A DNA stretch of 64,000 nucleotides from positions 1 to 64,000 of the forward strand of contig JAFYHC010000045.1 in assembly GCA_017539385.1 (NCBI GenBank). Direction: 5' to 3'. Position 1 is the stretch's first letter. Each line of letters opens with the position of its first letter. Positions 1 to 64,000 of this stretch are shown one piece after another. The position numbers and the translations under genes are program-made. This DNA comes from Solobacterium sp. Its GTDB lineage: Bacteria > Bacillota_I > Bacilli_A > Erysipelotrichales > Erysipelotrichaceae. The notes beneath the pieces were generated by a model. It was not told where the DNA came from and ran no database searches. It saw nothing but the letters and a program-made list of their open reading frames with translations.

Positions 1-168
1 AACCAGGTCAGCGCAGAAGACACCGCCAAGCTCTTCGGCTGTCATTGGCTTTCCGGTACCTGGATGCAGTAACGGTGCAGGCTTATTCTTCATATCTGCA
101 CGCAGGTTGTACCAGTATTTAGGCATCTCATCTTCTTCGAGGTAAATCTTGTAAGGGATCTTTGTCAT
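1..168 (-). CDS. trpB2: TrpB-like PLP-dependent enzyme (TrpB2), N-terminal part only
   Basis: The first 56 codons of a minus-strand gene are visible, starting at the ATG at 168-166 behind a good AAGGAAAGGAG ribosome site; the rest lies outside the window. The protein begins MTKIPYKIYLEEDEMPKYWY and continues with a PAPLLHPGTGKP segment. This opening (I-x-L-x-E-x-E-M-P-x-x-W-Y-N) is the hallmark of the TrpB2 branch of tryptophan synthase beta chains, which convert indole and serine to tryptophan without needing TrpA. The catalytic lysine is off the window, so activity cannot be judged. Control by tryptophan supply is supported by the T-box leader just upstream. Family assignment is recognised from the N-terminus; function as a stand-alone indole-salvage enzyme is inferred. 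Confidence 0.8.
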   Translation of the reverse strand, partial: MTKIPYKIYLEEDEMPKYWYNLRADMKNKPAPLLHPGTGKPMTAEELGGVFCADLV

Positions 169-194
169 ATTCGTTACTCCTTTCCTTACGTCAT

Positions 195-490
195 CCGATG
201 CATAGGGATGAAAAAATCCCATCCCTGCAATGCTTGCTGGGACAGGATCATTTTACCTGCGGTGCCACCCGGCTTGGCGTACGGATACGCCCACTCTTGC
301 ATACGATCATATGCAGGCGTTTTGATTACGAAGCAGCCGGCTCCGTCTCCCCTACTTGTCTCCGTTCAGGTCGCCCTCAGAAGTCCATTCGATCCTGCAT
401 ATTCCGCTGCGCTCTCACCATCCGCAGCTCTCTTATGGAAACAGAGACAGGGTCTACTCACTCTTCCTCATCGGTTTGTACCCATATTCT
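195..490 (-). ncRNA. T-box riboswitch, tryptophan (UGG) specifier
   Basis: Read on the minus strand, the leader shows the ordered T-box landmarks. There is an AGAGAGCTGCGGATGGTGAGA stem-I distal region near 438-410, and a specifier loop GAATGGACTTCTGAG at 390-376 with the codon TGG at 387-385. The conserved AGGGTGGCACCGC T-box sits near 271-258. An intrinsic terminator follows: ATCCTGTCCC pairs with GGGATGGGAT and runs into six Ts near 210. Known T-box logic is that uncharged tRNA-Trp pairs with UGG and the T-box bulge, favouring antitermination. Here that would turn on trpB2 when tryptophan runs short. Confidence 0.92.
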
Positions 491-514
491 TGCATACGCA
501 TTTTTTGACGTCAA
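486..514 (-). promoter_or_regulatory. Promoter of the T-box/trpB2 transcript
   Basis: On the minus strand a -35 box TTGACG (514-509) is followed after 17 bases by AAGAAT, preceded by an extended -10 TGC. It lies immediately upstream of the T-box stem I. The -10 is imperfect, so the exact start is uncertain. Confidence 0.55.
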
Positions 515-591
515 GCACAAATGTAAGCGGTATAACCGATATTCGTAACTGTTTTCAGGGATAATGTAACTATTTTCACAATGTGTCGAAT

Positions 592-622
592 AAAGACCAT
601 GTGAGGGGGTCACATGGTCTTT
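592..622 (-). terminator. Hairpin terminator of the dehydrogenase gene
   Basis: A perfect inverted repeat with 13-bp arms (AAAGACCATGTGA and its complement) surrounds a five-base loop, just past the stop of the 637-1701 gene. The T-run on the minus strand is short (TTTATT), so termination may be partial. Confidence 0.7.
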
Positions 623-636
623 ACGCCGCGCTCATC

Positions 637-1701
637 TTACTTCGGCAGACGAATCAGCGGAATATCCAGTGCATCGTGGTAGCCAGGGTCTGCTTCTACG
701 ATGGCCGGAATCAGATTGACATTCGGTGCAGCAGATGTCAGGAACGGATCATAGTGGTCAATGATGCCTTCGATATCCACACGTACATGCGGTTCACCAA
801 AGATCTCAATGGCCTTATCTACCGTGTAATCATGCAAGATCTCATTGGATCCCTTGTGATTGAAGTGGAAGCCGACAACTTCTTCACCCTTGTTGTAGGT
901 TGCCATAACAAAGAAGTGCGTGCCGATGGTGCCCGGTGTAATGTGGGCATTTGGTGTCGTGACTTCTTCATCTGCCATGATCTGTGTAACATCACAGCGG
1001 TATTCATCGTATTCCAGACCCAGACGTTCTGTGATTTCAATCACTGTCGGTCCGTAATACGTAAAGAACAGACTCTTCAGGAACGCAAACTGTGCCGGCG
1101 GAATATCTTCGACCGTCTTGCCATAGCACAGGAAATTGACCCATGGTGCTGTATTGGCAGAGTCATCCTGTCCGCCATAGACGATCACTTTGTTGATCTT
1201 GCGGGTCAGGCAGCCGAATACAGTCGGCAGATATGGTGTGAAGAAACCCGGGAAGATACCCTGCTGGGTAAATGTGACACCATGTGCACGGGCTGCCTCA
1301 TCGATTTCTTTGAAATAACGAGGCTGGTTCTTTTCCGCGAAGTAGATATTGACTGTTGTGGTGACATTCTTGCCATGGCTGAGCAGTGCAACGATGTCAT
1401 CGACGTTTGCCTGGCATGTTTCCAGATCCGGCAGCTTGCCCTCATCCCATACCGATGCGGCATAGTACAGGCAGATGTCTGCTTCGGTATTTAATACTGC
1501 TTCCCGGTCATTTGTGACTGTGACGCCTGCCGGTTCAAAGCCGCACACTTCGCCAGCATCACGTCCGATCTTCTTTGGATCGATGTCATAGGCAGCCACC
1601 AGGCGGAGAGACTTCTTTGCATTAATGATCTGCAATGCACTTCTTCCGACACTTCCAAGACCCCAGATAATGACTTTGTATTCATCTTTTAAAGGTTTCA
1701 T
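637..1701 (-). CDS. NAD(P)-dependent dehydrogenase, dihydrodipicolinate-reductase-like
   Basis: The protein has 354 residues from the ATG at 1701, chosen because a strong AAGGAGG lies about 12 bases upstream; an in-frame extension to 1917 lacks such a site and overlaps the leader. The N-terminus has a Rossmann dinucleotide-binding pattern (VIIWGLGSVGRSALQII, about residues 9-25), then a D at the end of the second strand (AAYDIDPKKIG). The layout matches the DapB-like family that contains 2,4-diaminopentanoate dehydrogenase and related amine dehydrogenases of amino-acid-fermenting Firmicutes. The substrate cannot be read from the sequence. The gene is single, with its own hairpin terminator and a roughly 290-base leader that ends near a palindromic operator, so it is probably regulated both at the operator and in the leader. 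Confidence 0.75.
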   Translation of the reverse strand: MKPLKDEYKVIIWGLGSVGRSALQIINAKKSLRLVAAYDIDPKKIGRDAGEVCGFEPAGVTVTNDREAVLNTEADICLYYAASVWDEGKLPDLETCQANVDDIVALLSHGKNVTTTVNIYFAEKNQPRYFKEIDEAARAHGVTFTQQGIFPGFFTPYLPTVFGCLTRKINKVIVYGGQDDSANTAPWVNFLCYGKTVEDIPPAQFAFLKSLFFTYYGPTVIEITERLGLEYDEYRCDVTQIMADEEVTTPNAHITPGTIGTHFFVMATYNKGEEVVGFHFNHKGSNEILHDYTVDKAIEIFGEPHVRVDIEGIIDHYDPFLTSAAPNVNLIPAIVEADPGYHDALDIPLIRLPK

Positions 1702-1994
1702 AATACGAATTATTTCCTCCTTCTTTCTGTGTTCACCATAGCATGTTTCCCTGCGTCTTTGCGGAACGATTACAGCAATTTGTTCGCATATAGAACGTAT
1801 TGCCGTTTTCGTTCCACAGCCCGGACATAAGAAAAAGAACGGGGTGCCCATTCCGCCGTTCCAGTTCTTTGTTGGTGTAATACCGTAGTTTGAGGAGGAC
1901 ACGGTAATACCGTTCACGTCTGCGTATGCCCCGCAGCGGAACTCCAGACTAACCAGGCCCGAAAGGAGTGTGATGGAAAGAGACGGGGTATTGG
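1702..1994 (-). other. Long structured leader of the dehydrogenase gene
   Basis: About 290 bases separate the operator at 1995-2029 from the start codon. Within it lie two copies of GTAATACCGT (1877-1886 and 1904-1913, forward-strand reading), the second inside the small palindrome ACGGTAATACCGT. A terminator-like hairpin at 1837-1862 follows. I could not match the layout to a riboswitch class I know. The leader stays open in frame with the gene, but the codon choice and poor start argue that it is not translated as part of the enzyme. Confidence 0.5.
1832..1862 (-). terminator. Possible attenuator hairpin inside the leader
   Basis: On the minus strand GGAACGG pairs with CCGTTC across a 13-base loop and is followed at once by TTTTTCTT. 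It lies inside the leader, about 130 bases before the start codon, where a regulated (attenuation) terminator would be expected. Confidence 0.5.
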
Positions 1995-2029
1995 TTAGTC
2001 TTTACTAACTATATGTTAGTCAAAACTAA
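1995..2029. promoter_or_regulatory. 35-bp palindromic operator between divergent genes
   Basis: TTAGTCTTTACTAAC and GTTAGTCAAAACTAA flank a 5-base centre; 13 of 15 arm positions are complementary. It overlaps the likely -35 region for the minus-strand dehydrogenase (TTGACT). An extra pair of GACTAACC/GGTTAGTC half-sites at about 1948-1956 and 1992-2000 gives further copies of the same motif. The arrangement suggests a dimeric or tetrameric repressor of TetR/MarR type acting on both flanking genes. No such regulator gene lies next to it. Confidence 0.6.
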
Positions 2030-2063
2030 TTCCTGTGTCAACACTTTTTTTCTTCGTGCATGA

Positions 2064-2076
2064 TACAATACTTCTA
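2064..2076 (+). promoter_or_regulatory. -10 box giving a probably leaderless transcript
   Basis: TACAAT at 2064-2069 ends only 6 bases before the ATG at 2076, and no Shine-Dalgarno sequence precedes that ATG. A start site about 7 bases after the -10 would coincide with the A of the ATG. Confidence 0.45.
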
Positions 2077-2729
2077 TGAAAGCAACGATTGAGCATCACG
2101 CTGTATTATATGCACTGCTGGTAAAACATGCATGTGCCGTTCTGGGTGAACGGGAAGGCCGTTCCGTCATGGGCAGAGCAACGTATGCCTATGGCGTGCA
2201 GAGAGGTGACCGCATGGCAGTCCATGCGGAAGCCCATCACGATCCAAAGGATATGAATTCGTATTTTATCTATGGGGAGTGGAAAGGCGAACCGGGTGAG
2301 AATATCTCATCCATGCGCTATACCGATTCCGCCAGCATCTCCACAGTCACCAAATGCGCCTGGTACGACGCATGGAAAAAGCACGGACTGCTGAAAGAAG
2401 GCACGCTGTATTGCCATTATGTGGATGACGGGCTTGCGAAAGGCTTTGACGGCAGTTTTGCGCTCAATGTTGAGAAAGCCATCGGGAAAGGCGATGACTG
2501 CTGTATCTTTCACTGGAATGAAGCAGCGGACCCTGACTATGTTGCAAAGCGCAAAGAAGCAGATGCAGGAAAATGGATCCTGCCGTTTTCGTTCCATTGT
2601 GAGGAGCTTTTGGACAGTGTGCGCATGATCCTAAGTATTGAAGCAAAGGATTCCTGTGATGCGATCGTGCAGGCGGCATTGCAGGAATTCCATGAGATAT
2701 TCCCTGAGGAGGTAAGTGATGAAGCGTAA
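2076..2729 (+). CDS. L-2-amino-thiazoline-4-carboxylic acid hydrolase family protein
   Basis: This is a 217-residue cytoplasmic protein. It opens with IEHHAVLYALLVKHACAVLG followed by YGVQRGDRMA, the usual N-terminal signature of the ATC hydrolase family (pfam14196-type). Family members open the thiazoline ring of L-ATC toward cysteine, or act on unknown related substrates; which applies here cannot be seen. A cluster of Cys/His residues (KCAWYDAW, CHYVDDG) in the middle fits the family. It overlaps the next gene (lipid kinase) by 11 bases, so the two are translationally coupled. It has no ribosome binding site and a -10 box right before the ATG, suggesting a leaderless message. The palindrome at 1995-2029 lies just upstream. 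Confidence 0.75.
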   Translation: MKATIEHHAVLYALLVKHACAVLGEREGRSVMGRATYAYGVQRGDRMAVHAEAHHDPKDMNSYFIYGEWKGEPGENISSMRYTDSASISTVTKCAWYDAWKKHGLLKEGTLYCHYVDDGLAKGFDGSFALNVEKAIGKGDDCCIFHWNEAADPDYVAKRKEADAGKWILPFSFHCEELLDSVRMILSIEAKDSCDAIVQAALQEFHEIFPEEVSDEA

Positions 2730-3630
2730 GATCCTGTTATTGTATAATCCGTCTTCCGGTCTCAACGGCAATGGCAAGCGGGTATTGGATGCCGTACGCA
2801 TCTTATCGGAATACAATTGCGAAGTAACGGTGTATCCGATCGTTCCTTCCCATAAGCTGACTTCGGAAAGCATCCTGAAAGGTGCGGAAGTAGCCTACGA
2901 AAGCATCCTGGTGATCGGCGGAGACGGAACGATGAACCATGTGATCAATACCATGATGCAGGAAAACATCCATGTGCCAATTGGATATATCCCGGCCGGT
3001 TCCACGAATGATTTCTCCCATACCCTGTATCAGGACACAGTAAAACCGGAGGACATCTGCCGGTATATCGCTGAAAAGCGTGCGATCCGGTATGACATCG
3101 GCCGGTTTAACAATTCGTATTTCAATTATGTGGCTGCGTTCGGTGCCTTCTCCAAGGTCAGTTATGCAACGCCGCAGGATATGAAGAACACCATGGGCTA
3201 TGCGGCCTATGTACTGAGCTTTCTTGCCAGCATTCCCGAGGATATCAATTTCCAGAGACATGTCCGCGTCGTATGCGACGGGATCGCATGGGAAGGCAGT
3301 GTCATGCTTGGTGCGGTATCCAATTCTTCGTCCGTTGCCGGCATACGTCTTGCCTCTTTGAAGGATACGTCCATCTGTGACGGAATGCTGGAACTGACGC
3401 TGATTCCGCCGCTGACCACGCCGTTGGATCTTACCGAGCTTGCCGGATCGATCCTGGGCGGCACACAGGATGAAAAGCATATCCGCTCTTTCCGCGGCCG
3501 TCACATTGAATTGTATTTCGATCAGGAGACACTCTGGACGCTGGATGGGGAAGAAGGCATGCCGGTCACCGATATCGTGATCGATGCCATTCCCGAAGCC
3601 ATTACCATCTATGCACCGGATCTCAGATAA
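2719..3630 (+). CDS. Diacylglycerol/lipid kinase family protein (YegS/DgkB type)
   Basis: The 303-residue protein carries the lipid-kinase catalytic signature. LYNPSSG lies near the N-terminus, the glycine-rich VIGGDGTMNHVINTMM comes at about residues 75-90 (GGDGT loop for ATP), and PAGSTNDF follows at about 100. Family members phosphorylate diacylglycerol or related lipids at the membrane surface, returning diacylglycerol to phosphatidic acid in Gram-positives; the exact lipid is not evident. The start at 2719 is preceded by GAGGAGG with 5-base spacing, and GTG 2716 is a weaker option. It overlaps the end of the ATC hydrolase gene and converges with the HAD gene, sharing 8 bases at the stops. 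Confidence 0.85.
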   Translation: MKRKILLLYNPSSGLNGNGKRVLDAVRILSEYNCEVTVYPIVPSHKLTSESILKGAEVAYESILVIGGDGTMNHVINTMMQENIHVPIGYIPAGSTNDFSHTLYQDTVKPEDICRYIAEKRAIRYDIGRFNNSYFNYVAAFGAFSKVSYATPQDMKNTMGYAAYVLSFLASIPEDINFQRHVRVVCDGIAWEGSVMLGAVSNSSSVAGIRLASLKDTSICDGMLELTLIPPLTTPLDLTELAGSILGGTQDEKHIRSFRGRHIELYFDQETLWTLDGEEGMPVTDIVIDAIPEAITIYAPDLR

Positions 3631-4438
3631 GACCGAAATGACGCATGGCATCTGCCAGACCGTCATCCTGGATATCACCGGTCACATAGTCTGCCAGATC
3701 CTTTAATTCCTGTGCACCGTTGCCCATGGCAATGCCGGTATGGCATGCCTTCAGCATCGATGCATCGTTCATGGAATCACCAAAGCCAAACGTATCTTCC
3801 ATAGAGCCGTTCAGCAGATGAACGGCTTTTCGTATGCCCGCGCCTTTGTTGACGCCGCGCTTTGTCACTTCGCCGCTGGTGCGTTCCCCGCGTCCGTACG
3901 AAGCGGTTGTCGAAACAAATTCCAGTCCCTTCGGCAGATCGCGCATGAATGCATCTTCAATCGCCTGCGATGCAAAGCCGACATCGCTTTCCATGACCGG
4001 TTCCCCTTTGTATTCCTCCAGGCGGTACACAGCCATTTTTCCGCCTGCCTGCTCGACCTGGTCGGCAAACGCTGACATAAAGATGTATTCCTGTTCGCTG
4101 CAGTACATCGTCTGCATCGCTGACAGAATGATTTCTCCCTTACGGTGATGCACGACATCCTGGATCAGATATTCCAGAAGATCATCCGGGATCGGCTCCA
4201 GGATCGGTTCTTTCCCCGGAAAATAGATTCCCCCACCGTCACTGAAGATATAGCCGTCCATGCCGAGGGCGAGATACTGCTGCAGACCGGAAAGATTGCG
4301 TCCGGAGCAGATCAGGCAGCGATGACCGTTCTTCTGCGCCTGATGGATGGCATCCAGAGTGCTTTCGGACGGCCATTGTATGCCATGATCACTGTCCGTC
4401 AGTGTTCCATCGATATCAAAAAACAGAAATTTACCCAT
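3623..4438 (-). CDS. Cof-type HAD-family hydrolase
   Basis: This 271-residue protein begins MGKFLFFDIDGTLTDSD, the DxDGT nucleophile motif of HAD phosphatases. It later has GVNKGAGIRKAV (motif III lysine) and GFGDSMNDASML (motif IV aspartates), with a cap domain between, as in Cof/YidA-type sugar-phosphate phosphatases. The substrate is unknown. Its start overlaps the end of the double phosphatase gene by 8 bases, so it is the last gene of a four-gene coupled operon (asparaginase, HAD, double phosphatase, HAD). Confidence 0.88.
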   Translation of the reverse strand: MGKFLFFDIDGTLTDSDHGIQWPSESTLDAIHQAQKNGHRCLICSGRNLSGLQQYLALGMDGYIFSDGGGIYFPGKEPILEPIPDDLLEYLIQDVVHHRKGEIILSAMQTMYCSEQEYIFMSAFADQVEQAGGKMAVYRLEEYKGEPVMESDVGFASQAIEDAFMRDLPKGLEFVSTTASYGRGERTSGEVTKRGVNKGAGIRKAVHLLNGSMEDTFGFGDSMNDASMLKACHTGIAMGNGAQELKDLADYVTGDIQDDGLADAMRHFGLI

Positions 4439-5648
4439 TGTCCCTCCATTCTTCCGGACGTCTCATATACTGTTCAAATATGAATTTCCCATTTTCATAC
4501 CGGAAGCGGAATATTCCGCATCCCGGCATGGGATTGGCATTGCGCTCTCTTGCGTCTTGATATGCATCCTGACGGGATATGCCAAACAGTACTTCCAGCA
4601 CATTCATATACAGGATGCCATGTGCCGTGCACAGGATCGTATCCCCGTCCATTGCCCGGTCCGCCGCTTCCTGAAAGAAACTGCCCAGCCGTGCATGGAT
4701 CTGCTGTCTGTTTTCGCCGCCGACATCCTCCCAGTCTTCGGTAATATGACGCCGTTCCACTTCCTCCATCACGGCCGGATAATACTCCCCTTCCAGTTTC
4801 CCGAAGAATACTTCCCGCAGTCGTTTGTCTGCTTTTGGTGTGATTCCACGCTCTTCCAGCAGGATTTTCATCGTTTCTCTGGCGCGGAAGGCAGTCGAAG
4901 TATATGCCGCATCAAAGTGAACATCCTGCAGTGCCTCTTTCGCAGCATATACCTGCTGTATTCCCTCCTGGGATAACGGTCCGCCTGCCCATCCCTGCAT
5001 GCGGTGATGCTGGTTGAACAGTGTCAGACCATGACGTACGTAGTAAAACGTGACGGTCTTCTGCTGCGACTGGCGGTATTGGGAGGCAGTATAGGGACCG
5101 TCTTCCCGTACCCATGTGCCGTCTTTATAGCGGAAGAAAAAGAAACATGCATTGGAAAGCCGTGCACCGCGCTGCCCAAACAGTTCCATTTCCATATGGC
5201 GGTACCACGCACCATGTCCCACCAGCATCACGGTTTCGCCATCCTGTGCTTCCTGCAGCACATCCGCAAAAAACGCATGCATGCGCGCATTGAAATGCGC
5301 ACAGGATTCCCCGTTTACCGCACTGAAGTCCATACCCTGTTCTTTGATGACATCCTGGATCTCGGACAGTTTATTGCCGTCTAAGTCCCCGAAATCAAAT
5401 TCCAGAAGCCCGGCATGTTCCATAATGCGCACATTTCTTCCCCGGCACAGGATCTCTGCGGTATCCACCGTTCGCTCCAGTGGTGACACATAGCAGCGGG
5501 ACACCGGCACACAGGCAAGCGATGATGCTGTATCAACAGTCGCCGCAATGCCTTCTTCTGTCAATGGACTGTCGCAATTCCCCTGCAGGCGTCCGGTCCT
5601 GTTAAATAATGTCTCACCATGGCGGACATATAGAAACCGTACTTCCAT
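4431..5648 (-). CDS. Tandem histidine-phosphatase (phosphoglycerate-mutase-like) protein
   Basis: The 405 residues hold two complete histidine phosphatase domains in a row. Domain 1 (about 1-190) has YVRHGETLFN, a SPLERTVDTAEIL segment and VGHGAWYRH. Domain 2 (about 195-390) has YVRHGLTLFN, STAFRARETMKIL and TAHGILYMN. Both therefore keep the RHG nucleophile, the arginine, the acid and the second histidine, and both look active. Single-domain members are about 200 residues, so this is an internal duplication or fusion. The gene starts in a TGATG overlap with the upstream HAD gene. The substrates may be sugar phosphates handled in sequence with the flanking HAD phosphatases; that is inference. 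Confidence 0.88.
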   Translation of the reverse strand: MEVRFLYVRHGETLFNRTGRLQGNCDSPLTEEGIAATVDTASSLACVPVSRCYVSPLERTVDTAEILCRGRNVRIMEHAGLLEFDFGDLDGNKLSEIQDVIKEQGMDFSAVNGESCAHFNARMHAFFADVLQEAQDGETVMLVGHGAWYRHMEMELFGQRGARLSNACFFFFRYKDGTWVREDGPYTASQYRQSQQKTVTFYYVRHGLTLFNQHHRMQGWAGGPLSQEGIQQVYAAKEALQDVHFDAAYTSTAFRARETMKILLEERGITPKADKRLREVFFGKLEGEYYPAVMEEVERRHITEDWEDVGGENRQQIHARLGSFFQEAADRAMDGDTILCTAHGILYMNVLEVLFGISRQDAYQDARERNANPMPGCGIFRFRYENGKFIFEQYMRRPEEWRDNG

Positions 5649-6412
5649 CAGATCAGACCATAATGTGCCAGACCGTTCTTCACACCGTCTTCCAGGATCG
5701 GTGTGGTAACGAATTCAGCCTTTGCCTTGAGTTCTTCCACTGCATTGCCCATTGCAATGCCATGTCCTGCAGCTTCCAGCATGCAGAGGTCATTCATGCC
5801 GTCGCCGAATGCATATGTATTTTCAATCGGCACACCCAGTTTCTCTGCCACAGCCCGCAAAGCCGTTCCCTTGTCTGCACCAAGGATCGTGACATCCGCT
5901 GTCGGATGGGGACCGTGCGGATTCAGGATGCACATATCTTTGAGTACTTCTTCGATTTTTGCATACATTGTCCGGCTGCTGAAGCAGACATCGAAGTTAT
6001 ATGCTTTCATATCTTCCGGAATCCCCTTCTTCATAAACCCAGGATCCCACGCCGATGCCATCGGTGCAAAGTCATCCTCATTGCCGGCAAAGTACCCGGA
6101 ATCCTGCGTAAAGAACGCATAGCTGCATCCAATGGGATCCAGACGGCGCCGGATCTCATCGACCTGTTCTTTGGACAGGGGCATATCATACAGCGTCTCA
6201 CAGCAGCCCATCATGGCATACCGTCCGTTGGAGCAGATGTATCCATTGGCATACTTATAAAAATTCTTACGGACATACGTCAGACTTCTGCCGGTGCAGA
6301 TAAAGACGATGCTTCCGTTCATGCGCAGATCATGCAGTGCTTTCTGCGCGCTCAGCGGGACATCCTTTCGGATCGCCAGTGTCCCGTCAATGTCAAAAAA
6401 TACAAGATTCAT
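5648..6412 (-). CDS. Cof-type HAD-family hydrolase
   Basis: This 254-residue protein starts MNLVFFDIDGTLAIRKDVP (nucleophile motif). It has GADKGTALRAVAEKLG (motif III lysine) and YAFGDGMNDLCMLEAAG (motif IV). It is a paralogue of the HAD protein at 3623-4438 in the same operon; the two flank the double histidine phosphatase. The stop codon shares a base with the start of the downstream gene. The cap sequence differs from its paralogue, so the substrates may differ. Confidence 0.88.
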   Translation of the reverse strand: MNLVFFDIDGTLAIRKDVPLSAQKALHDLRMNGSIVFICTGRSLTYVRKNFYKYANGYICSNGRYAMMGCCETLYDMPLSKEQVDEIRRRLDPIGCSYAFFTQDSGYFAGNEDDFAPMASAWDPGFMKKGIPEDMKAYNFDVCFSSRTMYAKIEEVLKDMCILNPHGPHPTADVTILGADKGTALRAVAEKLGVPIENTYAFGDGMNDLCMLEAAGHGIAMGNAVEELKAKAEFVTTPILEDGVKNGLAHYGLI

Positions 6413-6422
6413 ATACTGCTCC

Positions 6423-7442
6423 TCAAATATCTTCGCGTGCGGTCAGTTCACCGCGGATATCCCGTTCCATATTGAAGTGGATCCGTTCACTGTCCTGCGA
6501 CACACTGAACAGATAATATAATTTGGCAACTGCTGCCTCTGTTGTCATATCTCTGCCGCTGACCGCTCCTGCCTGTACAAACAATTGTCCTGCCTCATAG
6601 GCATTGATATCCACCGTTGCCTGCGGACATTGCGAGCATACCGTTACGACGGTGCCGCTTTCTCTTGCTCTTTCCAGCAATGGCAATAGTTTCCCTTCAA
6701 CATCCGGGATATTGCCGGAACCGAATGTCTCGATCACCACGCCGCGAAGCTTGCCGGTCAGTACGGACTCAAACAGTTCAAACCGGATACCCGGGAATAC
6801 TTTGATAACACCGATCGGCACATTGGCAAGCGGACGGAATTCAAACCGGTCACTGTGATGCCGCAAAAGTGCTGCTTCGTTATACTGGATCGATATGCCA
6901 GCAGTCGCAAGCGGCGGATAGTTGGGTGATACAAATGCCTGCATGCCGTCGGCGGAATACTTGGTAGCACGGTTTCCCCGCAGCAGCAGTCCTCCGAAAT
7001 AGATGCATACTTCCCGTACTTTTCCTGCCCCGGCAATGATCATGGATGTGATCAGATTGTCACGTCCGTCACTGCGTGTTTCACATAACGGGATCTGTGA
7101 TCCGGTCAGGATCACCGGCTTGTTCAGTCCTTTTAACATAAAGGACAGTGCCGATGCCGTATATGCCATCGTATCTGTTCCATGCAGGATTACAAAGCCG
7201 TCATACAGCGTATAACTGTCGGTTATGATCTGTCCGATGGCATTCCACTCCGAAGCCGTCATGCGGCTGGAATCCAATAGAGGAATCGTTTCGGTATATT
7301 CCCATTCCGGCATTCCTTTCGCCTTCAGAGAATCCATATGCAGCAGTGCTTCCCGGAAATATGCGCCATCCGGTCTGTACCCTTTCGCTGTACGCGTCAT
7401 TCCGATCGTTCCGCCGGTATGCACTATCAGTATCTTTCCCAT
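6423..7442 (-). CDS. ansA: Type I L-asparaginase
   Basis: The 339-residue protein begins MGKILIVHTGGTIGMT, the first active-site threonine loop (TGGTIG). A second signature follows, VILHGTDTMAYTASALSFML at about residues 80-100, carrying the T-D pair. No signal peptide is present, which fits the cytoplasmic low-affinity type I enzyme that hydrolyses asparagine to aspartate and ammonia. It is the first gene of the operon that continues into the HAD and double phosphatase genes (10-base gap). A GGAGGG site precedes the start. Confidence 0.93.
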   Translation of the reverse strand: MGKILIVHTGGTIGMTRTAKGYRPDGAYFREALLHMDSLKAKGMPEWEYTETIPLLDSSRMTASEWNAIGQIITDSYTLYDGFVILHGTDTMAYTASALSFMLKGLNKPVILTGSQIPLCETRSDGRDNLITSMIIAGAGKVREVCIYFGGLLLRGNRATKYSADGMQAFVSPNYPPLATAGISIQYNEAALLRHHSDRFEFRPLANVPIGVIKVFPGIRFELFESVLTGKLRGVVIETFGSGNIPDVEGKLLPLLERARESGTVVTVCSQCPQATVDINAYEAGQLFVQAGAVSGRDMTTEAAVAKLYYLFSVSQDSERIHFNMERDIRGELTAREDI

Positions 7443-7504
7443 AGTATCCCTCCCGTATCATTGTAGCGGATATCTGTTCTTTTTTCCCGTACAACCATAA
7501 TAAA

Positions 7505-7526
7505 ACGGCAGTCTTAAGACTGCCGT
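7505..7526 (-). terminator. Terminator after trkH
   Basis: The 22-base perfect palindrome ACGGCAGTCT/AGACTGCCGT is followed on the minus strand by TTTTATTATGG. It lies right after the trkH stop. Confidence 0.85.
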
Positions 7527-7534
7527 GAACATAC

Positions 7535-8992
7535 TCAGCGTGCATTCTGCCACGTGCTCTTGGAAAGCAGGATCAGCATCGGATAGATCTCCAGTCTTCC
7601 TGCCAGCATATCTGCGGTCAGAACCAATTTGGAGAGATTGCTGAAGCCGGAGAAATTGCATGTTGCACCAACGGCATCAAAACCAGGTCCAATGTTGTTG
7701 AAGGTCGCCATGACAGCGGAGAAATTCGTTTCAAACGAGAAGCCGTCCAGCGACACGATCAATACGCTGATCACCAGAATGAACACATATGCGATCAGAT
7801 AGGTATGCGTTGTATGAAGTACCGAGAGATCGATTGGACGCCCGTTTACACGCACCACATTGACTTCCGAGGGATGCAGGGACTTGTGAATGTTTCTGCG
7901 CAGTCCCTTGAACAGCAGAAGCAGACGGATCTGCTTCATTCCGCCGCCGGTACTGCCGGCACACGCACCCACCATCATCAGAAACAGCAGGATGGTCTTA
8001 GCAAACGACGGCCACAGATCAAAATCTGTCGTTGCAAATCCTGACGTCGAGATGACCGTTGCGACTGTGAATGCACTATGACGCAGTGTTTCTTCCGTCG
8101 TTGCATACAGCGAACGCACATTCCAGAAGATCAGACCGATACAGATAAAGACCATGCCCCAGAACAGACGGAATTCTTCATCCCCGAATGCTTCTTTGAA
8201 CTTCTTCAGCAGGATCAGATAATAGATCGAGAAGTTCACAGAGAACAGGAACATGAATACAGTCGTTACATTCTGCAGATACGGACTGTAGGAAGCCAGG
8301 GAGTCATTGCGAACTCCAAATCCGCCGGTCCCCGCCGTACCAAACGCCGTACAGGCCGCATCAAAGACAGACATTTTCCCGGCAACCAGGAACAGAAAAT
8401 CCAGTACGGTCAATCCCACATAGATGGCATACAGGATCGTAGCAGTTTTCTTCATCCGCGGCGTCATCTTGCCGACAGACGGCCCCGGGCTTTCCGCACG
8501 CAGGATATGCAGCGTAAATCCCTGGTTCTTTCCACCCAGCGGAACAATCGCCAGCAGGAATACCAGCACACCCATACCGCCGATCCAGTGGCTGAAGCTG
8601 CGCCAGAACAATAGTCCCTTGGACATGGCTTCCACACTGGTCAGGATGGAAGAACCGGTCGTGGTAAATCCGGATGCCATTTCAAACATGGCATCGATAT
8701 AGCTTGGTATTTCCCGGGAGAACCAGAACGGAAGCGCACCCAGTGCACTCATCAGGATCCATGTCATACCGGTCGTTACGAGACCTTCTCTGGCCTGGAA
8801 TGTCCCTTTGGCATTTCTTCCTGCAAGCCAGAAGATCAGACTGACGATCAGGATAATGATCAGTGCCCGGATAAATCCATGTACTGCCATGCTCTCATGA
8901 TAGTACAGGCTGATTCCAAACCCCGGCAGCATCAATCCCGCCTCAATCAGCAATATATATGAGAGAATTCGAAGTATCATTCTATAGTTCAT
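7535..8992 (-). CDS. trkH: TrkH/KtrB family potassium uptake membrane subunit
   Basis: This 485-residue polytopic membrane protein has the four-repeat layout of Trk/Ktr potassium channels. Filter-type segments are visible, including MASGFTTTGSSIL, FGTAGTGGFGVRN and ISTSGFATTDFD, plus a C-terminal NNIGPGFDAVG. It forms the ion pathway and works with the cytoplasmic TrkA subunit, whose gene lies three bases upstream in the same operon. The start at 8992 is preceded by a GAGGAA site. A strong terminator follows. Confidence 0.92.
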   Translation of the reverse strand: MNYRMILRILSYILLIEAGLMLPGFGISLYYHESMAVHGFIRALIIILIVSLIFWLAGRNAKGTFQAREGLVTTGMTWILMSALGALPFWFSREIPSYIDAMFEMASGFTTTGSSILTSVEAMSKGLLFWRSFSHWIGGMGVLVFLLAIVPLGGKNQGFTLHILRAESPGPSVGKMTPRMKKTATILYAIYVGLTVLDFLFLVAGKMSVFDAACTAFGTAGTGGFGVRNDSLASYSPYLQNVTTVFMFLFSVNFSIYYLILLKKFKEAFGDEEFRLFWGMVFICIGLIFWNVRSLYATTEETLRHSAFTVATVISTSGFATTDFDLWPSFAKTILLFLMMVGACAGSTGGGMKQIRLLLLFKGLRRNIHKSLHPSEVNVVRVNGRPIDLSVLHTTHTYLIAYVFILVISVLIVSLDGFSFETNFSAVMATFNNIGPGFDAVGATCNFSGFSNLSKLVLTADMLAGRLEIYPMLILLSKSTWQNAR

Positions 8993-8995
8993 ACA

Positions 8996-10357
8996 CTATT
9001 CCTCAAAAATATCGTTGATCGAATTGATCGATGAATTGGCAGATGCCAGTACGATGATCGTATCTTTCTCCTGGAAGCACGTATTGCCGTGCGGGATCTC
9101 TGCCCGCATGCCGTGGCTTACAGAAGCAATCAGAATGTTTTTGCGGATTGCAATATCCTTTAACGGTTCACCGATATGACGCGTATGTTCATCGACCGTG
9201 AATTCCATCGCTTCGACCTGTCCGTCGGCCAGCTTATGCACGGTGATCGCAGCACCCTTCTGGTTCTGCATGGCGCGTACATAGCGGACAATATGCATCG
9301 TGCACAGTTCCTTCGGAACAACGGCGGAGCCAATGCCCAGACGGTCCAGGATCGCTGTGTTTTCACCGCGTCCGAGCTTTGTAACGATCTGCGGCACACC
9401 TGCCATATTGGCATACAGAGACATGACCATGTTGATCTCATCCAGACCGGTCATGGATACAAAGCCGTCATAACTGCCGATCTCTTCTGCTTCCAGTACC
9501 TTCTGGTCACTGGCATCCCCATGGATGATCGTTGCATACGGCAGCATCTTTGCGAGTGCTTCGCACTTCTGTTCATCACTCTCGATGATACTGACAGCGA
9601 TATGATTCTTGCGCAGTTCCTGTGCCAGATAGTAGCTGATGCGTGATCCGCCCGCTACCAGCACATGGTTGACCGGCATCGTAATAATGCCAAGTGAACG
9701 CAGCAGTGAATGCAGATTCTCCGAATCACCGGTTACGAAAATACGGTCTCCGGCACGCAGTGTGAACTCACCATGCGGCATAATTGCTTCCCCATTGCGC
9801 AGTACGGCACAGATCAGGATCTGGCAGCGTACCACCTGCTGCAGATTCTTCACCTGCACATCGTTCAGACGGCTCTTCTGGTCCAGACGCAGTTCTACGA
9901 TCTCGACCTTTGCCTTGGCAAATGTTTCTCTCTGCAGGAAGCCCGGATACTTCAGAAGACGCGCGATCTCACTGGCTGCCATCCGCTCCGGATTGACCAC
10001 CAGCTTCAGTCCGAATGTATTGCGCATTTCATATGCCTGCTCCACGTATTCCGGATCACGGATCCGGGCAATCGTGTGCAGATTCGGATTCAGTGTATGT
10101 GCGGTAATGCAGCTGAGCAGGTTGACTTCATCCTGCGATGTCGCCGCAATGAACAGATCCACATCCATGACACCGGCTTCTTTCAGCACACTGCTGGCGG
10201 CGCTGTTTCCTTCCATTGTATTCACATCGTAAGTCTCCATGACTGACTCCAGTTTCCTGGCCTTCATATCAATGATCGTAATATCATTGCCTTCCAGAGA
10301 AAGCTGTGCTGTCAGAGATGTTCCTACTTTACCTGCACCTGCAATCAAAATCTTCAT
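8996..10357 (-). CDS. trkA: Trk system potassium uptake regulatory subunit TrkA
   Basis: The 453 residues contain two RCK halves. The first Rossmann domain begins MKILIAGAGKVGTSLTAQL with an acidic residue at the end of strand 2 (IIDMKARKLE). The second begins at about residue 231 (VLVAGGSRISYYLAQEL), and each is followed by a TrkA-C domain. It binds NAD(H) or ATP and gates the TrkH channel. The first gene of a two-gene operon with trkH, it has a GGGGG-type ribosome site. Confidence 0.93.
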   Translation of the reverse strand: MKILIAGAGKVGTSLTAQLSLEGNDITIIDMKARKLESVMETYDVNTMEGNSAASSVLKEAGVMDVDLFIAATSQDEVNLLSCITAHTLNPNLHTIARIRDPEYVEQAYEMRNTFGLKLVVNPERMAASEIARLLKYPGFLQRETFAKAKVEIVELRLDQKSRLNDVQVKNLQQVVRCQILICAVLRNGEAIMPHGEFTLRAGDRIFVTGDSENLHSLLRSLGIITMPVNHVLVAGGSRISYYLAQELRKNHIAVSIIESDEQKCEALAKMLPYATIIHGDASDQKVLEAEEIGSYDGFVSMTGLDEINMVMSLYANMAGVPQIVTKLGRGENTAILDRLGIGSAVVPKELCTMHIVRYVRAMQNQKGAAITVHKLADGQVEAMEFTVDEHTRHIGEPLKDIAIRKNILIASVSHGMRAEIPHGNTCFQEKDTIIVLASANSSINSINDIFEE

Positions 10358-10420
10358 ATTTAAACCCCCAAAATCAGGATAACCGCTCTATATTGTAGCA
10401 CTGTCCGGGCAAAAACAAAA

Positions 10421-10438
10421 ATGGCACAGAAGTGCCAT
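10421..10438 (-). terminator. Terminator after the 172-residue zinc-ribbon gene
   Basis: ATGGCAC and GTGCCAT form a short hairpin, followed on the minus strand by TTTTGTTTTTG. Confidence 0.75.
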
Positions 10439-10445
10439 CTTTCAA

Positions 10446-10964
10446 TCAGTCTTTTAATACGGAAAGAAGCGGATCCATCAGCTTGCGGAAGCCTTTGAAA
10501 TACACCGGATACTCACCGAATCCGCCGCTGGTATATTCTTCATCCGGGCTCACGATCAGTGACAGTTCCCATCCTCTGAAGCCATCTACTTCTCTTCCGT
10601 CATTCGGCGGAATATAATTCTTATCCCAGTCATAGACATAGAGTTCTTCCAGCAGTACACGCTTGATCTCTGTCCATTCTTCCAGTGTCAGTACATGGGC
10701 AACCTTCTTGATCTCACCGGTATATGTGGAATAGACCTCATACAGTACGCATGTCTCTTCTTCCGCGAAACGGGCACGCAGTGATCCCTGAATGCAGTCG
10801 CCGCTTCTGTAACGAAGACCGGTAATTGCATCGATCAGCGGTGTACCGTCATCCGCATATGGTTTTCTTCCGAAATCACTCCTGCAGGCATTGCAGTGAT
10901 AAAACGATTCTGTACGTGATACATCTTTTGATCCGCAGACCGGACAAACTGGCATTTTTTTCAT
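10446..10964 (-). CDS. Zinc-ribbon protein of unknown function
   Basis: This 172-residue protein begins with a four-cysteine zinc ribbon (CPVCGSKDVS, then CNACRSDFG, residues 7-30). An acidic, aromatic-rich domain with no family I recognise follows. It contains a DWDKNYIPPNDGR segment and the repeated pattern FRGWELSLIV. There is no signal or membrane segment. It stands alone with its own terminator. A DNA- or protein-binding role is possible but not shown. Confidence 0.7.
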   Translation of the reverse strand: MKKMPVCPVCGSKDVSRTESFYHCNACRSDFGRKPYADDGTPLIDAITGLRYRSGDCIQGSLRARFAEEETCVLYEVYSTYTGEIKKVAHVLTLEEWTEIKRVLLEELYVYDWDKNYIPPNDGREVDGFRGWELSLIVSPDEEYTSGGFGEYPVYFKGFRKLMDPLLSVLKD

Positions 10965-11032
10965 ATGATCCTCCTGAACACCATCCTGTTATCTGTATCA
11001 TACACTAGATAAGCGTATAAATGACAGCGCTT

Positions 11033-11596
11033 TCAGAATAAATCTGTTGTATCGATGACTCCGTCTGCCCTGTTTTGAAGATCGAATGTTTTAAAGTACA
11101 GCTCCTCATACGGGATCCACTCCTGTACAAAGCGATGCAGCTTTTCCGGATTGCGCTTCTGTATGCGCTCCAATTGCTTCTCTGGCGTGACTGTCAGAAA
11201 GACGGTAATGGCGTAATACGAGAACAGTTCCGGACGCATGCTGTAGCTGCCTTCTACGATCGTGATCTCTGCCGGCTGGCGGATCTCTGCTTCACACAGT
11301 TCCATCGTCTGACAGTCAAACGGCTGATAGGTATAGGACTGTCCTTTGACCAGAGGATACAGCACCTGAGACAGAAAACGTTCGTAGTCCACATTGCCGC
11401 CGGGCTTTGCATAGCGCTCTTTCGTACGCTGCTCTTTGCGCAGGAAGAAGTCATCCATGTGCAGTACATCTGCACCGGTCCTCTCTTTCAGCCATTGTGC
11501 CAGCGTGCTTTTTCCCGATGCACATCTGCCGTCAATTGCCACAACAAGCGGCTTTGGGGTATCCTGTATCATCCCCAGCAGTTCTTCAGCTGTCAT
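11033..11596 (-). CDS. Uridine-kinase-like P-loop protein
   Basis: From the ATG at 11596 the product has 187 residues. Walker A is VAIDGRCASGKSTLAQWL at about residues 20-37. HMDDFFLRKEQR, typical of uridine kinase and related nucleoside or pantothenate kinases, follows at about 47. A later R-rich lid (QLERIQKRNPEK) is also visible. Upstream in-frame codons to 11683 exist but belong to the end of the preceding gene. The start overlaps that gene's stop by 11 bases, so the two are coupled. The substrate is likely a nucleoside or small alcohol, not determined. Confidence 0.75.
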   Translation of the reverse strand: MTAEELLGMIQDTPKPLVVAIDGRCASGKSTLAQWLKERTGADVLHMDDFFLRKEQRTKERYAKPGGNVDYERFLSQVLYPLVKGQSYTYQPFDCQTMELCEAEIRQPAEITIVEGSYSMRPELFSYYAITVFLTVTPEKQLERIQKRNPEKLHRFVQEWIPYEELYFKTFDLQNRADGVIDTTDLF

Positions 11597-12047
11597 GACG
11601 TCTGCACCTGCACGACTGTTTCGTGCATGGTTTCCTTCCGGTTTCAATCGTGAAAAGACCGTCTTGTGTCTCTTCAAATCCACGGTGTTTCAGAAAGAAG
11701 AGGCTTTCCTCATCCTCCGGCATATGTGCGTACAGATGCGTGATGCCCTTCTTCTCTGCTTCCTGCAGCACCAGTGCCAGGGAGTCCGTGCCATAGCCGC
11801 AGCGCCGCAATGACGGCAATACATACAGCAGCAGCTCATACCTGTCTGCTTCTTTGCGCCAGCCGCATTCACCGACAAAGTCTTCGCATCCGCCGCACCA
11901 GATCAGCCGATACATCGCATCATCCGACTCGTTCTCAATATATTCACGGTACCATGCGTCCAGCATCTCTTCCGTGATCATTTCTTTTTTATGCAGTTTT
12001 TTCCGCATATTCAGTTCTTCTCTGTTAGGACGTACAAGATCCGGCAT
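11586..12047 (-). CDS. GNAT-family N-acetyltransferase
   Basis: This 153-residue protein has a GNAT core: a YELLLYVLPSLRRCGYGTDSLALVL stretch in which RRCGYG is the acetyl-CoA pyrophosphate loop (motif A, about residues 80-90). FFLKHRGFEE follows as motif B. The start at 12047 follows AAGGAGGAAGTGGG, a strong ribosome site; a second ATG 13 codons in is possible. It is the first gene of a pair with the P-loop kinase. The acceptor substrate is unknown. Confidence 0.82.
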   Translation of the reverse strand: MPDLVRPNREELNMRKKLHKKEMITEEMLDAWYREYIENESDDAMYRLIWCGGCEDFVGECGWRKEADRYELLLYVLPSLRRCGYGTDSLALVLQEAEKKGITHLYAHMPEDEESLFFLKHRGFEETQDGLFTIETGRKPCTKQSCRCRRHDS

Positions 12048-12428
12048 CCCACTTCCTCCTTATACAGCAGACGGCTCAGCATTCTGCTTTCCTTCGGCTT
12101 CATTATTCCTGTGTCATAGTACATAGCCAAGCAACAATTCTGCAAACATGACGAATTACAGCGATAATAACTTCGTAAAGTCTATAAACGCTGTCATCAG
12201 ACCATCGTATCTTACCATGAGAAAAGGCTCCTTGCGGAACCTTTCTCTGTATTTGATTTAAGGGGATAGAATCTCTGACTGACTGCTAAGGGGGAGCATT
12301 CAATTCAGGGGCAGACCTTATCTGCACTTTTAAGATACACATTTTGTATCATGGAATTATCGTGAAACTATGGGAAAATATGTGAAATGTCATCAATTTA
12401 CGGCCCTGAACGGCATTCCGTCCAGTAT
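12048..12428. other. Non-coding stretch with several hairpins
   Basis: About 380 bases lie between the GNAT gene and the recombinase-like gene with no convincing gene. They hold a hairpin at 12219-12247, a small GCAGA/TCTGC stem near 12311-12325 followed by ACTTTT, and a GATAC/GTATC stem near 12333-12350. A G-rich run, CTAAGGGGGAGC, also lies near 12287-12298. A small RNA is possible but not shown. Confidence 0.4.
12219..12247. terminator. Hairpin, possible terminator, direction unclear
   Basis: GAGAAAAGGCTCC and GGAACCTTTCTC pair around TTGC with one bulge. Neither side has a clean T-run and no gene ends here, so it could also be part of a small RNA. Confidence 0.35.
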
Positions 12429-12459
12429 AATATAGAAAATAGCTTAAAAATTCTATATT
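12429..12459. promoter_or_regulatory. Inverted repeat and -10 box before the recombinase-like gene
   Basis: AATATAGAA (12429-12437) and TTCTATATT (12451-12459) are perfect 9-bp arms 13 bases apart. They directly overlap a TATAAT at 12426-12431. The position, between the -10 and the AAGGGG ribosome site, suits an operator or a translation-control hairpin. Confidence 0.45.
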
Positions 12460-12484
12460 ATTGATTCAAACCAAGGGGATTAAG

Positions 12485-13597
12485 ATGAACACCAAAGTAC
12501 CATATGGTCTAAGCAAACAACAGTGGGCTGCCATTACAAGGGGAATGGAAGGCCGCCCGGGAACGATCAACGATTACCGGAAAGTTGTTGACCGCCTCCA
12601 CGCATTCCGCGACCACACCTATTCCATTCTCACCATGACTGCCGATGATGCGGCAGAGTATTTTCGCTGGCTGCAGGAGGAAAGCGGCCTGGCCGAAAAT
12701 ACCGTGCACCGTTACCAGGCAACCCTGCGAAGCATCGGCATGCGCATGGAGCAGGCACACGATGTATTTCCGGGATATGCCAATCCGTTCCGCGGCATCC
12801 TGAAGAAGGAGATGCGCCGCCGTTCCGCCTTTTCCAGCGAGAGCTTCGCCGATCCCAAAGCGGTCGAAGCAATCCTGAAGATTCTTCCGGAAATGACCAT
12901 GGTAGAGCAGATGATCCTGCGTCTGATGATCCTCAATGGCTTCTTGCCCCGTCATATCTGTTCCATTGCCGTAAAAGATTTCCACTGCCGCAGCAATTCC
13001 CTCTCTGTTACCTTTTCGGAAGGCCTTGTGCGCAGCCGGGAAGAACAGCAGAAAAAGAATCTTGTCCGGATCGGTGAATCTTCTTCCGGCATGATCACAT
13101 GGGAATCCAAAGCAACATTCCGCTTCTTTGAAGACTGGGAAAAGATCCTGCGCACCTATACGCCGGATATTGGTTATAACAATGACAGCAGAGCATTCTT
13201 CATGACATCAAGACATCTGCCGTATACCTATCATTCCATTCACCATCTGGTCCATGTGGCCTGTGAAAAGGCTGGTTTGAAGGAAACTGTCACACCCAAG
13301 CAGCTCTCTTTGTACGGCATGGTGCATTCCTATCTGATGGAAACAGAACTGCACCGGCATAACCAGCTCACCCGGGCCGCAAAAAAACAGACCGATTCCG
13401 GGACACTGGCTGCTTTGAAAGAGCAGATCAGTATCTGTGAATCGATCTTTCTTCCCCTTGCTAAACTGGGCTGGATCGGCTGCTGGGATGAGGAATTCCC
13501 ACCCTGCATGAGTGAGCGGATCAAGGAGATCCGCACCCAGCTTGGCGATGACATCCTGTATGCCATTGTTGGTCTCAAAGCCCCTCAGGGACGCTGA
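12485..13597 (+). CDS. Degenerate tyrosine-recombinase-like protein
   Basis: The product has 370 residues from the ATG at 12485 (AAGGGGA lies 6 bases upstream). The N-terminal half resembles the SAM-like core-binding domain of tyrosine recombinases (TINDYRKVVDRLHAF ... GLAENTVHRYQATLR). The C-terminal half keeps the general catalytic-domain spacing: LMILNGFLPRHICSI aligns with the first-arginine segment, and TPKQLSLYGMVHSYLME sits where TPHxLRHTFAT is expected. The HxxR box is lost (K for H, no R) and no clear tyrosine nucleophile follows in an LGH context. It is therefore probably not an active integrase, but a DNA-binding relic or repurposed regulator. It converges with the GGDEF gene, overlapping 13 bases. 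Confidence 0.6.
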   Translation: MNTKVPYGLSKQQWAAITRGMEGRPGTINDYRKVVDRLHAFRDHTYSILTMTADDAAEYFRWLQEESGLAENTVHRYQATLRSIGMRMEQAHDVFPGYANPFRGILKKEMRRRSAFSSESFADPKAVEAILKILPEMTMVEQMILRLMILNGFLPRHICSIAVKDFHCRSNSLSVTFSEGLVRSREEQQKKNLVRIGESSSGMITWESKATFRFFEDWEKILRTYTPDIGYNNDSRAFFMTSRHLPYTYHSIHHLVHVACEKAGLKETVTPKQLSLYGMVHSYLMETELHRHNQLTRAAKKQTDSGTLAALKEQISICESIFLPLAKLGWIGCWDEEFPPCMSERIKEIRTQLGDDILYAIVGLKAPQGR

Positions 13598-14652
13598 AGA
13601 TAACGGAAATGGACAGTGCCCTTCTCAGTGCGCTTGACCGTATATAATGCCTTGTCTGCTTCTGACAGCAGACGGAATACACTGGCGCAGCTGCCATCCT
13701 GTATGAGACAGCCTGTACTGAGCCGGATGTGCACCGGAAGGTGCTTCCATCCGGTTTTCTTTTCGAGCCGCTGACTGACCTGCTTCATGCGTGTACGCAC
13801 CATTTCTTCATCCGCATGGTTCATATAGATGACAAACTCATCCCCGCCATAGCGGCATACGATGCTGTCGCTGAAGACATCGTTCAGGCTCTCTGCTGTC
13901 TGACGCAGCACATCATCCCCGATGATATGTCCCCAGACATCATTCACATGCTTGAAGTTGTCCACATCGACCAAGATGCACGCACCGGGGATCCGGTTGT
14001 CCAATTGGTCCTGGATCTGGCTTTGTCCATACGAACGGTTCCAGATGCCCGTCAGGGCATCTGTCTGCGACTGATCGCGCACCGCAATATAGTTGCGCAG
14101 GCTTTCCGTCCGGTCACGCAGAACAAACATGCTGGTGGCCAGGGAAACAAGTCCGCTGCTGATGATATGATTCAGGTCATTGTGAAACAGTTCCGGTGTC
14201 TTCACCGATGCATCAATGACCAGAAACACCGCCACACTGCCCAGTATATACAGCAGAAGACGATACGGCTTATCCAGTATACATAACGGAAACGATGCCA
14301 GCAGCACCAGGATCGTAAACGCTTCTCTTCCCGGGTCCCAGACCGTACCCATCAGGATTGCAAACAGCACCATCGGGATCTGTATCATATACAGCAGTAC
14401 AGTCCCATTGATCCGGATCTTATCCGATGTCACTCTGCGTACGATATACAGGATCTGAAAGTACGCAAACATGATCACATTTGTATAAATGATCGATTCC
14501 CGCCGCATGACCGTCTGCACGGCCAGGATCATGATGCTCAGCACCATGCCGAAAAGCAGAAACTTGTCGGTCACTTCCGCATTCCGCTTCTGTATCTCTG
14601 TCCGGTACGCTGTCATGCTTGTGCCAAGCAGCCGTTCGATCATTTCCTGCAT
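13585..14652 (-). CDS. Membrane-anchored diguanylate cyclase (GGDEF)
   Basis: The 355-residue protein has about six hydrophobic helices in its first 190 residues, then a GGDEF domain (about 195-350). That domain has LTGIWNRSYGQSQ, VDVDNFKHVNDVWGH and the intact active-site signature RYGGDEF. The RxxD inhibitory site is not visible ahead of GGDEF. Such proteins make cyclic-di-GMP from GTP in response to a membrane-sensed signal. No EAL partner or c-di-GMP riboswitch is seen in the window. The gap to the upstream CpXC gene is about 10 bases, so they may be cotranscribed. Confidence 0.88.
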   Translation of the reverse strand: MQEMIERLLGTSMTAYRTEIQKRNAEVTDKFLLFGMVLSIMILAVQTVMRRESIIYTNVIMFAYFQILYIVRRVTSDKIRINGTVLLYMIQIPMVLFAILMGTVWDPGREAFTILVLLASFPLCILDKPYRLLLYILGSVAVFLVIDASVKTPELFHNDLNHIISSGLVSLATSMFVLRDRTESLRNYIAVRDQSQTDALTGIWNRSYGQSQIQDQLDNRIPGACILVDVDNFKHVNDVWGHIIGDDVLRQTAESLNDVFSDSIVCRYGGDEFVIYMNHADEEMVRTRMKQVSQRLEKKTGWKHLPVHIRLSTGCLIQDGSCASVFRLLSEADKALYTVKRTEKGTVHFRYLQRP

Positions 14653-14662
14653 ACTTCTGTGC

Positions 14663-15307
14663 TTATGCCTTTCCGTCGGCCTCTTTGAAGAGGCTGATCA
14701 TCCAGTCTCCGTTGATGCACGGAAATTCTTCGTTATTCACTTCAAACCGTGCCGCATCTTCTTCCAGTTCTTCTTCGATCATACCGGTCGGGATCAGAAA
14801 GGACATCCCCTTGTCATCCATCCGGATATTGATCTTCATGACACCATTGTCTGTCCGCTGGTATTCCACCGATGTGATGTCTTCCGGCTTTCCCTTCTTA
14901 TTGTCAATGAATTCGATGAAGCTGTCATACTTGGCCAGTTCCACTGCCACATCATCCATCCGGTCTTCAAAGATCTGTATCTTTTCGATCAGCTCTGCAA
15001 TGGTATTGCACCGGCGCAACTTCCATCCCTGCTTTGCCAACGGCCGCGTATACTGCACCAGCTGGTCCATCGGATCTTTCTCACTGAGCCAGATCACAAA
15101 GCGGAAACGCGGGTCCATATAGACCAGATCATTGCGGAACAGGAAGTCCGTCTTGCAGTGCGGACAGCTGTGGCGGAACAGATCCCCACTCATGACGCGG
15201 TCCCGCTCATGCGGATCCGCCGCGGCATTTACACTGTCCCAGACATCGATTTCAAACTGACGTCCGCAATACGGACATACACATACGGTCTTTCTTGACT
15301 GTCCCAT
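14663..15307 (-). CDS. CpXC domain protein
   Basis: The 214-residue protein has an N-terminal pair of cysteine motifs, CVCPYCGRQFEIDVWDSVNA and HSCPHCKTDFLFRND. This is the CpXC domain layout (pfam14353-type) found in many Firmicutes. The rest is an alpha/beta region with no clear match. The function of this family is unknown; metal binding is likely. It sits between an unknown acidic protein (8-base gap) and the GGDEF gene, probably one transcript. Confidence 0.75.
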   Translation of the reverse strand: MGQSRKTVCVCPYCGRQFEIDVWDSVNAAADPHERDRVMSGDLFRHSCPHCKTDFLFRNDLVYMDPRFRFVIWLSEKDPMDQLVQYTRPLAKQGWKLRRCNTIAELIEKIQIFEDRMDDVAVELAKYDSFIEFIDNKKGKPEDITSVEYQRTDNGVMKINIRMDDKGMSFLIPTGMIEEELEEDAARFEVNNEEFPCINGDWMISLFKEADGKA

Positions 15308-15315
15308 CGTTCCTC

Positions 15316-16020
15316 CTAATTTGGCAATGCATGATCCGCCGGCTGTTCTTCTTCCCGGGGAAGTGCTTCCAGCAGTCCCTGCATTTCCTTCATGAATTCT
15401 TCTGTCATTTCCTCTCCTGCATATACGATCATCAGAGAGGGTTCTTCCTCAATGGAAGCCGGCACCATCCACACGGTATCGCCTTCTGCCAGTGTATCGC
15501 TGTCATCCAGGCTTTCTTCCACCGTTCCATATACAAACTGTTCCCGCATGCCCTGCAGTTCAACGGCATAGCTCTCCATGCCGTCCCACGACAGCATCAT
15601 TGCCGGCACAACATCCGGGTACCATCCATCCCGCACCTCATCCAGCATCGGATTCAGGCGCAGATCAAACAGACTCTCATCTGTATCTGCCTCTGCCGTT
15701 TCCAGAAACAGATCATTCTTTTCCACCATGTCCATGTCCGCTTCTACCAGGCGTGCTTCTTTGTCTTCCACTTCGTCCATGGTAAAGATGCCAAGCATAT
15801 CCTGCTGGTTCAGTCCCTTCGTGCAGAATTCCCACGACGGTCCGATGGACAATACCGCAAACGCTGTCATGCCCTCTTCATTGACAAAGCCGGAACATAA
15901 TGCAAAGCAGTCATCTTCCTGTACATCAATTTTATCTTTGAAGCGTTCCGTCAGCACATCTGCTTCAATGGTCACAAACTGGTGATAGTATTCACTGAAA
16001 TAATATTCGTTAAGTTTCAT
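15316..16020 (-). CDS. Acidic protein of unknown function
   Basis: The product has 234 residues from the ATG at 16020, chosen because AAGGA lies 4-8 bases upstream and a terminator for the previous gene precedes it. It is strongly acidic (for example MDEVEDKEARLVEADMDM) and has no signal peptide or cysteine motif. It ends in a low-complexity EEEQPADHALPN. I do not recognise the family. The context is the first gene of a trio with the CpXC and GGDEF genes. Confidence 0.65.
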   Translation of the reverse strand: MKLNEYYFSEYYHQFVTIEADVLTERFKDKIDVQEDDCFALCSGFVNEEGMTAFAVLSIGPSWEFCTKGLNQQDMLGIFTMDEVEDKEARLVEADMDMVEKNDLFLETAEADTDESLFDLRLNPMLDEVRDGWYPDVVPAMMLSWDGMESYAVELQGMREQFVYGTVEESLDDSDTLAEGDTVWMVPASIEEEPSLMIVYAGEEMTEEFMKEMQGLLEALPREEEQPADHALPN

Positions 16021-16036
16021 AGTCCTTGAATGAAAA

Positions 16037-16053
16037 AGCGGGAGATACCCGCT
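16037..16053 (-). terminator. Terminator after the Bax-inhibitor-1 gene
   Basis: AGCGGG and CCCGCT form a stem around five bases, followed on the minus strand by TTTTCATTC. It sits between the BI-1 gene and the acidic-protein gene. Confidence 0.8.
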
Positions 16054-16061
16054 TTTGCAGT

Positions 16062-16781
16062 TTAGTTTTTGGAGTTTCTTCCAAGGATCTGCAGGACACG
16101 TAAGAAGATATTGATGAAGTCCAGATACAGGTCCAGAGCCGCATACGTAGCGAGATTCGCACGCATGGCCGAAGTACCCTCCGTCGCATAATAGTAAGCA
16201 CGTATTTTCTGCATATCCCATGCGGTCAAAGCCAGGAAGATCGCCAGTCCAAGATAGCTGATCATCAGATTGTCACGCAGGATCGGGATAAACAGTGACA
16301 GCAGTGAAGTAATGACCAGAGCAACCAGACCGCCCAGCATCAGTCCGCGGAAGCGGGACAGATCCACATTGGTCGTATAGCCGATGATCGCACAGCTGGC
16401 AAACAGCACAGCCGCGAACAGGAAGGCTGTAAAGATCGTTGAGATGTCAAAGACCAATGGCAGAACACTGAATGTTACACCGGTGATCGCCGCATATACA
16501 TAGAAGAGAATATTGGCAGCTGTCGGGGACAGTTTGCGAAGTCCGAAGGACAATGCAAGCACGACGCCGATCTGCACGATCATCAGTCCGTAGAATGCAA
16601 AGGACGATCCTGTCACGAAGCGGAACAGCAGACCTCCGGAGAAGAAACTGCGGTATCCGAGGAAGGCGATCACTGTGGTCAGAGCCAGAGCAGATGCCAT
16701 CTTAATGAAAACTTTGTTGATATATGTACGGAGCGACTCGCCGGACGCTTCATACACGTTGTAGTTGTTAAATTCGCTCAT
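16062..16781 (-). CDS. Bax inhibitor-1 / YccA family membrane protein
   Basis: This 239-residue protein has seven hydrophobic helices after a short polar N-terminus. It ends in a typical BI-1 C-terminal region (LTAWDMQKIRAYYY ... AALDLYLDFINIFLRVLQILG). Bacterial relatives are calcium- and proton-sensitive membrane channels or regulators of membrane protease activity. The gene stands alone between a terminator and the miaA gene. The ribosome site is AAAGGAAAC. Confidence 0.9.
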   Translation of the reverse strand: MSEFNNYNVYEASGESLRTYINKVFIKMASALALTTVIAFLGYRSFFSGGLLFRFVTGSSFAFYGLMIVQIGVVLALSFGLRKLSPTAANILFYVYAAITGVTFSVLPLVFDISTIFTAFLFAAVLFASCAIIGYTTNVDLSRFRGLMLGGLVALVITSLLSLFIPILRDNLMISYLGLAIFLALTAWDMQKIRAYYYATEGTSAMRANLATYAALDLYLDFINIFLRVLQILGRNSKN

Positions 16782-16843
16782 TTATATCGTTTCCTTTCTA
16801 TTCCTGCTGGAATAAATATATCATAAAGCACCTGTTTAAAATG

Positions 16844-17755
16844 TCAAATACAGTGCTGTCCGTACCATGTACGTATTTCTTTCAGGATACGATCGGTGTC
16901 TTCGCTGTCTGTTATATCAAACCAGTGCACCGGCATCTGGTGGTTCAGCCAGGTATACTGACGCTTGGCAAAATGCCTGGAATTCTTCTGAATCGCTTCT
17001 TTGACCTCTTCCCTTGTGCATTCTCCCTGGAAGTAGCTCTGCCATTCCCGGTAGCCGATGCCCTTCATGCCCGGGGCATCAAAACCAATGCCCCTGGCCA
17101 AGAGTCCCCGCACTTCCTCTTCCAGTCCGTTTTCAAACATGCCTTCCACCCGGGCATTGATGCGTGCATACAGGACATCCCGCGGCATCGTACAGCCGGC
17201 AATGAATGCATCATACAGCATGCGGTGCTCCTGGCGGGCAACGATATCACTTTGCCGCTGTCCCGTGCGCCGGTAAATGGTCAGTGTACGCTCGATCCGT
17301 CTGCGGTTATTGGGATGGATTTTTTCTGCCTGCACCGGATCGGTTTCCTGCAGAAGCCGATAGAGCTCTTCCGTGGAATACTGTGCCAAAGAGGCATCCT
17401 GTCCTTCCGTCTCTTCTTCCGGCAGGAATTCATAGTCATAGAGGCAGGCTTTCAGATACAGCCCGGTCCCTCCGCAGATGATGCGCAGTCCGTCTGCCGT
17501 ATCGATCTCATGGCGTACGGCTTTCTGAAAGTCCGATACACTGTATGGTTCATCCGGTTCCAGAATATCGATCAGATGATGGGGAATATCTCCCATCTCT
17601 TCCGCAGTCACCTTGCCTGAGCCAATATCCATTCCCCGATAGACCTGTATGGAATCACCGCTGATGATCTCGGCGTTGAACTCCCTGGCACAGCGCAGGG
17701 AAAATGCCGTCTTGCCGGCAGCGGTCGGTCCGGCAATGACCAGTACTTTTTTCAT
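16844..17755 (-). CDS. miaA: tRNA dimethylallyltransferase MiaA
   Basis: The product has 303 residues from the ATG at 17755. It has the P-loop VIAGPTAAGKTAFSL at the N-terminus, DSIQVYRGMDIGSGKVT (substrate aspartate), HHLIDILEP and GGTGLYLKA, and later the R-rich RRIERTLTIYRRTG. It prenylates A37 of tRNAs reading UNN codons. Its start overlaps the mutL stop by four bases (ATGA), the usual mutL-miaA coupling in Firmicutes. Confidence 0.95.
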   Translation of the reverse strand: MKKVLVIAGPTAAGKTAFSLRCAREFNAEIISGDSIQVYRGMDIGSGKVTAEEMGDIPHHLIDILEPDEPYSVSDFQKAVRHEIDTADGLRIICGGTGLYLKACLYDYEFLPEEETEGQDASLAQYSTEELYRLLQETDPVQAEKIHPNNRRRIERTLTIYRRTGQRQSDIVARQEHRMLYDAFIAGCTMPRDVLYARINARVEGMFENGLEEEVRGLLARGIGFDAPGMKGIGYREWQSYFQGECTREEVKEAIQKNSRHFAKRQYTWLNHQMPVHWFDITDSEDTDRILKEIRTWYGQHCI

Positions 17756-19572
17756 CGCAGGAACTCCTTCACCAGTTCTTTTTCTTTCAGGATCACAAAG
17801 GTCGGCCGGCCATGCGGGCAATGGTAGGGATTATCGCACAATGCCAACTGCCGCACGACTTCCCGCATCTCTTCCATGGTCAGTGAACGGTTAAAGCGGA
17901 TCGAATGATGGCATGCCATCGTAGCGATCTTCTTGCGCTCCATCCGTGTATATACAGACGCCGATTCATTGCGGAAATTATCGATCACATCCTGCAGGAA
18001 CGGTTCTTCTTCCAGCTCTTTCAGCCATGACGGTACACTGCGCACCGCCAGTGTATCCGGTCCAAACGGTTCAAATGTCACATGCAGGTCCTGTACTGCC
18101 GCATTGAGCTCATCCACCCGCCGTACAATATCATTGCCAGCGTGCAGAACCAGCGGCACAAGCGTATCCGTCATAATGGGATTCTGGTTTAATATCGCAC
18201 AGTATTCTTCAAAGTGCACCCGTTCCTGGGCAGCGTGCTGATCGATCACTGCAAGGCCGTCTGTGACCGCACACAGGATGAACTTCTCATGAAGCTGGCC
18301 GATCACCTGCATATCCGGGAATGCCCGCTGCGGCTGTTCTTTCGGCTTCGGTGCTTCGATCGTCTCCCGGATCTGTTCCAGGATCTGTGTATCCTGGCGG
18401 ACTTCTTCTTCCACACTCATGACCGGTGCGTGATAAACTGCCTGCTCTTCCTGCACCTGTGTAACTTGCGGCTTCGGTGCTTCCTGCTGAATGCGGCGGC
18501 GTGTCTCATCGATCAGCCGGTCGGTATCAAATGCCATCGGCTCATAGTATTCTGCCCGTGCTTCCCTGGCATGAGTTTCCGGCACAAGCAGGGAACCGGC
18601 CAATGCATCTTTGAGACGGTCACGGATCAGATATTCCAATTGTCTTTCTTTGGACAGACGCACTTCCCACTTGGATGGATGCACATTCACATCCAGCAGA
18701 TGCGGGTCCATCGTGATATTCAATACGACAAGGGGATATCTCCCTTTGACGATAAAGTCTTCATACGCTTCCTGCACGGCATTGTACAGCCGTCCTGTGC
18801 GCACCATGCGGCCATTCAGGAACAGATCGATGCCATTCCGGTTTGCCCGGGTGACCGTCGGTTTAACGATATAGCCGCTTACACTATAATCAAAGTCTTC
18901 AAACTGTACCGGTATCGCATTCTCTGCGGCTTGGTAGCCAAAGACGGCATACAGCACTTCCAGCAGATCATTCTGTCCGCTTGTGCGGAAGGCATCCCTG
19001 CCGTCACTGATCAGTGTAAATGCGATCTCCGGATGGGACAGAGCAAACTTGCCCATGACATCCTGTATCAAAGATGCTTCGTAGGAACCGGAGCGCAGAT
19101 GCTTTAACCGTGCCGGTGTCTGATAGAACAGTCCCTCCACGGTGATCGAGGTCCCCTGATCGCATGGATAGGGTTCCTTCTCCTTCATCTCACCATATTC
19201 CACGACCACTCTTGTGGCATCTGTGCCGTCGCTGCTGATCAGCGTCAGTCTGGAAACAGAAGCGATCGAGGGCAGTGCTTCCCCGCGGAATCCCAGTGTG
19301 TGGATCATCCATAGATCATTCTGTGAACGGATCTTGCTGGTGGCGTGACGCAGAAAAGCATTCGATGCATCATCGCTGTCCATTCCGCTTCCATTGTCTT
19401 CGACCGTAATACGGTCAATTCCGCCCTGTTCGATCAATACCGTGATGCGTGTCGCACCGGCATCGATGGAATTCTCCACCAGTTCCTTCACGACGCCGCG
19501 CGGACGTTCTACCACTTCTCCGGCTGCGATCATATTGGCGGTCTGTGTATCCAGTTGTCTGATCTTACCCAT
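17752..19572 (-). CDS. mutL: DNA mismatch repair protein MutL
   Basis: The product has 606 residues from the ATG at 19572. The GHKL ATPase N-terminus is clear: IAAGEVVERPRGVVKELVENSIDAGAT, DNGSGM and LGFRGEALPSIASVS. The C-terminal dimerisation domain holds a DQHAAQERVHFE motif and a terminal CPHGRPT region, as in endonuclease-type MutL proteins. The ACHHSIRFNRSLT segment also fits. MutL links MutS mismatch recognition to strand removal; no mutS gene is in the window. Confidence 0.95.
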   Translation of the reverse strand: MGKIRQLDTQTANMIAAGEVVERPRGVVKELVENSIDAGATRITVLIEQGGIDRITVEDNGSGMDSDDASNAFLRHATSKIRSQNDLWMIHTLGFRGEALPSIASVSRLTLISSDGTDATRVVVEYGEMKEKEPYPCDQGTSITVEGLFYQTPARLKHLRSGSYEASLIQDVMGKFALSHPEIAFTLISDGRDAFRTSGQNDLLEVLYAVFGYQAAENAIPVQFEDFDYSVSGYIVKPTVTRANRNGIDLFLNGRMVRTGRLYNAVQEAYEDFIVKGRYPLVVLNITMDPHLLDVNVHPSKWEVRLSKERQLEYLIRDRLKDALAGSLLVPETHAREARAEYYEPMAFDTDRLIDETRRRIQQEAPKPQVTQVQEEQAVYHAPVMSVEEEVRQDTQILEQIRETIEAPKPKEQPQRAFPDMQVIGQLHEKFILCAVTDGLAVIDQHAAQERVHFEEYCAILNQNPIMTDTLVPLVLHAGNDIVRRVDELNAAVQDLHVTFEPFGPDTLAVRSVPSWLKELEEEPFLQDVIDNFRNESASVYTRMERKKIATMACHHSIRFNRSLTMEEMREVVRQLALCDNPYHCPHGRPTFVILKEKELVKEFLR

Positions 19573-19689
19573 CGTATCTCTCCATCGGGACATCTTCCCG
19601 CGTATCGCTATTATAGCATATGCATGTACACACACTGTGTGGCGGTCTTTGCCTGCTGTTTGTATAATGGAACCAGAAAGAGGCAGCCC

Positions 19690-20289
19690 ATGCGATTAAA
19701 AGAAGAATACCGCAACACCATCGTGATCCAGAAATCCCGCTTCATTGCATGCCTTGCGCCATGCCGCAGCGAAGAAGAAGCACGCAGCTACATTGCGTCC
19801 ATCCGGAAAGAATTCCCCGACGCCACCCATGTATGCACTGCGTATGCCATCGGCGAAACCATCCGCCGCTCCTCCGACAACAAAGAGCCCGCCGGTACTG
19901 CCGGCGTTCCCATGCTGGAAGCGATCCTGAAAAGTGAAGTAAATGATGTATGTGCCTGCGTTGTCCGCTACTTCGGCGGAATCAAACTGGGTGCCGGAGG
20001 ACTGGTCCGTGCCTATTCTTCTTCCGTTTCCACTGCCATTGCCGGTGCCCCGAAAGTCATCGACGTCCCGGCAAAAGAATGGCTCGTACAATATCCGTAC
20101 GAGCTATCCGGAACATTGGAAACATGGCTGCGCCGCAATACCGAGATCACGGACATCGCCTATGATGAACAGGTATCCTGCACCTTTATCAGTGAAGATG
20201 ACAATATTGAAAAACAGATCCGTGATCTTTCCAAAGGCACGGTAATACCCGAATTCGTCGATACCGTCCTGCTGGAAAAAGATGTCTGA
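19690..20289 (+). CDS. YigZ/IMPACT family protein
   Basis: The product has 199 residues from the ATG at 19690, behind AGAGGC. The N-terminal IMPACT domain shows KSRFIACLAPC, DATHVCTAYAIG, SDNKEPAGTAGVPMLEAI and VRYFGGIKLGAGGLVRAYSSS. A smaller DUF1949-type domain follows. The family is conserved and of uncertain function, linked to translation control in eukaryotes. It is divergent from mutL, with TATAAT at 19663-19668. Its stop abuts the stop of the convergent lysozyme gene. Confidence 0.88.
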   Translation: MRLKEEYRNTIVIQKSRFIACLAPCRSEEEARSYIASIRKEFPDATHVCTAYAIGETIRRSSDNKEPAGTAGVPMLEAILKSEVNDVCACVVRYFGGIKLGAGGLVRAYSSSVSTAIAGAPKVIDVPAKEWLVQYPYELSGTLETWLRRNTEITDIAYDEQVSCTFISEDDNIEKQIRDLSKGTVIPEFVDTVLLEKDV

Positions 20290-21123
20290 TCACTTCGAGA
20301 CAATCTGAATGTCCATATCGACATTCCCGGTAATCCCGTCTACCCTGCCTCTGTTGGTATACTGCCAGATTTCAAACATATAGGAATAATGGGGCAGTGA
20401 ACCGTATTCCGCCGCCCACAGCGGAAACTCCCCCAGCATATCCATTTCAAAGAATTCATCAAACAGCCCCGTACTGTTATACAGCATTGCCTTATAGCCC
20501 GCCTTCTGCACACGGCTCAGAAATGCCTTTGCGATCCGGGTTTTTTCTTCGCGTGACACATTCAGTATGCGGTCCGTACCGATCTCCGGATGTTCCATAT
20601 CAAAGACCACCGGCCCTTCTACGTCATAGCCTTTGATCTGATCCAGTACAAAGTCCGCCTCTTCCACGGCTTCTTCTTCACTGACCGCCTGGGAGAAGAA
20701 ATACACCCCGGTCTCTATCCCCGCCGCAGCAGCACCTTCCACATTTGTCCGAAACCACACATCTTCCGTACATCTGCCGGATTCCGTTCCCCTGTATCCG
20801 GTCCGTATAATTGCAAATTCTATGCCGGCATCTTTGACCCTCTGCCAGTCGATCTCTTCCTGATGCGCTGATACATCGATTCCCTGTCTCGATGTATATG
20901 ATTCATCCTCATAGCTGGCATAATTGCCATCCGTCGTCAGATAATCCCAATTATATGCATGCATTGCACGCTCTATGGGCGTCAGTTCCACTGGCACATA
21001 CGGTTCCTCATACGTCAACCGGCGTACCAGCATGGTGCAGGACGTTACAAACAACGCAAAAAACAGCAGGAATACATATACCCCCCGTTTCAGACGCCTG
21101 CGTTTTCTTCTGCGTTTTGCCAT
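20290..21123 (-). CDS. GH25 lysozyme-type muramidase, membrane anchored
   Basis: The 277-residue protein has a very basic start (MAKRRRKRRRLKRG), one N-terminal membrane helix (about 15-33), then a GH25 domain from about residue 78. That domain has QGIDVSAHQEEIDWQRV, FAIIRTGYRG, GVYFFSQAVS, PVVFDMEHPE and WAAEYGS ... EIWQYTNRG. The aspartate and glutamate positions typical of GH25 are present. It would cut peptidoglycan outside the cell. Without a cleavage site it should stay anchored and act in wall remodelling. Confidence 0.9.
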   Translation of the reverse strand: MAKRRRKRRRLKRGVYVFLLFFALFVTSCTMLVRRLTYEEPYVPVELTPIERAMHAYNWDYLTTDGNYASYEDESYTSRQGIDVSAHQEEIDWQRVKDAGIEFAIIRTGYRGTESGRCTEDVWFRTNVEGAAAAGIETGVYFFSQAVSEEEAVEEADFVLDQIKGYDVEGPVVFDMEHPEIGTDRILNVSREEKTRIAKAFLSRVQKAGYKAMLYNSTGLFDEFFEMDMLGEFPLWAAEYGSLPHYSYMFEIWQYTNRGRVDGITGNVDMDIQIVSK

Positions 21124-21229
21124 TGCCTAGATTATACCGTGCATGGAAACGATGTACCAGTCTGCTTGCCTGCCACATTATCTAAGATTTCCTGTATAAT
21201 AACGATGAGTTACAGGGAGGACTTGTTTT

Positions 21230-22048
21230 ATGAGTAAATACTGTACCAACTGCGGCAAACCGCTGGAACCCGGTGTCCGTTTCTGCACCTATTGCGGATA
21301 TGAGCTTCCGGCCCCGAATACAGATGATCTCGAACTTCCGGAGCCATCCAGAAGCATCCTGGATGAACCCACAGACGGAAATCCGGGAACGATGACATCG
21401 ATCATCAATGAATTAAGCAATATCGAAGTGACTGAACCGGTCATTGTCTCTTCCATTCCGGAGCCGGAACCAGAACCGGAGCCGGTCAAACCGACTCCTG
21501 CGCCGGCACCTGTACAGCCAAAGAAAAAGGCTGTCAAAAAGACAGTAAAGAAAAAGGCACAGCCGGCCGAAGAAGAAAAGGAAATCGTCCGCTACAAGCA
21601 CCGCAAATGGCCATGGGTGCTGCTTCTGTTGATTGCGCTTTGCGCCGGCGGCACATGGTGGCTGTATAACAACCGTCCGGATCTATTGGACAAGGGACTG
21701 CAGAAGATCACAGACATCACCGGTCTGGAATTCCCGAAATTCGATACCACACCGGCACCAGAGCCGGAAACACCTGCATTTATCGAAGAAACGGCACGCC
21801 CGGAAATGACCACAGATCCATCTGCACTTGGCAATGCTGTGGGAACGATCCGCGTCAAAGTTACAAAGCTGCGCATCCGTTCCGGTCCTGCCACATCCTC
21901 TGAGCTGATCGCAGATGCACGCGAAGGTGCTACGTATACGTACTATGCCACAGAAGAAGGCGAAGGCTATACATGGTACCGCATCGGCAAAGACCAGTGG
22001 GTCGCTGACCAGGGAGAATGGCTGGAAGTAAATCCATTTGCCCAGTAA
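21230..22048 (+). CDS. Zinc-ribbon, single-TM, SH3-domain protein
   Basis: The 272 residues are arranged as follows: cytoplasmic zinc ribbon YCTNCGKPLEPGVRFCTYCG (4-23), acidic and then Pro/Glu/Lys-rich linker (45-120), and one membrane helix WVLLLLIALCAGGTWWL (about 127-144). An extracellular bacterial SH3 domain comes last (about 203-265, VTKLRIRSGPATSSELIA and GQWL-like end). The likely role is a surface sensor or wall-binding protein; no partner is evident. TATAAT at 21195-21200 and GGGAGG at the start support the call. Confidence 0.82.
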   Translation: MSKYCTNCGKPLEPGVRFCTYCGYELPAPNTDDLELPEPSRSILDEPTDGNPGTMTSIINELSNIEVTEPVIVSSIPEPEPEPEPVKPTPAPAPVQPKKKAVKKTVKKKAQPAEEEKEIVRYKHRKWPWVLLLLIALCAGGTWWLYNNRPDLLDKGLQKITDITGLEFPKFDTTPAPEPETPAFIEETARPEMTTDPSALGNAVGTIRVKVTKLRIRSGPATSSELIADAREGATYTYYATEEGEGYTWYRIGKDQWVADQGEWLEVNPFAQ

Positions 22049-22073
22049 TACCGCAAAGCCAACAGCATCACAT

Positions 22074-22126
22074 CCACGAAAGAAGCCTGCAGAATCATAC
22101 ACTGCAGGCTTTTCTTTCGTGGTTTT
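22074..22126 (+). terminator. Strong terminator after the SH3 protein gene
   Basis: CCACGAAAGAAGCCTGCAG pairs with the complementary arm at 22102-22122 around nine bases (with one small bulge) and runs into TTTT. Confidence 0.88.
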
Positions 22127-22167
22127 ACTCAGCGTTTTCCTTTTCGTTGTCATCATCCAAAAGAAAA

Positions 22168-22185
22168 GCCGGCAGAATTGCCGGT
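22168..22185 (-). terminator. Terminator of the tubulin/vWA operon
   Basis: GCCGGCA and TGCCGGT form a stem, followed on the minus strand by TTTTCTTTTGG. It is the only terminator seen downstream of the six-gene operon 23-36 kb. Confidence 0.8.
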
Positions 22186-22215
22186 TCTCAAATGACGCCA
22201 GGCATATGCCCTGCA

Positions 22216-23451
22216 TCATCCGTTTTTCAGTGTTTCATAGGTGTATGTGGATCCGTTTGCGATCGGGAAGTCATTGGCAATGGGCCATCCCTCCTGTGCC
22301 GTCACACGAATGCGTTTGCTGGAACCGTGGAGATAATAGATCATATCTCCAAGATTGAGCGTATAGCGGTCATCGTCCACTGTGAAGTTGTTGATGGAGT
22401 CGGTGGTCAGCAGGAAGTAGGCATGTCTGCACGTATCCATGTACGCACTGTCTGCCAGCATGGCTTCCACATGATCGGGACGGTCCGCGAAGTCATGGGC
22501 AGGATCTGCATCATCCCATGTTACATCCACTTCATACCATTCCCCATCCAGCAGGATGCAGTTCCACGCATGCAGGCCCATGGATTCTGAACCGGCATAG
22601 CCGATGATCTGCGCACTGGTGATGCCAGACTGTTGCAGCAGATACGTATATGCCTTTGCATAGCCGTCACAGACGCAATTGTTCGCTGTTCCCCGGCCAT
22701 TGTCCACCAGGGCACCATATGCGGAATGTGCCAGTCCTGTTAGGCCTCTGTCTGCAGTCTCGTAGTCATACGAACACAGGTCAAGCAGCCTGTCATGGAT
22801 GGCAAGCGCAATCTGTGCCGGCGGCTGGGTGCGGTCGATCTCTGCCAGGAACGCATTGGCTGCCCGGTTGAAATCACCCATCACTGTCTCATAATCGCTG
22901 AATGGTGTTGCCATGGACATCGTTACACGGTAGTTGCCTGCTTCATTTGGCTGCGTATAGATACTCATGCGGAAGGGATAGGTATCCTGGGCAAAGTACC
23001 AGAACAGCTCCGGATGATCGTATTCGACAGCTTCCCGCACCTGGTGGTACATGGTATCGAATTCCGGTGTTTCCGGTGAGATCGAGATATCTTTCTGAAC
23101 TGTAAGATCTGCGATCTCCGGATGAACCATCAGTTCCACCAGCATGTCATAGAGCTTCTTTCCATCTTCTGTGAGCAGGGAATAATAATAGAATTCCGGT
23201 GCATTGTTCACAAACAGCTGCGAAGGCTCTGCCGGTGTATCATCCACGATCTCTTCTTCCGGGGTCTTTTCGTCTTCGACGTCTTTTTTTACCTCGGTAT
23301 CATTGCGGATCGTATTGGAGACTTTCCGGTCATCACCGGTCTTATTGGAATTTCCTCCGGTACTTTCCGGCAGCAGGCCGGCAAAGGACATACTGCCGAA
23401 GAGCAGCAGCATGAGGGCAGTTAATGCGCTCAGCAGTTTATTCAGCAGCAT
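22216..23451 (-). CDS. Secreted or anchored transglutaminase-like protein
   Basis: The 411-residue protein has a signal-like helix LSALTALMLLLFGSMSFAG (8-26), then an acidic linker (40-75), and a transglutaminase-like core. The catalytic triad is readable: C261 in CDGYAKAY, H294 in LHAWN and D309 in VDVTWDD. Such domains act as cysteine peptidases or cross-linkers on surface proteins or peptidoglycan. It is the last gene of the vWA-tubulin operon, 18 bases after the coiled-coil gene, and has a strong AAAGGAG site. Its place suggests an outer-face role for that system; the target is unknown. Confidence 0.8.
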   Translation of the reverse strand: MLLNKLLSALTALMLLLFGSMSFAGLLPESTGGNSNKTGDDRKVSNTIRNDTEVKKDVEDEKTPEEEIVDDTPAEPSQLFVNNAPEFYYYSLLTEDGKKLYDMLVELMVHPEIADLTVQKDISISPETPEFDTMYHQVREAVEYDHPELFWYFAQDTYPFRMSIYTQPNEAGNYRVTMSMATPFSDYETVMGDFNRAANAFLAEIDRTQPPAQIALAIHDRLLDLCSYDYETADRGLTGLAHSAYGALVDNGRGTANNCVCDGYAKAYTYLLQQSGITSAQIIGYAGSESMGLHAWNCILLDGEWYEVDVTWDDADPAHDFADRPDHVEAMLADSAYMDTCRHAYFLLTTDSINNFTVDDDRYTLNLGDMIYYLHGSSKRIRVTAQEGWPIANDFPIANGSTYTYETLKNG

Positions 23452-23469
23452 ATCCCTTCTCCTTTCCTG

Positions 23470-24030
23470 CTATGCATTTTCTTCCGGCTGTTCAGCCGGG
23501 TTTTCTTCCTGCAGAAGCTCCTGCAGGCGATGGAAATCATCGCCTTCCAGCAGTTTCTTCAATCCGGTGCGGATCTCATCTTCATGTTCTTCCAGGATCT
23601 TCTGCTTCTGTGTCTGTTCGTCTTCTTCGCCCAGTACCGTCAGAATATCCTGCAATTGTTTCCGCTTGTTTTCGATATAGAGTTCGTTCGACTTTGCCAG
23701 TGTATAGACACGGCGAGCATAGGGATCATCATAGCTGTTGGGATCGATGAGTCTGGTCCAACCGCGGATTTTGCTCATGTCGATCTCACGCGGTGTGATC
23801 GGCAGGGTATTGACAGAGGTAATATGCTTTTCTGCCACACCCCTGCACCACAGTATCACCCGTTCGTATTCTTCCAGCTGTTTCAGACGGTCCTTTACGG
23901 TTTCTACGGCATCTGCCTCACTCTGTGCCCGCAGCAGGATGGCTTCCGTCTTCGCTGCAGAGAGACAGGAGGTACCGATCTCTTCGATCTGCTGTGTCAG
24001 TTTCTGATACAGTTCTGTTAATTCAGACAT
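23470..24030 (-). CDS. Coiled-coil protein of the tubulin/vWA operon, unknown function
   Basis: The product has 186 residues from the ATG at 24030 (ATAGGAGG seven bases upstream). It is almost wholly charged and helical: LYQKLTQQIEEIG, VKDRLKQLEEYERVILW and a long C-terminal EEHEDEIRTGLKKLLEGDD stretch suggest coiled coils. A central segment, RGWTRLIDPNSYDDPYARRVY, is more conserved-looking. There is no signal peptide. It lies 14 bases downstream of the giant membrane gene and 18 upstream of the transglutaminase. It may be a cytoplasmic adaptor. Confidence 0.7.
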   Translation of the reverse strand: MSELTELYQKLTQQIEEIGTSCLSAAKTEAILLRAQSEADAVETVKDRLKQLEEYERVILWCRGVAEKHITSVNTLPITPREIDMSKIRGWTRLIDPNSYDDPYARRVYTLAKSNELYIENKRKQLQDILTVLGEEDEQTQKQKILEEHEDEIRTGLKKLLEGDDFHRLQELLQEENPAEQPEENA

Positions 24031-24044
24031 AGTACCTCCTATGA

Positions 24045-27000
24045 TCAAAGCGGCGGCATCGTGTGGAACGGCGTATGCATCGGTGCATCCCCGTTGGTCA
24101 CGAATCCGTATTTTTCTCTGTACAGGCGGAATCCTTCACCATACTCATCTTTCCGTGATGCATAGATCATTTCCTGTTCACGGGCGAAGTCCGTTTCTCC
24201 GATCGCATAAAGCAATTGGATCGATGCCCAGACAGCCATGCCTTCATAGACGATGAGTCGCAGTTTCTGATTGCCGTAGAGTTTCGTCATTTCCTTGTCA
24301 TCCCAGTTGAGATACTGCCAGATGTGAGTCATCTCATGGGAGAATGTTTCGATCGACGCAAGACGCGGTGATCCGTTCTCGATCAGGATCGAGTACTTGT
24401 CACCCTGGCGGCGGGCAAAGCCCAGCACCCGGGAAGCGAAGCCCGGTCCCGGACGGAAGATACTGCCGCTCTGACGGGCAATCGTGCGTGCATCGGCCGT
24501 TTCGATATGAATGATGCGCTTGTAGGTAATGCCGAAGATATTCTCCATCATCACTTCCGTGCGCTCCGCCAGTTCGCGGAATTCCTCCACACTGTTAATG
24601 GCAGTGCGGGAACACTCACTGCAGCGGATGCGTCCGTCCTGCAGTTTTTCAAAGCTGACACCGCTTAACGGCTTTCCGCAGAAGTCGCAGATCAGCTCTG
24701 CCTGCAGGTCCATATGCACGGCTTCTTCCGGTTCCCGCTTGCGGGAATGCGTCAGATCGTTGTTGGTCCAGCCATGGCGGTTCATATACACCGCAAGGCC
24801 TTCCAGATCAAACCGTGAATCGATCTCATCAAATCCCAGTTTCAGGAAACACCGACGCAGATACTCGGTATTTTCTTCCGGGATCAGGATCTCGATATCA
24901 TCCGGTGCACCATCCTGCACATTGACATCCGGATCCGGTATGCCGTTTCCTTCTGTCTCGGGAATGTATTCCGTTTCCTGCGGTACCGGTTCTTCCTGCG
25001 GCTTTTCGGCAGGTACGGTTTCCGGCTGTTCCGGAGTATCCTGTGGTTCCTGCGGCTCCGGGGCATTGCCTGGCGCTTCAGAATGCAGGATCACTTCGTT
25101 ATGATTCTTCTTTCCGCCGAAGATGCCTTTGAACCAGTCTCTGATCCGTTTCAGCAGGTTCTTCTTTTCTTTCGGAAGCTGTTCATCCGCCGGCAGCACG
25201 ACCGCGTGAACGATATTGTTGCGGGGATCTTCTTCCTTCTTCTGCAGTGTTTCGAAGTGCCAGTCGATGTAGTCCGCAATGATTTCCAGGATGCGGATAA
25301 TACTGTTGTCGATGGCTTCGAGAAGGCCGATATCCATATCGCTGTCTTCCACGATGTAGATCGATTCGGCATCGTACGTGCCGTTGATCCCATAGGTGAA
25401 CTTGCTCAGGACGCCTTCTGCATCTTCCGGCCGCTCATGCAGCACCGCAATGTACTGCCAGCTGTCCGGGAAGAGGCTGCGGAACAATTCCGCTAACAGC
25501 ACCGTCAGCGTATAACGCTGGTTCTTCGTTGTTTCCGGCAGACGCAGGCGCAGGATATTCTTGTTGCGGTACTGTCTGCGGTAGGCTTTGATCTGCGGGT
25601 CATCGCTGAGATCGATATACCGTGCGGTACGCAGGTCACCGTTGTTCTTCATATCCAGATAGCCCGTTGTCTCGACCGCAAACGCCCGTTTTTCCAGTGC
25701 GATCTCCAGATCGCCGATGCGCCGGATCTTTTCCGTGGTAAAGCCGTCTTCCAGCATATACTCACGCATCTGCCGGTAGTAGCGTCTGCCCGCATAGGCA
25801 TCACCGGCACGGTGCAGGATGCATCCGTCCGGATTCACACTGTACACACGGTACATCTTGCCGTTATTGATGATCAATTGTCCCGGCATGACCAGCTGTG
25901 TTACATGTTCATACAAACGAGCATCGATGTACTCACTGCCTTCCGTTTCATCTTCAACGATGAAATACGCATTGCGCAGGGTGCCGCGGAAATACTTCTC
26001 AAAGATCCCCGGTTCAATACTGTAGTAATTGACAGTATGTGCCACAAGTTCTTCGTTGAGTTCGACTTTCTGCGTCAGAGTAATGATCGCATCCTGTACA
26101 TTCACGGTATATTTGCGGATCAGATCGGTCATCGTATCATAGACGCTCTTTGTTTCAATATCCAGAAGAGACAGTTCATGAATGATGAACGATTCTTTTA
26201 CCTGTCCAGCTGCCATCATCAGGATGAGCCGGAATACGGTGTTCCGCTCACTTTTAACATATGCACTGACAATGGTCGGAATGGCCTTATGGTCATTCAT
26301 GAACAACTGCCGGTTCATGCGCATATAATCCCGCAGGAGATAGTTTTCCGAGATCACATTAACAAATGACTGCGTCTCACCGCGTGTCATGTATGCACGC
26401 GCTGTCGCAAAGAGATTGCAGAATTCATCCTCTGCGATCAGGAAGTCGTTTTCTTCCTGTCTGCTTCCCCAGAGATTGCTGGAGAATGTCATATAGTCAT
26501 CGATCGTCTTCTGCCGTGCCGGAAGACCGGCATAGCGGCAGATCTGGGCATAGTACTGGCCCACGATCCATCTGAGATCGATGATCGGTGCCTTCGACTC
26601 GGCATACCAGGATACATGCGGCACCTGGTTCTTTAACGCTACGGCACTGATCTCCGTCCCGTCGCCCAGATAATGCACTTCCTTGCCGAACAGCTTCTGT
26701 CTCTGGTAATCACCGTCCGCATCCCATCCCATGACGGTATAGACGGCTTTTGGCGCAGATGCCGAAATGACATCGGTGATATTGACTTTGAGCACATGGG
26801 ACAGCGTATCCGCCAGACCATCCGTGTCTCTGTCACAGATGCAGTAGCACGCACCGCTCTTTTCGCGGATGATCTCTGCCAGATTGGCAAGACCGGTCTG
26901 CGATGTCGTAAGCATATGCGACGGTTCCAGCATCAGCACAAAGTCCGTATGCAGAAGGAACTGCCGGTTGGCTTTCAGCACATCGAGATCATACAGACGG

Positions 27001-28160
27001 GAGAACGAGAGAATTCCCACTTCACAGTCCGGTTTCTTCTCATCCAGTTCTTCCACCCGCCATAGGCGCTCCGTATGGCAATAATCCCGTAAGCTTTCCC
27101 GCAGCCAGTCTTTGACATCTTTTGCCATGGAATTGCGGCCTATGATGACCAGGCATCTGCGGTTATTGACCAGTTCATTTACCACCGGCAGAAGAATATA
27201 TTCCCCGATATCCCGGTAGAACGGATTCATGAGCACAGCGCTTTTGCCATGCAGGAGCGTATTGGTCAATTGCACCAGGTCGGTATCGAAGCGTCCCTCG
27301 CCTTCGCCTGGCAGACATTTGTAGTAATCTGCCACGATCCGGTCCACGGGATCTTCCGATTCCGACAGTTCTTTCAGATAATTCGTAGAACCCGGTCTTG
27401 TGCCGAATTCATTATTGGTGCGCGATACCAGCAGATCATCGCCGAATGTTTCTTCCAGCACGGAACGCAGCTTGCTGTAATTGCCGTACAGGGTCGAAGA
27501 AATGGCTTCGCCGCCGATCTCATTGCTGTATTCCGCCTTCGTATAGCCGTCGAGGAAATTCCGCAGCTCGGCAATGACCGCATACATGCAGATGGGATAG
27601 ATCCGCTGTATAAAGCCATGACTGCCGCTGCGTGTGACCGCATAGGAAATAACGAGCACTGCCAGTACATACATTGCATTGGCAATGAGTTTTACGATAC
27701 GGCGCATATCTGCGTATTTTTCTTTTAATACCCAGATATGATCCTCTTCATCGAATTCATACCATTCTTCCGTATGACGGCGGATCTGCATGATGATCCA
27801 TTCCATGACTTTCGGCTCTTCGATCTCTGTATACGAGGTCGGAATAGGCATCGTCTTGACATACTTCAGCATTTTCCCGCGTATCAGCAGATACACATAG
27901 ATCACGATGAGATTCCATGCGATGAGTGCCAGGTACGACTGGAAAACAAACCGTACCCATTCCCAGGATGCATCATCGAACACATGCACGCAGAATGTAG
28001 CGATCGTACTGAGTATCACTAACAGGATCGGAGCTGCCAGCGTGATCATATGCTGGCGGTGGCGCTCCTCTTTGTCCAGATTCCGGGAAAGAGCAGCCGG
28101 AACAAACAGCCAGAGCAGTCCGATCACGAAGCAGATGATCACTTTAATCAAAGTCGTCAT
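24045..28160 (-). CDS. Giant membrane protein with C-terminal zinc ribbon and HEMTH metallopeptidase domain
   Basis: The protein has 1371 residues. The N-terminus has about four membrane helices in two groups (1-95 and 165-215). A long cytoplasmic region follows with LLHGKSAVLMNPFY and a NTPase/helicase-like alternation of strands (CLVIIGRN, CEVGILSF, TDFVLMLEPSHML), but no certain Walker B. A Pro/Glu linker (about 1040-1090) leads to CDFCGKPL...RCSEC, a four-cysteine LIM/zinc-ribbon-like module. It ends in a gluzincin-type site H1275-E1276-M-T-H1279 with E1306 in YEGMAVW. The tail resembles DA1-like metallopeptidases. The gene overlaps the end of the upstream gene by 17 bases. I do not recognise the whole protein. 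Confidence 0.75.
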   Translation of the reverse strand: MTTLIKVIICFVIGLLWLFVPAALSRNLDKEERHRQHMITLAAPILLVILSTIATFCVHVFDDASWEWVRFVFQSYLALIAWNLIVIYVYLLIRGKMLKYVKTMPIPTSYTEIEEPKVMEWIIMQIRRHTEEWYEFDEEDHIWVLKEKYADMRRIVKLIANAMYVLAVLVISYAVTRSGSHGFIQRIYPICMYAVIAELRNFLDGYTKAEYSNEIGGEAISSTLYGNYSKLRSVLEETFGDDLLVSRTNNEFGTRPGSTNYLKELSESEDPVDRIVADYYKCLPGEGEGRFDTDLVQLTNTLLHGKSAVLMNPFYRDIGEYILLPVVNELVNNRRCLVIIGRNSMAKDVKDWLRESLRDYCHTERLWRVEELDEKKPDCEVGILSFSRLYDLDVLKANRQFLLHTDFVLMLEPSHMLTTSQTGLANLAEIIREKSGACYCICDRDTDGLADTLSHVLKVNITDVISASAPKAVYTVMGWDADGDYQRQKLFGKEVHYLGDGTEISAVALKNQVPHVSWYAESKAPIIDLRWIVGQYYAQICRYAGLPARQKTIDDYMTFSSNLWGSRQEENDFLIAEDEFCNLFATARAYMTRGETQSFVNVISENYLLRDYMRMNRQLFMNDHKAIPTIVSAYVKSERNTVFRLILMMAAGQVKESFIIHELSLLDIETKSVYDTMTDLIRKYTVNVQDAIITLTQKVELNEELVAHTVNYYSIEPGIFEKYFRGTLRNAYFIVEDETEGSEYIDARLYEHVTQLVMPGQLIINNGKMYRVYSVNPDGCILHRAGDAYAGRRYYRQMREYMLEDGFTTEKIRRIGDLEIALEKRAFAVETTGYLDMKNNGDLRTARYIDLSDDPQIKAYRRQYRNKNILRLRLPETTKNQRYTLTVLLAELFRSLFPDSWQYIAVLHERPEDAEGVLSKFTYGINGTYDAESIYIVEDSDMDIGLLEAIDNSIIRILEIIADYIDWHFETLQKKEEDPRNNIVHAVVLPADEQLPKEKKNLLKRIRDWFKGIFGGKKNHNEVILHSEAPGNAPEPQEPQDTPEQPETVPAEKPQEEPVPQETEYIPETEGNGIPDPDVNVQDGAPDDIEILIPEENTEYLRRCFLKLGFDEIDSRFDLEGLAVYMNRHGWTNNDLTHSRKREPEEAVHMDLQAELICDFCGKPLSGVSFEKLQDGRIRCSECSRTAINSVEEFRELAERTEVMMENIFGITYKRIIHIETADARTIARQSGSIFRPGPGFASRVLGFARRQGDKYSILIENGSPRLASIETFSHEMTHIWQYLNWDDKEMTKLYGNQKLRLIVYEGMAVWASIQLLYAIGETDFAREQEMIYASRKDEYGEGFRLYREKYGFVTNGDAPMHTPFHTMPPL

Positions 28161-30159
28161 AACTCTCCTCCCGTTCGATCGTCATTTCCCGGATAAATCC
28201 ATACGGAGACATGATCGTACTGCCGCTTCTGCCGATCGGGATCCGGAATTGTCTTCCGGAATCCAGTTCAGAGAGCCGTTCGTAATTGATCGCATCGATA
28301 TTTTCCGGCGTGACGGTGTCATCCAGCGGTACATTGTTCAGGTCTGCCTCCAGGTGCAGAGCCGTGTTCCATTGTTTCAGCTGGGCGATGAAGCCGTCGA
28401 TCTCTTTTACATGCTTTACTTTGAAATAGTAGTTATTGGTATAGTTTTCTTCCTGTTCGCGCACTTCGTCCATATACGATTTGCCATGTATATGCGAAGC
28501 AACGCCGGAGAAGAATTCACTGAACAGACTGCCGTTGTCAATGATCCGCAGGACCAGATCATTGAGGGAGGAACGGAAATAGCCGATCGTTTCATCAAAC
28601 TGTCTCTTATACCAGGCAATTGCGATCAGTACGATCACAAATGTCGTAAAGAGGCTGAAACCGATCAGTATTCCAACCGAAACAAGATCTGCTCCGGGAG
28701 TGAACGCACCCGTTCCAAGAAACAGCAGAATGGCCATGGCAAATACAACAAGAAGGTAGCCGAACTGCTTTCCGGTCACCCGTCTCTGCATCCGGTCCAT
28801 TACCATCTCTTCGGCTTCTTCGACTTCTTTCTTCATGTCTTTCTGGGACGGCGGCAGGTTTGCCTGGTCCTGCAGAAGACGGTGGTAGACTTCGTCCAGA
28901 GACGCTTCCAGTTCGATCTGCTGGAATTCATTCAGCTGGCGTACATCTTCCGTACGGTACTGGCTTTCTTCCCGCATGGTTCCCGCTGCCTGATCAAGGA
29001 TACGTTCCGTGCTTTTGAGCATCTTGTCGACTCTTGCCATGGCATCGGTGCGGTAATCCCGCCATGCGGACTGGTCCCGGTTATCCGAGCTCTTCAGCAG
29101 ACCATACTTCGGCATACCAAGACGCGGTGTGCTGCTGACGGAGGTAAAGTCCACTTTGATCTTCAGCGCATAGTCCGGGATCTCTGCCCCATGGGAGCGC
29201 AGTTCTTTCCGTTCCCGCTCAATGGCCTGTTCCAGAATGTACCGGGTGCCGTTGAGCTTGATCGCGGTATTCTCAAAGCTTTCTTTCATCTTTGCAGTAT
29301 CCATGTCCAGACTGACTTTGTACAGCCGGTTTGCCTGCAGTATATCCGGATCCACGTTATTCAGCGACAGCAGCAGTACGATGGTCCAGAAGCGGAACAG
29401 TTCCTGCTGGTGGAACATCTCTCCCCTGTGCGTCATGTCAAACAGCATGAAGCGGCAGTTCTGGGGATAGAAATTCCTCTCCCAGAACCGGGATGACTGG
29501 ATCTCCTGATGCCGGTTCCAGGAGAACTGGACGGCTTCATAGGTATCTAATGCATCGTCGACGTCACGTGCATACAGCATGTAGATTTCTTTCGGCGGCA
29601 CAAAGGGCAGATAGTGTTCCTTCATCCACTTCTTGTACGCGCTTTTCTCCTGTTCGCTGTTCCACGTCGGTACATAGACGATCTTCTTGATCTGATCGCG
29701 GTCACCGGGGCGCTCTGTTTCATCCCCGTGCTCGCCGAAGACGACTTTGGATTCGAATTCCGGCGTTGGTGCAGGGATGCCGCAACGCAAATGCGTCAGG
29801 TGGATCAGCGGGATGGGAGAGTCTACGATCTCGCCGTTTTCGACTTTCATCTTCGGCGCAGACTGTACCTCATCCCCGCTTTGTTCCACTGCGTTTTCCA
29901 GATAATCGTACGGATTGAATTTGGAAGCCGGGTGGGGACCGTCACCATCAACCGGCTGGGTACTGATGATGACGGCACGCCATTCCTTTTTGTCCTGCAC
30001 AAGCCGAAAGAGATCGGGAACTGCTGTTTCCAGTGTCCGTCCGCTCTCTTCCCATCGGCATTCCACTACGACTCCGTTTTTCATGGAGTCCGCCATCAGA
30101 GGCCGGAAATTGCCAAAGTCATTCAGTGTCTTCTGTGATTGAATGAGAACTGTGTACAT
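28144..30159 (-). CDS. Two-TM protein of the tubulin/vWA operon, unknown function
   Basis: The 671-residue protein has a soluble N-terminal half that looks alpha/beta (VLIQSQKTLNDFGNF, RAVIISTQPVDG, CRFMLFDMTHRGEMF). A coiled-coil stretch follows (about 380-455), then a hairpin of two membrane helices at about 465-520 and a helical C-terminus. It ends in a segment with SGSTIMSPYGFIREMTIERE. No known family is apparent. It lies 12 bases after the tubulin-like gene and overlaps the giant membrane gene. A membrane partner of the filament protein is a reasonable guess. Confidence 0.7.
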   Translation of the reverse strand: MYTVLIQSQKTLNDFGNFRPLMADSMKNGVVVECRWEESGRTLETAVPDLFRLVQDKKEWRAVIISTQPVDGDGPHPASKFNPYDYLENAVEQSGDEVQSAPKMKVENGEIVDSPIPLIHLTHLRCGIPAPTPEFESKVVFGEHGDETERPGDRDQIKKIVYVPTWNSEQEKSAYKKWMKEHYLPFVPPKEIYMLYARDVDDALDTYEAVQFSWNRHQEIQSSRFWERNFYPQNCRFMLFDMTHRGEMFHQQELFRFWTIVLLLSLNNVDPDILQANRLYKVSLDMDTAKMKESFENTAIKLNGTRYILEQAIERERKELRSHGAEIPDYALKIKVDFTSVSSTPRLGMPKYGLLKSSDNRDQSAWRDYRTDAMARVDKMLKSTERILDQAAGTMREESQYRTEDVRQLNEFQQIELEASLDEVYHRLLQDQANLPPSQKDMKKEVEEAEEMVMDRMQRRVTGKQFGYLLVVFAMAILLFLGTGAFTPGADLVSVGILIGFSLFTTFVIVLIAIAWYKRQFDETIGYFRSSLNDLVLRIIDNGSLFSEFFSGVASHIHGKSYMDEVREQEENYTNNYYFKVKHVKEIDGFIAQLKQWNTALHLEADLNNVPLDDTVTPENIDAINYERLSELDSGRQFRIPIGRSGSTIMSPYGFIREMTIEREESYDDFD

Positions 30160-30171
30160 AGGTGCCCGCCT

Positions 30172-33100
30172 TTACTTTCCTGTTGCTTTTCTGAGATTCT
30201 CCAGGATCGTATTTCTTTCCTTATGCATGTCGATTGCATCGAATTCACGTGCCACGGTCTTGCAGATGTAGGAATACAGTGTGTCTTCGTATACATCTTT
30301 GACAGTGGCTTTTGCGGCAGTGGTGTTGGTGATGAACAGCTTGTACTGTTCGCTCAGCAGGCCGCCGTATACCGATGCAAATTCTTTTTCGCTGGTGAAC
30401 TTGCGTACATATTCGCGGATCTCCTGAACGATGATCTGCAGCAGTGCGGTCATGCGCTCTTCGCTGTAATCATCTGCCGGTACGGACCACTTCATCAGCA
30501 GCGGCAGTTCCAGTACGCTGCGTACGGTATCCTTGCTGATGCCGGAGATCTCTTCTTCCTGTACACGCAGTTCGCCTAACAGCTCAGCCAGAGTGGAATC
30601 CTTGTATTCCTTCTTGGCCAGTGTATCGCGTTCATAGCGCTTCTGTACGTCGTTGAGCACGCATGCCACAAGACGCGGATAGATCATGAATGCATCCAGT
30701 ACTTCGTACAGATGGTCGCAGGCTGTACCGTTGGATACGATCAGCTGATCGAACTTCTGTTCTTCCAGGAAGCTCTGTCCGTCTACTTCATAGATCCGGC
30801 GTACATCGTTGACCTTGTTGTATTCGATATACTGTCCCAACAGACTCCAGATAAAGGCACGGAAGATCTTATCCTGCTGGATCTTCTGGCTTTCTTCGTT
30901 GAGGTCCGGCATCTTGGTCAGTACATGCCACCAGCGGTCAATATGCGGCGTGACAACTCTGGACTTTGTGGTAACAGGGTGGATCTGTTCCAGCTGTTCA
31001 AAGTATGCCTTGTAGTAGTCACCGGCCGGCTTGTGGTCGGTCATGTCGTTCTTTTCCGGAGAGAACTTGCTGAGGTCTTCCGGGCACAGTCCATAGACTG
31101 CGGAATAGAACAGGATCATGTTCTCATCAATGCTGGCGTCTGCTTCGCCGCCGATGCCCTTGAGATAGGTATTGACGAACTTCGTGCGGCCGGGGATGTC
31201 CGCATCTGCCAGAGATGGATTGTATGCGCAGGATTCAATGATATGCGCTTCGCCGGTGGACGGGCCTTCGATGAACGGACGGGCAAGGATGGTGGACTGC
31301 TTGATGACGCGTGCCACATAGTTTTCTCTGTCCTTGTCTTCCAGTGTTCTGCCCTGCGCCAGTGCGAGGTATTCTGCTTCTTTTTCCAGTGCAGTCAGGA
31401 TATCCATACTGACGACGGAGGCATTGTCACTGACAACGATATTCTCCAGATGCGCCACAACGGTCTCCTGGAACACCTTGGTGAAGTAGGCTTCACGCTC
31501 CGGCTTCTGATCGGCCAGTGCATATGCTTTGACTTTCTGGTAGATGTCGCGGCAGATCTGTGCCGGCAGGTTCAGAGAGTTGATATTCGGGTTCTTCACT
31601 TCGGAAGCGATACCCTTCAGGCATTCTTCATCCGCACATACATAGCGGAGTGCCTGTCCCTTCTCTTCGTCCTTGCTGTATTTGGTTTCGATCTGTTCGA
31701 TGCTCTTGTCGATCTTCTTGATATTGCGGCGCAGTACATCATAGAAGCTTTCAAACTGCGTGGACAGCATCGTAATGAAGTTGATGCCTTCCTTGCATAC
31801 TTCTCTGCGTACATAGTGCTGCAGATAGCTGTCGATCTTGCGGGTGTATTCCGCATCTGCAGAATTCAGCTTTTCGATCTCTGCCTGGACTTTCTTCTTG
31901 CGTCCGTTGAGACGGTCATCATCCAGGTAGTCTTCCTTGCTGTCTTCTGTCTGCAGGTCATCATCAGTATCGAATGTCTTGTTTTCGAAGTGATCGAAAT
32001 AGTTCTCCAGACTCTTCACCTGGTTGCTGGAGTCACGGTACTGCTGATCGAGTTCGATCTTTGCCTTGTACAGGAAGTAGCGGACCGCATTCGGGTGGTT
32101 GAACTTTTCGATATCCTGGTTCTCACGCATCCAGTATTCCAGACGGTAGTTCTGGTTGGAACGGGTATAATCTGCCGGATCCTTGAACAGTGTATAGGCA
32201 GTATTCTGCGCCATGGTCTTCACTGCATTCTTGGTAACGGCAAGATACTTCTCCAGTTCTTCGAACAGTGCCAGATAGTTGTCTGCTGTCGGTTCTTCCT
32301 TGGCAGCACCGCGGGCATTGTTTACCTTTTCGACGACGGTATAGATGGATGACTTGTAGTCTGTGATCGTTTCATCGATGTATGCCATGAGTGCATCAAC
32401 GTAGGCAGACCAGTTGACGTTGCTTTCCATGATGCCGGTCTCATCGTATTCGATGTTCATGTTGCGGATGGAACGGTAGAACGGATTCTCTTCCAGTCCG
32501 CGGTCAACGACTTCGACATACTCTTTGCCGCGGTCCAATGTCGGCGGCTGGTAGCCGGCTTCTCTCTGTCTGCGGTTTGTCTGCAGCTTTGCTTCAAAGG
32601 CATCGTCGATCATCAGCCATTCTCTGGAGATGGAATCCTTGGTCCACTGCAGGGCAACATAGCGCTTTACATCATCGGTCGGATATACCAGCATGCTGGT
32701 GCCGCTGCCGGCAAAGCGTCTGCGTCCGGTGGAGTAGATGACCTGACGGATGACATTGTCTTCGGAGGAGTTGGAACGCTTGCTGGTCGGTGCAATGGCC
32801 ATGCCATAGATGCAGTTTGCCGCATGTTCCTTATACTGCTCATAGTTGTTCAATGTCTGTCCGTTGATATTCTGTGCATCGAAGAGGAAGCAGAAGTCCA
32901 TCGGGTTGCCGGTATATTCATCCAGCTTCTCGGAGCCTGCCTTTGGTGCATAGAAATGCAGATCATAGGTGTCGGAAAGCGCACCGCTGTCTTTTAACAT
33001 GAATGCATTGATCTCACGGACTGCCGCATAGGCATTGGCCTTGAGGTTGTTGCGCTCACTCTGTGTATGAATGACGGTATCGAAGACTTCCGGCAGAAGG

Positions 33101-33642
33101 TAGAAGCCGCGGATAATGGTCGTACCTTTCTGCAGCTTGGTCGTCATATAGTTGCGGATGTACAGGCAGACCGGAAGGATCAGACCGGATCCGGTGCCGC
33201 CGCACAGGGAACCTGTTACGATGACGCGCGGAGCCTGCTGTGTCTCGGAACCGGTCAGTTTGTACAGTTCCTCAATGGCGCCGTTGAGCGGTTCCAGATA
33301 ACCGTTTTTAATTGCTGTGTTGAGGGCAAGACGGGAGATGGCGCGGACCTGTCCGGCACCTTCCGTCAGCGACTTCGTATTCAGGATCGGATTGACCGGG
33401 AACCAGGTATCTCTTGCCTCGGTATCGATGCCGAGATACTGTCCGACAGTCAGTTTCTCCGAGATCTGGATCGTCCGGATCTGCGGCATGCTTTCCCGGA
33501 TCAGATTCAGTTCATTGACATCGGTGTCAAAGATGACAAAGCCGATATTCTCTCTCTGTTTCGCAGTCGCTCTCTGGAATACTTTCTGAACGATGGTGGA
33601 ACCGGAACCTCCGAGTCCTACGAGTAGTGTTGGTGCTGGCAT
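30172..33642 (-). CDS. Tubulin/FtsZ-like GTPase
   Basis: The 1156-residue protein has an N-terminal tubulin-superfamily GTPase domain. LLVGLGGSGSTIVQKV (6-21) is the first nucleotide loop. FVIFDTDVNEL follows, and the tubulin signature appears as GSLCGGTGSG at 144-153 (GGGTGSG variant). The other roughly 800 residues are mainly helical with several coiled-coil stretches. It belongs to the 'tubulin-like domain' family (Tubulin_2, FtsZ-like), far larger than FtsZ (about 380). It starts five bases after the vWA gene behind GAGG. Known proposals place such proteins in multicomponent membrane-remodelling systems together with vWA proteins; polymerisation is likely but not shown. Confidence 0.88.
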   Translation of the reverse strand: MPAPTLLVGLGGSGSTIVQKVFQRATAKQRENIGFVIFDTDVNELNLIRESMPQIRTIQISEKLTVGQYLGIDTEARDTWFPVNPILNTKSLTEGAGQVRAISRLALNTAIKNGYLEPLNGAIEELYKLTGSETQQAPRVIVTGSLCGGTGSGLILPVCLYIRNYMTTKLQKGTTIIRGFYLLPEVFDTVIHTQSERNNLKANAYAAVREINAFMLKDSGALSDTYDLHFYAPKAGSEKLDEYTGNPMDFCFLFDAQNINGQTLNNYEQYKEHAANCIYGMAIAPTSKRSNSSEDNVIRQVIYSTGRRRFAGSGTSMLVYPTDDVKRYVALQWTKDSISREWLMIDDAFEAKLQTNRRQREAGYQPPTLDRGKEYVEVVDRGLEENPFYRSIRNMNIEYDETGIMESNVNWSAYVDALMAYIDETITDYKSSIYTVVEKVNNARGAAKEEPTADNYLALFEELEKYLAVTKNAVKTMAQNTAYTLFKDPADYTRSNQNYRLEYWMRENQDIEKFNHPNAVRYFLYKAKIELDQQYRDSSNQVKSLENYFDHFENKTFDTDDDLQTEDSKEDYLDDDRLNGRKKKVQAEIEKLNSADAEYTRKIDSYLQHYVRREVCKEGINFITMLSTQFESFYDVLRRNIKKIDKSIEQIETKYSKDEEKGQALRYVCADEECLKGIASEVKNPNINSLNLPAQICRDIYQKVKAYALADQKPEREAYFTKVFQETVVAHLENIVVSDNASVVSMDILTALEKEAEYLALAQGRTLEDKDRENYVARVIKQSTILARPFIEGPSTGEAHIIESCAYNPSLADADIPGRTKFVNTYLKGIGGEADASIDENMILFYSAVYGLCPEDLSKFSPEKNDMTDHKPAGDYYKAYFEQLEQIHPVTTKSRVVTPHIDRWWHVLTKMPDLNEESQKIQQDKIFRAFIWSLLGQYIEYNKVNDVRRIYEVDGQSFLEEQKFDQLIVSNGTACDHLYEVLDAFMIYPRLVACVLNDVQKRYERDTLAKKEYKDSTLAELLGELRVQEEEISGISKDTVRSVLELPLLMKWSVPADDYSEERMTALLQIIVQEIREYVRKFTSEKEFASVYGGLLSEQYKLFITNTTAAKATVKDVYEDTLYSYICKTVAREFDAIDMHKERNTILENLRKATGK

Positions 33643-33647
33643 GTTCT

Positions 33648-36437
33648 TTACCTCTTTCCTTTCTGTCTTGTTGTTGTACGCGGCCTGGAAGCCGGTTTGC
33701 TCTTGGTCTTTGTTTTCTTTTTGCCGGATCCGAAGGACGGCAGTGAGAAGCCCTTGCTCTTATTGGCTCTGCGGCGGTTCTTGCGCAGATCGGACTTCTT
33801 GACGAAGTGGAACTTTCCGATATCGGTCGTCTGCCGGTTTCTGGTCGGCTGACCGGGTCTTGGCTTCTCTGGCCGTGTAGCCACTTCGAATGTGCCGTAT
33901 CCGTAAGGATGGTTCTTCAGGTTGGCAAGTGCCTTCTGTCCGTCTTCCCCGCTCAGGATGTCTTTGTCGTAATCCGGGAAGTCGATCTCTTCTGCACGGA
34001 TCTTGCGGCCGATGGAATTCGGCTTGTTGGTCACATAGAACTTCTTGCCGTGTTCTGCCTTGATTTCCAGGCGCGGGCACTTGTTCCAGCTTCCCTTCGA
34101 GCTTTCTACCACCGCTGTTTCTGCGACGAACGGGATCACGACGGACCAGAAGTTGCGCTTGATCTTTGCTTCGACGGTCACCGCATTGTTCACATCCTGG
34201 GCACCGGAATTGTATTTGACTGTCTGTCCGGTGCGTGAATACGGAATGCGCGGCTTGACGCACTCACCGATGAAGGCCACTGCGATTACCAGTGCAATCA
34301 GGATGATCAGCAGGATGATCCACAGCGGGAACGGTTCGACATAGACCGGATGATCCAGGGTACCGGCATAGCGGTATTCCCCCTGTGTCACAGAGCCGTC
34401 CATGTGCAGTGTCAGATCACCGGATGCGTTGAACGGCCATCTCCATAAGAAGAAGTGCGGATCCATCGTCAGTGTATAGGTACCGACTTCGCTGCCCTTT
34501 TCCACGTGCCATTTCAGATCGCGGTGCGCGTTGTTCAGCTGTGTTTCGACCTTCAGGCGAAGTCTGTCCCACATTTCCTCGGTGAGCGGCTTCATTTCAC
34601 CGGTCGATGTATCTTCATAGCGCGCCGTGACGGTGACACTGCCGTTTTTGGGATGGAGCAGATCCAGCGTACCGTTGTTTTCTGCGGTCAGTTCCAGCTT
34701 GCTGTTGGTGTATTCCGCTGCTTTGATGGAATACTGCGTGCTGCCTGCCGCATCCAGCAGATCGATGTGGAATTCGGCGCTGACGGTCCATGTGCTGGCA
34801 CCGGGCTTCACACCGGAGATCGTTCCGTCGGCTGACTTCGGCGTCAGGTTCCATGTACCGCTTTCTTCGCCCCTGGCAATATCCCACTGGATCCCGGTGT
34901 TGGATGCACTGTCTACGGAGATCTCCATGGCTTCGATCTGTTCATTGCTCAGCGCTTCCCCGTTCGCATTGGTGATGCGGATCTTTACCGGATCGGCGTT
35001 GTCCACCAGATAGTCCGGGGAATAGGTGCCGGGGTTGTTGATGACTTCCACATTGAGTGCGATCGGTTCCGGACGCACATTGTAGTGCTTGACCTGGTCC
35101 ATCCGGATATTTCCATACTGCTGCCAGATGGCAGATACTTCGATATCCAGTTCACCGTTTTCCAGCTTGATATGACCGGTCGTTCCGTCGATGGCCGTTG
35201 TCTCACCGCCGTACGTATAGCGCATATTGAAGCTTGCGCCATTGAGCAGCTCCGATTCGACGACCTGTCCGCTCACCGGATCAACGAAGCACATCTGGAT
35301 GTCATATTCACCGGCATTGAGCAGTTCATCGCTGCTCTTGACCACCTTGCCGTTGACCATGAAGCTGATATCCGCACCAGGTGTGTAATAGTATTTGATA
35401 TTGGCATCATCTGCACCGGAGATCTCTGCCACATATTTGCGCTCCGGTGTCGCGGCGGCGAACGGCTCATCATCCGCGATGAATTCCGCTACTACACCAG
35501 CCAGCTTCGTATCCCGCTTGACCTTGTCCTTGATCGCACTGTAGCTTTCCGGGACAACATCGCTGCATTTGACAGAATAGATCGCATTGGGCTTGATCGT
35601 CTGTCCGTTATAGGTCAGTCCGCTGATCTTTGCATCTTTTCCCTGAGCAAAGATAATGATGCGTCTGGTCGGGATATCGATATTCAGTGTTTTGGCATTC
35701 CCGTTGGAAGAGACATATTTGCCCGGCAGTTCCATACGGGTGAAGATCTTGTTGGCTGTCTCTGTGACATTGGCCAGCACCGATTCTGCTGTATCCTGCG
35801 TCACTGTCACATAGAGACCGACCGGTTCATTCTTCTGCAGACTGTTTCCATCCTCACCGATGGCAATGTAGGATACCTTGATCCCGCTGGATGCATAGCT
35901 TTCCAGTCCTGCCTGTACGGTTTCCGGCGGAATGGGAGAAGAGCCTCCCTGACCGTTTCCGTCGAAGAACTTGCCGTCTGTCAGGATGACCAGCCAGCGT
36001 TCATCGAAGCCGGCATTGCTCTGCGTCTTCAGCTTCTCCGCCGCATTGGTGATGGAATCCCACGGTGTACCGGCATATTCACTGTTCCAATTGTGAATGC
36101 TTTCCACACGCTTGACGTCCTTGCCTTTGATCGTCAGGTTGCTGTCTCCGCGCAATGACATCGGGAAGACGACCATCTGGTCATTTTCTTCCATCATTGC
36201 CGCAAAGACTTCCATGGCATACTTGGCCTGTGACCAGCGCACGCGCATTTCACCGGGATTGCCCGGATCACCGGCGGTGTCGACCATACTGCAGGAGTCG
36301 TCATAGACGACATAGATCAGTCTGGACTTGCCCGATCCGTCTTTGTTTTTTGCCTGGATCCCAGCAGTCATATGCTGCAGTACAGTAAATACACTGAGAA
36401 GACAGAGCAGTATATTCCGGAATCTTTTCATTCTCAT
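33648..36437 (-). CDS. vWA-domain surface/membrane protein, first gene of the tubulin operon
   Basis: The 929-residue protein has a signal peptide (MRMKRFRNILLCLLSVFTVLQ...). A von Willebrand A domain follows (about 38-230) with an intact MIDAS D46-x-S48-x-S50 and LVILTDGKFFDG-type strand. Beta-sandwich repeats run from about 230-680. One membrane helix, PLWIILLIILIALVIAVAFIG, lies at about 690-712, followed by a cytoplasmic basic tail (about 215 residues, ending in Lys/Arg-rich RRRANKSKG and KKKTKTKSK). Topology: vWA outside, tail inside, so it could link an outer ligand to the cytoplasmic tubulin-like protein made from the next gene (5-base gap). The start is at 36437 with GAGGAA; M3 at 36431 is an alternative. 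Confidence 0.85.
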   Translation of the reverse strand: MRMKRFRNILLCLLSVFTVLQHMTAGIQAKNKDGSGKSRLIYVVYDDSCSMVDTAGDPGNPGEMRVRWSQAKYAMEVFAAMMEENDQMVVFPMSLRGDSNLTIKGKDVKRVESIHNWNSEYAGTPWDSITNAAEKLKTQSNAGFDERWLVILTDGKFFDGNGQGGSSPIPPETVQAGLESYASSGIKVSYIAIGEDGNSLQKNEPVGLYVTVTQDTAESVLANVTETANKIFTRMELPGKYVSSNGNAKTLNIDIPTRRIIIFAQGKDAKISGLTYNGQTIKPNAIYSVKCSDVVPESYSAIKDKVKRDTKLAGVVAEFIADDEPFAAATPERKYVAEISGADDANIKYYYTPGADISFMVNGKVVKSSDELLNAGEYDIQMCFVDPVSGQVVESELLNGASFNMRYTYGGETTAIDGTTGHIKLENGELDIEVSAIWQQYGNIRMDQVKHYNVRPEPIALNVEVINNPGTYSPDYLVDNADPVKIRITNANGEALSNEQIEAMEISVDSASNTGIQWDIARGEESGTWNLTPKSADGTISGVKPGASTWTVSAEFHIDLLDAAGSTQYSIKAAEYTNSKLELTAENNGTLDLLHPKNGSVTVTARYEDTSTGEMKPLTEEMWDRLRLKVETQLNNAHRDLKWHVEKGSEVGTYTLTMDPHFFLWRWPFNASGDLTLHMDGSVTQGEYRYAGTLDHPVYVEPFPLWIILLIILIALVIAVAFIGECVKPRIPYSRTGQTVKYNSGAQDVNNAVTVEAKIKRNFWSVVIPFVAETAVVESSKGSWNKCPRLEIKAEHGKKFYVTNKPNSIGRKIRAEEIDFPDYDKDILSGEDGQKALANLKNHPYGYGTFEVATRPEKPRPGQPTRNRQTTDIGKFHFVKKSDLRKNRRRANKSKGFSLPSFGSGKKKTKTKSKPASRPRTTTRQKGKR

Positions 36438-36500
36438 TTCCTCACAATTTTATATTGCGGCATGCCTGCCGCCCCACGCTTTTCGGTGCATCAGCACATA

Positions 36501-36531
36501 AATGTCTATCTAACAGTATACCATAGACATT
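36501..36531 (-). promoter_or_regulatory. Inverted repeat and promoter of the tubulin/vWA operon
   Basis: AATGTCTAT and ATAGACATT are perfect 9-bp arms 13 bases apart. Between and over them lies CTATGGTATACTG (36526-36514, minus strand), with TATACT as a -10 about 75 bases before the vWA gene. No consensus -35 is present, which fits use of an activator or an alternative sigma factor. The rest of 36438-36715 also holds GGGAGGG near 36628-36634 and CCTCCC near 36660-36665, able to form a hairpin upstream of the sigma gene. Confidence 0.5.
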
Positions 36532-36715
36532 TTCGAATCATTCCCGCTTTGTGGGCGGTTTTGGAAACATCTGCGTTTCTCTGATGAAAGAATAGTACTT
36601 TTTTTCATCGGCATAGCATGGGAGGGTAATCAGCGTGCAGACTGACCTTTTTGCACCCCCCTCCCCGGTAAGTATTAACAGATACTCTATACTATATATA
36701 GTGAGGGAGGTATGC

Positions 36716-37546
36716 ATGATGAAACAGTCTCCAGAACCGATCACAGACAGTCTGACCGACTATCTCAACAAGATTGGAACCTATCCGCTTCTGAACAAAG
36801 AGGAAGAGCAGGAAACGGTGCGCAAGGCACAGGCAGGCGATGACGAAGCATTCCAGAAAATGCTGCTGAGCAATCTGCGTCTGGTCGTATCCATCGCCAA
36901 GAAATTCCGCTCCACCGGTGTGCCGCTTTCCGATCTGATCCAGGAAGGCAACCTCTTCCTGATGGATGCGATCCGGAAATTTGATCCGGACAGGGGATAC
37001 CGTTTCTCCACCTATGCCACAAGAGTGATCACCCAGAACCTTGGCAGAAGGTACGAGGATCTGACCCGGACGATCCACGTCCCTGTCAATAAGCGGGAAT
37101 CCCTGAAAAAACTGGCAAAAGTCCAGAAAGCACTCCAGCAGAAACTGGAACGTGAGCCTACCGCCGAAGAACTCGCAGAAGAGTCAAAGATGGATCTTGA
37201 CACTGTCAGAGATCTTCTGTCCATTCCAGCCGTTGTCACGTCACTGGACGAAACGCTGCGGGATGAAGCAGACTCTGCCAAACTGGGTGACATCATCGGC
37301 AGCTCCGATCCCATGGATGACCCCATGTACAGACACGCGCAAAACGATTCATCCCATGAGATCGAAAAGGCGCTGCGTACACTGTCCGCCCGTGAAGAAG
37401 ACATCCTGCGGCTTCTGTCTGGCTATGGATGCGAGAAAATGACGGAAGAGCAGGCAGCCGAGCACTTCCACCTCTCGAGAGAACGCCTGAAGATGTACAA
37501 AGAGCGTGCGGCGAAAAAAGTCCGCAAGATCCTCGAAGGCCGCTGA
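36716..37546 (+). CDS. Atypical sigma-70 family factor
   Basis: This 276-residue factor has a region 1.2-like start (DSLTDYLNKIGTYPLL), region 2 (NLRLVVSIAKKF ... DLIQEGNLFLMDAIRKFDP ... FSTYAT), region 3 (KLEREPTAEELAEES), and a region 4 ending in LSRERLKMYKERAAKKVRKIL. It lacks region 1.1. In region 2.3-2.4 the usual WWIRQAI is replaced by RVITQNLGRRYEDL, and the region 4 helix-turn-helix is unusual (CEKMTEEQAAEHFHLS). It is therefore an alternative factor with altered -10 melting and recognition residues. It is transcribed divergently from the vWA-tubulin operon. The start at 36716/36719 follows GAGGGAGG. Confidence 0.85.
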   Translation: MMKQSPEPITDSLTDYLNKIGTYPLLNKEEEQETVRKAQAGDDEAFQKMLLSNLRLVVSIAKKFRSTGVPLSDLIQEGNLFLMDAIRKFDPDRGYRFSTYATRVITQNLGRRYEDLTRTIHVPVNKRESLKKLAKVQKALQQKLEREPTAEELAEESKMDLDTVRDLLSIPAVVTSLDETLRDEADSAKLGDIIGSSDPMDDPMYRHAQNDSSHEIEKALRTLSAREEDILRLLSGYGCEKMTEEQAAEHFHLSRERLKMYKERAAKKVRKILEGR

Positions 37547-37554
37547 GCAGCATT

Positions 37555-37577
37555 CCCTGCGAAAGCAGGGATTTTTT
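37555..37577 (+). terminator. Terminator of the sigma-factor gene
   Basis: CCCTGC-GAAA-GCAGGG stem with a tetraloop, followed by ATTTTTT. Confidence 0.92.
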
Positions 37578-37651
37578 ATGGAAAAGACTGGTATTCTAAT
37601 TTTTTATTGTGTAAAATATAATTGTATTAAATATTGAAGGAGACAAAGAAC

Positions 37652-38044
37652 ATGAAAGCTGCTGTCCGCTACTATTCCCGCTCCGGCAATACAAAGGCCG
37701 CTGCTGAAGCAATTGCAGAAGCTGCCGGTGTACCGGCTGTTTCCGTCGACGCACCCAACGCTGCACTCAATGAGCCGGTCGATGTATTATTCATCGGCGG
37801 TGCTCTGTATGCATATGGTCTTGACGGTCACCTCAAGGCCTATCTGAAGACATTAAACAAAGACATGGTCAGAAAGGCAGTCGTCTTCTCGACTTCCTGG
37901 CTTTCCCGCCATTCCCTTGATCTGATCAAAAAGGGACTGAGTGAAGCCGGCATCCCGGTCGAAGAAGAAACATTCTATGCCAAAAACAGACCCAATGCTG
38001 CACAACTGAAAGACGCTGCTGCATTTGCCCGCAAATATCTCTAA
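37652..38044 (+). CDS. Flavodoxin-like protein
   Basis: The product has 130 residues from the ATG at 37652 (AAGGAG upstream). It has the FMN phosphate loop YYSRSGNTKAAAEAIAE (8-24) and strand-loop VDVLFIGGALYAYGLDGHL, where aromatic residues would stack on the flavin. It is a short-chain flavodoxin electron carrier. A small membrane-protein frame follows 17 bases downstream and probably shares the transcript. Confidence 0.85.
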   Translation: MKAAVRYYSRSGNTKAAAEAIAEAAGVPAVSVDAPNAALNEPVDVLFIGGALYAYGLDGHLKAYLKTLNKDMVRKAVVFSTSWLSRHSLDLIKKGLSEAGIPVEEETFYAKNRPNAAQLKDAAAFARKYL

Positions 38045-38061
38045 ACAGGAGGATACAAACA

Positions 38062-38151
38062 ATGAAGAACATTTTCAGATCTCTGATCAGCTGCTGTGCG
38101 ATCCTGTGCGGCCTGTTTCTGATCATTCACCGCAATGTCATCGCTGCCTGA
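38062..38151 (+). CDS. Short membrane peptide, frame continues past an in-frame TGA
   Basis: Behind a strong AGGAGG at 38046-38051, the ATG at 38062 opens 29 codons (MKNIFRSLISCC ... IIHRNVIAA) forming one hydrophobic helix. It then meets TGA at 38149-38151. The same frame continues without interruption for 26 more codons (LTGTEMPEAPEW ... SAKKKDN) to a TAA at 38230-38232 just before a terminator. Either a 29-residue peptide is made, or a 56-codon gene carries a stop where Trp (TGG) may have stood. No homologue is recognised. Confidence 0.5.
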   Translation: MKNIFRSLISCCAILCGLFLIIHRNVIAA

Positions 38152-38238
38152 CTCACCGGCACCGAAATGCCAGAGGCTCCGGAATGGCATCAGAAACTGT
38201 TTGCACATTCCGCAAAGAAGAAAGATAACTAAGTCGAT

Positions 38239-38260
38239 GGGGCATGCACTGCCCCTTTTC
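38239..38260 (+). terminator. Terminator after flavodoxin and small membrane frame
   Basis: GGGGCA-TGCAC-TGCCCC followed by TTTTC TT. It lies seven bases after the TAA of the extended small frame. Confidence 0.85.
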
Positions 38261-38304
38261 TTATGTATCAATGCTATGATGGGAACAATCACAGGGAGAT
38301 TGCC

Positions 38305-39744
38305 ATGAAACAGGAACTCGATCTTTTATTTATACATGCATGGACGCTGACGATGCAGGGCAGCGGTGTCGGCTTTGTGCAGGATGGTGCCCTTGGCATC
38401 ACCGGCAACCGCATCACTGCAGTCGGTGAAAGCGATGAACTGCTGGAGAAATATACCGCAAAGCGCGTCATTGACGCCTCTGGCAAAGTACTGATGCCAG
38501 GGCTGATCGATGCACACATTCATACCGGAGATACGCTCATACGCGGTGTATCCCAGGATATACACAACTGGATGCAGCACGGAATCTGGCCGTATTCCCA
38601 GGTATTGCGCAGTGATCTTTCCGCCACATTAAAAGGCAGTATGCTCAATATCATCGAAGGCATCAAAGCCGGTACAACCACATTCTGTGACTTTGACAGC
38701 CCCATGACCTCTATCGTACAGAATCATATCAAAGCCGGCACACGTGCCCGTGTTGCAGAGATGGTCAATGAGATGCCCAAAGTCAAAAACACTGCTGTCG
38801 GTGAACTGTACCGCTTTGATCCGGATGAAGGACGGGAAAAGATGCGTCTCACAAGAGAGTTGTTCAGCAAATACAACGGTGCGGAAAACGGACGCATCAC
38901 CTGCATGCTTGGTCCCCAGGGTGCAGATATGTGTTCCCTGGACATGTTAAAAGACATACAGGCCATGGCAGAAGAATACAACACATCGATCCACATGCAC
39001 GTTGCCCAGGGTGACCGGGAGATCGGTCAGATGGTGCAGCGTTACGGAAAGCGCACCATTCCCTTTCTGGAAGAAAACGGCTTCCTCAATGAGCGCCTGA
39101 TCGCCGTACACCTGACCGAAGCAACCGATGAAGAAACACGCTTCCTTGCCAGAAGCGGCGCCGGCATGGTGCTCTGCAGCGGCAGTATCGGCATCATCGA
39201 CGGCATCGTTCCCCCGGCAGCTGCCTTCCTGCAGGAAAGCAGCCGGCTTGCCCTTGGTTCAGACCAGGCACCCGGCAACAACTGCAACAATATGTTCAAC
39301 GAGATGAAATTCACTGCCATCCTGAACAAATGCAAAGCCAAAGATCCAACGGTATTCCCGGCAGACAAAGTACTGCGCATGGCAACGATCGAATCTGCCC
39401 GTGCCATTGGACTCGGTGATGAGATCGGTTCTCTGGAGCCGGGCAAAAAAGCTGACGTGATCCTGATCGATATGTCACACCCTGCCCTGTCTCCGGTCAT
39501 CCTCTCTCCCATCCGCAACATTGTTCCAAATCTTGTCTATTCCGCCAAAGGCAGCGAAGTGGAAATGTCCGTGATCGACGGAAAGATCATCATGGAGAAT
39601 TACCGCCTCTGTACCGTAGACGAAAAAGAAGCCGTCCGCGAAGCACAGGCCGCCGCTTCTGCCATGGAACCCCTTGTCAAAGAACATTTCAAAGGCATGG
39701 AAGACACCCCGCTCATGCAGAAAATGAAACGCGGTGAACTCTGA
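38305..39744 (+). CDS. Amidohydrolase family metal-dependent hydrolase
   Basis: The product has 479 residues from the ATG at 38305 (GGGAGA upstream). It has the metal-binding HxH in PGLIDAHIHTGDTLIRG (about 60-76), a later histidine in IHMHVAQGD, AVHLTEATDEE, and the aspartate in LALGSDQAPGNN. Its closing KKADVILIDM is typical of the cyclic amidohydrolase / ATZ-TRZ group (S-adenosylhomocysteine or 5'-methylthioadenosine deaminases, guanine deaminase-like SsnA proteins). The exact substrate is not readable. It is a single gene with its own terminator. Confidence 0.85.
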   Translation: MKQELDLLFIHAWTLTMQGSGVGFVQDGALGITGNRITAVGESDELLEKYTAKRVIDASGKVLMPGLIDAHIHTGDTLIRGVSQDIHNWMQHGIWPYSQVLRSDLSATLKGSMLNIIEGIKAGTTTFCDFDSPMTSIVQNHIKAGTRARVAEMVNEMPKVKNTAVGELYRFDPDEGREKMRLTRELFSKYNGAENGRITCMLGPQGADMCSLDMLKDIQAMAEEYNTSIHMHVAQGDREIGQMVQRYGKRTIPFLEENGFLNERLIAVHLTEATDEETRFLARSGAGMVLCSGSIGIIDGIVPPAAAFLQESSRLALGSDQAPGNNCNNMFNEMKFTAILNKCKAKDPTVFPADKVLRMATIESARAIGLGDEIGSLEPGKKADVILIDMSHPALSPVILSPIRNIVPNLVYSAKGSEVEMSVIDGKIIMENYRLCTVDEKEAVREAQAAASAMEPLVKEHFKGMEDTPLMQKMKRGEL

Positions 39745-39751
39745 TCTGCTT

Positions 39752-39780
39752 CCTGTGTACAAAATACACAGGATTTTTTT
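39752..39780 (+). terminator. Terminator of the amidohydrolase gene
   Basis: CCTGTGTA and TACACAGG around CAAAA, followed by ATTTTTTT. Confidence 0.9.
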
Positions 39781-39837
39781 ATTTTCTGCGGGGAGATCGC
39801 TCCGATTCCGGGAATAAATAAGCAGGAGGGCTTACAA

Positions 39838-40704
39838 ATGTCAGAAACAATTACAAGACGATTCATGGAAGCCGGCTTCACCAACGATCTCGTTTTTAAG
39901 GAAGTGCTTCGAAGAAATCCTGATATCCTGCAGGAGATTCTGCAGCTTTGCATCCCCGGCATCGATGCCGCCTCGTTTACTCTTACCGAAAGTGAACATG
40001 AGATAGTCGTTTCCCTGGAAAACAAACGTGTCCGTCTCGACCTTGTCTCAAGATCAGAAGCCAGCGACATTGTCGCAGGCCTGGAAATGTTTACGTATGA
40101 TCCGAATCTTCCCATGTATGTACGCTATGTACGCGGAATGCTGGATTCTGAACTTCCTGTCGGATCCCGTGCAAAGGATCTTCCGGAACAGATCCTGCTG
40201 ATCTTCTGTACTTTTGACCCGATGAAAGGCGGTGATCCCGTATACCGTACAAAACTCTCGTTAGACGGTCGTGAGGATCTGTGCTATACTGAAAACTGGC
40301 TAACGATATACTTTTCCCCTGCATCGATCGAAAAGGCACCGGAACAGCTGCGGCCGTTTCTAAAACTGCTGAAAGGCATCCAGGATACATCCGATCCACT
40401 GGTACAAAAGATCGATGAGGCTGTCAGAAAAGTTAAAAGTGATGGTAATTTCAGGAGAATGGCTATGGACCAATTCGAGAAAGAAGAATGTATTCGCGAA
40501 CTGACAGAAGAAAAAACGCGAAAAATAGTTGAGGCAGAGACGCGAAAAACAGTCGAAAAAGATGCAATACTGAAAAGTATCCGAATGCTTCTGATGCTTG
40601 GTCATTCTGAGGATTGTATCCAGAATCTGATTTTAAACAACTATGACATTTCCAAAGAAGAGGCAAAGAAACTTCTATACTCCATCAAACAAGAACAGGA
40701 ATGA
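39838..40704 (+). CDS. Rpn-family PD-(D/E)XK nuclease (recombination-promoting nuclease/transposase-like)
   Basis: The 288-residue protein starts with FMEAGFTNDLVFKEVLRRNPDIL, the usual Rpn/PDDEXK_2 opening. RVRLDLVSRSEASDIVAGLEMF follows, where D and E of the nuclease core sit about 16 apart. The expected ExQ or ExK reads EMF, so the third catalytic residue is unusual. The C-terminal 79 residues (from M210) are a charged helical tail. An internal ATG at 40465, behind AGGAG (40453-40457), could make that tail alone. The tail is repeated as a separate gene immediately downstream. Known Rpn proteins degrade DNA, and some act in phage defence held in check by such tails. The ribosome site is GCAGGAGG. 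Confidence 0.85.
   Translation: MSETITRRFMEAGFTNDLVFKEVLRRNPDILQEILQLCIPGIDAASFTLTESEHEIVVSLENKRVRLDLVSRSEASDIVAGLEMFTYDPNLPMYVRYVRGMLDSELPVGSRAKDLPEQILLIFCTFDPMKGGDPVYRTKLSLDGREDLCYTENWLTIYFSPASIEKAPEQLRPFLKLLKGIQDTSDPLVQKIDEAVRKVKSDGNFRRMAMDQFEKEECIRELTEEKTRKIVEAETRKTVEKDAILKSIRMLLMLGHSEDCIQNLILNNYDISKEEAKKLLYSIKQEQE
40453..40467 (+). promoter_or_regulatory. Internal ribosome site and ATG inside the Rpn gene
   Basis: AGGAG (40453-40457) stands seven bases before an in-frame ATG (40465) at codon 210. The ATGGACCAATTCG context is the same as the start of the downstream stand-alone copy at 40778. It would yield a 79-residue C-terminal protein. Confidence 0.55.
40465..40526 (+). repeat. Direct repeat, copy 1 (inside Rpn gene)
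   Basis: These 62 bases match 40778-40839 with one difference (G/A at base 15). They encode the first 20 residues of the C-terminal tail. Confidence 0.92.
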
Positions 40705-40777
40705 GCCATGGAAAACGCAGATGCCTGCATAATGAAGTTTGACAGGAAATTTGCAAAACAAGAATGAGGGGACTCGC

Positions 40778-40839
40778 ATGGACCAATTCGAAAAAGAAGA
40801 ATGTATTCGCGAACTGACAGAAGAAAAAACGCGAAAAAT
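40778..40839 (+). repeat. Direct repeat, copy 2 (start of stand-alone tail gene)
   Basis: This copy is identical to 40465-40526 except for one base. Similarity continues more weakly through the rest of the gene. Confidence 0.92.
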
Positions 40840-41044
40840 TGTCGAAGCAGAAATGCGTGAATTAGTCGAAGAAGAGAAACAAAAAAGAATCAAAATGGAA
40901 GAAGATGCGGTTTTGAATTGCATTCGACTGCATTTGCTGCTTGGTCATTCTGAGGAGTGTATCCAGGATCTGATTTCAAAGAAATATGACATTTCCGAAG
41001 AAGCAGCAATGAACCTCATTGCGTCAATCAAGACAGGACAATAA
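40778..41044 (+). CDS. Stand-alone copy of the Rpn C-terminal tail, probable antitoxin
   Basis: The 88-residue protein starts at the ATG at 40778 behind GAGGGG. It matches the last 79 residues of the Rpn protein: MDQFEKEECIRELTEEK is identical, then LGHSEECIQDLIS and KYDISEEAAMNLI align with LGHSEDCIQNLIL and NYDISKEEAKKLL. A nine-residue insertion (EEEKQKRIK region) distinguishes it. Its start is 74 bases after the Rpn stop. Known E. coli Rpn genes encode an internal small protein from the same region that blocks the nuclease. This looks like such a protein duplicated out as its own gene. It could also be a decaying duplicate, but the intact start, ribosome site and frame argue for function. 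Confidence 0.75.
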   Translation: MDQFEKEECIRELTEEKTRKIVEAEMRELVEEEKQKRIKMEEDAVLNCIRLHLLLGHSEECIQDLISKKYDISEEAAMNLIASIKTGQ

Positions 41045-41047
41045 AAA

Positions 41048-41080
41048 CAGGCCTGATGCTTCATATAAACATCAGGCTGT
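41048..41080 (-). terminator. Terminator of the TIR-LRR/lactonase operon
   Basis: GCCTGATG and CATCAGGC around an 11-base loop, with TTTTTATTG on the minus strand. It may also serve the convergent Rpn-tail gene. Confidence 0.82.
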
Positions 41081-41091
41081 CTATTCATATC

Positions 41092-42039
41092 TTAATAAGC
41101 AAAACCATTCAATGCTTCTGCGTATGCACCGGCGCGGTAAATTGCGGCACGGCCTGTCGTCATATCACATGTGCACATATAGGCTTCACGGGTATGCGGA
41201 CGTATGGTGATATGCGTGGATTTCAGCATAGCCATCTGCGTTCTTTCCGGGATCTGTATTTCACCGATCGGGAAGCCCTGGGGATTAAAGACGAGACATC
41301 TGCCCTGTCCGGTCATTGCCGTGTAAACATTGCCATCGCAGTCGACTGTAATGGAGTCCGGTCCTTCCAGGCCGGTAAAATAATAGGGTGTAAATGTCTT
41401 ATAGGGCTGCTGTGCAAAGCCATCGTATCCAAAGACGATTTTATTCAGTTTCCCTGCTCCGAATTCCGTGAACCACAGTCCCTTCTCATCCGGAGTCAAG
41501 GCTATTCCATTGCTTTTAATCAGACCGTGATCGATGATCATACGGATCGTATGATGATCCGGTTCCACATACAGAATTCCTGCACACGGATCATTCAGGG
41601 TACCGGACAGATCACTGCAGTAAAACCCTCCTTTGGAATCAAAGACCATGTCATCAATGTGCCTTCCCGGCATTGGTATGCTTTCCAATATCTTTCCTTT
41701 CGGAGAAAGCACAGCGATCTGACTGCCGTGATCACTGACGACAGCTGTCACAAACAGCCTGCCGTCTTTATGAAGTTTGACGGCAGAAGGCATCATATGA
41801 TCAGGAAGCTCAATGGTTCCAAGTACGATTTTACGGTCGATATCCAGTTTCACGATCAGACACTGCGGCGGCACACATACATATAATGCGCCGGTATGAT
41901 CAAAAGCCAGGCCTTCCAGCACAGTGCGTCCCGGTGTACGGTCATCCAGCGGAAGATCCATAACATGCTCTGCAGTAATGCTCTGTATTGGCTGATCCGG
42001 AAATATCCGGTCATTGTTTCGATATTCCAGTATTTTCAT
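41092..42039 (-). CDS. SMP-30/gluconolactonase-like beta-propeller protein
   Basis: The 315-residue protein has six propeller repeats. The SMP-30 signatures are VLEGLAFDHTGALYV, IDDMVFDSKGGFYCSD, SNGIALTPDEKGLWFTE and GPDSITVDCDGNVYTAM, with the conserved Asn/Asp that bind calcium. It is a lactonase of the LRE/Drp35 type without a signal peptide. It starts nine bases after the TIR-LRR stop behind TAGGAA, so it is the second gene of that operon. Whether it hydrolyses a signal molecule made by the TIR protein is untested. Confidence 0.85.
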   Translation of the reverse strand: MKILEYRNNDRIFPDQPIQSITAEHVMDLPLDDRTPGRTVLEGLAFDHTGALYVCVPPQCLIVKLDIDRKIVLGTIELPDHMMPSAVKLHKDGRLFVTAVVSDHGSQIAVLSPKGKILESIPMPGRHIDDMVFDSKGGFYCSDLSGTLNDPCAGILYVEPDHHTIRMIIDHGLIKSNGIALTPDEKGLWFTEFGAGKLNKIVFGYDGFAQQPYKTFTPYYFTGLEGPDSITVDCDGNVYTAMTGQGRCLVFNPQGFPIGEIQIPERTQMAMLKSTHITIRPHTREAYMCTCDMTTGRAAIYRAGAYAEALNGFAY

Positions 42040-42048
42040 ACGTATTTC

Positions 42049-43935
42049 CTACGGCAGGATATAGCTGACATTTGGGTAATCCTGCTTCAGTTTTTCAAGT
42101 GCTTCTTCTTCACTGACAAGATACAGACGGCTTCCAAGTGCCTCTTCCAGTGCAAGCTGCTTCGAAAGATCAAGTGAAGTCACGTAGACACGTACGGACT
42201 GCTTCAGCAAAGCAGGATCCATACCGTCTTTATAATCCAGAACAATGGTAAAGATATCCTTTCCATCCAGTGCGGAGATATCCGCTAACGGATCATTCTG
42301 CAGCAACAGCGCATCATATTGTGCCGCATCAGGCAGTCCTTCCAGTGATGTCAGTGGATTGTTCTGCAGCAGCAGATGGAATGCAGAGGTTTCCAGAACA
42401 GCCGGAAGACCGGCGAGAGATTCAATGGAATTCCCGGCAAGATTCAGGATACGCAGCTTCGTACAGCCAGCTAACGGAGAAAGATCGCGGATGGCATTGT
42501 CCGCTGCCTGCAGTCTTTCCAATCGCTCCATCCCGCTTACAAATGACAAATCCTGCACACCGGATGATGTCAGATAGAGTTCCCTGAGATTTGTGCATCC
42601 CTGCAGCGCAGAGAAATCCGTATCAGGCATTCTCTGCAGTACTGCATACAGCAATGTCTCCTTGTTTTTCTCCAGCAAAGAAAGATCTGTAAGAGGAAGT
42701 CCGGAAAAATCAACTGTCTCCAGGACAGTGCAGTTTTTCAGACCGTCCAGAGAAGTAATCTGAGTACCGGAAAGATCCACGGTTGTAAGACGGATCATCG
42801 GTTCCAGCAGTGAAATATCCGAGATCGGGTTGTTATCGATCATCAGTTCCTTCAGATTCGTGCAGGCAGCCATCGGATCCAGTGAGGTGATCTGGTTATT
42901 CCGGATATTCAATGATGCAAGATTCACGCATGCGGAAAGATCCGGAAGAAGCGTCAGGGAATTACCGCTGAGATCGATCGTCTTCATTTTCTCAGAGAAT
43001 TGGACAGAGGAAAGAATACTGTCATTGATTGCACATTCTGTGATCTGCAGCGTATGAAGGTTTGTCATTGCATTTGCAAAAGCAAGTGTATTCACATTGG
43101 TGCAGTGATGCATTTCCACTGTATTCAGCTGTGTTATGTTATTCAGCTCTTCCAGACTTCCGCTTTCAAATGTACAGTCGCTGAAGATCAGCGAAGACAT
43201 TTTTTCAATACGTTCCAGTTTCTGTATATCCTGTACATCGATCGAAGCCTCTTTGATATGTGCCTGGGAATAAATGCGGTATTCTGTATCGTCAATGGTA
43301 ACTTTTACACCATCTGAACCCGAAGTCCATGGGTGCCATACAAACAGCCCGATCACCAGTGCGGCAATCACCAGTCCGATCCGCCATGCCGGCTTTTTCC
43401 CGGATGATTTACGTGTTTTCTTTGCCTTGGGTTTTTTCGTCTTTTCCGGTGCCGGGGATGGTTCTGACGGTGTTGTTTCGATCACTTCCGGGACATCCCG
43501 GCATGGCTGCAGCAGTTCTACATCCATCAGTTTTCTGAGGAATTGTTCTTCTGAGCGGTATTTATACCGCTGCAAAAACATATAACTGGAGATCTGCAGT
43601 TCCAGTCCCAGAGATATCTTTGCGTCTTCCAGAACAACAGACAGAAAGCCAAGATCATGGGATATGGCAAAATTGATCTCTCGTCTGCAGTTTTTGGATG
43701 CCAGTGAATTTGCCGACAGGAAAAACATGCATACCGCCGCATTGGCCAGGTGCTGTGCAATGGACTCCGGCCACTCTGATCCAGGATCGATCCCTTCATC
43801 ATACCAGATGCGGTATCCCGCTTCCTTCATCGCACAGATGACCGGCAGAACACGGTCGGTATCTTTATGACTGTAACTGACAAATATATATGGTTCACTG
43901 CCCTCATACGGAACAGCGCGTTCATACTGGGTCAT
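42049..43935 (-). CDS. TIR - transmembrane - leucine-rich-repeat protein
   Basis: The 628 residues are organised as follows. A TIR domain (about 15-140) has YIFVSYSHKD, IWYDEGIDPG and CRREINFA, with the likely NADase glutamate E86. A Lys/Pro-rich linker runs from 150-183, and one membrane helix RIGLVIAALVIGLFVW from 185-200. A short domain carrying VTIDDTEYRIYS leads into about 14 leucine-rich repeats (about 225-600; for example LASLNIRNNQITSLDPM, LKELMIDNNPISDISLL). The order is that of an inverted Toll-like receptor: TIR inside, LRR outside. The start at 43935 is behind GGAGGAAAC. It is divergent from the Rossmann/RyR-TIR operon. Confidence 0.88.
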   Translation of the reverse strand: MTQYERAVPYEGSEPYIFVSYSHKDTDRVLPVICAMKEAGYRIWYDEGIDPGSEWPESIAQHLANAAVCMFFLSANSLASKNCRREINFAISHDLGFLSVVLEDAKISLGLELQISSYMFLQRYKYRSEEQFLRKLMDVELLQPCRDVPEVIETTPSEPSPAPEKTKKPKAKKTRKSSGKKPAWRIGLVIAALVIGLFVWHPWTSGSDGVKVTIDDTEYRIYSQAHIKEASIDVQDIQKLERIEKMSSLIFSDCTFESGSLEELNNITQLNTVEMHHCTNVNTLAFANAMTNLHTLQITECAINDSILSSVQFSEKMKTIDLSGNSLTLLPDLSACVNLASLNIRNNQITSLDPMAACTNLKELMIDNNPISDISLLEPMIRLTTVDLSGTQITSLDGLKNCTVLETVDFSGLPLTDLSLLEKNKETLLYAVLQRMPDTDFSALQGCTNLRELYLTSSGVQDLSFVSGMERLERLQAADNAIRDLSPLAGCTKLRILNLAGNSIESLAGLPAVLETSAFHLLLQNNPLTSLEGLPDAAQYDALLLQNDPLADISALDGKDIFTIVLDYKDGMDPALLKQSVRVYVTSLDLSKQLALEEALGSRLYLVSEEEALEKLKQDYPNVSYILP

Positions 43936-44036
43936 TCTGTTTCCTCCGTCCGTATCATAGCATTAATTCACGCTCCTGTGACAGTTAGGCCGTTGGGCAT
44001 GCTAGAATAAGACCTGTAATGATTGAGGTGAATAAC
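43936..44036. promoter_or_regulatory. Divergent promoter region between the two TIR operons
   Basis: On the minus strand TATGAT (about 43961-43956) is a -10 for the TIR-LRR gene. On the plus strand TAGAAT at 44003-44008 follows GTGACA at 43978-43983 (19-base spacing, long). The short palindrome CTGT-G-ACAG at 43976-43984 lies between them and could be shared control. Confidence 0.45.
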
Positions 44037-46079
44037 ATGACCATCTTCTGTATATTCATGATCCTGCTGATCGGGATCCTTGCTGTATATCTTGGACGTC
44101 AGTATCTTCATAAAAAAGCCGCCTTTGGCTCTCTGGTCACCAAAGCTCTCTCCGGCATGCTTGGAATCAGCCTGCTCTCCGTACTGGTATTGTGGTTCTT
44201 CGCACCGGAAAGCGTGCGGGAAACAGCCGGACAGCCGCAGCTTTTCCCGGCCATCATCTATACCGTACAGATGTATTCCCTGGATACCAATGTGGAATTC
44301 CTCATGGGGATTGCTGAGACAGCAGGTACAATCGGAAGAGTCCTGATGGGCATTCTGATGGTAATCAATCCGGTTCTTTTACTGGGTACGATTTCCCGCA
44401 TGATCCTGACGGAGATCCTGCACTATGGCACCAAAAGATATCTTCAGCAGGGAAATCTGTATATCTTCCCCTTCCATGACACCAAGTCAGTCTATCTTGC
44501 TTCAAGCATCCTGAAAGAGCAGAAAGATGCAAAAGAAAAGAAAGATGTACGGATCATCTTTGCGTCTTTGTCGGAAGAAGATAAAGATTACCGGGATGTG
44601 GTGCAGGGACTGCAGCCATACCGCCTGCCTGCTTCTTCGTTCAGCGAAGAGCCGCTGACAGCGCTTCTGTCCACCGTAGTGAAGAATCGGGACAGAGAGA
44701 TCACCGTCTTCTTTACCCAGGAAAACTATGACCTGTACGAAGAAACATACCGCCAGTTGTACGAATATAATGCATCGCTGTATGTATTTACCGATGAACT
44801 TGGTACAGCAACCGTGGACCGCATTGCCCGCAATGTAGAACAGGAAATGAAAGCAAAGCAGGCACAGAATACGAAACAGAAACAGGACTCAGAATCAGAA
44901 ACAGAACAGAAGCCGGAAGAAGAAAAGAAAGAGGATGACGAACCTGTTTCAGATGGAATCAAATCCTACTGTATCGATCCGGTCAAGGACAGTATCTGGC
45001 GTCATTTCCTCAAACTGATGAATGATCCGGATGAGGAGAATGATCCCTTCTGCCATCTGACGGAAAGAACCATCCATGTATCGATTGCCGGATGGACGCC
45101 ATATGGTCTTGAGCTGATGAAGACAATGATGTGGCTGGGCAATCTGTATGGTCATCATGCCTATATTCATATGTACCATACCGGCAGTGCAGAAGATCTG
45201 AAGGATCTCTTCCTGTATCATTTCCCGGCGTTCTCCGAACTGTTTGCACAGGATATGGAATATTCGTATTACTGTGCTTCGGATACACTGACATGCAATG
45301 ATCTGTTCACCGTGGAACTCAATCCTGTCTTCTCTTTGCAGAGCGATGCACTGGTACGGGCGATGATCAGTGACAAGTCGCTGATCACAGCATTTACGCT
45401 GGCAGATGACACGGATAATATCCATCTGCTGCAGAAGTATCTGCAGCGCACTGACCTGTCCCGCAGACAGTATCTGTTTGTGCATTGTGAGGATGAGGAT
45501 ATTGCGGCTTATGCAAGGGATATGCAGCTGAGCACGCATATTTCCTTTATCGGTATTCCGAAAGAATTCTATTCCCTGAAGACAATACAGGATAAAGAGC
45601 TGGATGATCTGGCAGTTGAAACACATTATGAAGAGAACCGCATCAAAGCAGAGCTGACACACGGCAAAAAGCCGGACCGCAGGAAGATCACTGAGAGTTA
45701 TCGGACATCGGAATACAACCGGCGTTCTTCCATGGCATCTGCCCTGCAGAAGAAAGCCAGTGTAAAGGCCATCCCAAAAGATCATGAGCGCGGCTATGTG
45801 AATGATAAACGGCCGCTGATGGTCGTTGAACATGACCGCTGGTCTGCCTATATGATCGCACTTGGCTATATCCCGGCAAAGCGGGATCTCACCAACACGA
45901 TCCCCTATGCCAATACGATCAAGCCGATCATGCGTCATACCGATATTACCCCGTATGACAATCTGCCGGCTGATGTCAAACAGTATGATAATGTGACGTA
46001 TATCATGTCCCATATGGACAAGAATATGCAGGAATACCTGCAGAAACCGGAAGACCGCTGGAATGAGGTGCACAAATGA
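44037..46079 (+). CDS. Membrane protein with Rossmann (TrkA-N-like) domains and a C-terminal RyR-like domain
   Basis: The product has 680 residues from the ATG at 44037, chosen for GAGGTG six bases upstream. Three membrane helices occupy about 3-20, 38-55 and 100-120. A first alpha/beta domain (about 140-275) is followed by a Glu/Lys-rich linker (278-310). A second Rossmann domain (about 345-560) begins IHVSIAGWTPYGLELMKTM and includes QYLFVHCEDEDIAAY. A final RyR-like module (about 585-670) has VEHDRWSAYMIALGY, then HTDITPYDNLPADVKQYDN. The same Rossmann-RyR pairing occurs in the kinase fusion at 56536-60714. It is probably a sensor for a nucleotide-type ligand. It is the first gene of a four-gene coupled operon (ATGA overlap). 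Confidence 0.72.
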   Translation: MTIFCIFMILLIGILAVYLGRQYLHKKAAFGSLVTKALSGMLGISLLSVLVLWFFAPESVRETAGQPQLFPAIIYTVQMYSLDTNVEFLMGIAETAGTIGRVLMGILMVINPVLLLGTISRMILTEILHYGTKRYLQQGNLYIFPFHDTKSVYLASSILKEQKDAKEKKDVRIIFASLSEEDKDYRDVVQGLQPYRLPASSFSEEPLTALLSTVVKNRDREITVFFTQENYDLYEETYRQLYEYNASLYVFTDELGTATVDRIARNVEQEMKAKQAQNTKQKQDSESETEQKPEEEKKEDDEPVSDGIKSYCIDPVKDSIWRHFLKLMNDPDEENDPFCHLTERTIHVSIAGWTPYGLELMKTMMWLGNLYGHHAYIHMYHTGSAEDLKDLFLYHFPAFSELFAQDMEYSYYCASDTLTCNDLFTVELNPVFSLQSDALVRAMISDKSLITAFTLADDTDNIHLLQKYLQRTDLSRRQYLFVHCEDEDIAAYARDMQLSTHISFIGIPKEFYSLKTIQDKELDDLAVETHYEENRIKAELTHGKKPDRRKITESYRTSEYNRRSSMASALQKKASVKAIPKDHERGYVNDKRPLMVVEHDRWSAYMIALGYIPAKRDLTNTIPYANTIKPIMRHTDITPYDNLPADVKQYDNVTYIMSHMDKNMQEYLQKPEDRWNEVHK

Positions 46080-46756
46080 AGCCAGTCTATACGCCAAAAG
46101 AAGCGCTTGACCGCTATTTTGAGCTGATGCAGGAAGCGCCGCAATTGTTCGCAAGTCCTGCACCGCAGTTAAAGATCATCACCGACAGAGAAACAATTGA
46201 AACATGGATGAAGACAAGTAACTTCGTGATCGGCATCGTCCATGAGACACCATGGAATATTCACTGCGTGGACCTGGTGGAAAATCCCGGCGGCGCACGT
46301 TTCCCGTATGAGCGTGTTTTGCCGGTAGACATGGGAAAGCACCATGGTACAGTCATCCTGCCAAGGCTGAACGATGACTACATCCTGATCCGTATTTTCC
46401 GGCATGCACTGCGTACGTATGTCTGGGAATTCCCCCGGGGATTCAATGACGGCATTGATGAAGCGGATAATGCAGTAAAAGAACTGCAGGAAGAGATCGG
46501 GGCAGACGTACGGAAAGAAAATGTACGCTATATCGGTACGGTATCCCCCAATACCGCTTTTGAAGCCATCTATGTCGATGTCTTTGAAGCAAGGATCGAT
46601 GGATACCATGCGCCGCAGGAAGAAGAAGGCATAGCCCAGATACGCCGTGTATCACCGGAAGAAATGCGCCGTATGATCATGGATGGTGAAATCATTGATG
46701 CATTTACCCTGACGGCATACCTGTTCTCTTTACAGCAGGAAAGGAGTAAAGATTGA
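46076..46756 (+). CDS. NUDIX hydrolase
   Basis: The 226-residue protein has an N-terminal extension of about 60 residues and then a NUDIX fold. The box at 122-142 reads GFNDGIDEADNAVKELQEEIG. This keeps the G...E...EExG metal-binding pattern, with K where REx is usual. ADP-ribose-type pyrophosphatases have a similar FPRG entry before the box. Its start overlaps the upstream stop (ATGA) and its stop overlaps the TTG start of the TIR gene. In a TIR operon, cleaving an NAD-derived product such as ADP-ribose or a cyclic variant is a sensible role, but that is inference. Confidence 0.82.
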   Translation: MKPVYTPKEALDRYFELMQEAPQLFASPAPQLKIITDRETIETWMKTSNFVIGIVHETPWNIHCVDLVENPGGARFPYERVLPVDMGKHHGTVILPRLNDDYILIRIFRHALRTYVWEFPRGFNDGIDEADNAVKELQEEIGADVRKENVRYIGTVSPNTAFEAIYVDVFEARIDGYHAPQEEEGIAQIRRVSPEEMRRMIMDGEIIDAFTLTAYLFSLQQERSKD

Positions 46757-48702
46757 ACGAACGTTATTTTGTCAGTTACGGACATACCGACAAAGAAAAG
46801 ACAGAAGCTATCCTGCGCTTTCTGAAAAGCTGCGGGCTTTCCATCTGGTATGACGGTGATATCCGTCTTTATCATGACTGGACCGATGAAATCAGGACAG
46901 CACTGCAAGAAACAACAGGTCTGATCCTGATTGCTACCAATGACACGGTGCGCCGTCCAGTCGTGATCAAAGAAGTCGAAACAATGCTGCAGCAGAACAA
47001 GCCGGTCTATGTCATCTGTCTGGAAAATATCCGCATCAACGGTCTGCAGGAACCGGTGCGTACATTGATCATTTACCAGCAGTATGTGCTTTTGCGCCGC
47101 TATAATACCGCTGCTTTGCGCAGTATCGTGCAGAGTATTCAAAGCGGAAAGCCGCTGCAGAATACCGATGCGATGTCCCTTTCCGACTACATCAATACAA
47201 ATTCCGATCCCCGTCCTGTCTATGCCGCTGGAAAGCTGCAGTATTACCGCATCGAACTGGCGGATATTCTTCCCTATTCCGGTACGATACTGGAACTGGA
47301 TGACCAATGGTATCCGCCGGAAATCTATGCAGGCGGACAACTGTACAGTCAGGATCTGACTGTGCGCAGAAAGATACAGGCAATGCGTACGCCGCTGCAA
47401 TGGCAGGAATTCCTGCGTGGATTGCTGCATTCACGGCAGATACTGGTCAACCGGGCATTCTTTCAGAATTCCCCGGTCTTTCGCTCTGTCTACGAAGACA
47501 CGAATGCCGCACAGAAAGAAGCCCTGCGCCAGATGCTGAATCAGGGTGCACTGGTACTGGTATTAATGGATGAAGATCCCTATCAGGATACGGAATACCA
47601 GAGTGATAAAGAATCCTGGGGTACTTTCCTTAGGACCTGTCAGCCGTATTTCATGAAATTTGACTGGGATTCGCCGGAATTTAACCGGCAGATCAACCGG
47701 ACGACATTGTTCGAGCCCTTCGGCACAGCCATGATGACGCTGTTTGCCCACAGTTATACAGCAGAAGAATGGATCCGCCGCTATGGCATTGAAGACCGTG
47801 AAGGTTTTCTGCAATTGCTGGAAACGATCTCCAGCACCGCCATGGACGGTTATCGGAAAAACAGACGCTATAACCGGACCCAATTGTACCGGGACTTTGT
47901 CACTGTGGATGAAAGCGCCCTTCCATTGGGCAGTCCGTTCAAAGGCGTGACGGTGCGGGACACGATCATGGATCCGAATAAGCCGTTTGCACCGGTAATC
48001 AAGCAGATCGCCGATGAGATCTATGCGATGAATTTTGCCTATTCCCATGTATGCGACCTCAAGAGCGGCAATATGTATCTGCAGAAGACTGACGGCACGG
48101 AAGCACAATACAGCCGTGTACTCTATGCGGATGAACTGACCGGTTTCCTGGATGCACTTGTGACTCAGGTGCCGAAGGTCTTCCAGAATGTGCATACCAT
48201 TCCTGCAGTATCATTGGCTTCACTGCAGCTGGATACCATCCTGTCATTGCGCAGTACGATCGAATGGGAAGAATATATCACTGCAGTAGAATTCCTGAAA
48301 AAGCGCACCTACCGGTGGAGCCTTGATGAAGAAGGCATGGTGAAGGCAGTACAGGCATATCTGCGTATCCTGGACAAACTGCCGCACCAGAATGAACAGA
48401 TGCCCTTCGCCTTCTCCGTTCTGTTCCGTCTTTCCTCTTTTGTGATCACGATGACCATCCGCTATAATTCCGAAATAAATGACTTTGAGTATGTATATAC
48501 AACGGAAGGCACCCCTTCCAAAGAAGCATCCATCGTCCATATATCCTTCGAAGTCCGTGCCCGTCTGAATGACAATGCAATTGCATCACCGGAAGCGAAC
48601 ATACTGATCTGTACAGGTATTACGAACCGCAGCTGTGAACCATATGCCAAAGAACTGCTCGCGTATCTGGAAGATCCGCAGAATCCGTTCCGGCATGTAT
48701 GA
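46753..48702 (+). CDS. TIR-domain protein with unknown C-terminal region
   Basis: The 649-residue protein starts at TTG 46753 behind AAGGAG and overlaps the NUDIX stop. The TIR domain (about 1-130) has YFVSYGHTDKEK, IWYDGDIRLYHDW and VIKEVETML, with E74 in the NADase position. The remaining roughly 500 residues contain an alpha/beta region (RQILVNRAFFQNSP, ALVLVLMDEDPYQD) and a mostly helical end. I do not recognise a family there; it may sense an invader. Its stop overlaps a start of the following TIR-NACHT gene. Confidence 0.8.
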   Translation: MNERYFVSYGHTDKEKTEAILRFLKSCGLSIWYDGDIRLYHDWTDEIRTALQETTGLILIATNDTVRRPVVIKEVETMLQQNKPVYVICLENIRINGLQEPVRTLIIYQQYVLLRRYNTAALRSIVQSIQSGKPLQNTDAMSLSDYINTNSDPRPVYAAGKLQYYRIELADILPYSGTILELDDQWYPPEIYAGGQLYSQDLTVRRKIQAMRTPLQWQEFLRGLLHSRQILVNRAFFQNSPVFRSVYEDTNAAQKEALRQMLNQGALVLVLMDEDPYQDTEYQSDKESWGTFLRTCQPYFMKFDWDSPEFNRQINRTTLFEPFGTAMMTLFAHSYTAEEWIRRYGIEDREGFLQLLETISSTAMDGYRKNRRYNRTQLYRDFVTVDESALPLGSPFKGVTVRDTIMDPNKPFAPVIKQIADEIYAMNFAYSHVCDLKSGNMYLQKTDGTEAQYSRVLYADELTGFLDALVTQVPKVFQNVHTIPAVSLASLQLDTILSLRSTIEWEEYITAVEFLKKRTYRWSLDEEGMVKAVQAYLRILDKLPHQNEQMPFAFSVLFRLSSFVITMTIRYNSEINDFEYVYTTEGTPSKEASIVHISFEVRARLNDNAIASPEANILICTGITNRSCEPYAKELLAYLEDPQNPFRHV

Positions 48703-48710
48703 GGTGTACT

Positions 48711-51700
48711 ATGAATAAACCGCGTATCTTCATATCCTATAAAGGCGTCAATATCAGCCGGATGGAACGTGTGCGTGAACTGCTGGCTTCTTTTGGTGCT
48801 GTTCCCCGCTGCGACAAAGAATTCATACGGGAAGGTGAGAATTATCTGGACCGTATCCCTGCTGTTCTTGGAGCGGAAGCAGATGCGGTCATATGCCTTG
48901 TCACAAAGGACATGAGCGATGCCCCGCTGCAGTGCAAGCGCGAAGTGGATTATGCCAATCAGCTTCATAAGCCTCTTTTCTGCATCCGTTATGGTCTGGA
49001 AGATGTCGATGCCGGTCTCATCTATCCCACGATGACCGCCGACTGGATCTGGATCCAGGATCCCGATGATAGAGACAAAGAAGCAGAAACGCTGCAGAAG
49101 ATCACAGAAGCCCTGCAAAAGGATGCCGTCCACCTGAACCATACCGATACACAGGCCGTTCTTCTGGATCAGGCAAATGACTGCACCGCTATCTTTGCAC
49201 GTCTTCCTGCACCGTCTTTGCCGCATCCGTTTTTCAAGGAGATCCTGCCATGGATCGAAACACCAAACAAGCGTCTGGATACGGACGGTATGGCAGACCT
49301 TCTGCAGAAGAAAGAAGCTTCCTGCATTCTGTTAACAGGAGAAGGCGGAGGCGGTAAATCAACGTTCCTGCGTCATCTCTGCATCGTCCTGCAAAAGCGG
49401 GGATGCCTGCCGGTGTATATTCCGGTACGCCTGCTGAACCAGACAGAATATGCCGGTGCACATCCGTTATTTCACTATATCGGCAAAGAGATCCTGCATC
49501 TTTCTCCATATACCGTGGACTATGCCAGCTTCCTGAAGGAGTTCTTTACAAAGCTTTGTCCGCTGTATCCGTTTGTTTTTCTGATCGATGGCTATAACGA
49601 AGCTTCTTCGTTTGAGCAGCTGCGGGAAGATCTTTTTACATTACATGGCATACCTTCTCTGCAGATGATCGTGTCCAGCCGCAGCCAGAGCGGCTTTGAA
49701 CAGCGTCCGGGATGGACGTTTGCCTCAGCACTTGCTTTGACGGATGAACAGATTCGTCAGCTGAATGCCAATCATCCGGTGAAGATCCTGACAGACCTGA
49801 ATGACCGCATCTTTGATCTGATGCGCAGTCCACTGTTGCTGACAATGATGTTAAATGCCTATGACCGCGAAGATTACGAAGCACTGCGGGAAGAAGACCT
49901 GTCCAATGACGGCATAGCGGATCTGATCAACCGATGCATCATTGCCCGCCTGCCCAAAGAAGACACCCGGGAAAACGTCTTCCTGCATGCCGGAATACGC
50001 ATTCTGATGCCTCTTGCGGCAGCGCAGATGTATTTTTCCGGCCGTCTGAAAGATTCCATCGTTGACCTTTATGAGATCTCGGGAGCACTGGACGAATTGA
50101 CCGAAACGGTATTACTGCCGCTGCGGCGCCGTCTTGCCTCGTTATTGGATATGCGCTATGACATCGATAAGATGACGCATGCCCAGGAATACATGGTGGA
50201 CTATGCACGCTGTCTCAAAGAAGACCCGGAAGTTTTTCTGCAGAAACAGATCATTCCTGCCAATTCTTTCCTGCGGAATGAATTGAGATTTCTGGAAGGA
50301 AACATGGATGAGGAGATGCGCTGGACACACCAGACCCTTTTAGACTGGTTTATTGCCCGGGGAATTGTCCTGATGGCACGCATGTCTTCTTTCCGGAATA
50401 TGGAAGAAGCTTCCCGGATCTGCGAAGACTGGATGGAGCACACAGCAAGTCCGATTACCGATCAGCAGACCGATCCTGCATACGATGACTGTGCTGAGAT
50501 CGGCGAACTGGTCTACGGCATGTTAAAAGACACATTCTTCTCCAGAGGATACCGGAATTTACTGCTCAATGTATCCAACGCAAACGGTCTTCACAAATCC
50601 ACCGGCACCTATGCCGTGACCCGTTCTGCCTTTTTGCAGGCAGAACGAGACTATGGGGATACCCCGGAAAAAGACCCGGATGCCTATGTATGGCTGAATG
50701 GAAAGATTGCTTCTGCCGCATATGGCCTGTGCCATCTCAACGGCGGAATTCCCGAGGGCATATCGGAAAAGGACGTTGTACTGGATGCAGTGCGTATTTT
50801 TGAACAGTGTACGAACAACCTGAATTCCTATCCTTCTGCGACAATCGAACAGCAGCGTGCAAAGAAGATGGAGCTGCAGCGCTACGGAACACTGATTGGG
50901 GCAGCCTGGCAAAGGCTCAGCCGGCTGAGCAAAGATCCGGCCGAACAAAAAGAACTGGATGAAAAAGCATTGGATATTTCCCTGCGCATTCTCAAAGAGC
51001 GTCAGGAATTCCGGAAAGAACTCGAGGAAGACCCCAATACACCGCTGGATCAGATCCGTGAAGTTCATATGCGTCTTGCCATGAGCACTGCCTCTGCCGG
51101 TTCCTGCTGGTTCAAGCTTGGCAGATACGATGAGGCACTTGCCTGCCAGAAAGAAGCCATGGAACTGCGGCGTCAGTTCCTTGCCATTCCGGCATATGCG
51201 GACAAGCATCCCCGCGTGCTGAATCAGATCAATGAAAACCGGGTGCGTATTCTTGGCTGCCAGATTCTGATCGGGACAGAAGAGCCATCCGACATCGGAC
51301 AGTGGTGTGAAGAATTCCGCGCTTTGTCCATGGAGGCAAAAAACGGCAATTATTACAGCGAACTGTACAATATTGCCAATAATTTCCGCAGTCTTCTCAC
51401 CATGCTGGAAAAGCATCCTGATCTTCTTACCGAAGAGGTTCAAAGGGATGTGGAAGAGACGGCACGTATCCTGAGTGATGCATACAACAGCCGCCGGCGT
51501 GACCGGATCAATCTGATCCAGGAAGTGCCATGGGTGCGTCTATGTACAGCACCGGTATCTTTGTCCAAAGCGGATCAGATCCGCTTCATGGAGGATTCCA
51601 TACAGCATTTCCTGCTTTCAAAGCCATTCAGGCGCCTGTTGGCAATGTATCATTGCCCATATACACTGACCGGAGATCTGAAGCAGGATCTTGAAGCACT

Positions 51701-52460
51701 CAATGCATTTGTGGAACGCTGGGATTACCGCAAGGGAAAAGAACGGCAGGAAATTGCCGCAGCCGATCCAATCGCCGCTTCCCATCGCAAAGAGATCATG
51801 GAAATCGCCGATGCACTGGGCATGACGCGCCAGGAATACGCGCATATTACCAGCGCGGATTACATCCTGATCCTGGGCGGAGCGAATATGGCAAATAAGA
51901 TGCGTGTGGTATTAGGCAAAGAGGTTGCCGATCATCTGCCTGACAGCCAGCCTGTCATCATTGCCCTTGGTGCGCAGCGTCCTCTTCCGGAAAAGGAAAA
52001 AGAAAACATCCGGGATTTTGCACCGGATGCTGAGACGGAGTTTGATGCCATCTGTACCGGCATGGAGGATGTCTTCTCGTTACATGAGATCCTGCAGGAT
52101 ACGCACGATGATAACGGCGGCATCCTGCGTGAATGGAAAGACCCGGACGGCAAACGGAAATATTACGCACTCTGTACCCCGTCCATCCATGGAAAACGTG
52201 CCAATACGCGGGATACGTTCGAACATTTCCTGCAATTGTTCCATGTACCGGAAAAAGCCGAGATCACACTTGCGACCACGGCTCTCTACAACAACTATCA
52301 ATTGTTATCTCTTCTTCCCATCGCTCTGGAACACAATATCCATCTGTCCATAACCGGACGGCCGGTATTGCCCACAACGAAACTGAGCGGGGAAGCCTTC
52401 TTACAGGAAGTCAAGGCAGCTATCAATGCCATGTATGCATTCGTGCTGTCGGTTCACTGA
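48711..52460 (+). CDS. TIR-NACHT NTPase with TPR-like region and DUF218-like end
   Basis: The product has 1249 residues from the ATG at 48711 (GAGGTG four bases upstream; an ATG at 48699 is possible). The TIR domain (about 4-130) has FISYKGVNISR and CKREVDYA (E78). The NACHT-type STAND NTPase has Walker A GEGGGGKST at 210-218 and Walker B FLIDGYNE with D293. A long helical TPR-like region spans about 560-1000. The last 200 residues begin ADYILILGGANMANKM and contain ANTRDTFEHFLQLF...ITLATTALYNNYQL. That layout resembles the DUF218/YdcF fold. It is an NLR-like immune receptor with a TIR effector, last gene of the operon. Confidence 0.82.
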   Translation: MNKPRIFISYKGVNISRMERVRELLASFGAVPRCDKEFIREGENYLDRIPAVLGAEADAVICLVTKDMSDAPLQCKREVDYANQLHKPLFCIRYGLEDVDAGLIYPTMTADWIWIQDPDDRDKEAETLQKITEALQKDAVHLNHTDTQAVLLDQANDCTAIFARLPAPSLPHPFFKEILPWIETPNKRLDTDGMADLLQKKEASCILLTGEGGGGKSTFLRHLCIVLQKRGCLPVYIPVRLLNQTEYAGAHPLFHYIGKEILHLSPYTVDYASFLKEFFTKLCPLYPFVFLIDGYNEASSFEQLREDLFTLHGIPSLQMIVSSRSQSGFEQRPGWTFASALALTDEQIRQLNANHPVKILTDLNDRIFDLMRSPLLLTMMLNAYDREDYEALREEDLSNDGIADLINRCIIARLPKEDTRENVFLHAGIRILMPLAAAQMYFSGRLKDSIVDLYEISGALDELTETVLLPLRRRLASLLDMRYDIDKMTHAQEYMVDYARCLKEDPEVFLQKQIIPANSFLRNELRFLEGNMDEEMRWTHQTLLDWFIARGIVLMARMSSFRNMEEASRICEDWMEHTASPITDQQTDPAYDDCAEIGELVYGMLKDTFFSRGYRNLLLNVSNANGLHKSTGTYAVTRSAFLQAERDYGDTPEKDPDAYVWLNGKIASAAYGLCHLNGGIPEGISEKDVVLDAVRIFEQCTNNLNSYPSATIEQQRAKKMELQRYGTLIGAAWQRLSRLSKDPAEQKELDEKALDISLRILKERQEFRKELEEDPNTPLDQIREVHMRLAMSTASAGSCWFKLGRYDEALACQKEAMELRRQFLAIPAYADKHPRVLNQINENRVRILGCQILIGTEEPSDIGQWCEEFRALSMEAKNGNYYSELYNIANNFRSLLTMLEKHPDLLTEEVQRDVEETARILSDAYNSRRRDRINLIQEVPWVRLCTAPVSLSKADQIRFMEDSIQHFLLSKPFRRLLAMYHCPYTLTGDLKQDLEALNAFVERWDYRKGKERQEIAAADPIAASHRKEIMEIADALGMTRQEYAHITSADYILILGGANMANKMRVVLGKEVADHLPDSQPVIIALGAQRPLPEKEKENIRDFAPDAETEFDAICTGMEDVFSLHEILQDTHDDNGGILREWKDPDGKRKYYALCTPSIHGKRANTRDTFEHFLQLFHVPEKAEITLATTALYNNYQLLSLLPIALEHNIHLSITGRPVLPTTKLSGEAFLQEVKAAINAMYAFVLSVH

Positions 52461-52484
52461 GACTGTTTCATGCAGTCTCTTTTT
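52459..52484 (+). terminator. Terminator of the TIR operon
   Basis: GAGACTG-TTTCATG-CAGTCTC followed by TTTTTC. It overlaps the end of the convergent murP gene. Confidence 0.85.
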
Positions 52485-53868
52485 CATTTGCCTGTTGCGT
52501 TATTTCTGCAGGAATGAAAAACCAGGTGATCACAAATCCCATCGCATAGGAAATACACAGGCCGATCAGATAATCCAGCATGCACTGCGGCGCCATGATC
52601 GTTACAGCCGGAATTCCGGAAACGGAATAGGCAGTGCTCATGACATGGCGGATCATGCACCAGGCACCGCCAAAGCCCGCGCCAAGCCCCGCGGTCACAA
52701 ATGGTTTTGCAAGAGGAAGCGTGACACCATAAATGAGCGGTTCACCGATACCCATGAATCCTGCCGGCACGGCGCCTTTGATGATATCCATGAGCCGCCT
52801 ATTTCCCTTTTTGCGTGCTTTCCAATACAGTGCCAGTGCTGCACCTACCTGCCCTGCCCCGGCCATCGCAACCGTTGGAAACAGCGTCGTCGCTCCCATT
52901 TTTTCGATCTGCAGGATATAGATCGGAAGCAGACCACGGTGCAGTCCGATCATGACCATCGGCAGGAAAAGCGCCGCCGCAATATACCCGGTCAGTGCAC
53001 TGACAATGACATTTTCGGAATTGAGAAACAGAGACAGGAATGACCCTATGCGCAATGCCAGCCATCCGCTTGCCGGCATCACCAGAAACAGATAGACCGG
53101 CATGACTGCTGTCATGGTCAATAGTGGTGTAAACAGGGTATCCCATACCCCTTTCAGACGGGCATGCAGGAATTTTTCTGCTTTGGATAAGATCCATACG
53201 CCAAAGATGACGCCCAATATGCCTCCGGATCCCGCGGACAGGATGGATTCATTCGGCAGAGATGGCTGATACCAGCCAAGCATCCTGGAGATCGTATCAA
53301 CAACAGCAGAAAGCGAAGCACCGCCAAGCAGTCCTCCCAGCATGGGATCCGCCCCAAACTGCCTGGCACTCTGCATGCCGGTAAATACTGCAAGGTATCC
53401 CAGGAATCCATTGGAAATCAGTACAAAGACATTGCGGATCACTTCTGTGATGGTATTATCCGGAAGAAGGGATGCCTGTACACAGATGCTGATGAGGCCG
53501 GCGATCCCGCTGGATAATCCCGCTGCCATGAAGGCAGGGATCATCGGTGTAAAGATATCGGAAAAGATGCGCAGGCGCGACAGGAAGCCGGTTGATGCAG
53601 CTTTGGGTGCTTCCTTGTTCTCTGCAGCAATATGCATTTCTGTCAGTACTTCTGCCGCTTTGCCCGGTCCGACCACCACCTGTACATATCCCGGTTCATC
53701 GTGGATGACGCTGATCACATCCGGATGTGCATGCAAAGCATCATCCTTTACTTTTGACGGATCACTGACATTCAGGCGGACACGCGTCATACAGTTGACC
53801 GCATTGGTGATATTCTCTCTGCCGCCGGCTTCTTTCACAATATATTCTGCAAGTTCTTTTGCATTCAT
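52468..53868 (-). CDS. murP: PTS MurNAc-type permease, EIIBC
   Basis: The product has 466 residues from the ATG at 53868 (longer in-frame starts lie within murQ). The EIIB domain (1-80) has the phospho-cysteine in AVNCMTRVRLNV. The EIIC membrane domain (about 105-460) has ten or so helices and GIGEPLIYGVTLPL, the sugar-binding motif of the sucrose/MurNAc branch. No EIIA is fused, as in MurP, which borrows the glucose EIIA. It imports MurNAc as MurNAc-6-phosphate. It overlaps murQ by four bases. Confidence 0.9.
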   Translation of the reverse strand: MNAKELAEYIVKEAGGRENITNAVNCMTRVRLNVSDPSKVKDDALHAHPDVISVIHDEPGYVQVVVGPGKAAEVLTEMHIAAENKEAPKAASTGFLSRLRIFSDIFTPMIPAFMAAGLSSGIAGLISICVQASLLPDNTITEVIRNVFVLISNGFLGYLAVFTGMQSARQFGADPMLGGLLGGASLSAVVDTISRMLGWYQPSLPNESILSAGSGGILGVIFGVWILSKAEKFLHARLKGVWDTLFTPLLTMTAVMPVYLFLVMPASGWLALRIGSFLSLFLNSENVIVSALTGYIAAALFLPMVMIGLHRGLLPIYILQIEKMGATTLFPTVAMAGAGQVGAALALYWKARKKGNRRLMDIIKGAVPAGFMGIGEPLIYGVTLPLAKPFVTAGLGAGFGGAWCMIRHVMSTAYSVSGIPAVTIMAPQCMLDYLIGLCISYAMGFVITWFFIPAEITQQANEKETA

Positions 53869-54758
53869 ACTGCTTTCTCCACTGCCTGGCGCAGATGCCC
53901 GTCCGCCTTCTGCAGGCATACGTCTGCTTCTTCTGCATCACATCCCAGCAAAAGCATGGCAATCGCTGTTTTGCATCTGCCGCCTGCCGCCGCAAGTGCG
54001 CGCTCTGCTTCCTCTGCAGGCACTTCCGCTGCTTCGGAAACGATGCGTACTGCCCGTTTATGCAGCTTTGCATTGGACGGTACAACATCCACCATCCAGT
54101 TTCCGTATGTCTTTCCCAGCAGCACCATAGCTGCTGTTGAGATCATATTCAGGATCATTTTCGTCGCTGTACCGGCTTTCAGACGCGTTGATCCGGTCAG
54201 TATCTCCGGACCGGTCACTGCTTCTATGGCAATGTCTGCTTCCTTGCCAATGGCAGAATCCTGACAGCACGCAATGGCTGCAGTATGACAGCCGCATGCA
54301 CGTGCATACGCAAGTGCAGCTTTGACATACGGTGTGCTGCCGCTTGCTGCAATGCCAATGACCATGTCCTTGTCACAGATCTGCAGTGCCTGCAGATCTG
54401 TTCCCGCCTGCGCCATATCGTCTTCTGCACCTTCTGCCGCATGTGTCAGTGCCTCTTTCCCGCCGGCGATCACACCAATGACCGTATCTGCAGGAACACC
54501 AAAGGTCGGCGGACATTCCGAAGCATCCAGTACGCCCAGACGCCCGCTCGTTCCTGCACCGGTATAGATCAGTCTGCCGCCGGCATGTATCGCCTCAGCA
54601 GCGTATTCTGCTGTCTTTGCAATAGCAGTCAGTTGACTTTCCACTGCCTGCACAACGCCGGCATCTTCCCTGTTCATCTCTGTAACGATTTCCAATGCGG
54701 ACATCGTATCCAGATGCAGTGTTGCCTGATTGCACTCTTCTGTCGTCTGTATTGCCAT
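53865..54758 (-). CDS. murQ: N-acetylmuramic acid 6-phosphate etherase
   Basis: The product has 297 residues from the ATG at 54758 (GCAGGAG upstream). The SIS domain has LIYTGAGTSGRLGVLDASECPPTFG, the catalytic glutamate region, and later VIGIAASGSTPYVKAAL and GSTRLKAGTATKMILNMIST. It splits D-lactate from MurNAc-6-phosphate, giving GlcNAc-6-phosphate for amino-sugar metabolism. It is coupled to murP in a two-gene MurNAc salvage operon. No MurR regulator is adjacent. Confidence 0.95.
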   Translation of the reverse strand: MAIQTTEECNQATLHLDTMSALEIVTEMNREDAGVVQAVESQLTAIAKTAEYAAEAIHAGGRLIYTGAGTSGRLGVLDASECPPTFGVPADTVIGVIAGGKEALTHAAEGAEDDMAQAGTDLQALQICDKDMVIGIAASGSTPYVKAALAYARACGCHTAAIACCQDSAIGKEADIAIEAVTGPEILTGSTRLKAGTATKMILNMISTAAMVLLGKTYGNWMVDVVPSNAKLHKRAVRIVSEAAEVPAEEAERALAAAGGRCKTAIAMLLLGCDAEEADVCLQKADGHLRQAVEKAV

Positions 54759-54811
54759 ATATACTCCTGCATTTATTATCCAATCATAATTCTTTGTATC
54801 GACAGCGGCTC

Positions 54812-56086
54812 TCACTGGATTTCTGTTCCCAATAATAATTTATATACAGGGATCACCTCTATTGTCAGTCCATCTTTTATGATTGTGCTTTCTTCTTCCT
54901 GCGTCACGATCATCAGACGCTTTACACCTTTTGTCTTCTGTGCAAAAGATATCAGACTTCTGGTCTCCCGTTCTTCTGCCTCGGCTAAACTATATGCAAC
55001 TTGTATAGCACAGTTTTTTTCCGGAAGATAGAAATCAATATCTATGCCTGTCTGGTTCGATTTAAAATAATATACCTCTTCACCGTACCTGCGTTTCAAG
55101 TAAACTGCGACGGCATTCTCCAAAAGCGCTGATGGTTTATCAACCAGAAATAACGATAATAAGCCATTATCATAAAAATAAAATCTGGGAGTGCCTTCTT
55201 TTTCAGCAAACTTAAAGACATAATTTCTATTTCTGAACAGAAGATATGCATTTTCTGCATAAGAAACATATTCGATCATAGAATCTGTTGAAGTCTTAAT
55301 GCCTGCTGCTTTTACATTTGCGGCCAGCGTATTAAATGAAATCTCATGCATTACTGTTTCAGCTATTTTCTTAATCATAAGCCTGAGCGCCATCTTATTC
55401 TTAACGCTTTCCCGCTCGACAATGTCGCCAAGAAGAACTTTCTCATAGACACTCTTAACATATTCTCTTTTTTGGTTTAACAGCTGTGCCTCAGGGAATC
55501 CGCCATTCATTATATATTCCTGGCATCCTTTTCGTATCTTTGCCAATTTAGAAGAAGTCAGGAGTGCTTTTTCATCATGAGGTATTTTTTTATATTCAAG
55601 TGATTCACTCAGTGAAAAAGACATAATCATTTTGGACAAATACCTTCCGCCAAGAACTTTTTCCATCTCAGAACTAAGCATTTTTGCATTGCTTCCTGTA
55701 ATATATACATGTTTTTTCTGATCAGCCATTCTTCTGGCAAAGTGTTCCCATCCATCTATAAGCTGTATTTCATCAAAAAAATAGTAGATTTCTTTTTCAT
55801 CTGTTAATTCATACGCTGTCTCGACAATATCATTAAAATCATTTTTGCTGAAACCTAACAGTCTGTCATCCTCAAAATTGATATAAATAATCTGTGACCA
55901 GTCACATCCTGATTCAACCAGTTCTCGTGCAATCTTGTATAAGAGAGTTGATTTTCCCGCTCTCCTTAGTCCGACCAGAATGTAATTGATATTCTTTTCA
56001 AAATCGTATTCACGGTCAATGATTTCGGCATTTTGTATTATTTCGATCTGTTCCAAAATAACCTGTTTCAATACTCTATGATTCAT
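54812..56086 (-). CDS. AAA ATPase with DUF4143-type C-terminus
   Basis: The product has 424 residues from the ATG at 56086 (GGGGGAGA upstream). Walker A is LVGLRRAGKSTLLYKIA (about 31-47) and Walker B YYFFDEIQLIDGWEHF. The C-terminus (about 200-424) has the DUF4143 pattern including MNGGFPEAQLL, and a nuclease-like TGIDIDFYLPEKNCAIQVAYS with Q where K/E is usual. Such ATPases are common, mobile and of unclear role. The coding region and flanks are clearly more AT-rich than their neighbours, a sign of recent transfer. A palindromic operator lies upstream. Confidence 0.85.
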   Translation of the reverse strand: MNHRVLKQVILEQIEIIQNAEIIDREYDFEKNINYILVGLRRAGKSTLLYKIARELVESGCDWSQIIYINFEDDRLLGFSKNDFNDIVETAYELTDEKEIYYFFDEIQLIDGWEHFARRMADQKKHVYITGSNAKMLSSEMEKVLGGRYLSKMIMSFSLSESLEYKKIPHDEKALLTSSKLAKIRKGCQEYIMNGGFPEAQLLNQKREYVKSVYEKVLLGDIVERESVKNKMALRLMIKKIAETVMHEISFNTLAANVKAAGIKTSTDSMIEYVSYAENAYLLFRNRNYVFKFAEKEGTPRFYFYDNGLLSLFLVDKPSALLENAVAVYLKRRYGEEVYYFKSNQTGIDIDFYLPEKNCAIQVAYSLAEAEERETRSLISFAQKTKGVKRLMIVTQEEESTIIKDGLTIEVIPVYKLLLGTEIQ

Positions 56087-56127
56087 ACTCTCCCCCATTA
56101 TCGTACTCGCACTATAATTATTGCATA

Positions 56128-56185
56128 TTTATATCGTGCATACACGATATAAATATAATTTCTTGTCGTATTTGCACGATATAAA
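56128..56185 (-). promoter_or_regulatory. Palindromic operator before the AAA ATPase gene
   Basis: TTTATATCGTG-CATA-CACGATATAAA (56128-56153) is a perfect palindrome with 11-bp arms. A further half-site CACGATATAAA lies at 56175-56185. The repeats sit about 45-100 bases before the start codon in a very AT-rich stretch, consistent with autorepression or binding of a dimeric regulator. Confidence 0.65.
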
Positions 56186-56196
56186 CAGCCATAAAA

Positions 56197-56232
56197 ATAC
56201 AGCCTCCGGATCATTTGATCCAGAGGCTGTAT
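56197..56232 (-). terminator. Terminator of the kinase/RyR operon
   Basis: TACAGCCTC and GAGGCTGTA arms enclose a second inner stem (GGATC/GATCC), followed on the minus strand by TTTTTATGG. Confidence 0.92.
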
Positions 56233-56236
56233 TCAC

Positions 56237-56521
56237 TCAGTCTTCTTTGCGGATGGTATATCCCATCTTTACGATCAGACGAAGAGTTTCCATGGCCGTA
56301 TTGCGGTCATAGTCCTTCTCACTGTCCGGGAGTTCATCATATGGAATCAGAAGCGGTGTTGTCTTCTTTTCCTGATCTTTGAACTCTCCATAGGTCCATC
56401 CTTCCTCCATCCGGCCGCGTGCCCATACCTCATGGACATTCTCAGCGATCTTTTCCGTCAGCTGCAGGAGTTCTTCCGGCAGTTCTACTGTGGAGGTATC
56501 GATTGGTTTTGGTATATACAT
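56237..56521 (-). CDS. Stand-alone RyR domain protein
   Basis: The 94-residue protein is almost wholly a RyR (ryanodine receptor repeat) domain. ENVHEVWARGRMEEGWTYG (about 26-44) is the His-x-x-Trp ... GWxxG core, and PLLIPYDELPDSEKDYDR (55-73) is the LxPYxxLxxxxKxYDR box. Bacterial RyR domains are predicted to bind nucleotide-derived ligands. It is the last gene of the kinase operon (14-base gap, AAAGGA site), followed by a strong terminator. Confidence 0.9.
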   Translation of the reverse strand: MYIPKPIDTSTVELPEELLQLTEKIAENVHEVWARGRMEEGWTYGEFKDQEKKTTPLLIPYDELPDSEKDYDRNTAMETLRLIVKMGYTIRKED

Positions 56522-56535
56522 GGCGGGTATCCTTT

Positions 56536-59500
56536 CTAACCTTTATAGGTTCCTTCGATAATCTTTACAAGTGTATCGCCGATATGATCGATTTCATCCG
56601 GACGGTAGACTGTTATGACCTGCATGCCTTCGCCGCGCGCTCTCTGCAGCTGGTTCAGCGATGAAATGTCATCGCCCTTTTCCCGTGTATCTGCGATCAG
56701 TACGGCGACAGCATTGATGCCGAAGATGTCTGTGAGTTCCTTGATGCGGTAGTAGAAGCCCTGATCGATCTCACGTCTTGCCTTGCATTCAATGAAGATC
56801 GTACGGAATCCCCTGGTCACCACGCAGTCCAGTTCACTCAGGACATTGCTGTTTTCCATATACACTTCAAAGCTTCCGGTCACATCATCAAACTGGTTCA
56901 GTGCACGGACTTTGTGGTAGACATAGACTTCCAGCATTCGTCCGGCATTGGTCAGAAGATCCTTGATCTGACGGGATGCATAGGTGAAGAAGATGTTATA
57001 GGCAGAATTTGGATCATCCGGTTTTACATGATCGCATCTCAGACCGGTCAGATAATGCATATCACGGAAGTATTCCAGCAAAGAGATCATCTTGTTCTGA
57101 TCCTTGCCGCTTATGGTCAGATTCTTTACCTGCAGGTTGTTGAATTCGATCTGCACGGTATTGAAGTTTGTCCGATATGCCTTCACTGCATCCGCATCCA
57201 TCAGGGAATATACAGAGGCAAACAGGCGGTCATACTGGGGCTGGTTGGACAGGCGGTCTTTGATCACGACTTCGCAGGCATCACTGGTATAGCCGTATAC
57301 TGCGCTTCCTTCTTCGCAGCATCCTTCTTCCTGCAGGATGCCGATCAGTTTGGCAGCGGCCTTGCTGCAAAGGGAAGGTAGAACGTATGTCAGTGTTTCT
57401 TCTTTGCCTTTTTCTTTATTCAGCGGGAAGTAGCAGAGACGATCCTTGTCATCCGCATATTCTTCCAGCTTCATGCACAGATTCTTCCAGACAGCACTGC
57501 TGGCAGTATAGACCTTCCACAGTGCTTCATAATCCTCATAGAATTCCGGATGGGATCCGAAATTGGATCGGGAGCGGCAGAAGGAAGCGATATCATTCAC
57601 GGTAAGCGATGCATCGCATTTGATCCACTGCAGCGGCTCACAGTCATGCAGGTTTTCCAGGATGCGGTTTTCTGCATCACAGCGGTACGCCGGCAGACGG
57701 TCGTATATACCTGCACCATCCAGCAGATACGATAATCCGGAACTATTCTTTTCCAGTCCGAACAATGCCTTGCGGGCCGGACCTCTGCGCAGGAGGTCTT
57801 CCACAGAGCGTGCTGTATCTGCACTGCTTTCGACCGGATACGGTTTGATGGAATCAATGCGCACAGACATGGCTTTGAGGTCTGCTTCCAGCTGTTCCGT
57901 GACTGCGTTGGCTGCTTCAACGCGGTACAGCAGCCATACCGATACCTGTGTGCGCAATGGCTTGCGGTCAAACAGACTTACAATGGAATGCAGGGCATTC
58001 TTGATTTCCTGAATGGAGCGCCGGTTTTCCAGATAGCAGAGATAGACGACTCTTGCCGGATCAGCCAATAGCGGTGCTGCAGCACAGGAGAAGACAGCAT
58101 CGTTGCTCTCGGTACGCAGGGGGATTGCAAAGCAGGAATCACCGGTATGTGTCAGGATATAGGGAATGCCGCGGATCAGGTCCGTATCATTTTCCTTCCA
58201 GCTGCGGTATTCCATGGATTTGTACATTACATAGAATTCCCGGTCAAACAGTACAATGTGAGACAGTATACGTTTCTGTGCATTCTCTGGAAGTGCAGAG
58301 ATGGAATTCTCCAGTTGCGTCTTGCGCTGCTTGTAGATGTGCACTCTGTTTTCTTCCCGGTTCCAGATATCCTGTATGCTTGCATACCATTCCCGGTATG
58401 CGCATAAAGCATCCGGATCATTGGAAACAGCGGTGCGGATCTCAGAAAGAAGCGTGCTGCCAAGCACATTGCGGCGGCGCAGTTCTTTTGCTTTTTCGGC
58501 ATAGATGCGATGCAGCTGCACTGACATCCTGTCCAGCGGATCCAGCCGCATCATGTCTTCTTCTGATGCAGTATCCCACTGCTCATGCGTCCAGCCGGCA
58601 AGATTGCGGTTGGCATCGCTTGGAATGATGCAGATATTGCGCTTTCCGACACTGTCGCGTTCATTGCCGCCAAGACACCAGGAAAGATTTTCCAGCTGTG
58701 TCCAGCCGGTACATGCTTTTTCGGTGCACCAGCGGCGGTGTTCCAGCCACAGCAGGTCATTGACCATGCGTACGGCGGTATTGCTGCTTCCTTCGGTCGC
58801 CGAAGCGAAGTCAACGGCAGCTTCTTCAAAGCTCTTTGTTCCCAGATCGATGCCGATACTGTGCAACTTGTATTTTAATGAGAGGACATTGTCCACACTG
58901 GAATCATGATGATACGGCTGACGGAAGTTCTTCCGGCGTACCCGGTCATCTTTTTCCGTTTCCCAGATGCAGTGGGCATTGTATGCCATGCGTTCGATAT
59001 CCTCATAACTGCGGTATCCTCTTGCATCTTCATTGACATACACCGCTGCCAGTCCTTCCGACAGCGTCTGTGTCAGCCGCTTGCCTTCGCGGACAAAGTG
59101 CACCTGTGTGCGCAGACCGACACGGCTGTTGTAATACTTCCAGCATATGCGTGCTGTGTTCTGGTTTCTTGCATCATCGCCCAGTGCAATAAAGATGTAA
59201 TGCACATGGATCCCCATGAAGTGTTCCTGCAGGATCCTCTCCAGGGAATCCTTCAGATGTGCTTCATCCTGGTCATCCAGGCGCTCGGTAATTGATTTGA
59301 TATCACCATACGGCTCACACTGTTCCGGTGATTTGCCTTCGATGGTGAAGAAGGACGAGAGACCAGGCCGTTCATTCTGATACAGACGCAGGTCTTCCGG
59401 ATTGGCGGAGACAGCTGTCACATGGAGACGGCGGTCACGCATCTGTCCTGCCTGCAGACAGATATCCAGGAATTTCTGACCATAGCCGCCCAGGCCAAGC

Positions 59501-60714
59501 ATCAGGACATTCAGGTCCTTTTCTTTTTCATCTTCACATGCATACAGCGGATATTCATACAGATGGTGGCGGATCACCAGTGCAGAATTCTTGTCTTTGT
59601 TCTGATCGAGCACCTTGCGTGCATCGGTCAGCACCCATTTTTCTCCCCGCTGCTCTTTGCGTGCGATCCCGGCCGGCATGACATAGAACAGTGCCTGTTC
59701 CAGGTCTGCCAGGAGGTCTTCTGTACGGATATAGCGGTTTTTTCGCGGAGCCAGGCATTTCCTCAGGATACCTGCAAGAATGCTTCTCAGATTTGGATTG
59801 GAATTTGCCTCAGAAGACTTTATCAGCAATGATCCGTCTACCAGTTCTTCCAGACGCTGGTAATACTCCGGATGATAGATGCATTTATCTTTTTTTGTAT
59901 CTGCAGTGATGCAGATGGCCTGGAACAGCGTTGCACCGATGGAGTAGATATCCGTCTGGATCGTCGGTCTGTTCCGCAGTGCTTCCGGTTCCATGTATCC
60001 AACCGTTCCCATGGTCTCATTGACCGTATCGAAGACGGAACAGATCGAATCGATGTCAAACATGGTCAGGGTCTGTGTCAGGGTCTCATCCCCGCGTTTC
60101 TGGAAGCCGAAATTCGATGGCTTGATATCGCGGTGGATCAGTCCTTCCCGATGCAGTGCACCAATGCATTTGGTCAGTGACTCTATGCCTTTTAATACTG
60201 CAAACAGATGGTATTCCGGTGTCTTTTCCGGATATCTGCGGATCTCTTCACAGAATTCTTCAAAGGACATGACTTTTGCCTGCGGTGTCCATATATACGT
60301 TGTACCGATCTCATTGAGATCTTCATCACATCCGGTATAGATCTCAAAGACCGGTATAAAGGACGCAAGCATCTCATTGCTGCTTTCCCGCTTCTTTTCC
60401 AGCAGACGCTTATGCTGCTGTACATAGCGCTGGCGTTCTTCTTCGAAGCGCTGTGCACCCTGTACGAAGGAATCATCGCACTGTACCAGCTGACCATCGC
60501 TTCTTCGCTTCACGGTGAAGGAATCGACCGGGTAGAATTCTTTCAGAATGCCCATGCCGCTGTTTTCATCGTAGGCGTTGTAGCAGACGACTGTGCTGCC
60601 TTCTTTGTAATTGTTCTCATTGATGCGGCTTTTGATCGTAAAGCGGCGTGCATATTTCTTTCCGCTGCTGCGTGAGCAGACCAATATCGAATCTTTCAGG
60701 TATTCCCGTGCCAT
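56536..60714 (-). CDS. Ser/Thr kinase - Rossmann/RyR - Card1-like nuclease fusion
   Basis: The 1392 residues hold three modules. A protein kinase (about 25-340) has lysine K58 in GILKEFYP, HRDIKPSN at 194-201, FDID in place of DFG at 219-222 and GTVGYMEPEA. A Rossmann domain (about 400-620, LNVLMLGLGGYGQKFL) is followed by a RyR-like segment (about 650-735, WLEHRRWCTEKACTGW ... PSDANRNL). A long alpha/beta and helical region without assignment follows. The C-terminal nuclease (about 1240-1392) has E1262, D1296, E1309 and K1311 in LSELDCVVTRGFRTIFIECK, as in DUF1887/Card1/Can2 nucleases. The start abuts the PP2C stop. The kinase could control the nuclease, and the RyR part could sense the trigger. 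I know of no described protein with this full order. Confidence 0.82.
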   Translation of the reverse strand: MAREYLKDSILVCSRSSGKKYARRFTIKSRINENNYKEGSTVVCYNAYDENSGMGILKEFYPVDSFTVKRRSDGQLVQCDDSFVQGAQRFEEERQRYVQQHKRLLEKKRESSNEMLASFIPVFEIYTGCDEDLNEIGTTYIWTPQAKVMSFEEFCEEIRRYPEKTPEYHLFAVLKGIESLTKCIGALHREGLIHRDIKPSNFGFQKRGDETLTQTLTMFDIDSICSVFDTVNETMGTVGYMEPEALRNRPTIQTDIYSIGATLFQAICITADTKKDKCIYHPEYYQRLEELVDGSLLIKSSEANSNPNLRSILAGILRKCLAPRKNRYIRTEDLLADLEQALFYVMPAGIARKEQRGEKWVLTDARKVLDQNKDKNSALVIRHHLYEYPLYACEDEKEKDLNVLMLGLGGYGQKFLDICLQAGQMRDRRLHVTAVSANPEDLRLYQNERPGLSSFFTIEGKSPEQCEPYGDIKSITERLDDQDEAHLKDSLERILQEHFMGIHVHYIFIALGDDARNQNTARICWKYYNSRVGLRTQVHFVREGKRLTQTLSEGLAAVYVNEDARGYRSYEDIERMAYNAHCIWETEKDDRVRRKNFRQPYHHDSSVDNVLSLKYKLHSIGIDLGTKSFEEAAVDFASATEGSSNTAVRMVNDLLWLEHRRWCTEKACTGWTQLENLSWCLGGNERDSVGKRNICIIPSDANRNLAGWTHEQWDTASEEDMMRLDPLDRMSVQLHRIYAEKAKELRRRNVLGSTLLSEIRTAVSNDPDALCAYREWYASIQDIWNREENRVHIYKQRKTQLENSISALPENAQKRILSHIVLFDREFYVMYKSMEYRSWKENDTDLIRGIPYILTHTGDSCFAIPLRTESNDAVFSCAAAPLLADPARVVYLCYLENRRSIQEIKNALHSIVSLFDRKPLRTQVSVWLLYRVEAANAVTEQLEADLKAMSVRIDSIKPYPVESSADTARSVEDLLRRGPARKALFGLEKNSSGLSYLLDGAGIYDRLPAYRCDAENRILENLHDCEPLQWIKCDASLTVNDIASFCRSRSNFGSHPEFYEDYEALWKVYTASSAVWKNLCMKLEEYADDKDRLCYFPLNKEKGKEETLTYVLPSLCSKAAAKLIGILQEEGCCEEGSAVYGYTSDACEVVIKDRLSNQPQYDRLFASVYSLMDADAVKAYRTNFNTVQIEFNNLQVKNLTISGKDQNKMISLLEYFRDMHYLTGLRCDHVKPDDPNSAYNIFFTYASRQIKDLLTNAGRMLEVYVYHKVRALNQFDDVTGSFEVYMENSNVLSELDCVVTRGFRTIFIECKARREIDQGFYYRIKELTDIFGINAVAVLIADTREKGDDISSLNQLQRARGEGMQVITVYRPDEIDHIGDTLVKIIEGTYKG

Positions 60715-61425
60715 TTATGCATAATTCCTTTCCGATTTCTTTTTCAGTTCCATTGTGATGAATGTGCAGTCATCGAATGGATCCTGCTTCTGCAGATAGT
60801 CTCCCAATTGCTTATTGCGTTTCATTTTGATCATTGTCTGGACTTCCTGACGCATGCGGCTTCTCTCAAACAGATTATGCCATGCCCCGTCTGAGCACAG
60901 ATAGATCGTTTCCGCTGTTCCTGCGTCCATCTTATACACACGCATTTTCTTTTCTGCTTCCGGTGTTGTTGTCACATAGCAGCCGTTGCGGGAATCGGAT
61001 GGCATAGCGGGCACCGCACACCCGCTTTTTGATCCGGTAATGATCATGCCATCCCCCAGATTTACTAATAGCAGCTTCCTTGTTTTCCGGTCATACAGGG
61101 CACTGCACAATGTACTGGACAGTTCCTTTACATCGATATGCATGGCATCTGCCTTCTGCTGCAGTTCCCACCGTATATGTGCCAGAGACAGTTCCGCAAC
61201 GGTCTCTTCGGGAAAATCCATGAAGTGCTCTGCTTTATGAAACAGGAGCCGTGTCATTTCACGGGATGCGACTTCGGCGCCCTCCCGTCCGTTTGTGCAG
61301 GAGGAGACACCGTCTGCCAGTGTAATGACTGCATATCTGGCATTCTCCTGATGACTTACAACATCCTGACTTCCCTCCTTCCTTTCGAGATGATGGGAAC
61401 CTGTTGTACTGAATGTATATGTCAT
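60715..61425 (-). CDS. PP2C-family Ser/Thr phosphatase
   Basis: The 236-residue protein has a complete PP2C metal-site set. It shows GSQDVVSHQ, ADGVSSCTNGREGAEVAS, LVNLGDGMIITG, LCSDGAWHNLF and DPFDDCTFI near the end. It would reverse phosphorylation by the kinase encoded directly downstream (TAA immediately followed by ATG). AAGGAGGAG precedes the start. Confidence 0.9.
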   Translation of the reverse strand: MTYTFSTTGSHHLERKEGSQDVVSHQENARYAVITLADGVSSCTNGREGAEVASREMTRLLFHKAEHFMDFPEETVAELSLAHIRWELQQKADAMHIDVKELSSTLCSALYDRKTRKLLLVNLGDGMIITGSKSGCAVPAMPSDSRNGCYVTTTPEAEKKMRVYKMDAGTAETIYLCSDGAWHNLFERSRMRQEVQTMIKMKRNKQLGDYLQKQDPFDDCTFITMELKKKSERNYA

Positions 61426-61444
61426 ATCTCCTCCTTCTTTCGTA

Positions 61445-63187
61445 TTACAGATTCATATACGCGTAGGAAGAGAATACCAGCATGACATCAAATATGTTTT
61501 TGGCGCTGAGTGGCTGGTAGTATGCCTCTTCCAGCTGCGGGTCTACGGTGTCGCGGAAGTCCTCAAAGAGTTCCTTGAAGTTTCTCCATCTGCTTCCGTT
61601 GGCTTCAAGCATTGCATTGTACAGATAGTACAGTGCCGTCAGTAAGGATGTACGGGTCATATCATTGGCGCTTTTGACGTCCAGGGAAGATTCATTCTCT
61701 TCTTCGCTGTCATTTTCGCCTTTCGCTTTTGCCTTGATGAAACTGTCGAACGATTCCAGAAGACCCGTATAATCCTTGAATTGTTTTGCTGTGATATCCG
61801 GATGTTTCTCAAGGAATTCATCCGCATAGTCATGCATTTCATCGAGTTCGGCAAACATCAGACCATAGTTGCATTTGTCCAATGTGATCTCATAATCTTC
61901 CCGCAGAGTCTGCAGTGTCTCTTTATACAGCTCATAGGCTGTATTCTGTTCCAGTGCGATCTGGATCGGATTGATGGTATTGTATGTGACTTTGCCGTTT
62001 TTGTCGGTGACCTGCTGGGTGATGCAGCAATCGTAGCATTCTTTCAGGAATGCCTTGAATTCATCTTCACGCAGGGTCATGACGGTCAGGACATCCGTTT
62101 CCCCGTCCGGTGCAACACCGTGGACCAGGCCGCGGTACGTCTTTGTGCCGCCGTCCAGACGTCTGCCGCCGTTGCCGCTGTCTGCCAGTTCATTGATCAT
62201 GTCATTGGCTTTCTGCAGCTTTTCCACAGCAGTAAGATCCTTGCGGATGTAATACAGATAAACCATCTCGGCATAGTTCTTATAGTTGATACCCTGGCCG
62301 GACGGATCTGCCTGATAGCGGCTGCGTTCACTCCGGTACTCCGGTGAGAGGTAGCGCATCAGATTATTGACATAGTAGTCACGGAACAGATTCGCATCGA
62401 CATCTGTCTTAGCGTCAAAGACTTCCGGACCGTTATCATCCGCACCAATGTAATACGTCATGTTGTAGACGATTGCAAAATAGTACAGAGCACGCTTTGT
62501 ATTGCCTTCCATGCGGAAGTATCCCTGGGCAAGGTCATTGACGATTTTTAATAAGCCGAACATGCCGCGGGGACGAAGCTGGTCTCTGGCTGCACCTTCC
62601 AGTTTTGCAAAGATGCCGTCATCCACGTTCTCCCAGACTTCCTGGTTCGTCGGACGATGTCCGATCTTTTCCTGTACATATCGGACGATCTGCGCCTTGC
62701 CACCGATATCCCGGGCAATCGTTCCGTTCGCATTTTTATGGCAGATGCCCTGCAGATAATCACCATACTTGATGAACTGCTTCAGAATACGCACACGCAG
62801 CGGATCATCACGCCAGCCGTCTTTGGGATCTTCCAGTGTATCGACCATCCGTTTCATATAGTCCTGCGGAGAGGCGTAGATTGGAAGCTTCTTAAAGATC
62901 GCCATCAGCATCTTGTCGCGGACTTCCTCATACTCCGGAATATCCACGTCCCTGAGCAGATCTGCATAGTACTTTGCATTATCCATGTGCTTCTTTGGAT
63001 GAATGTCAAAAACGGCCATCATCTTTTCCAGTTCACTGAGAACTTCGAGATAGTTGGTCATCCCTTCGGCATCTTTCAGATCAGCCAGTTTATGATCAAA
63101 GTCGCGGCGGGTATACAGAGATCCGAATTCCTTGTTCAGATCTTCCAGTGCAGACTGTGCTCTGCGTGTGATCGTTCTGATTTCCAT
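61445..63187 (-). CDS. Unknown 580-residue protein of the kinase operon
   Basis: The product is soluble and largely helical, with no signal peptide or membrane segment. Notable stretches are an early coiled-coil-like RAQSALEDLNKEFGSLYTRR, the PTNQEVWENVDDGIFAKLEG region, a low-complexity acidic NDSEEENESSLD near 495, and a C-terminal YYQPLSAKNIFDVMLVFSS. I recognise no family. It is the first gene after the operon's own promoter region and 19 bases before the PP2C gene. It may be the phosphorylation target or the effector partner. Confidence 0.7.
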   Translation of the reverse strand: MEIRTITRRAQSALEDLNKEFGSLYTRRDFDHKLADLKDAEGMTNYLEVLSELEKMMAVFDIHPKKHMDNAKYYADLLRDVDIPEYEEVRDKMLMAIFKKLPIYASPQDYMKRMVDTLEDPKDGWRDDPLRVRILKQFIKYGDYLQGICHKNANGTIARDIGGKAQIVRYVQEKIGHRPTNQEVWENVDDGIFAKLEGAARDQLRPRGMFGLLKIVNDLAQGYFRMEGNTKRALYYFAIVYNMTYYIGADDNGPEVFDAKTDVDANLFRDYYVNNLMRYLSPEYRSERSRYQADPSGQGINYKNYAEMVYLYYIRKDLTAVEKLQKANDMINELADSGNGGRRLDGGTKTYRGLVHGVAPDGETDVLTVMTLREDEFKAFLKECYDCCITQQVTDKNGKVTYNTINPIQIALEQNTAYELYKETLQTLREDYEITLDKCNYGLMFAELDEMHDYADEFLEKHPDITAKQFKDYTGLLESFDSFIKAKAKGENDSEEENESSLDVKSANDMTRTSLLTALYYLYNAMLEANGSRWRNFKELFEDFRDTVDPQLEEAYYQPLSAKNIFDVMLVFSSYAYMNL

Positions 63188-63322
63188 CTTGTTGTCCTTT
63201 CTTCTGCATACCTCTGGTATGCCATCAGTATACGATAGTGTATTTTTTGTATCTGAGAGGGGGGGTTATTCGGGTATATTGTACCATTGCAGACACTTTA
63301 CAGGATACTTCTGAAGCGTGAA
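63188..63322 (-). promoter_or_regulatory. Promoter region of the kinase/RyR operon
   Basis: CTATCGTATACTG at 63238-63226 (minus strand) contains TATACT as a -10 and matches the vWA operon element at 36526-36514 in 12 of 13 bases. A small palindrome, GCATACC-TCT-GGTATGC (63206-63222), lies in the 5' leader. No consensus -35 is seen. Confidence 0.5.
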
Positions 63323-63351
63323 ATGCCCATCCGGAATTCCCGGATGGGCAT
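63323..63351 (-). terminator. Hairpin after the SseB-like gene
   Basis: ATGCCCATCCG and CGGATGGGCAT pair around seven bases just past the stop of the 63365-64000 gene. The T-run is poor (TTTCA), so readthrough is possible. Confidence 0.6.
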
Positions 63352-63364
63352 CATATTTCCTGTT

Positions 63365-64000
63365 TCAGGAGCGCAGGGGATCTTCCCCGCTGTCCGACTG
63401 GGCAAAGTCTTCAGCAATGTCTTCGGACAGTTCCAGCAGTTCTTTCAGACCGTCAAGCGTCAGTACGAACCGGTGCACATTGTTGATGGGATCGAACGTA
63501 ATGCCGTCTGCATCTTCCTCTTCGATCCATTTCACCAGGTCATCCAGTTCATACGAAACGGACATCTTGAAGTCATCCCGGTCTGCCGCGTTGCGGCAGC
63601 TGTATACCGGCAGAGTGACTTCCCCGTCTTCTCCGACCATTGTCTGTACGCCGACCTGATCACCTTTGCGTTTATGCAGCAGTATGCGTGGATACAGTTC
63701 GTATCCTGTGTGACATACATACAGCAATGCATAGAGTGTATTGCGGAAATTCTCTTCGGTCGGATCTTCGTCATAGGTATCGATATGTTCCATCAGGATA
63801 AGCCCGGGATGGTCATCCAGGTCTTCCTCGTCATCGTCTTCCTCAAAGAGCTCTTCATGCATCTGTGCAAATGTTTCTTCCACTGCCTTCTTCATTGCTC
63901 TGGCAAGCTTTTTCTTTCCCGCTGCCTGGTAATAATCCCGCAGTCTGGAACATAGATAGACATTGTCCGGACTACACGCACTCGGTGCAACTTCCACCTC
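63365..64000 (-). CDS. Protein with SseB-like C-terminal domain, partial
   Basis: At least 211 codons are visible; the frame is open to the window edge, so the true start lies beyond 64000. The middle is very acidic (HEELFEEDDDEEDLDDHPG). The last 80 residues have the alternation TLPVYSCRNAADRDDF ... LVKWIEEEDADGITFDPINNVHRFVL, like SseB-type domains ('DGIxxxP' core). It lies upstream of the kinase operon, separated by a weak terminator and a promoter. A shared role is plausible but unproven. Confidence 0.6.
   Translation of the reverse strand, partial: EVEVAPSACSPDNVYLCSRLRDYYQAAGKKKLARAMKKAVEETFAQMHEELFEEDDDEEDLDDHPGLILMEHIDTYDEDPTEENFRNTLYALLYVCHTGYELYPRILLHKRKGDQVGVQTMVGEDGEVTLPVYSCRNAADRDDFKMSVSYELDDLVKWIEEEDADGITFDPINNVHRFVLTLDGLKELLELSEDIAEDFAQSDSGEDPLRS

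What the first reader, a model, noticed from the sequence alone, without database searches (positions are those of the whole stretch)
56536..60714. Kinase, Rossmann/RyR sensor and Card1-like nuclease fused in one 1392-residue protein
Kinase motifs (HRDIKPSN), a Rossmann start (GLGGYG), a RyR-like EHRRW...GW segment and a nuclease signature (ELD...ECK, E1262/D1296/E1309/K1311) are all readable in one frame. Card1/Can2 nucleases are normally switched on by cyclic oligoadenylate bound to a CARF domain. Here the same nuclease type appears under a kinase and a RyR module, with a PP2C phosphatase directly upstream. This suggests a phosphorylation-gated nuclease that responds to a nucleotide-type ligand, an architecture I do not know from described systems.
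Basis: partly seen in the sequence, partly recalled or inferred. Interest (0 to 1): 0.93.

Follow-up and report, generated by a model that had tools for sequence, protein, structure and literature searches.

The report
Kinase–RyR sensor fused to CRISPR-type nuclease
A gut bacterium carries a small gene set in which one giant protein joins a kinase, a sensor domain related to animal ryanodine receptors and a whole CRISPR-type DNA/RNA-cutting enzyme; it sits beside genes for NAD-consuming TIR immune enzymes, which suggests an undescribed way of switching on such a nuclease.

Summary
The 1392-aa ORF is real and lies on the MINUS strand. It is kinase + TrkA/RCK-type Rossmann + RyR domain + a COMPLETE Card1/Can2 unit: a CARF-fold domain with an eroded ligand motif, then a nuclease with E1262, E1294, D1296, E1309 and K1311 intact. 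(1) A stand-alone RyR gene (56237-56521, PF02026, 125 bits) starts 14 bp downstream and ends the operon. (2) TIR genes cluster around the fused gene. I found 8 relatives in Clostridia. Five members, including this one, form a clade (support 100/99) in which the catalytic motif is intact wherever it can be read. Each of those genomes has exactly one PF02026 gene. It lies directly downstream in four; in G661 both genes are on contig fragments. Where contigs allow, the order is ~580-aa protein / PP2C / fusion / RyR. The four outgroup genomes lack the RyR gene and have altered nuclease sites. Within 15 kb of the fused gene lie 14 of 32 TIR genes (0.41 expected). No Cas10 reached cut-off in 9 genomes. 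Most likely: a TIR/RyR-linked defence module whose kinase and RyR domains gate a Card1-type nuclease, PP2C as reset. Ligand, phosphorylation and cleavage are inferred.

The parts
56539..60714 (-). Fusion gene, 1392 aa: kinase + RCK/TrkA-N Rossmann + RyR + CARF fold + Card1/Can2 nuclease
   Evidence: ORF; Pfam; 8 relatives aligned
59680..60714 (-). Protein kinase domain, about residues 1-345; K58, D196, N201 and the DFG-equivalent D220
   Evidence: Pfam Pkinase 48.2 bits; K58, D196 and N201 identical in all 8 rows that cover them; D220 read from the alignment
59023..59529 (-). Rossmann domain of RCK/TrkA-N type, residues ~396-564; GxGxxG present here but not conserved in the family
   Evidence: Model vs TrkA 4g65 and KefC 8by2: Z 11.3, rmsd 3.0 over 120 residues; motif columns
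58480..59001 (-). RyR (Repeat12-like) domain, residues 572-745; H659, W662; N693 where all other rows have H
   Evidence: Profile search: 12 of 12 PDB hits are ryanodine receptors, best 7.3e-7; separate model pLDDT 88, top fold matches all RyR, Z 5.5 over 111 residues; alignment
57385..58143 (-). CARF-fold domain, residues ~858-1110, with the D-x-TGG ligand motif eroded
   Evidence: hhalign to Card1 CARF regions 98.1% and 96.7%; family profile matches the CARF half of stand-alone Card1-likes at 1.6e-14 and 9.5e-9; VC1899/Can2 aligned from model residue 464 = residue 858
56539..56994 (-). Card1/Can2 PD-(D/E)XK nuclease domain, residues 1241-1392; E1262, E1294, D1296, E1309, K1311
   Evidence: PF09002 40.4 bits; hhalign 98.2%; Can2/VC1899/Card1 fold
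56237..56521 (-). Stand-alone RyR gene, 94 aa, 14 bp after the fusion's stop; last gene of the operon
   Evidence: PF02026 125.3 bits, the only PF02026 match in the genome; ORF and RBS; 134 bits to 3nrt and 1e-65 to animal RyR
56195..56234 (-). Intrinsic terminator after the RyR gene
   Evidence: 18-bp hairpin then T run, -30.8 kcal/mol, z -8.8
60715..61425 (-). PP2C-type phosphatase, 236 aa; stop codon directly abuts the fusion's ATG
   Evidence: PF13672 87 bits; homologues in the same place in L169, L170, L184
61445..63187 (-). 580-aa partner protein, no Pfam hit above cut-off; homologues upstream of PP2C in L170 and L184
   Evidence: BLAST 5e-44 and 2e-24; no family
44019..46079 (+). Associated, separate operon: membrane Rossmann-RyR protein, 686 aa, with EHDRW...RHTD...YDN
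   Evidence: BLAST to L171/L187 Rossmann-RyR proteins 3e-8 and 4e-7; RyR alignment
46076..46756 (+). Associated: NUDIX hydrolase, 4-nt overlap with its neighbours
   Evidence: PF00293 39 bits
46753..48702 (+). Associated: TIR protein, 649 aa
   Evidence: TIR_2 47.6 bits
48699..52460 (+). Associated: TIR + NACHT-like + TPR protein, 1253 aa
   Evidence: TIR_2 and NACHT just under their Pfam cut-offs; TIR_2 31.8 bits over cut-off in the genome search

Best explanation
A defence-type signalling module. Nearby TIR enzymes are taken to turn NAD+ into an ADP-ribose-type signal when a phage or plasmid is sensed (inferred). The signal binds the RyR domain of the fusion protein (inferred from the HxxW pocket and RyR homology). 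Binding, relayed through the RCK-type Rossmann and the kinase, releases the C-terminal Card1/Can2 nuclease. The eroded CARF domain would serve as a dimer frame and no longer as a cyclic-oligoadenylate receptor. The kinase phosphorylates the fusion itself or the 580-aa partner; PP2C reverses this. The stand-alone RyR protein buffers or destroys the signal and so sets a threshold. Shown here: domains, folds, catalytic residues, operon, conserved order, TIR clustering, no Cas10 above cut-off. Inferred: ligand, direction of regulation, phosphorylation, cleavage, defence.
For: Intact nuclease residues and Can2/Card1 fold. RyR domain by profile and fold. RyR-domain proteins bind or cleave TIR-made 2'/3'cADPR through H75, W78, H100 and D117 (PMC13232231); H and W are invariant in all 13 rows here and the second H is present in 12. 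The only PF02026 gene of each RyR-clade genome directly follows the fusion in four and lies on another contig in G661, where the fusion runs off its contig. TIR clustering: 14 of 32 genes within 15 kb, 0.41 expected; 3 of 3 in G830, 3 of 4 in G1196 (4 of 4 within 25 kb), 4 of 5 in G1272, 3 of 15 here. A TIR-kinase fusion lies 0.8 kb from the member in L185. Cas10 palm over cut-off in 0 of 9 genomes.
Against: TIR genes are near but not in the fusion's operon in this window (4-13 kb away, other genes between), and G934 (0 of 3 TIR genes near) and G1306 (no TIR gene) break the link, though both belong to the degenerate subgroup. TIR clustering may only mean a shared defence island. N693 replaces the phosphate-contacting His in this protein and Thr replaces it in the stand-alone RyRs. 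RyR domains also bind ATP/ADP. No direct evidence of kinase or nuclease activity or of phage defence.
Confidence: 0.42

Rival explanations
1. Metabolic or stress sensor: the RyR and RCK domains read ATP/ADP or NAD(H) levels, the kinase is the main output and the nuclease acts as a dormancy effector; no TIR signal is involved.
For: Human RyR3 Repeat12 structures hold AMP-PCP, ADP or ATP (titles); RCK/TrkA folds bind nucleotides; PP2C/kinase pairs are general regulators.
Against: TIR clustering and the adjacent stand-alone RyR gene are not explained; GxGxxG is not conserved.
Confidence: 0.25
2. Kinase scaffold: the Card1 part is mainly structural and being lost; the working output is phosphorylation of partners such as the 580-aa protein.
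For: Nuclease residues are degenerate in L171, L172 and L186, and E1309 is S in L185; K58, D196 and N201 are invariant.
Against: In the clade with the RyR gene every readable copy keeps E-E-D-E-K at 24-36% identity to the window protein, which implies selection on catalysis.
Confidence: 0.17
3. A CRISPR type III ancillary nuclease (Card1/Can2) opened by cyclic oligoadenylate at its CARF domain, with kinase and RyR added as extra control.
For: A CARF-fold domain is present; DVTGGD is readable in L185 and DVTGAD in L172.
Against: The ligand motif is gone in P0001, L076, L170 and L184; Cas10 palm over cut-off in 0 of 9 genomes and no Cas1 in this genome (85% complete).
Confidence: 0.06

Closest known systems
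Card1/Can2 (PF09002 nuclease; VC1899, SthCan2, TbCan2, Card1 6xl1)
   Same: C-terminal half has the same CARF + linker + PD-(D/E)XK layout and catalytic residues; SthCan2 E276/D278 (PMC7969007) matches the E-x-D pair here, E1294/D1296.
   Different: Fused to kinase, RCK-type Rossmann and RyR; CARF ligand motif eroded; no Cas10 above cut-off; PP2C and RyR in the operon.
RyR / Repeat12 domain proteins (PF02026), incl. phage RyDEP (PMC13232231)
   Same: Stand-alone gene is a plain PF02026 member; the fused domain keeps the HxxW ligand motif.
   Different: RyDEP is a phage anti-defence protein; here the RyR is bacterial, fused to a kinase-nuclease, and paired with a second RyR.
CARF proteins with N-terminal Zn ribbon, kinase and AAA+ (PMC4012209)
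   Same: A protein kinase upstream of a CARF domain and wHTH in one chain.
   Different: That family, as described, has AAA+, no RyR and no Card1 nuclease.
Thoeris and other TIR signalling systems
   Same: TIR enzymes next to a protein with a domain type known to bind TIR-made nucleotides.
   Different: No ThsA-type effector identified; TIR genes are not in the fusion's operon; kinase/phosphatase present.

Membership tests
Card1/Can2 nucleases | PD-(D/E)XK nuclease domain of the Card1 family with catalytic residues | tested here: met
   40.4 bits vs cut-off 26.4; E1262, E1294, D1296, E1309, K1311; fold
Card1/Can2 nucleases | CARF domain upstream of the nuclease | tested here: met
   hhalign 98.1% and 96.7%; fold match from residue 858
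Card1/Can2 nucleases | Readable CARF ligand motif (D-x-TGG region) | tested here: not met
   Segment reads FGLEKNSSG in P0001; TGG region absent in L076, L170, L184 too
Card1/Can2 nucleases | Type III CRISPR (Cas10) partner in the genome | tested here: not met
   0 of 9 genomes over the PF22335 cut-off; Cas1 none in this genome. The genome is 85% complete
Card1/Can2 nucleases | Activation by cyclic oligoadenylate | not testable with these tools
   Needs biochemistry
RyR domain (PF02026): stand-alone gene | PF02026 over gathering score | tested here: met
   125.3 bits vs 27.4
RyR domain (PF02026): fused domain | PF02026 over gathering score | tested here: not met
   No PF02026 hit in the fusion
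RyR domain (PF02026): fused domain | RyR homology by profile and fold | tested here: met
   All 12 PDB profile hits are RyR, best 7.3e-7; top fold matches all RyR but Z only 5.5
RyR domain (PF02026): fused domain | Ligand residues H75, W78, H100, D117 of RyDEP | tested here: inconclusive
   H and W invariant; H100 equivalent is N693 here and H in the other 12 rows; D117 equivalent not resolved
Thoeris | TIR gene and ThsA-type effector in one operon | tested here: not met
   No TIR gene in the fusion's operon; no ThsA among PADLOC hits of the proteins scanned
TerY-P triad (vWA + PP2C + kinase) | vWA protein beside PP2C and kinase | tested here: not met
   No vWA hit in the 580-aa partner
PD-T4-6 kinase defence | Stand-alone kinase of the PD-T4-6 model over its whole length | tested here: not met
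   PADLOC PD-T4-6 models match only the kinase part

The most novel reading that the evidence does not exclude
A new class of bacterial immune signalling: TIR-made ADP-ribose signals are read by a RyR domain that controls, through a kinase/phosphatase switch, a Card1-type nuclease taken over from the CRISPR cyclic-oligoadenylate pathway, with a second RyR protein as built-in signal damper.
Probability: 0.35. Interest if true: 0.92.

Novelty: new variant of a known kind. Interest (0 to 1): 0.78.

Why it matters
Card1/Can2 nucleases are known as outputs of type III CRISPR. Here the whole unit has been moved under a different sensor class, in a conserved operon and without Cas10 above cut-off. 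RyR domains have just been shown to handle TIR-made immune nucleotides in phages (PMC13232231); what cellular RyR domains do is open. This module offers a bacterial RyR domain covalently tied to measurable enzyme outputs (kinase, nuclease), so the question 'do RyR domains read TIR signals?' becomes directly testable, with a possible echo in the role of cADPR at animal RyR channels.

Tried and rejected
Single-sequence pattern scans of genome and viral contigs found no relative, as did plasmids beyond kinase hits. Kinase hits swamp whole-protein searches; queries without the kinase were needed. Phylum-wide search around the window's own genome gave only stand-alone Card1-likes. Treating the TelA operon upstream as part of the module: rejected, because a strong hairpin (z -4.8) separates it and it is not seen upstream of the relatives read. 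GLGGYG as a conserved NAD-binding motif: rejected. Cas10 hits are all below cut-off and probably GGDEF palms. Foldseek gives RyR E-values of only 0.2-1 for the fused domain; the RyR claim rests on the profile search and residues. The 580-aa partner could not be assigned. Membrane Rossmann-RyR proteins L188-L190 have no TIR neighbour in the DNA fetched, so the RyR-TIR link is not universal. The two CARF/RyR surveys I looked up by DOI (gkv1267, gkaa635) are not held, so prior mention of this architecture cannot be excluded.
Full report
OBSERVATION. The ORF at 56536-60714 is on the minus strand, 1392 aa. Pfam finds a protein kinase (48 bits) and a Card1 endonuclease (40 bits), both over their curated cut-offs. 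PP2C lies immediately upstream (stop and start codons abut), and a 580-aa protein 19 nt before that.

A MISSED GENE. A PF02026 search of the genome found one match, at 56249-56518 minus: a 94-aa stand-alone RyR protein (56237-56521) with its own ribosome site, 14 bp after the fusion's stop. It is followed by an 18-bp terminator hairpin with a T run (z -8.8), so it closes the operon. Upstream, another strong hairpin (z -4.8) separates the 580-aa gene from the TelA operon. The operon is therefore most likely 580-aa / PP2C / fusion / RyR.

RELATIVES. No full-length relative was found in 60 close relatives of the genome, 395 genomes of its class, 392 of its phylum, plasmids or viral contigs. Searching with the Card1 part reached a truncated Lachnospiraceae relative (L076, 36% over 639 aa). 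From there came L169, L170, L171 and L172 and, with a profile, L184, L185 and L186. Contig lengths show that genomes in the window's genus are Erysipelotrichaceae/Solobacterium-like MAGs. Absence from 35 same-genus genomes and closest relatives in Clostridia suggest horizontal transfer (inference).

ANATOMY. An AlphaFold2 model of residues 395-1392 from 9 sequences has mean pLDDT 71. Its first 170 residues match TrkA and KefC RCK domains (Z 11.3, 3.0 A over 120 residues). Residues 858 onward match VC1899, Can2 and Card1 over CARF plus nuclease (Foldseek 1.9e-7; Z 12.3 for VC1899, 9.7 for Card1). Relative domain placement is poorly predicted (rmsd 13-16 A over both domains). CARF homology is independently supported by hhalign (98.1%; 96.7% using only P0001, L076, L170 and L184), and because the family profile hits stand-alone Card1-like proteins in both halves (CARF 1.6e-14 and 9.5e-9; nuclease 1.4e-15 and 9.3e-14). 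The CARF D-x-TGG motif is readable in L185 (VIDVTGGDE) and L172 (VLDVTGADE) but not in P0001, L076, L170 or L184. The RyR segment 572-745 was modelled alone (pLDDT 88). Its best fold matches are all ryanodine receptors, though weak (Foldseek E 0.2-1, Z 5.5). Its sequence profile hits only ryanodine receptors in the PDB (12 of 12, best 7.3e-7). H659 and W662 are invariant over 13 rows; N693 is H in the other 12.

CONSERVATION. Kinase residues K58, D196 and N201 are identical in all eight rows that cover them. Nuclease E1262/E1294/D1296/E1309/K1311 are intact in P0001, L076, L170 and L184; L185 has S for E1309; L171, L172 and L186 are degenerate. L169 is cut off before this domain. P0001, L076, L169, L170 and L184 form one clade (100/99). 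All five of these genomes have exactly one PF02026 gene. It is directly downstream of the fusion in four; in G661 it is on another contig, where the fusion's own contig ends inside the gene. None of the four outgroup genomes has one. The contrast is 5/5 vs 0/4, p = 0.008 if independent, but this is one clade and therefore one origin. PP2C homologues precede the fusion in L169, L170 and L184, and 580-aa homologues in L170 and L184.

TIR CONTEXT. TIR_2 was located in seven of the genomes. Within 15 kb of the fusion lie 3 of 3 TIR genes in G830, 3 of 4 in G1196, 4 of 5 in G1272, 1 of 2 in G806, 0 of 3 in G934 and 3 of about 15 here: 14 of 32, 0.41 expected for random placement. G1306 has no TIR gene. 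In L184 a TIR gene directly follows the RyR gene, and in L185 a TIR-kinase fusion (Pkinase 112 bits, TIR_2 59 bits) lies 0.8 kb away. In this window the TIR genes sit in another operon (44019-52460, plus strand, 4-nt overlaps) headed by a membrane Rossmann-RyR protein and a NUDIX hydrolase. A TIR gene also overlaps a Rossmann-RyR gene in L187. The random-placement model does not correct for defence-island clustering.

LIGAND CLASS. A 2026 preprint (PMC13232231) shows that phage RyR-domain proteins bind or cleave TIR-made 2'cADPR and 3'cADPR through H75, W78, H100 and D117, residues conserved in animal RyRs. This makes a TIR-to-RyR signal the most economical reading of the neighbourhood, but ATP/ADP binding by RyR Repeat12 is also known.

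NOT CRISPR. The Cas10 palm family reached cut-off in none of 9 genomes and Cas1 was not found in this genome (85% complete).

VERDICT. The architecture is certain, the TIR/RyR link is well supported, and the mechanism is inferred. It works like a ligand-gated immune nuclease. It is not a Card1/Can2 system in the CRISPR sense, because two tested features (ligand motif, Cas10 partner) are not met. I file it as a new variant of a known kind; the literature held here is incomplete.

Noticed in passing
44019-52460 (+): Four-gene operon with 4-nt overlaps: membrane Rossmann-RyR protein, NUDIX hydrolase, TIR protein, TIR/NACHT-like/TPR protein; a TIR-LRR gene (42049-43935) lies beside it. It looks like a second TIR/RyR system.
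   Followed up: partly
24045-36437 (-): Four large adjacent ORFs (1371, 671, 1156, 929 aa); the 1156-aa one has a Tubulin_2 domain (196 bits), the others have no Pfam hit.
   Followed up: no
L063 3366-7093 (window 63365 to beyond its end): TelA, metallophosphoesterase and pRiA4-ORF3/TPR/SseB proteins in a row, just upstream of the module.
   Followed up: partly
L063 13396-16527 (contig C18, beyond the window): A second protein-kinase gene with a 399-aa neighbour that resembles the partners of the degenerate fusion proteins in L171 and L172 (E about 1e-5).
   Followed up: partly
L185 4180-5748: TIR-kinase fusion protein (TIR_2 59 bits, Pkinase 112 bits) next to a family member.
   Followed up: partly
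L171 642-18878: Family member with membrane Rossmann-RyR and TIR-LRR genes upstream and an EssC-like ATPase and YukD (type VII secretion) downstream.
   Followed up: partly
L065 7347-9352; L064 7095-9088: Stand-alone Card1-like protein paired with a ~290-aa protein of unknown family, between recR-like and mnmG-like housekeeping genes in two genomes, with no CRISPR genes in view.
   Followed up: no
L076 2291-2692: 133-aa protein weakly like DUF3232 directly after the RyR gene in the Lachnospiraceae relative.
   Followed up: no
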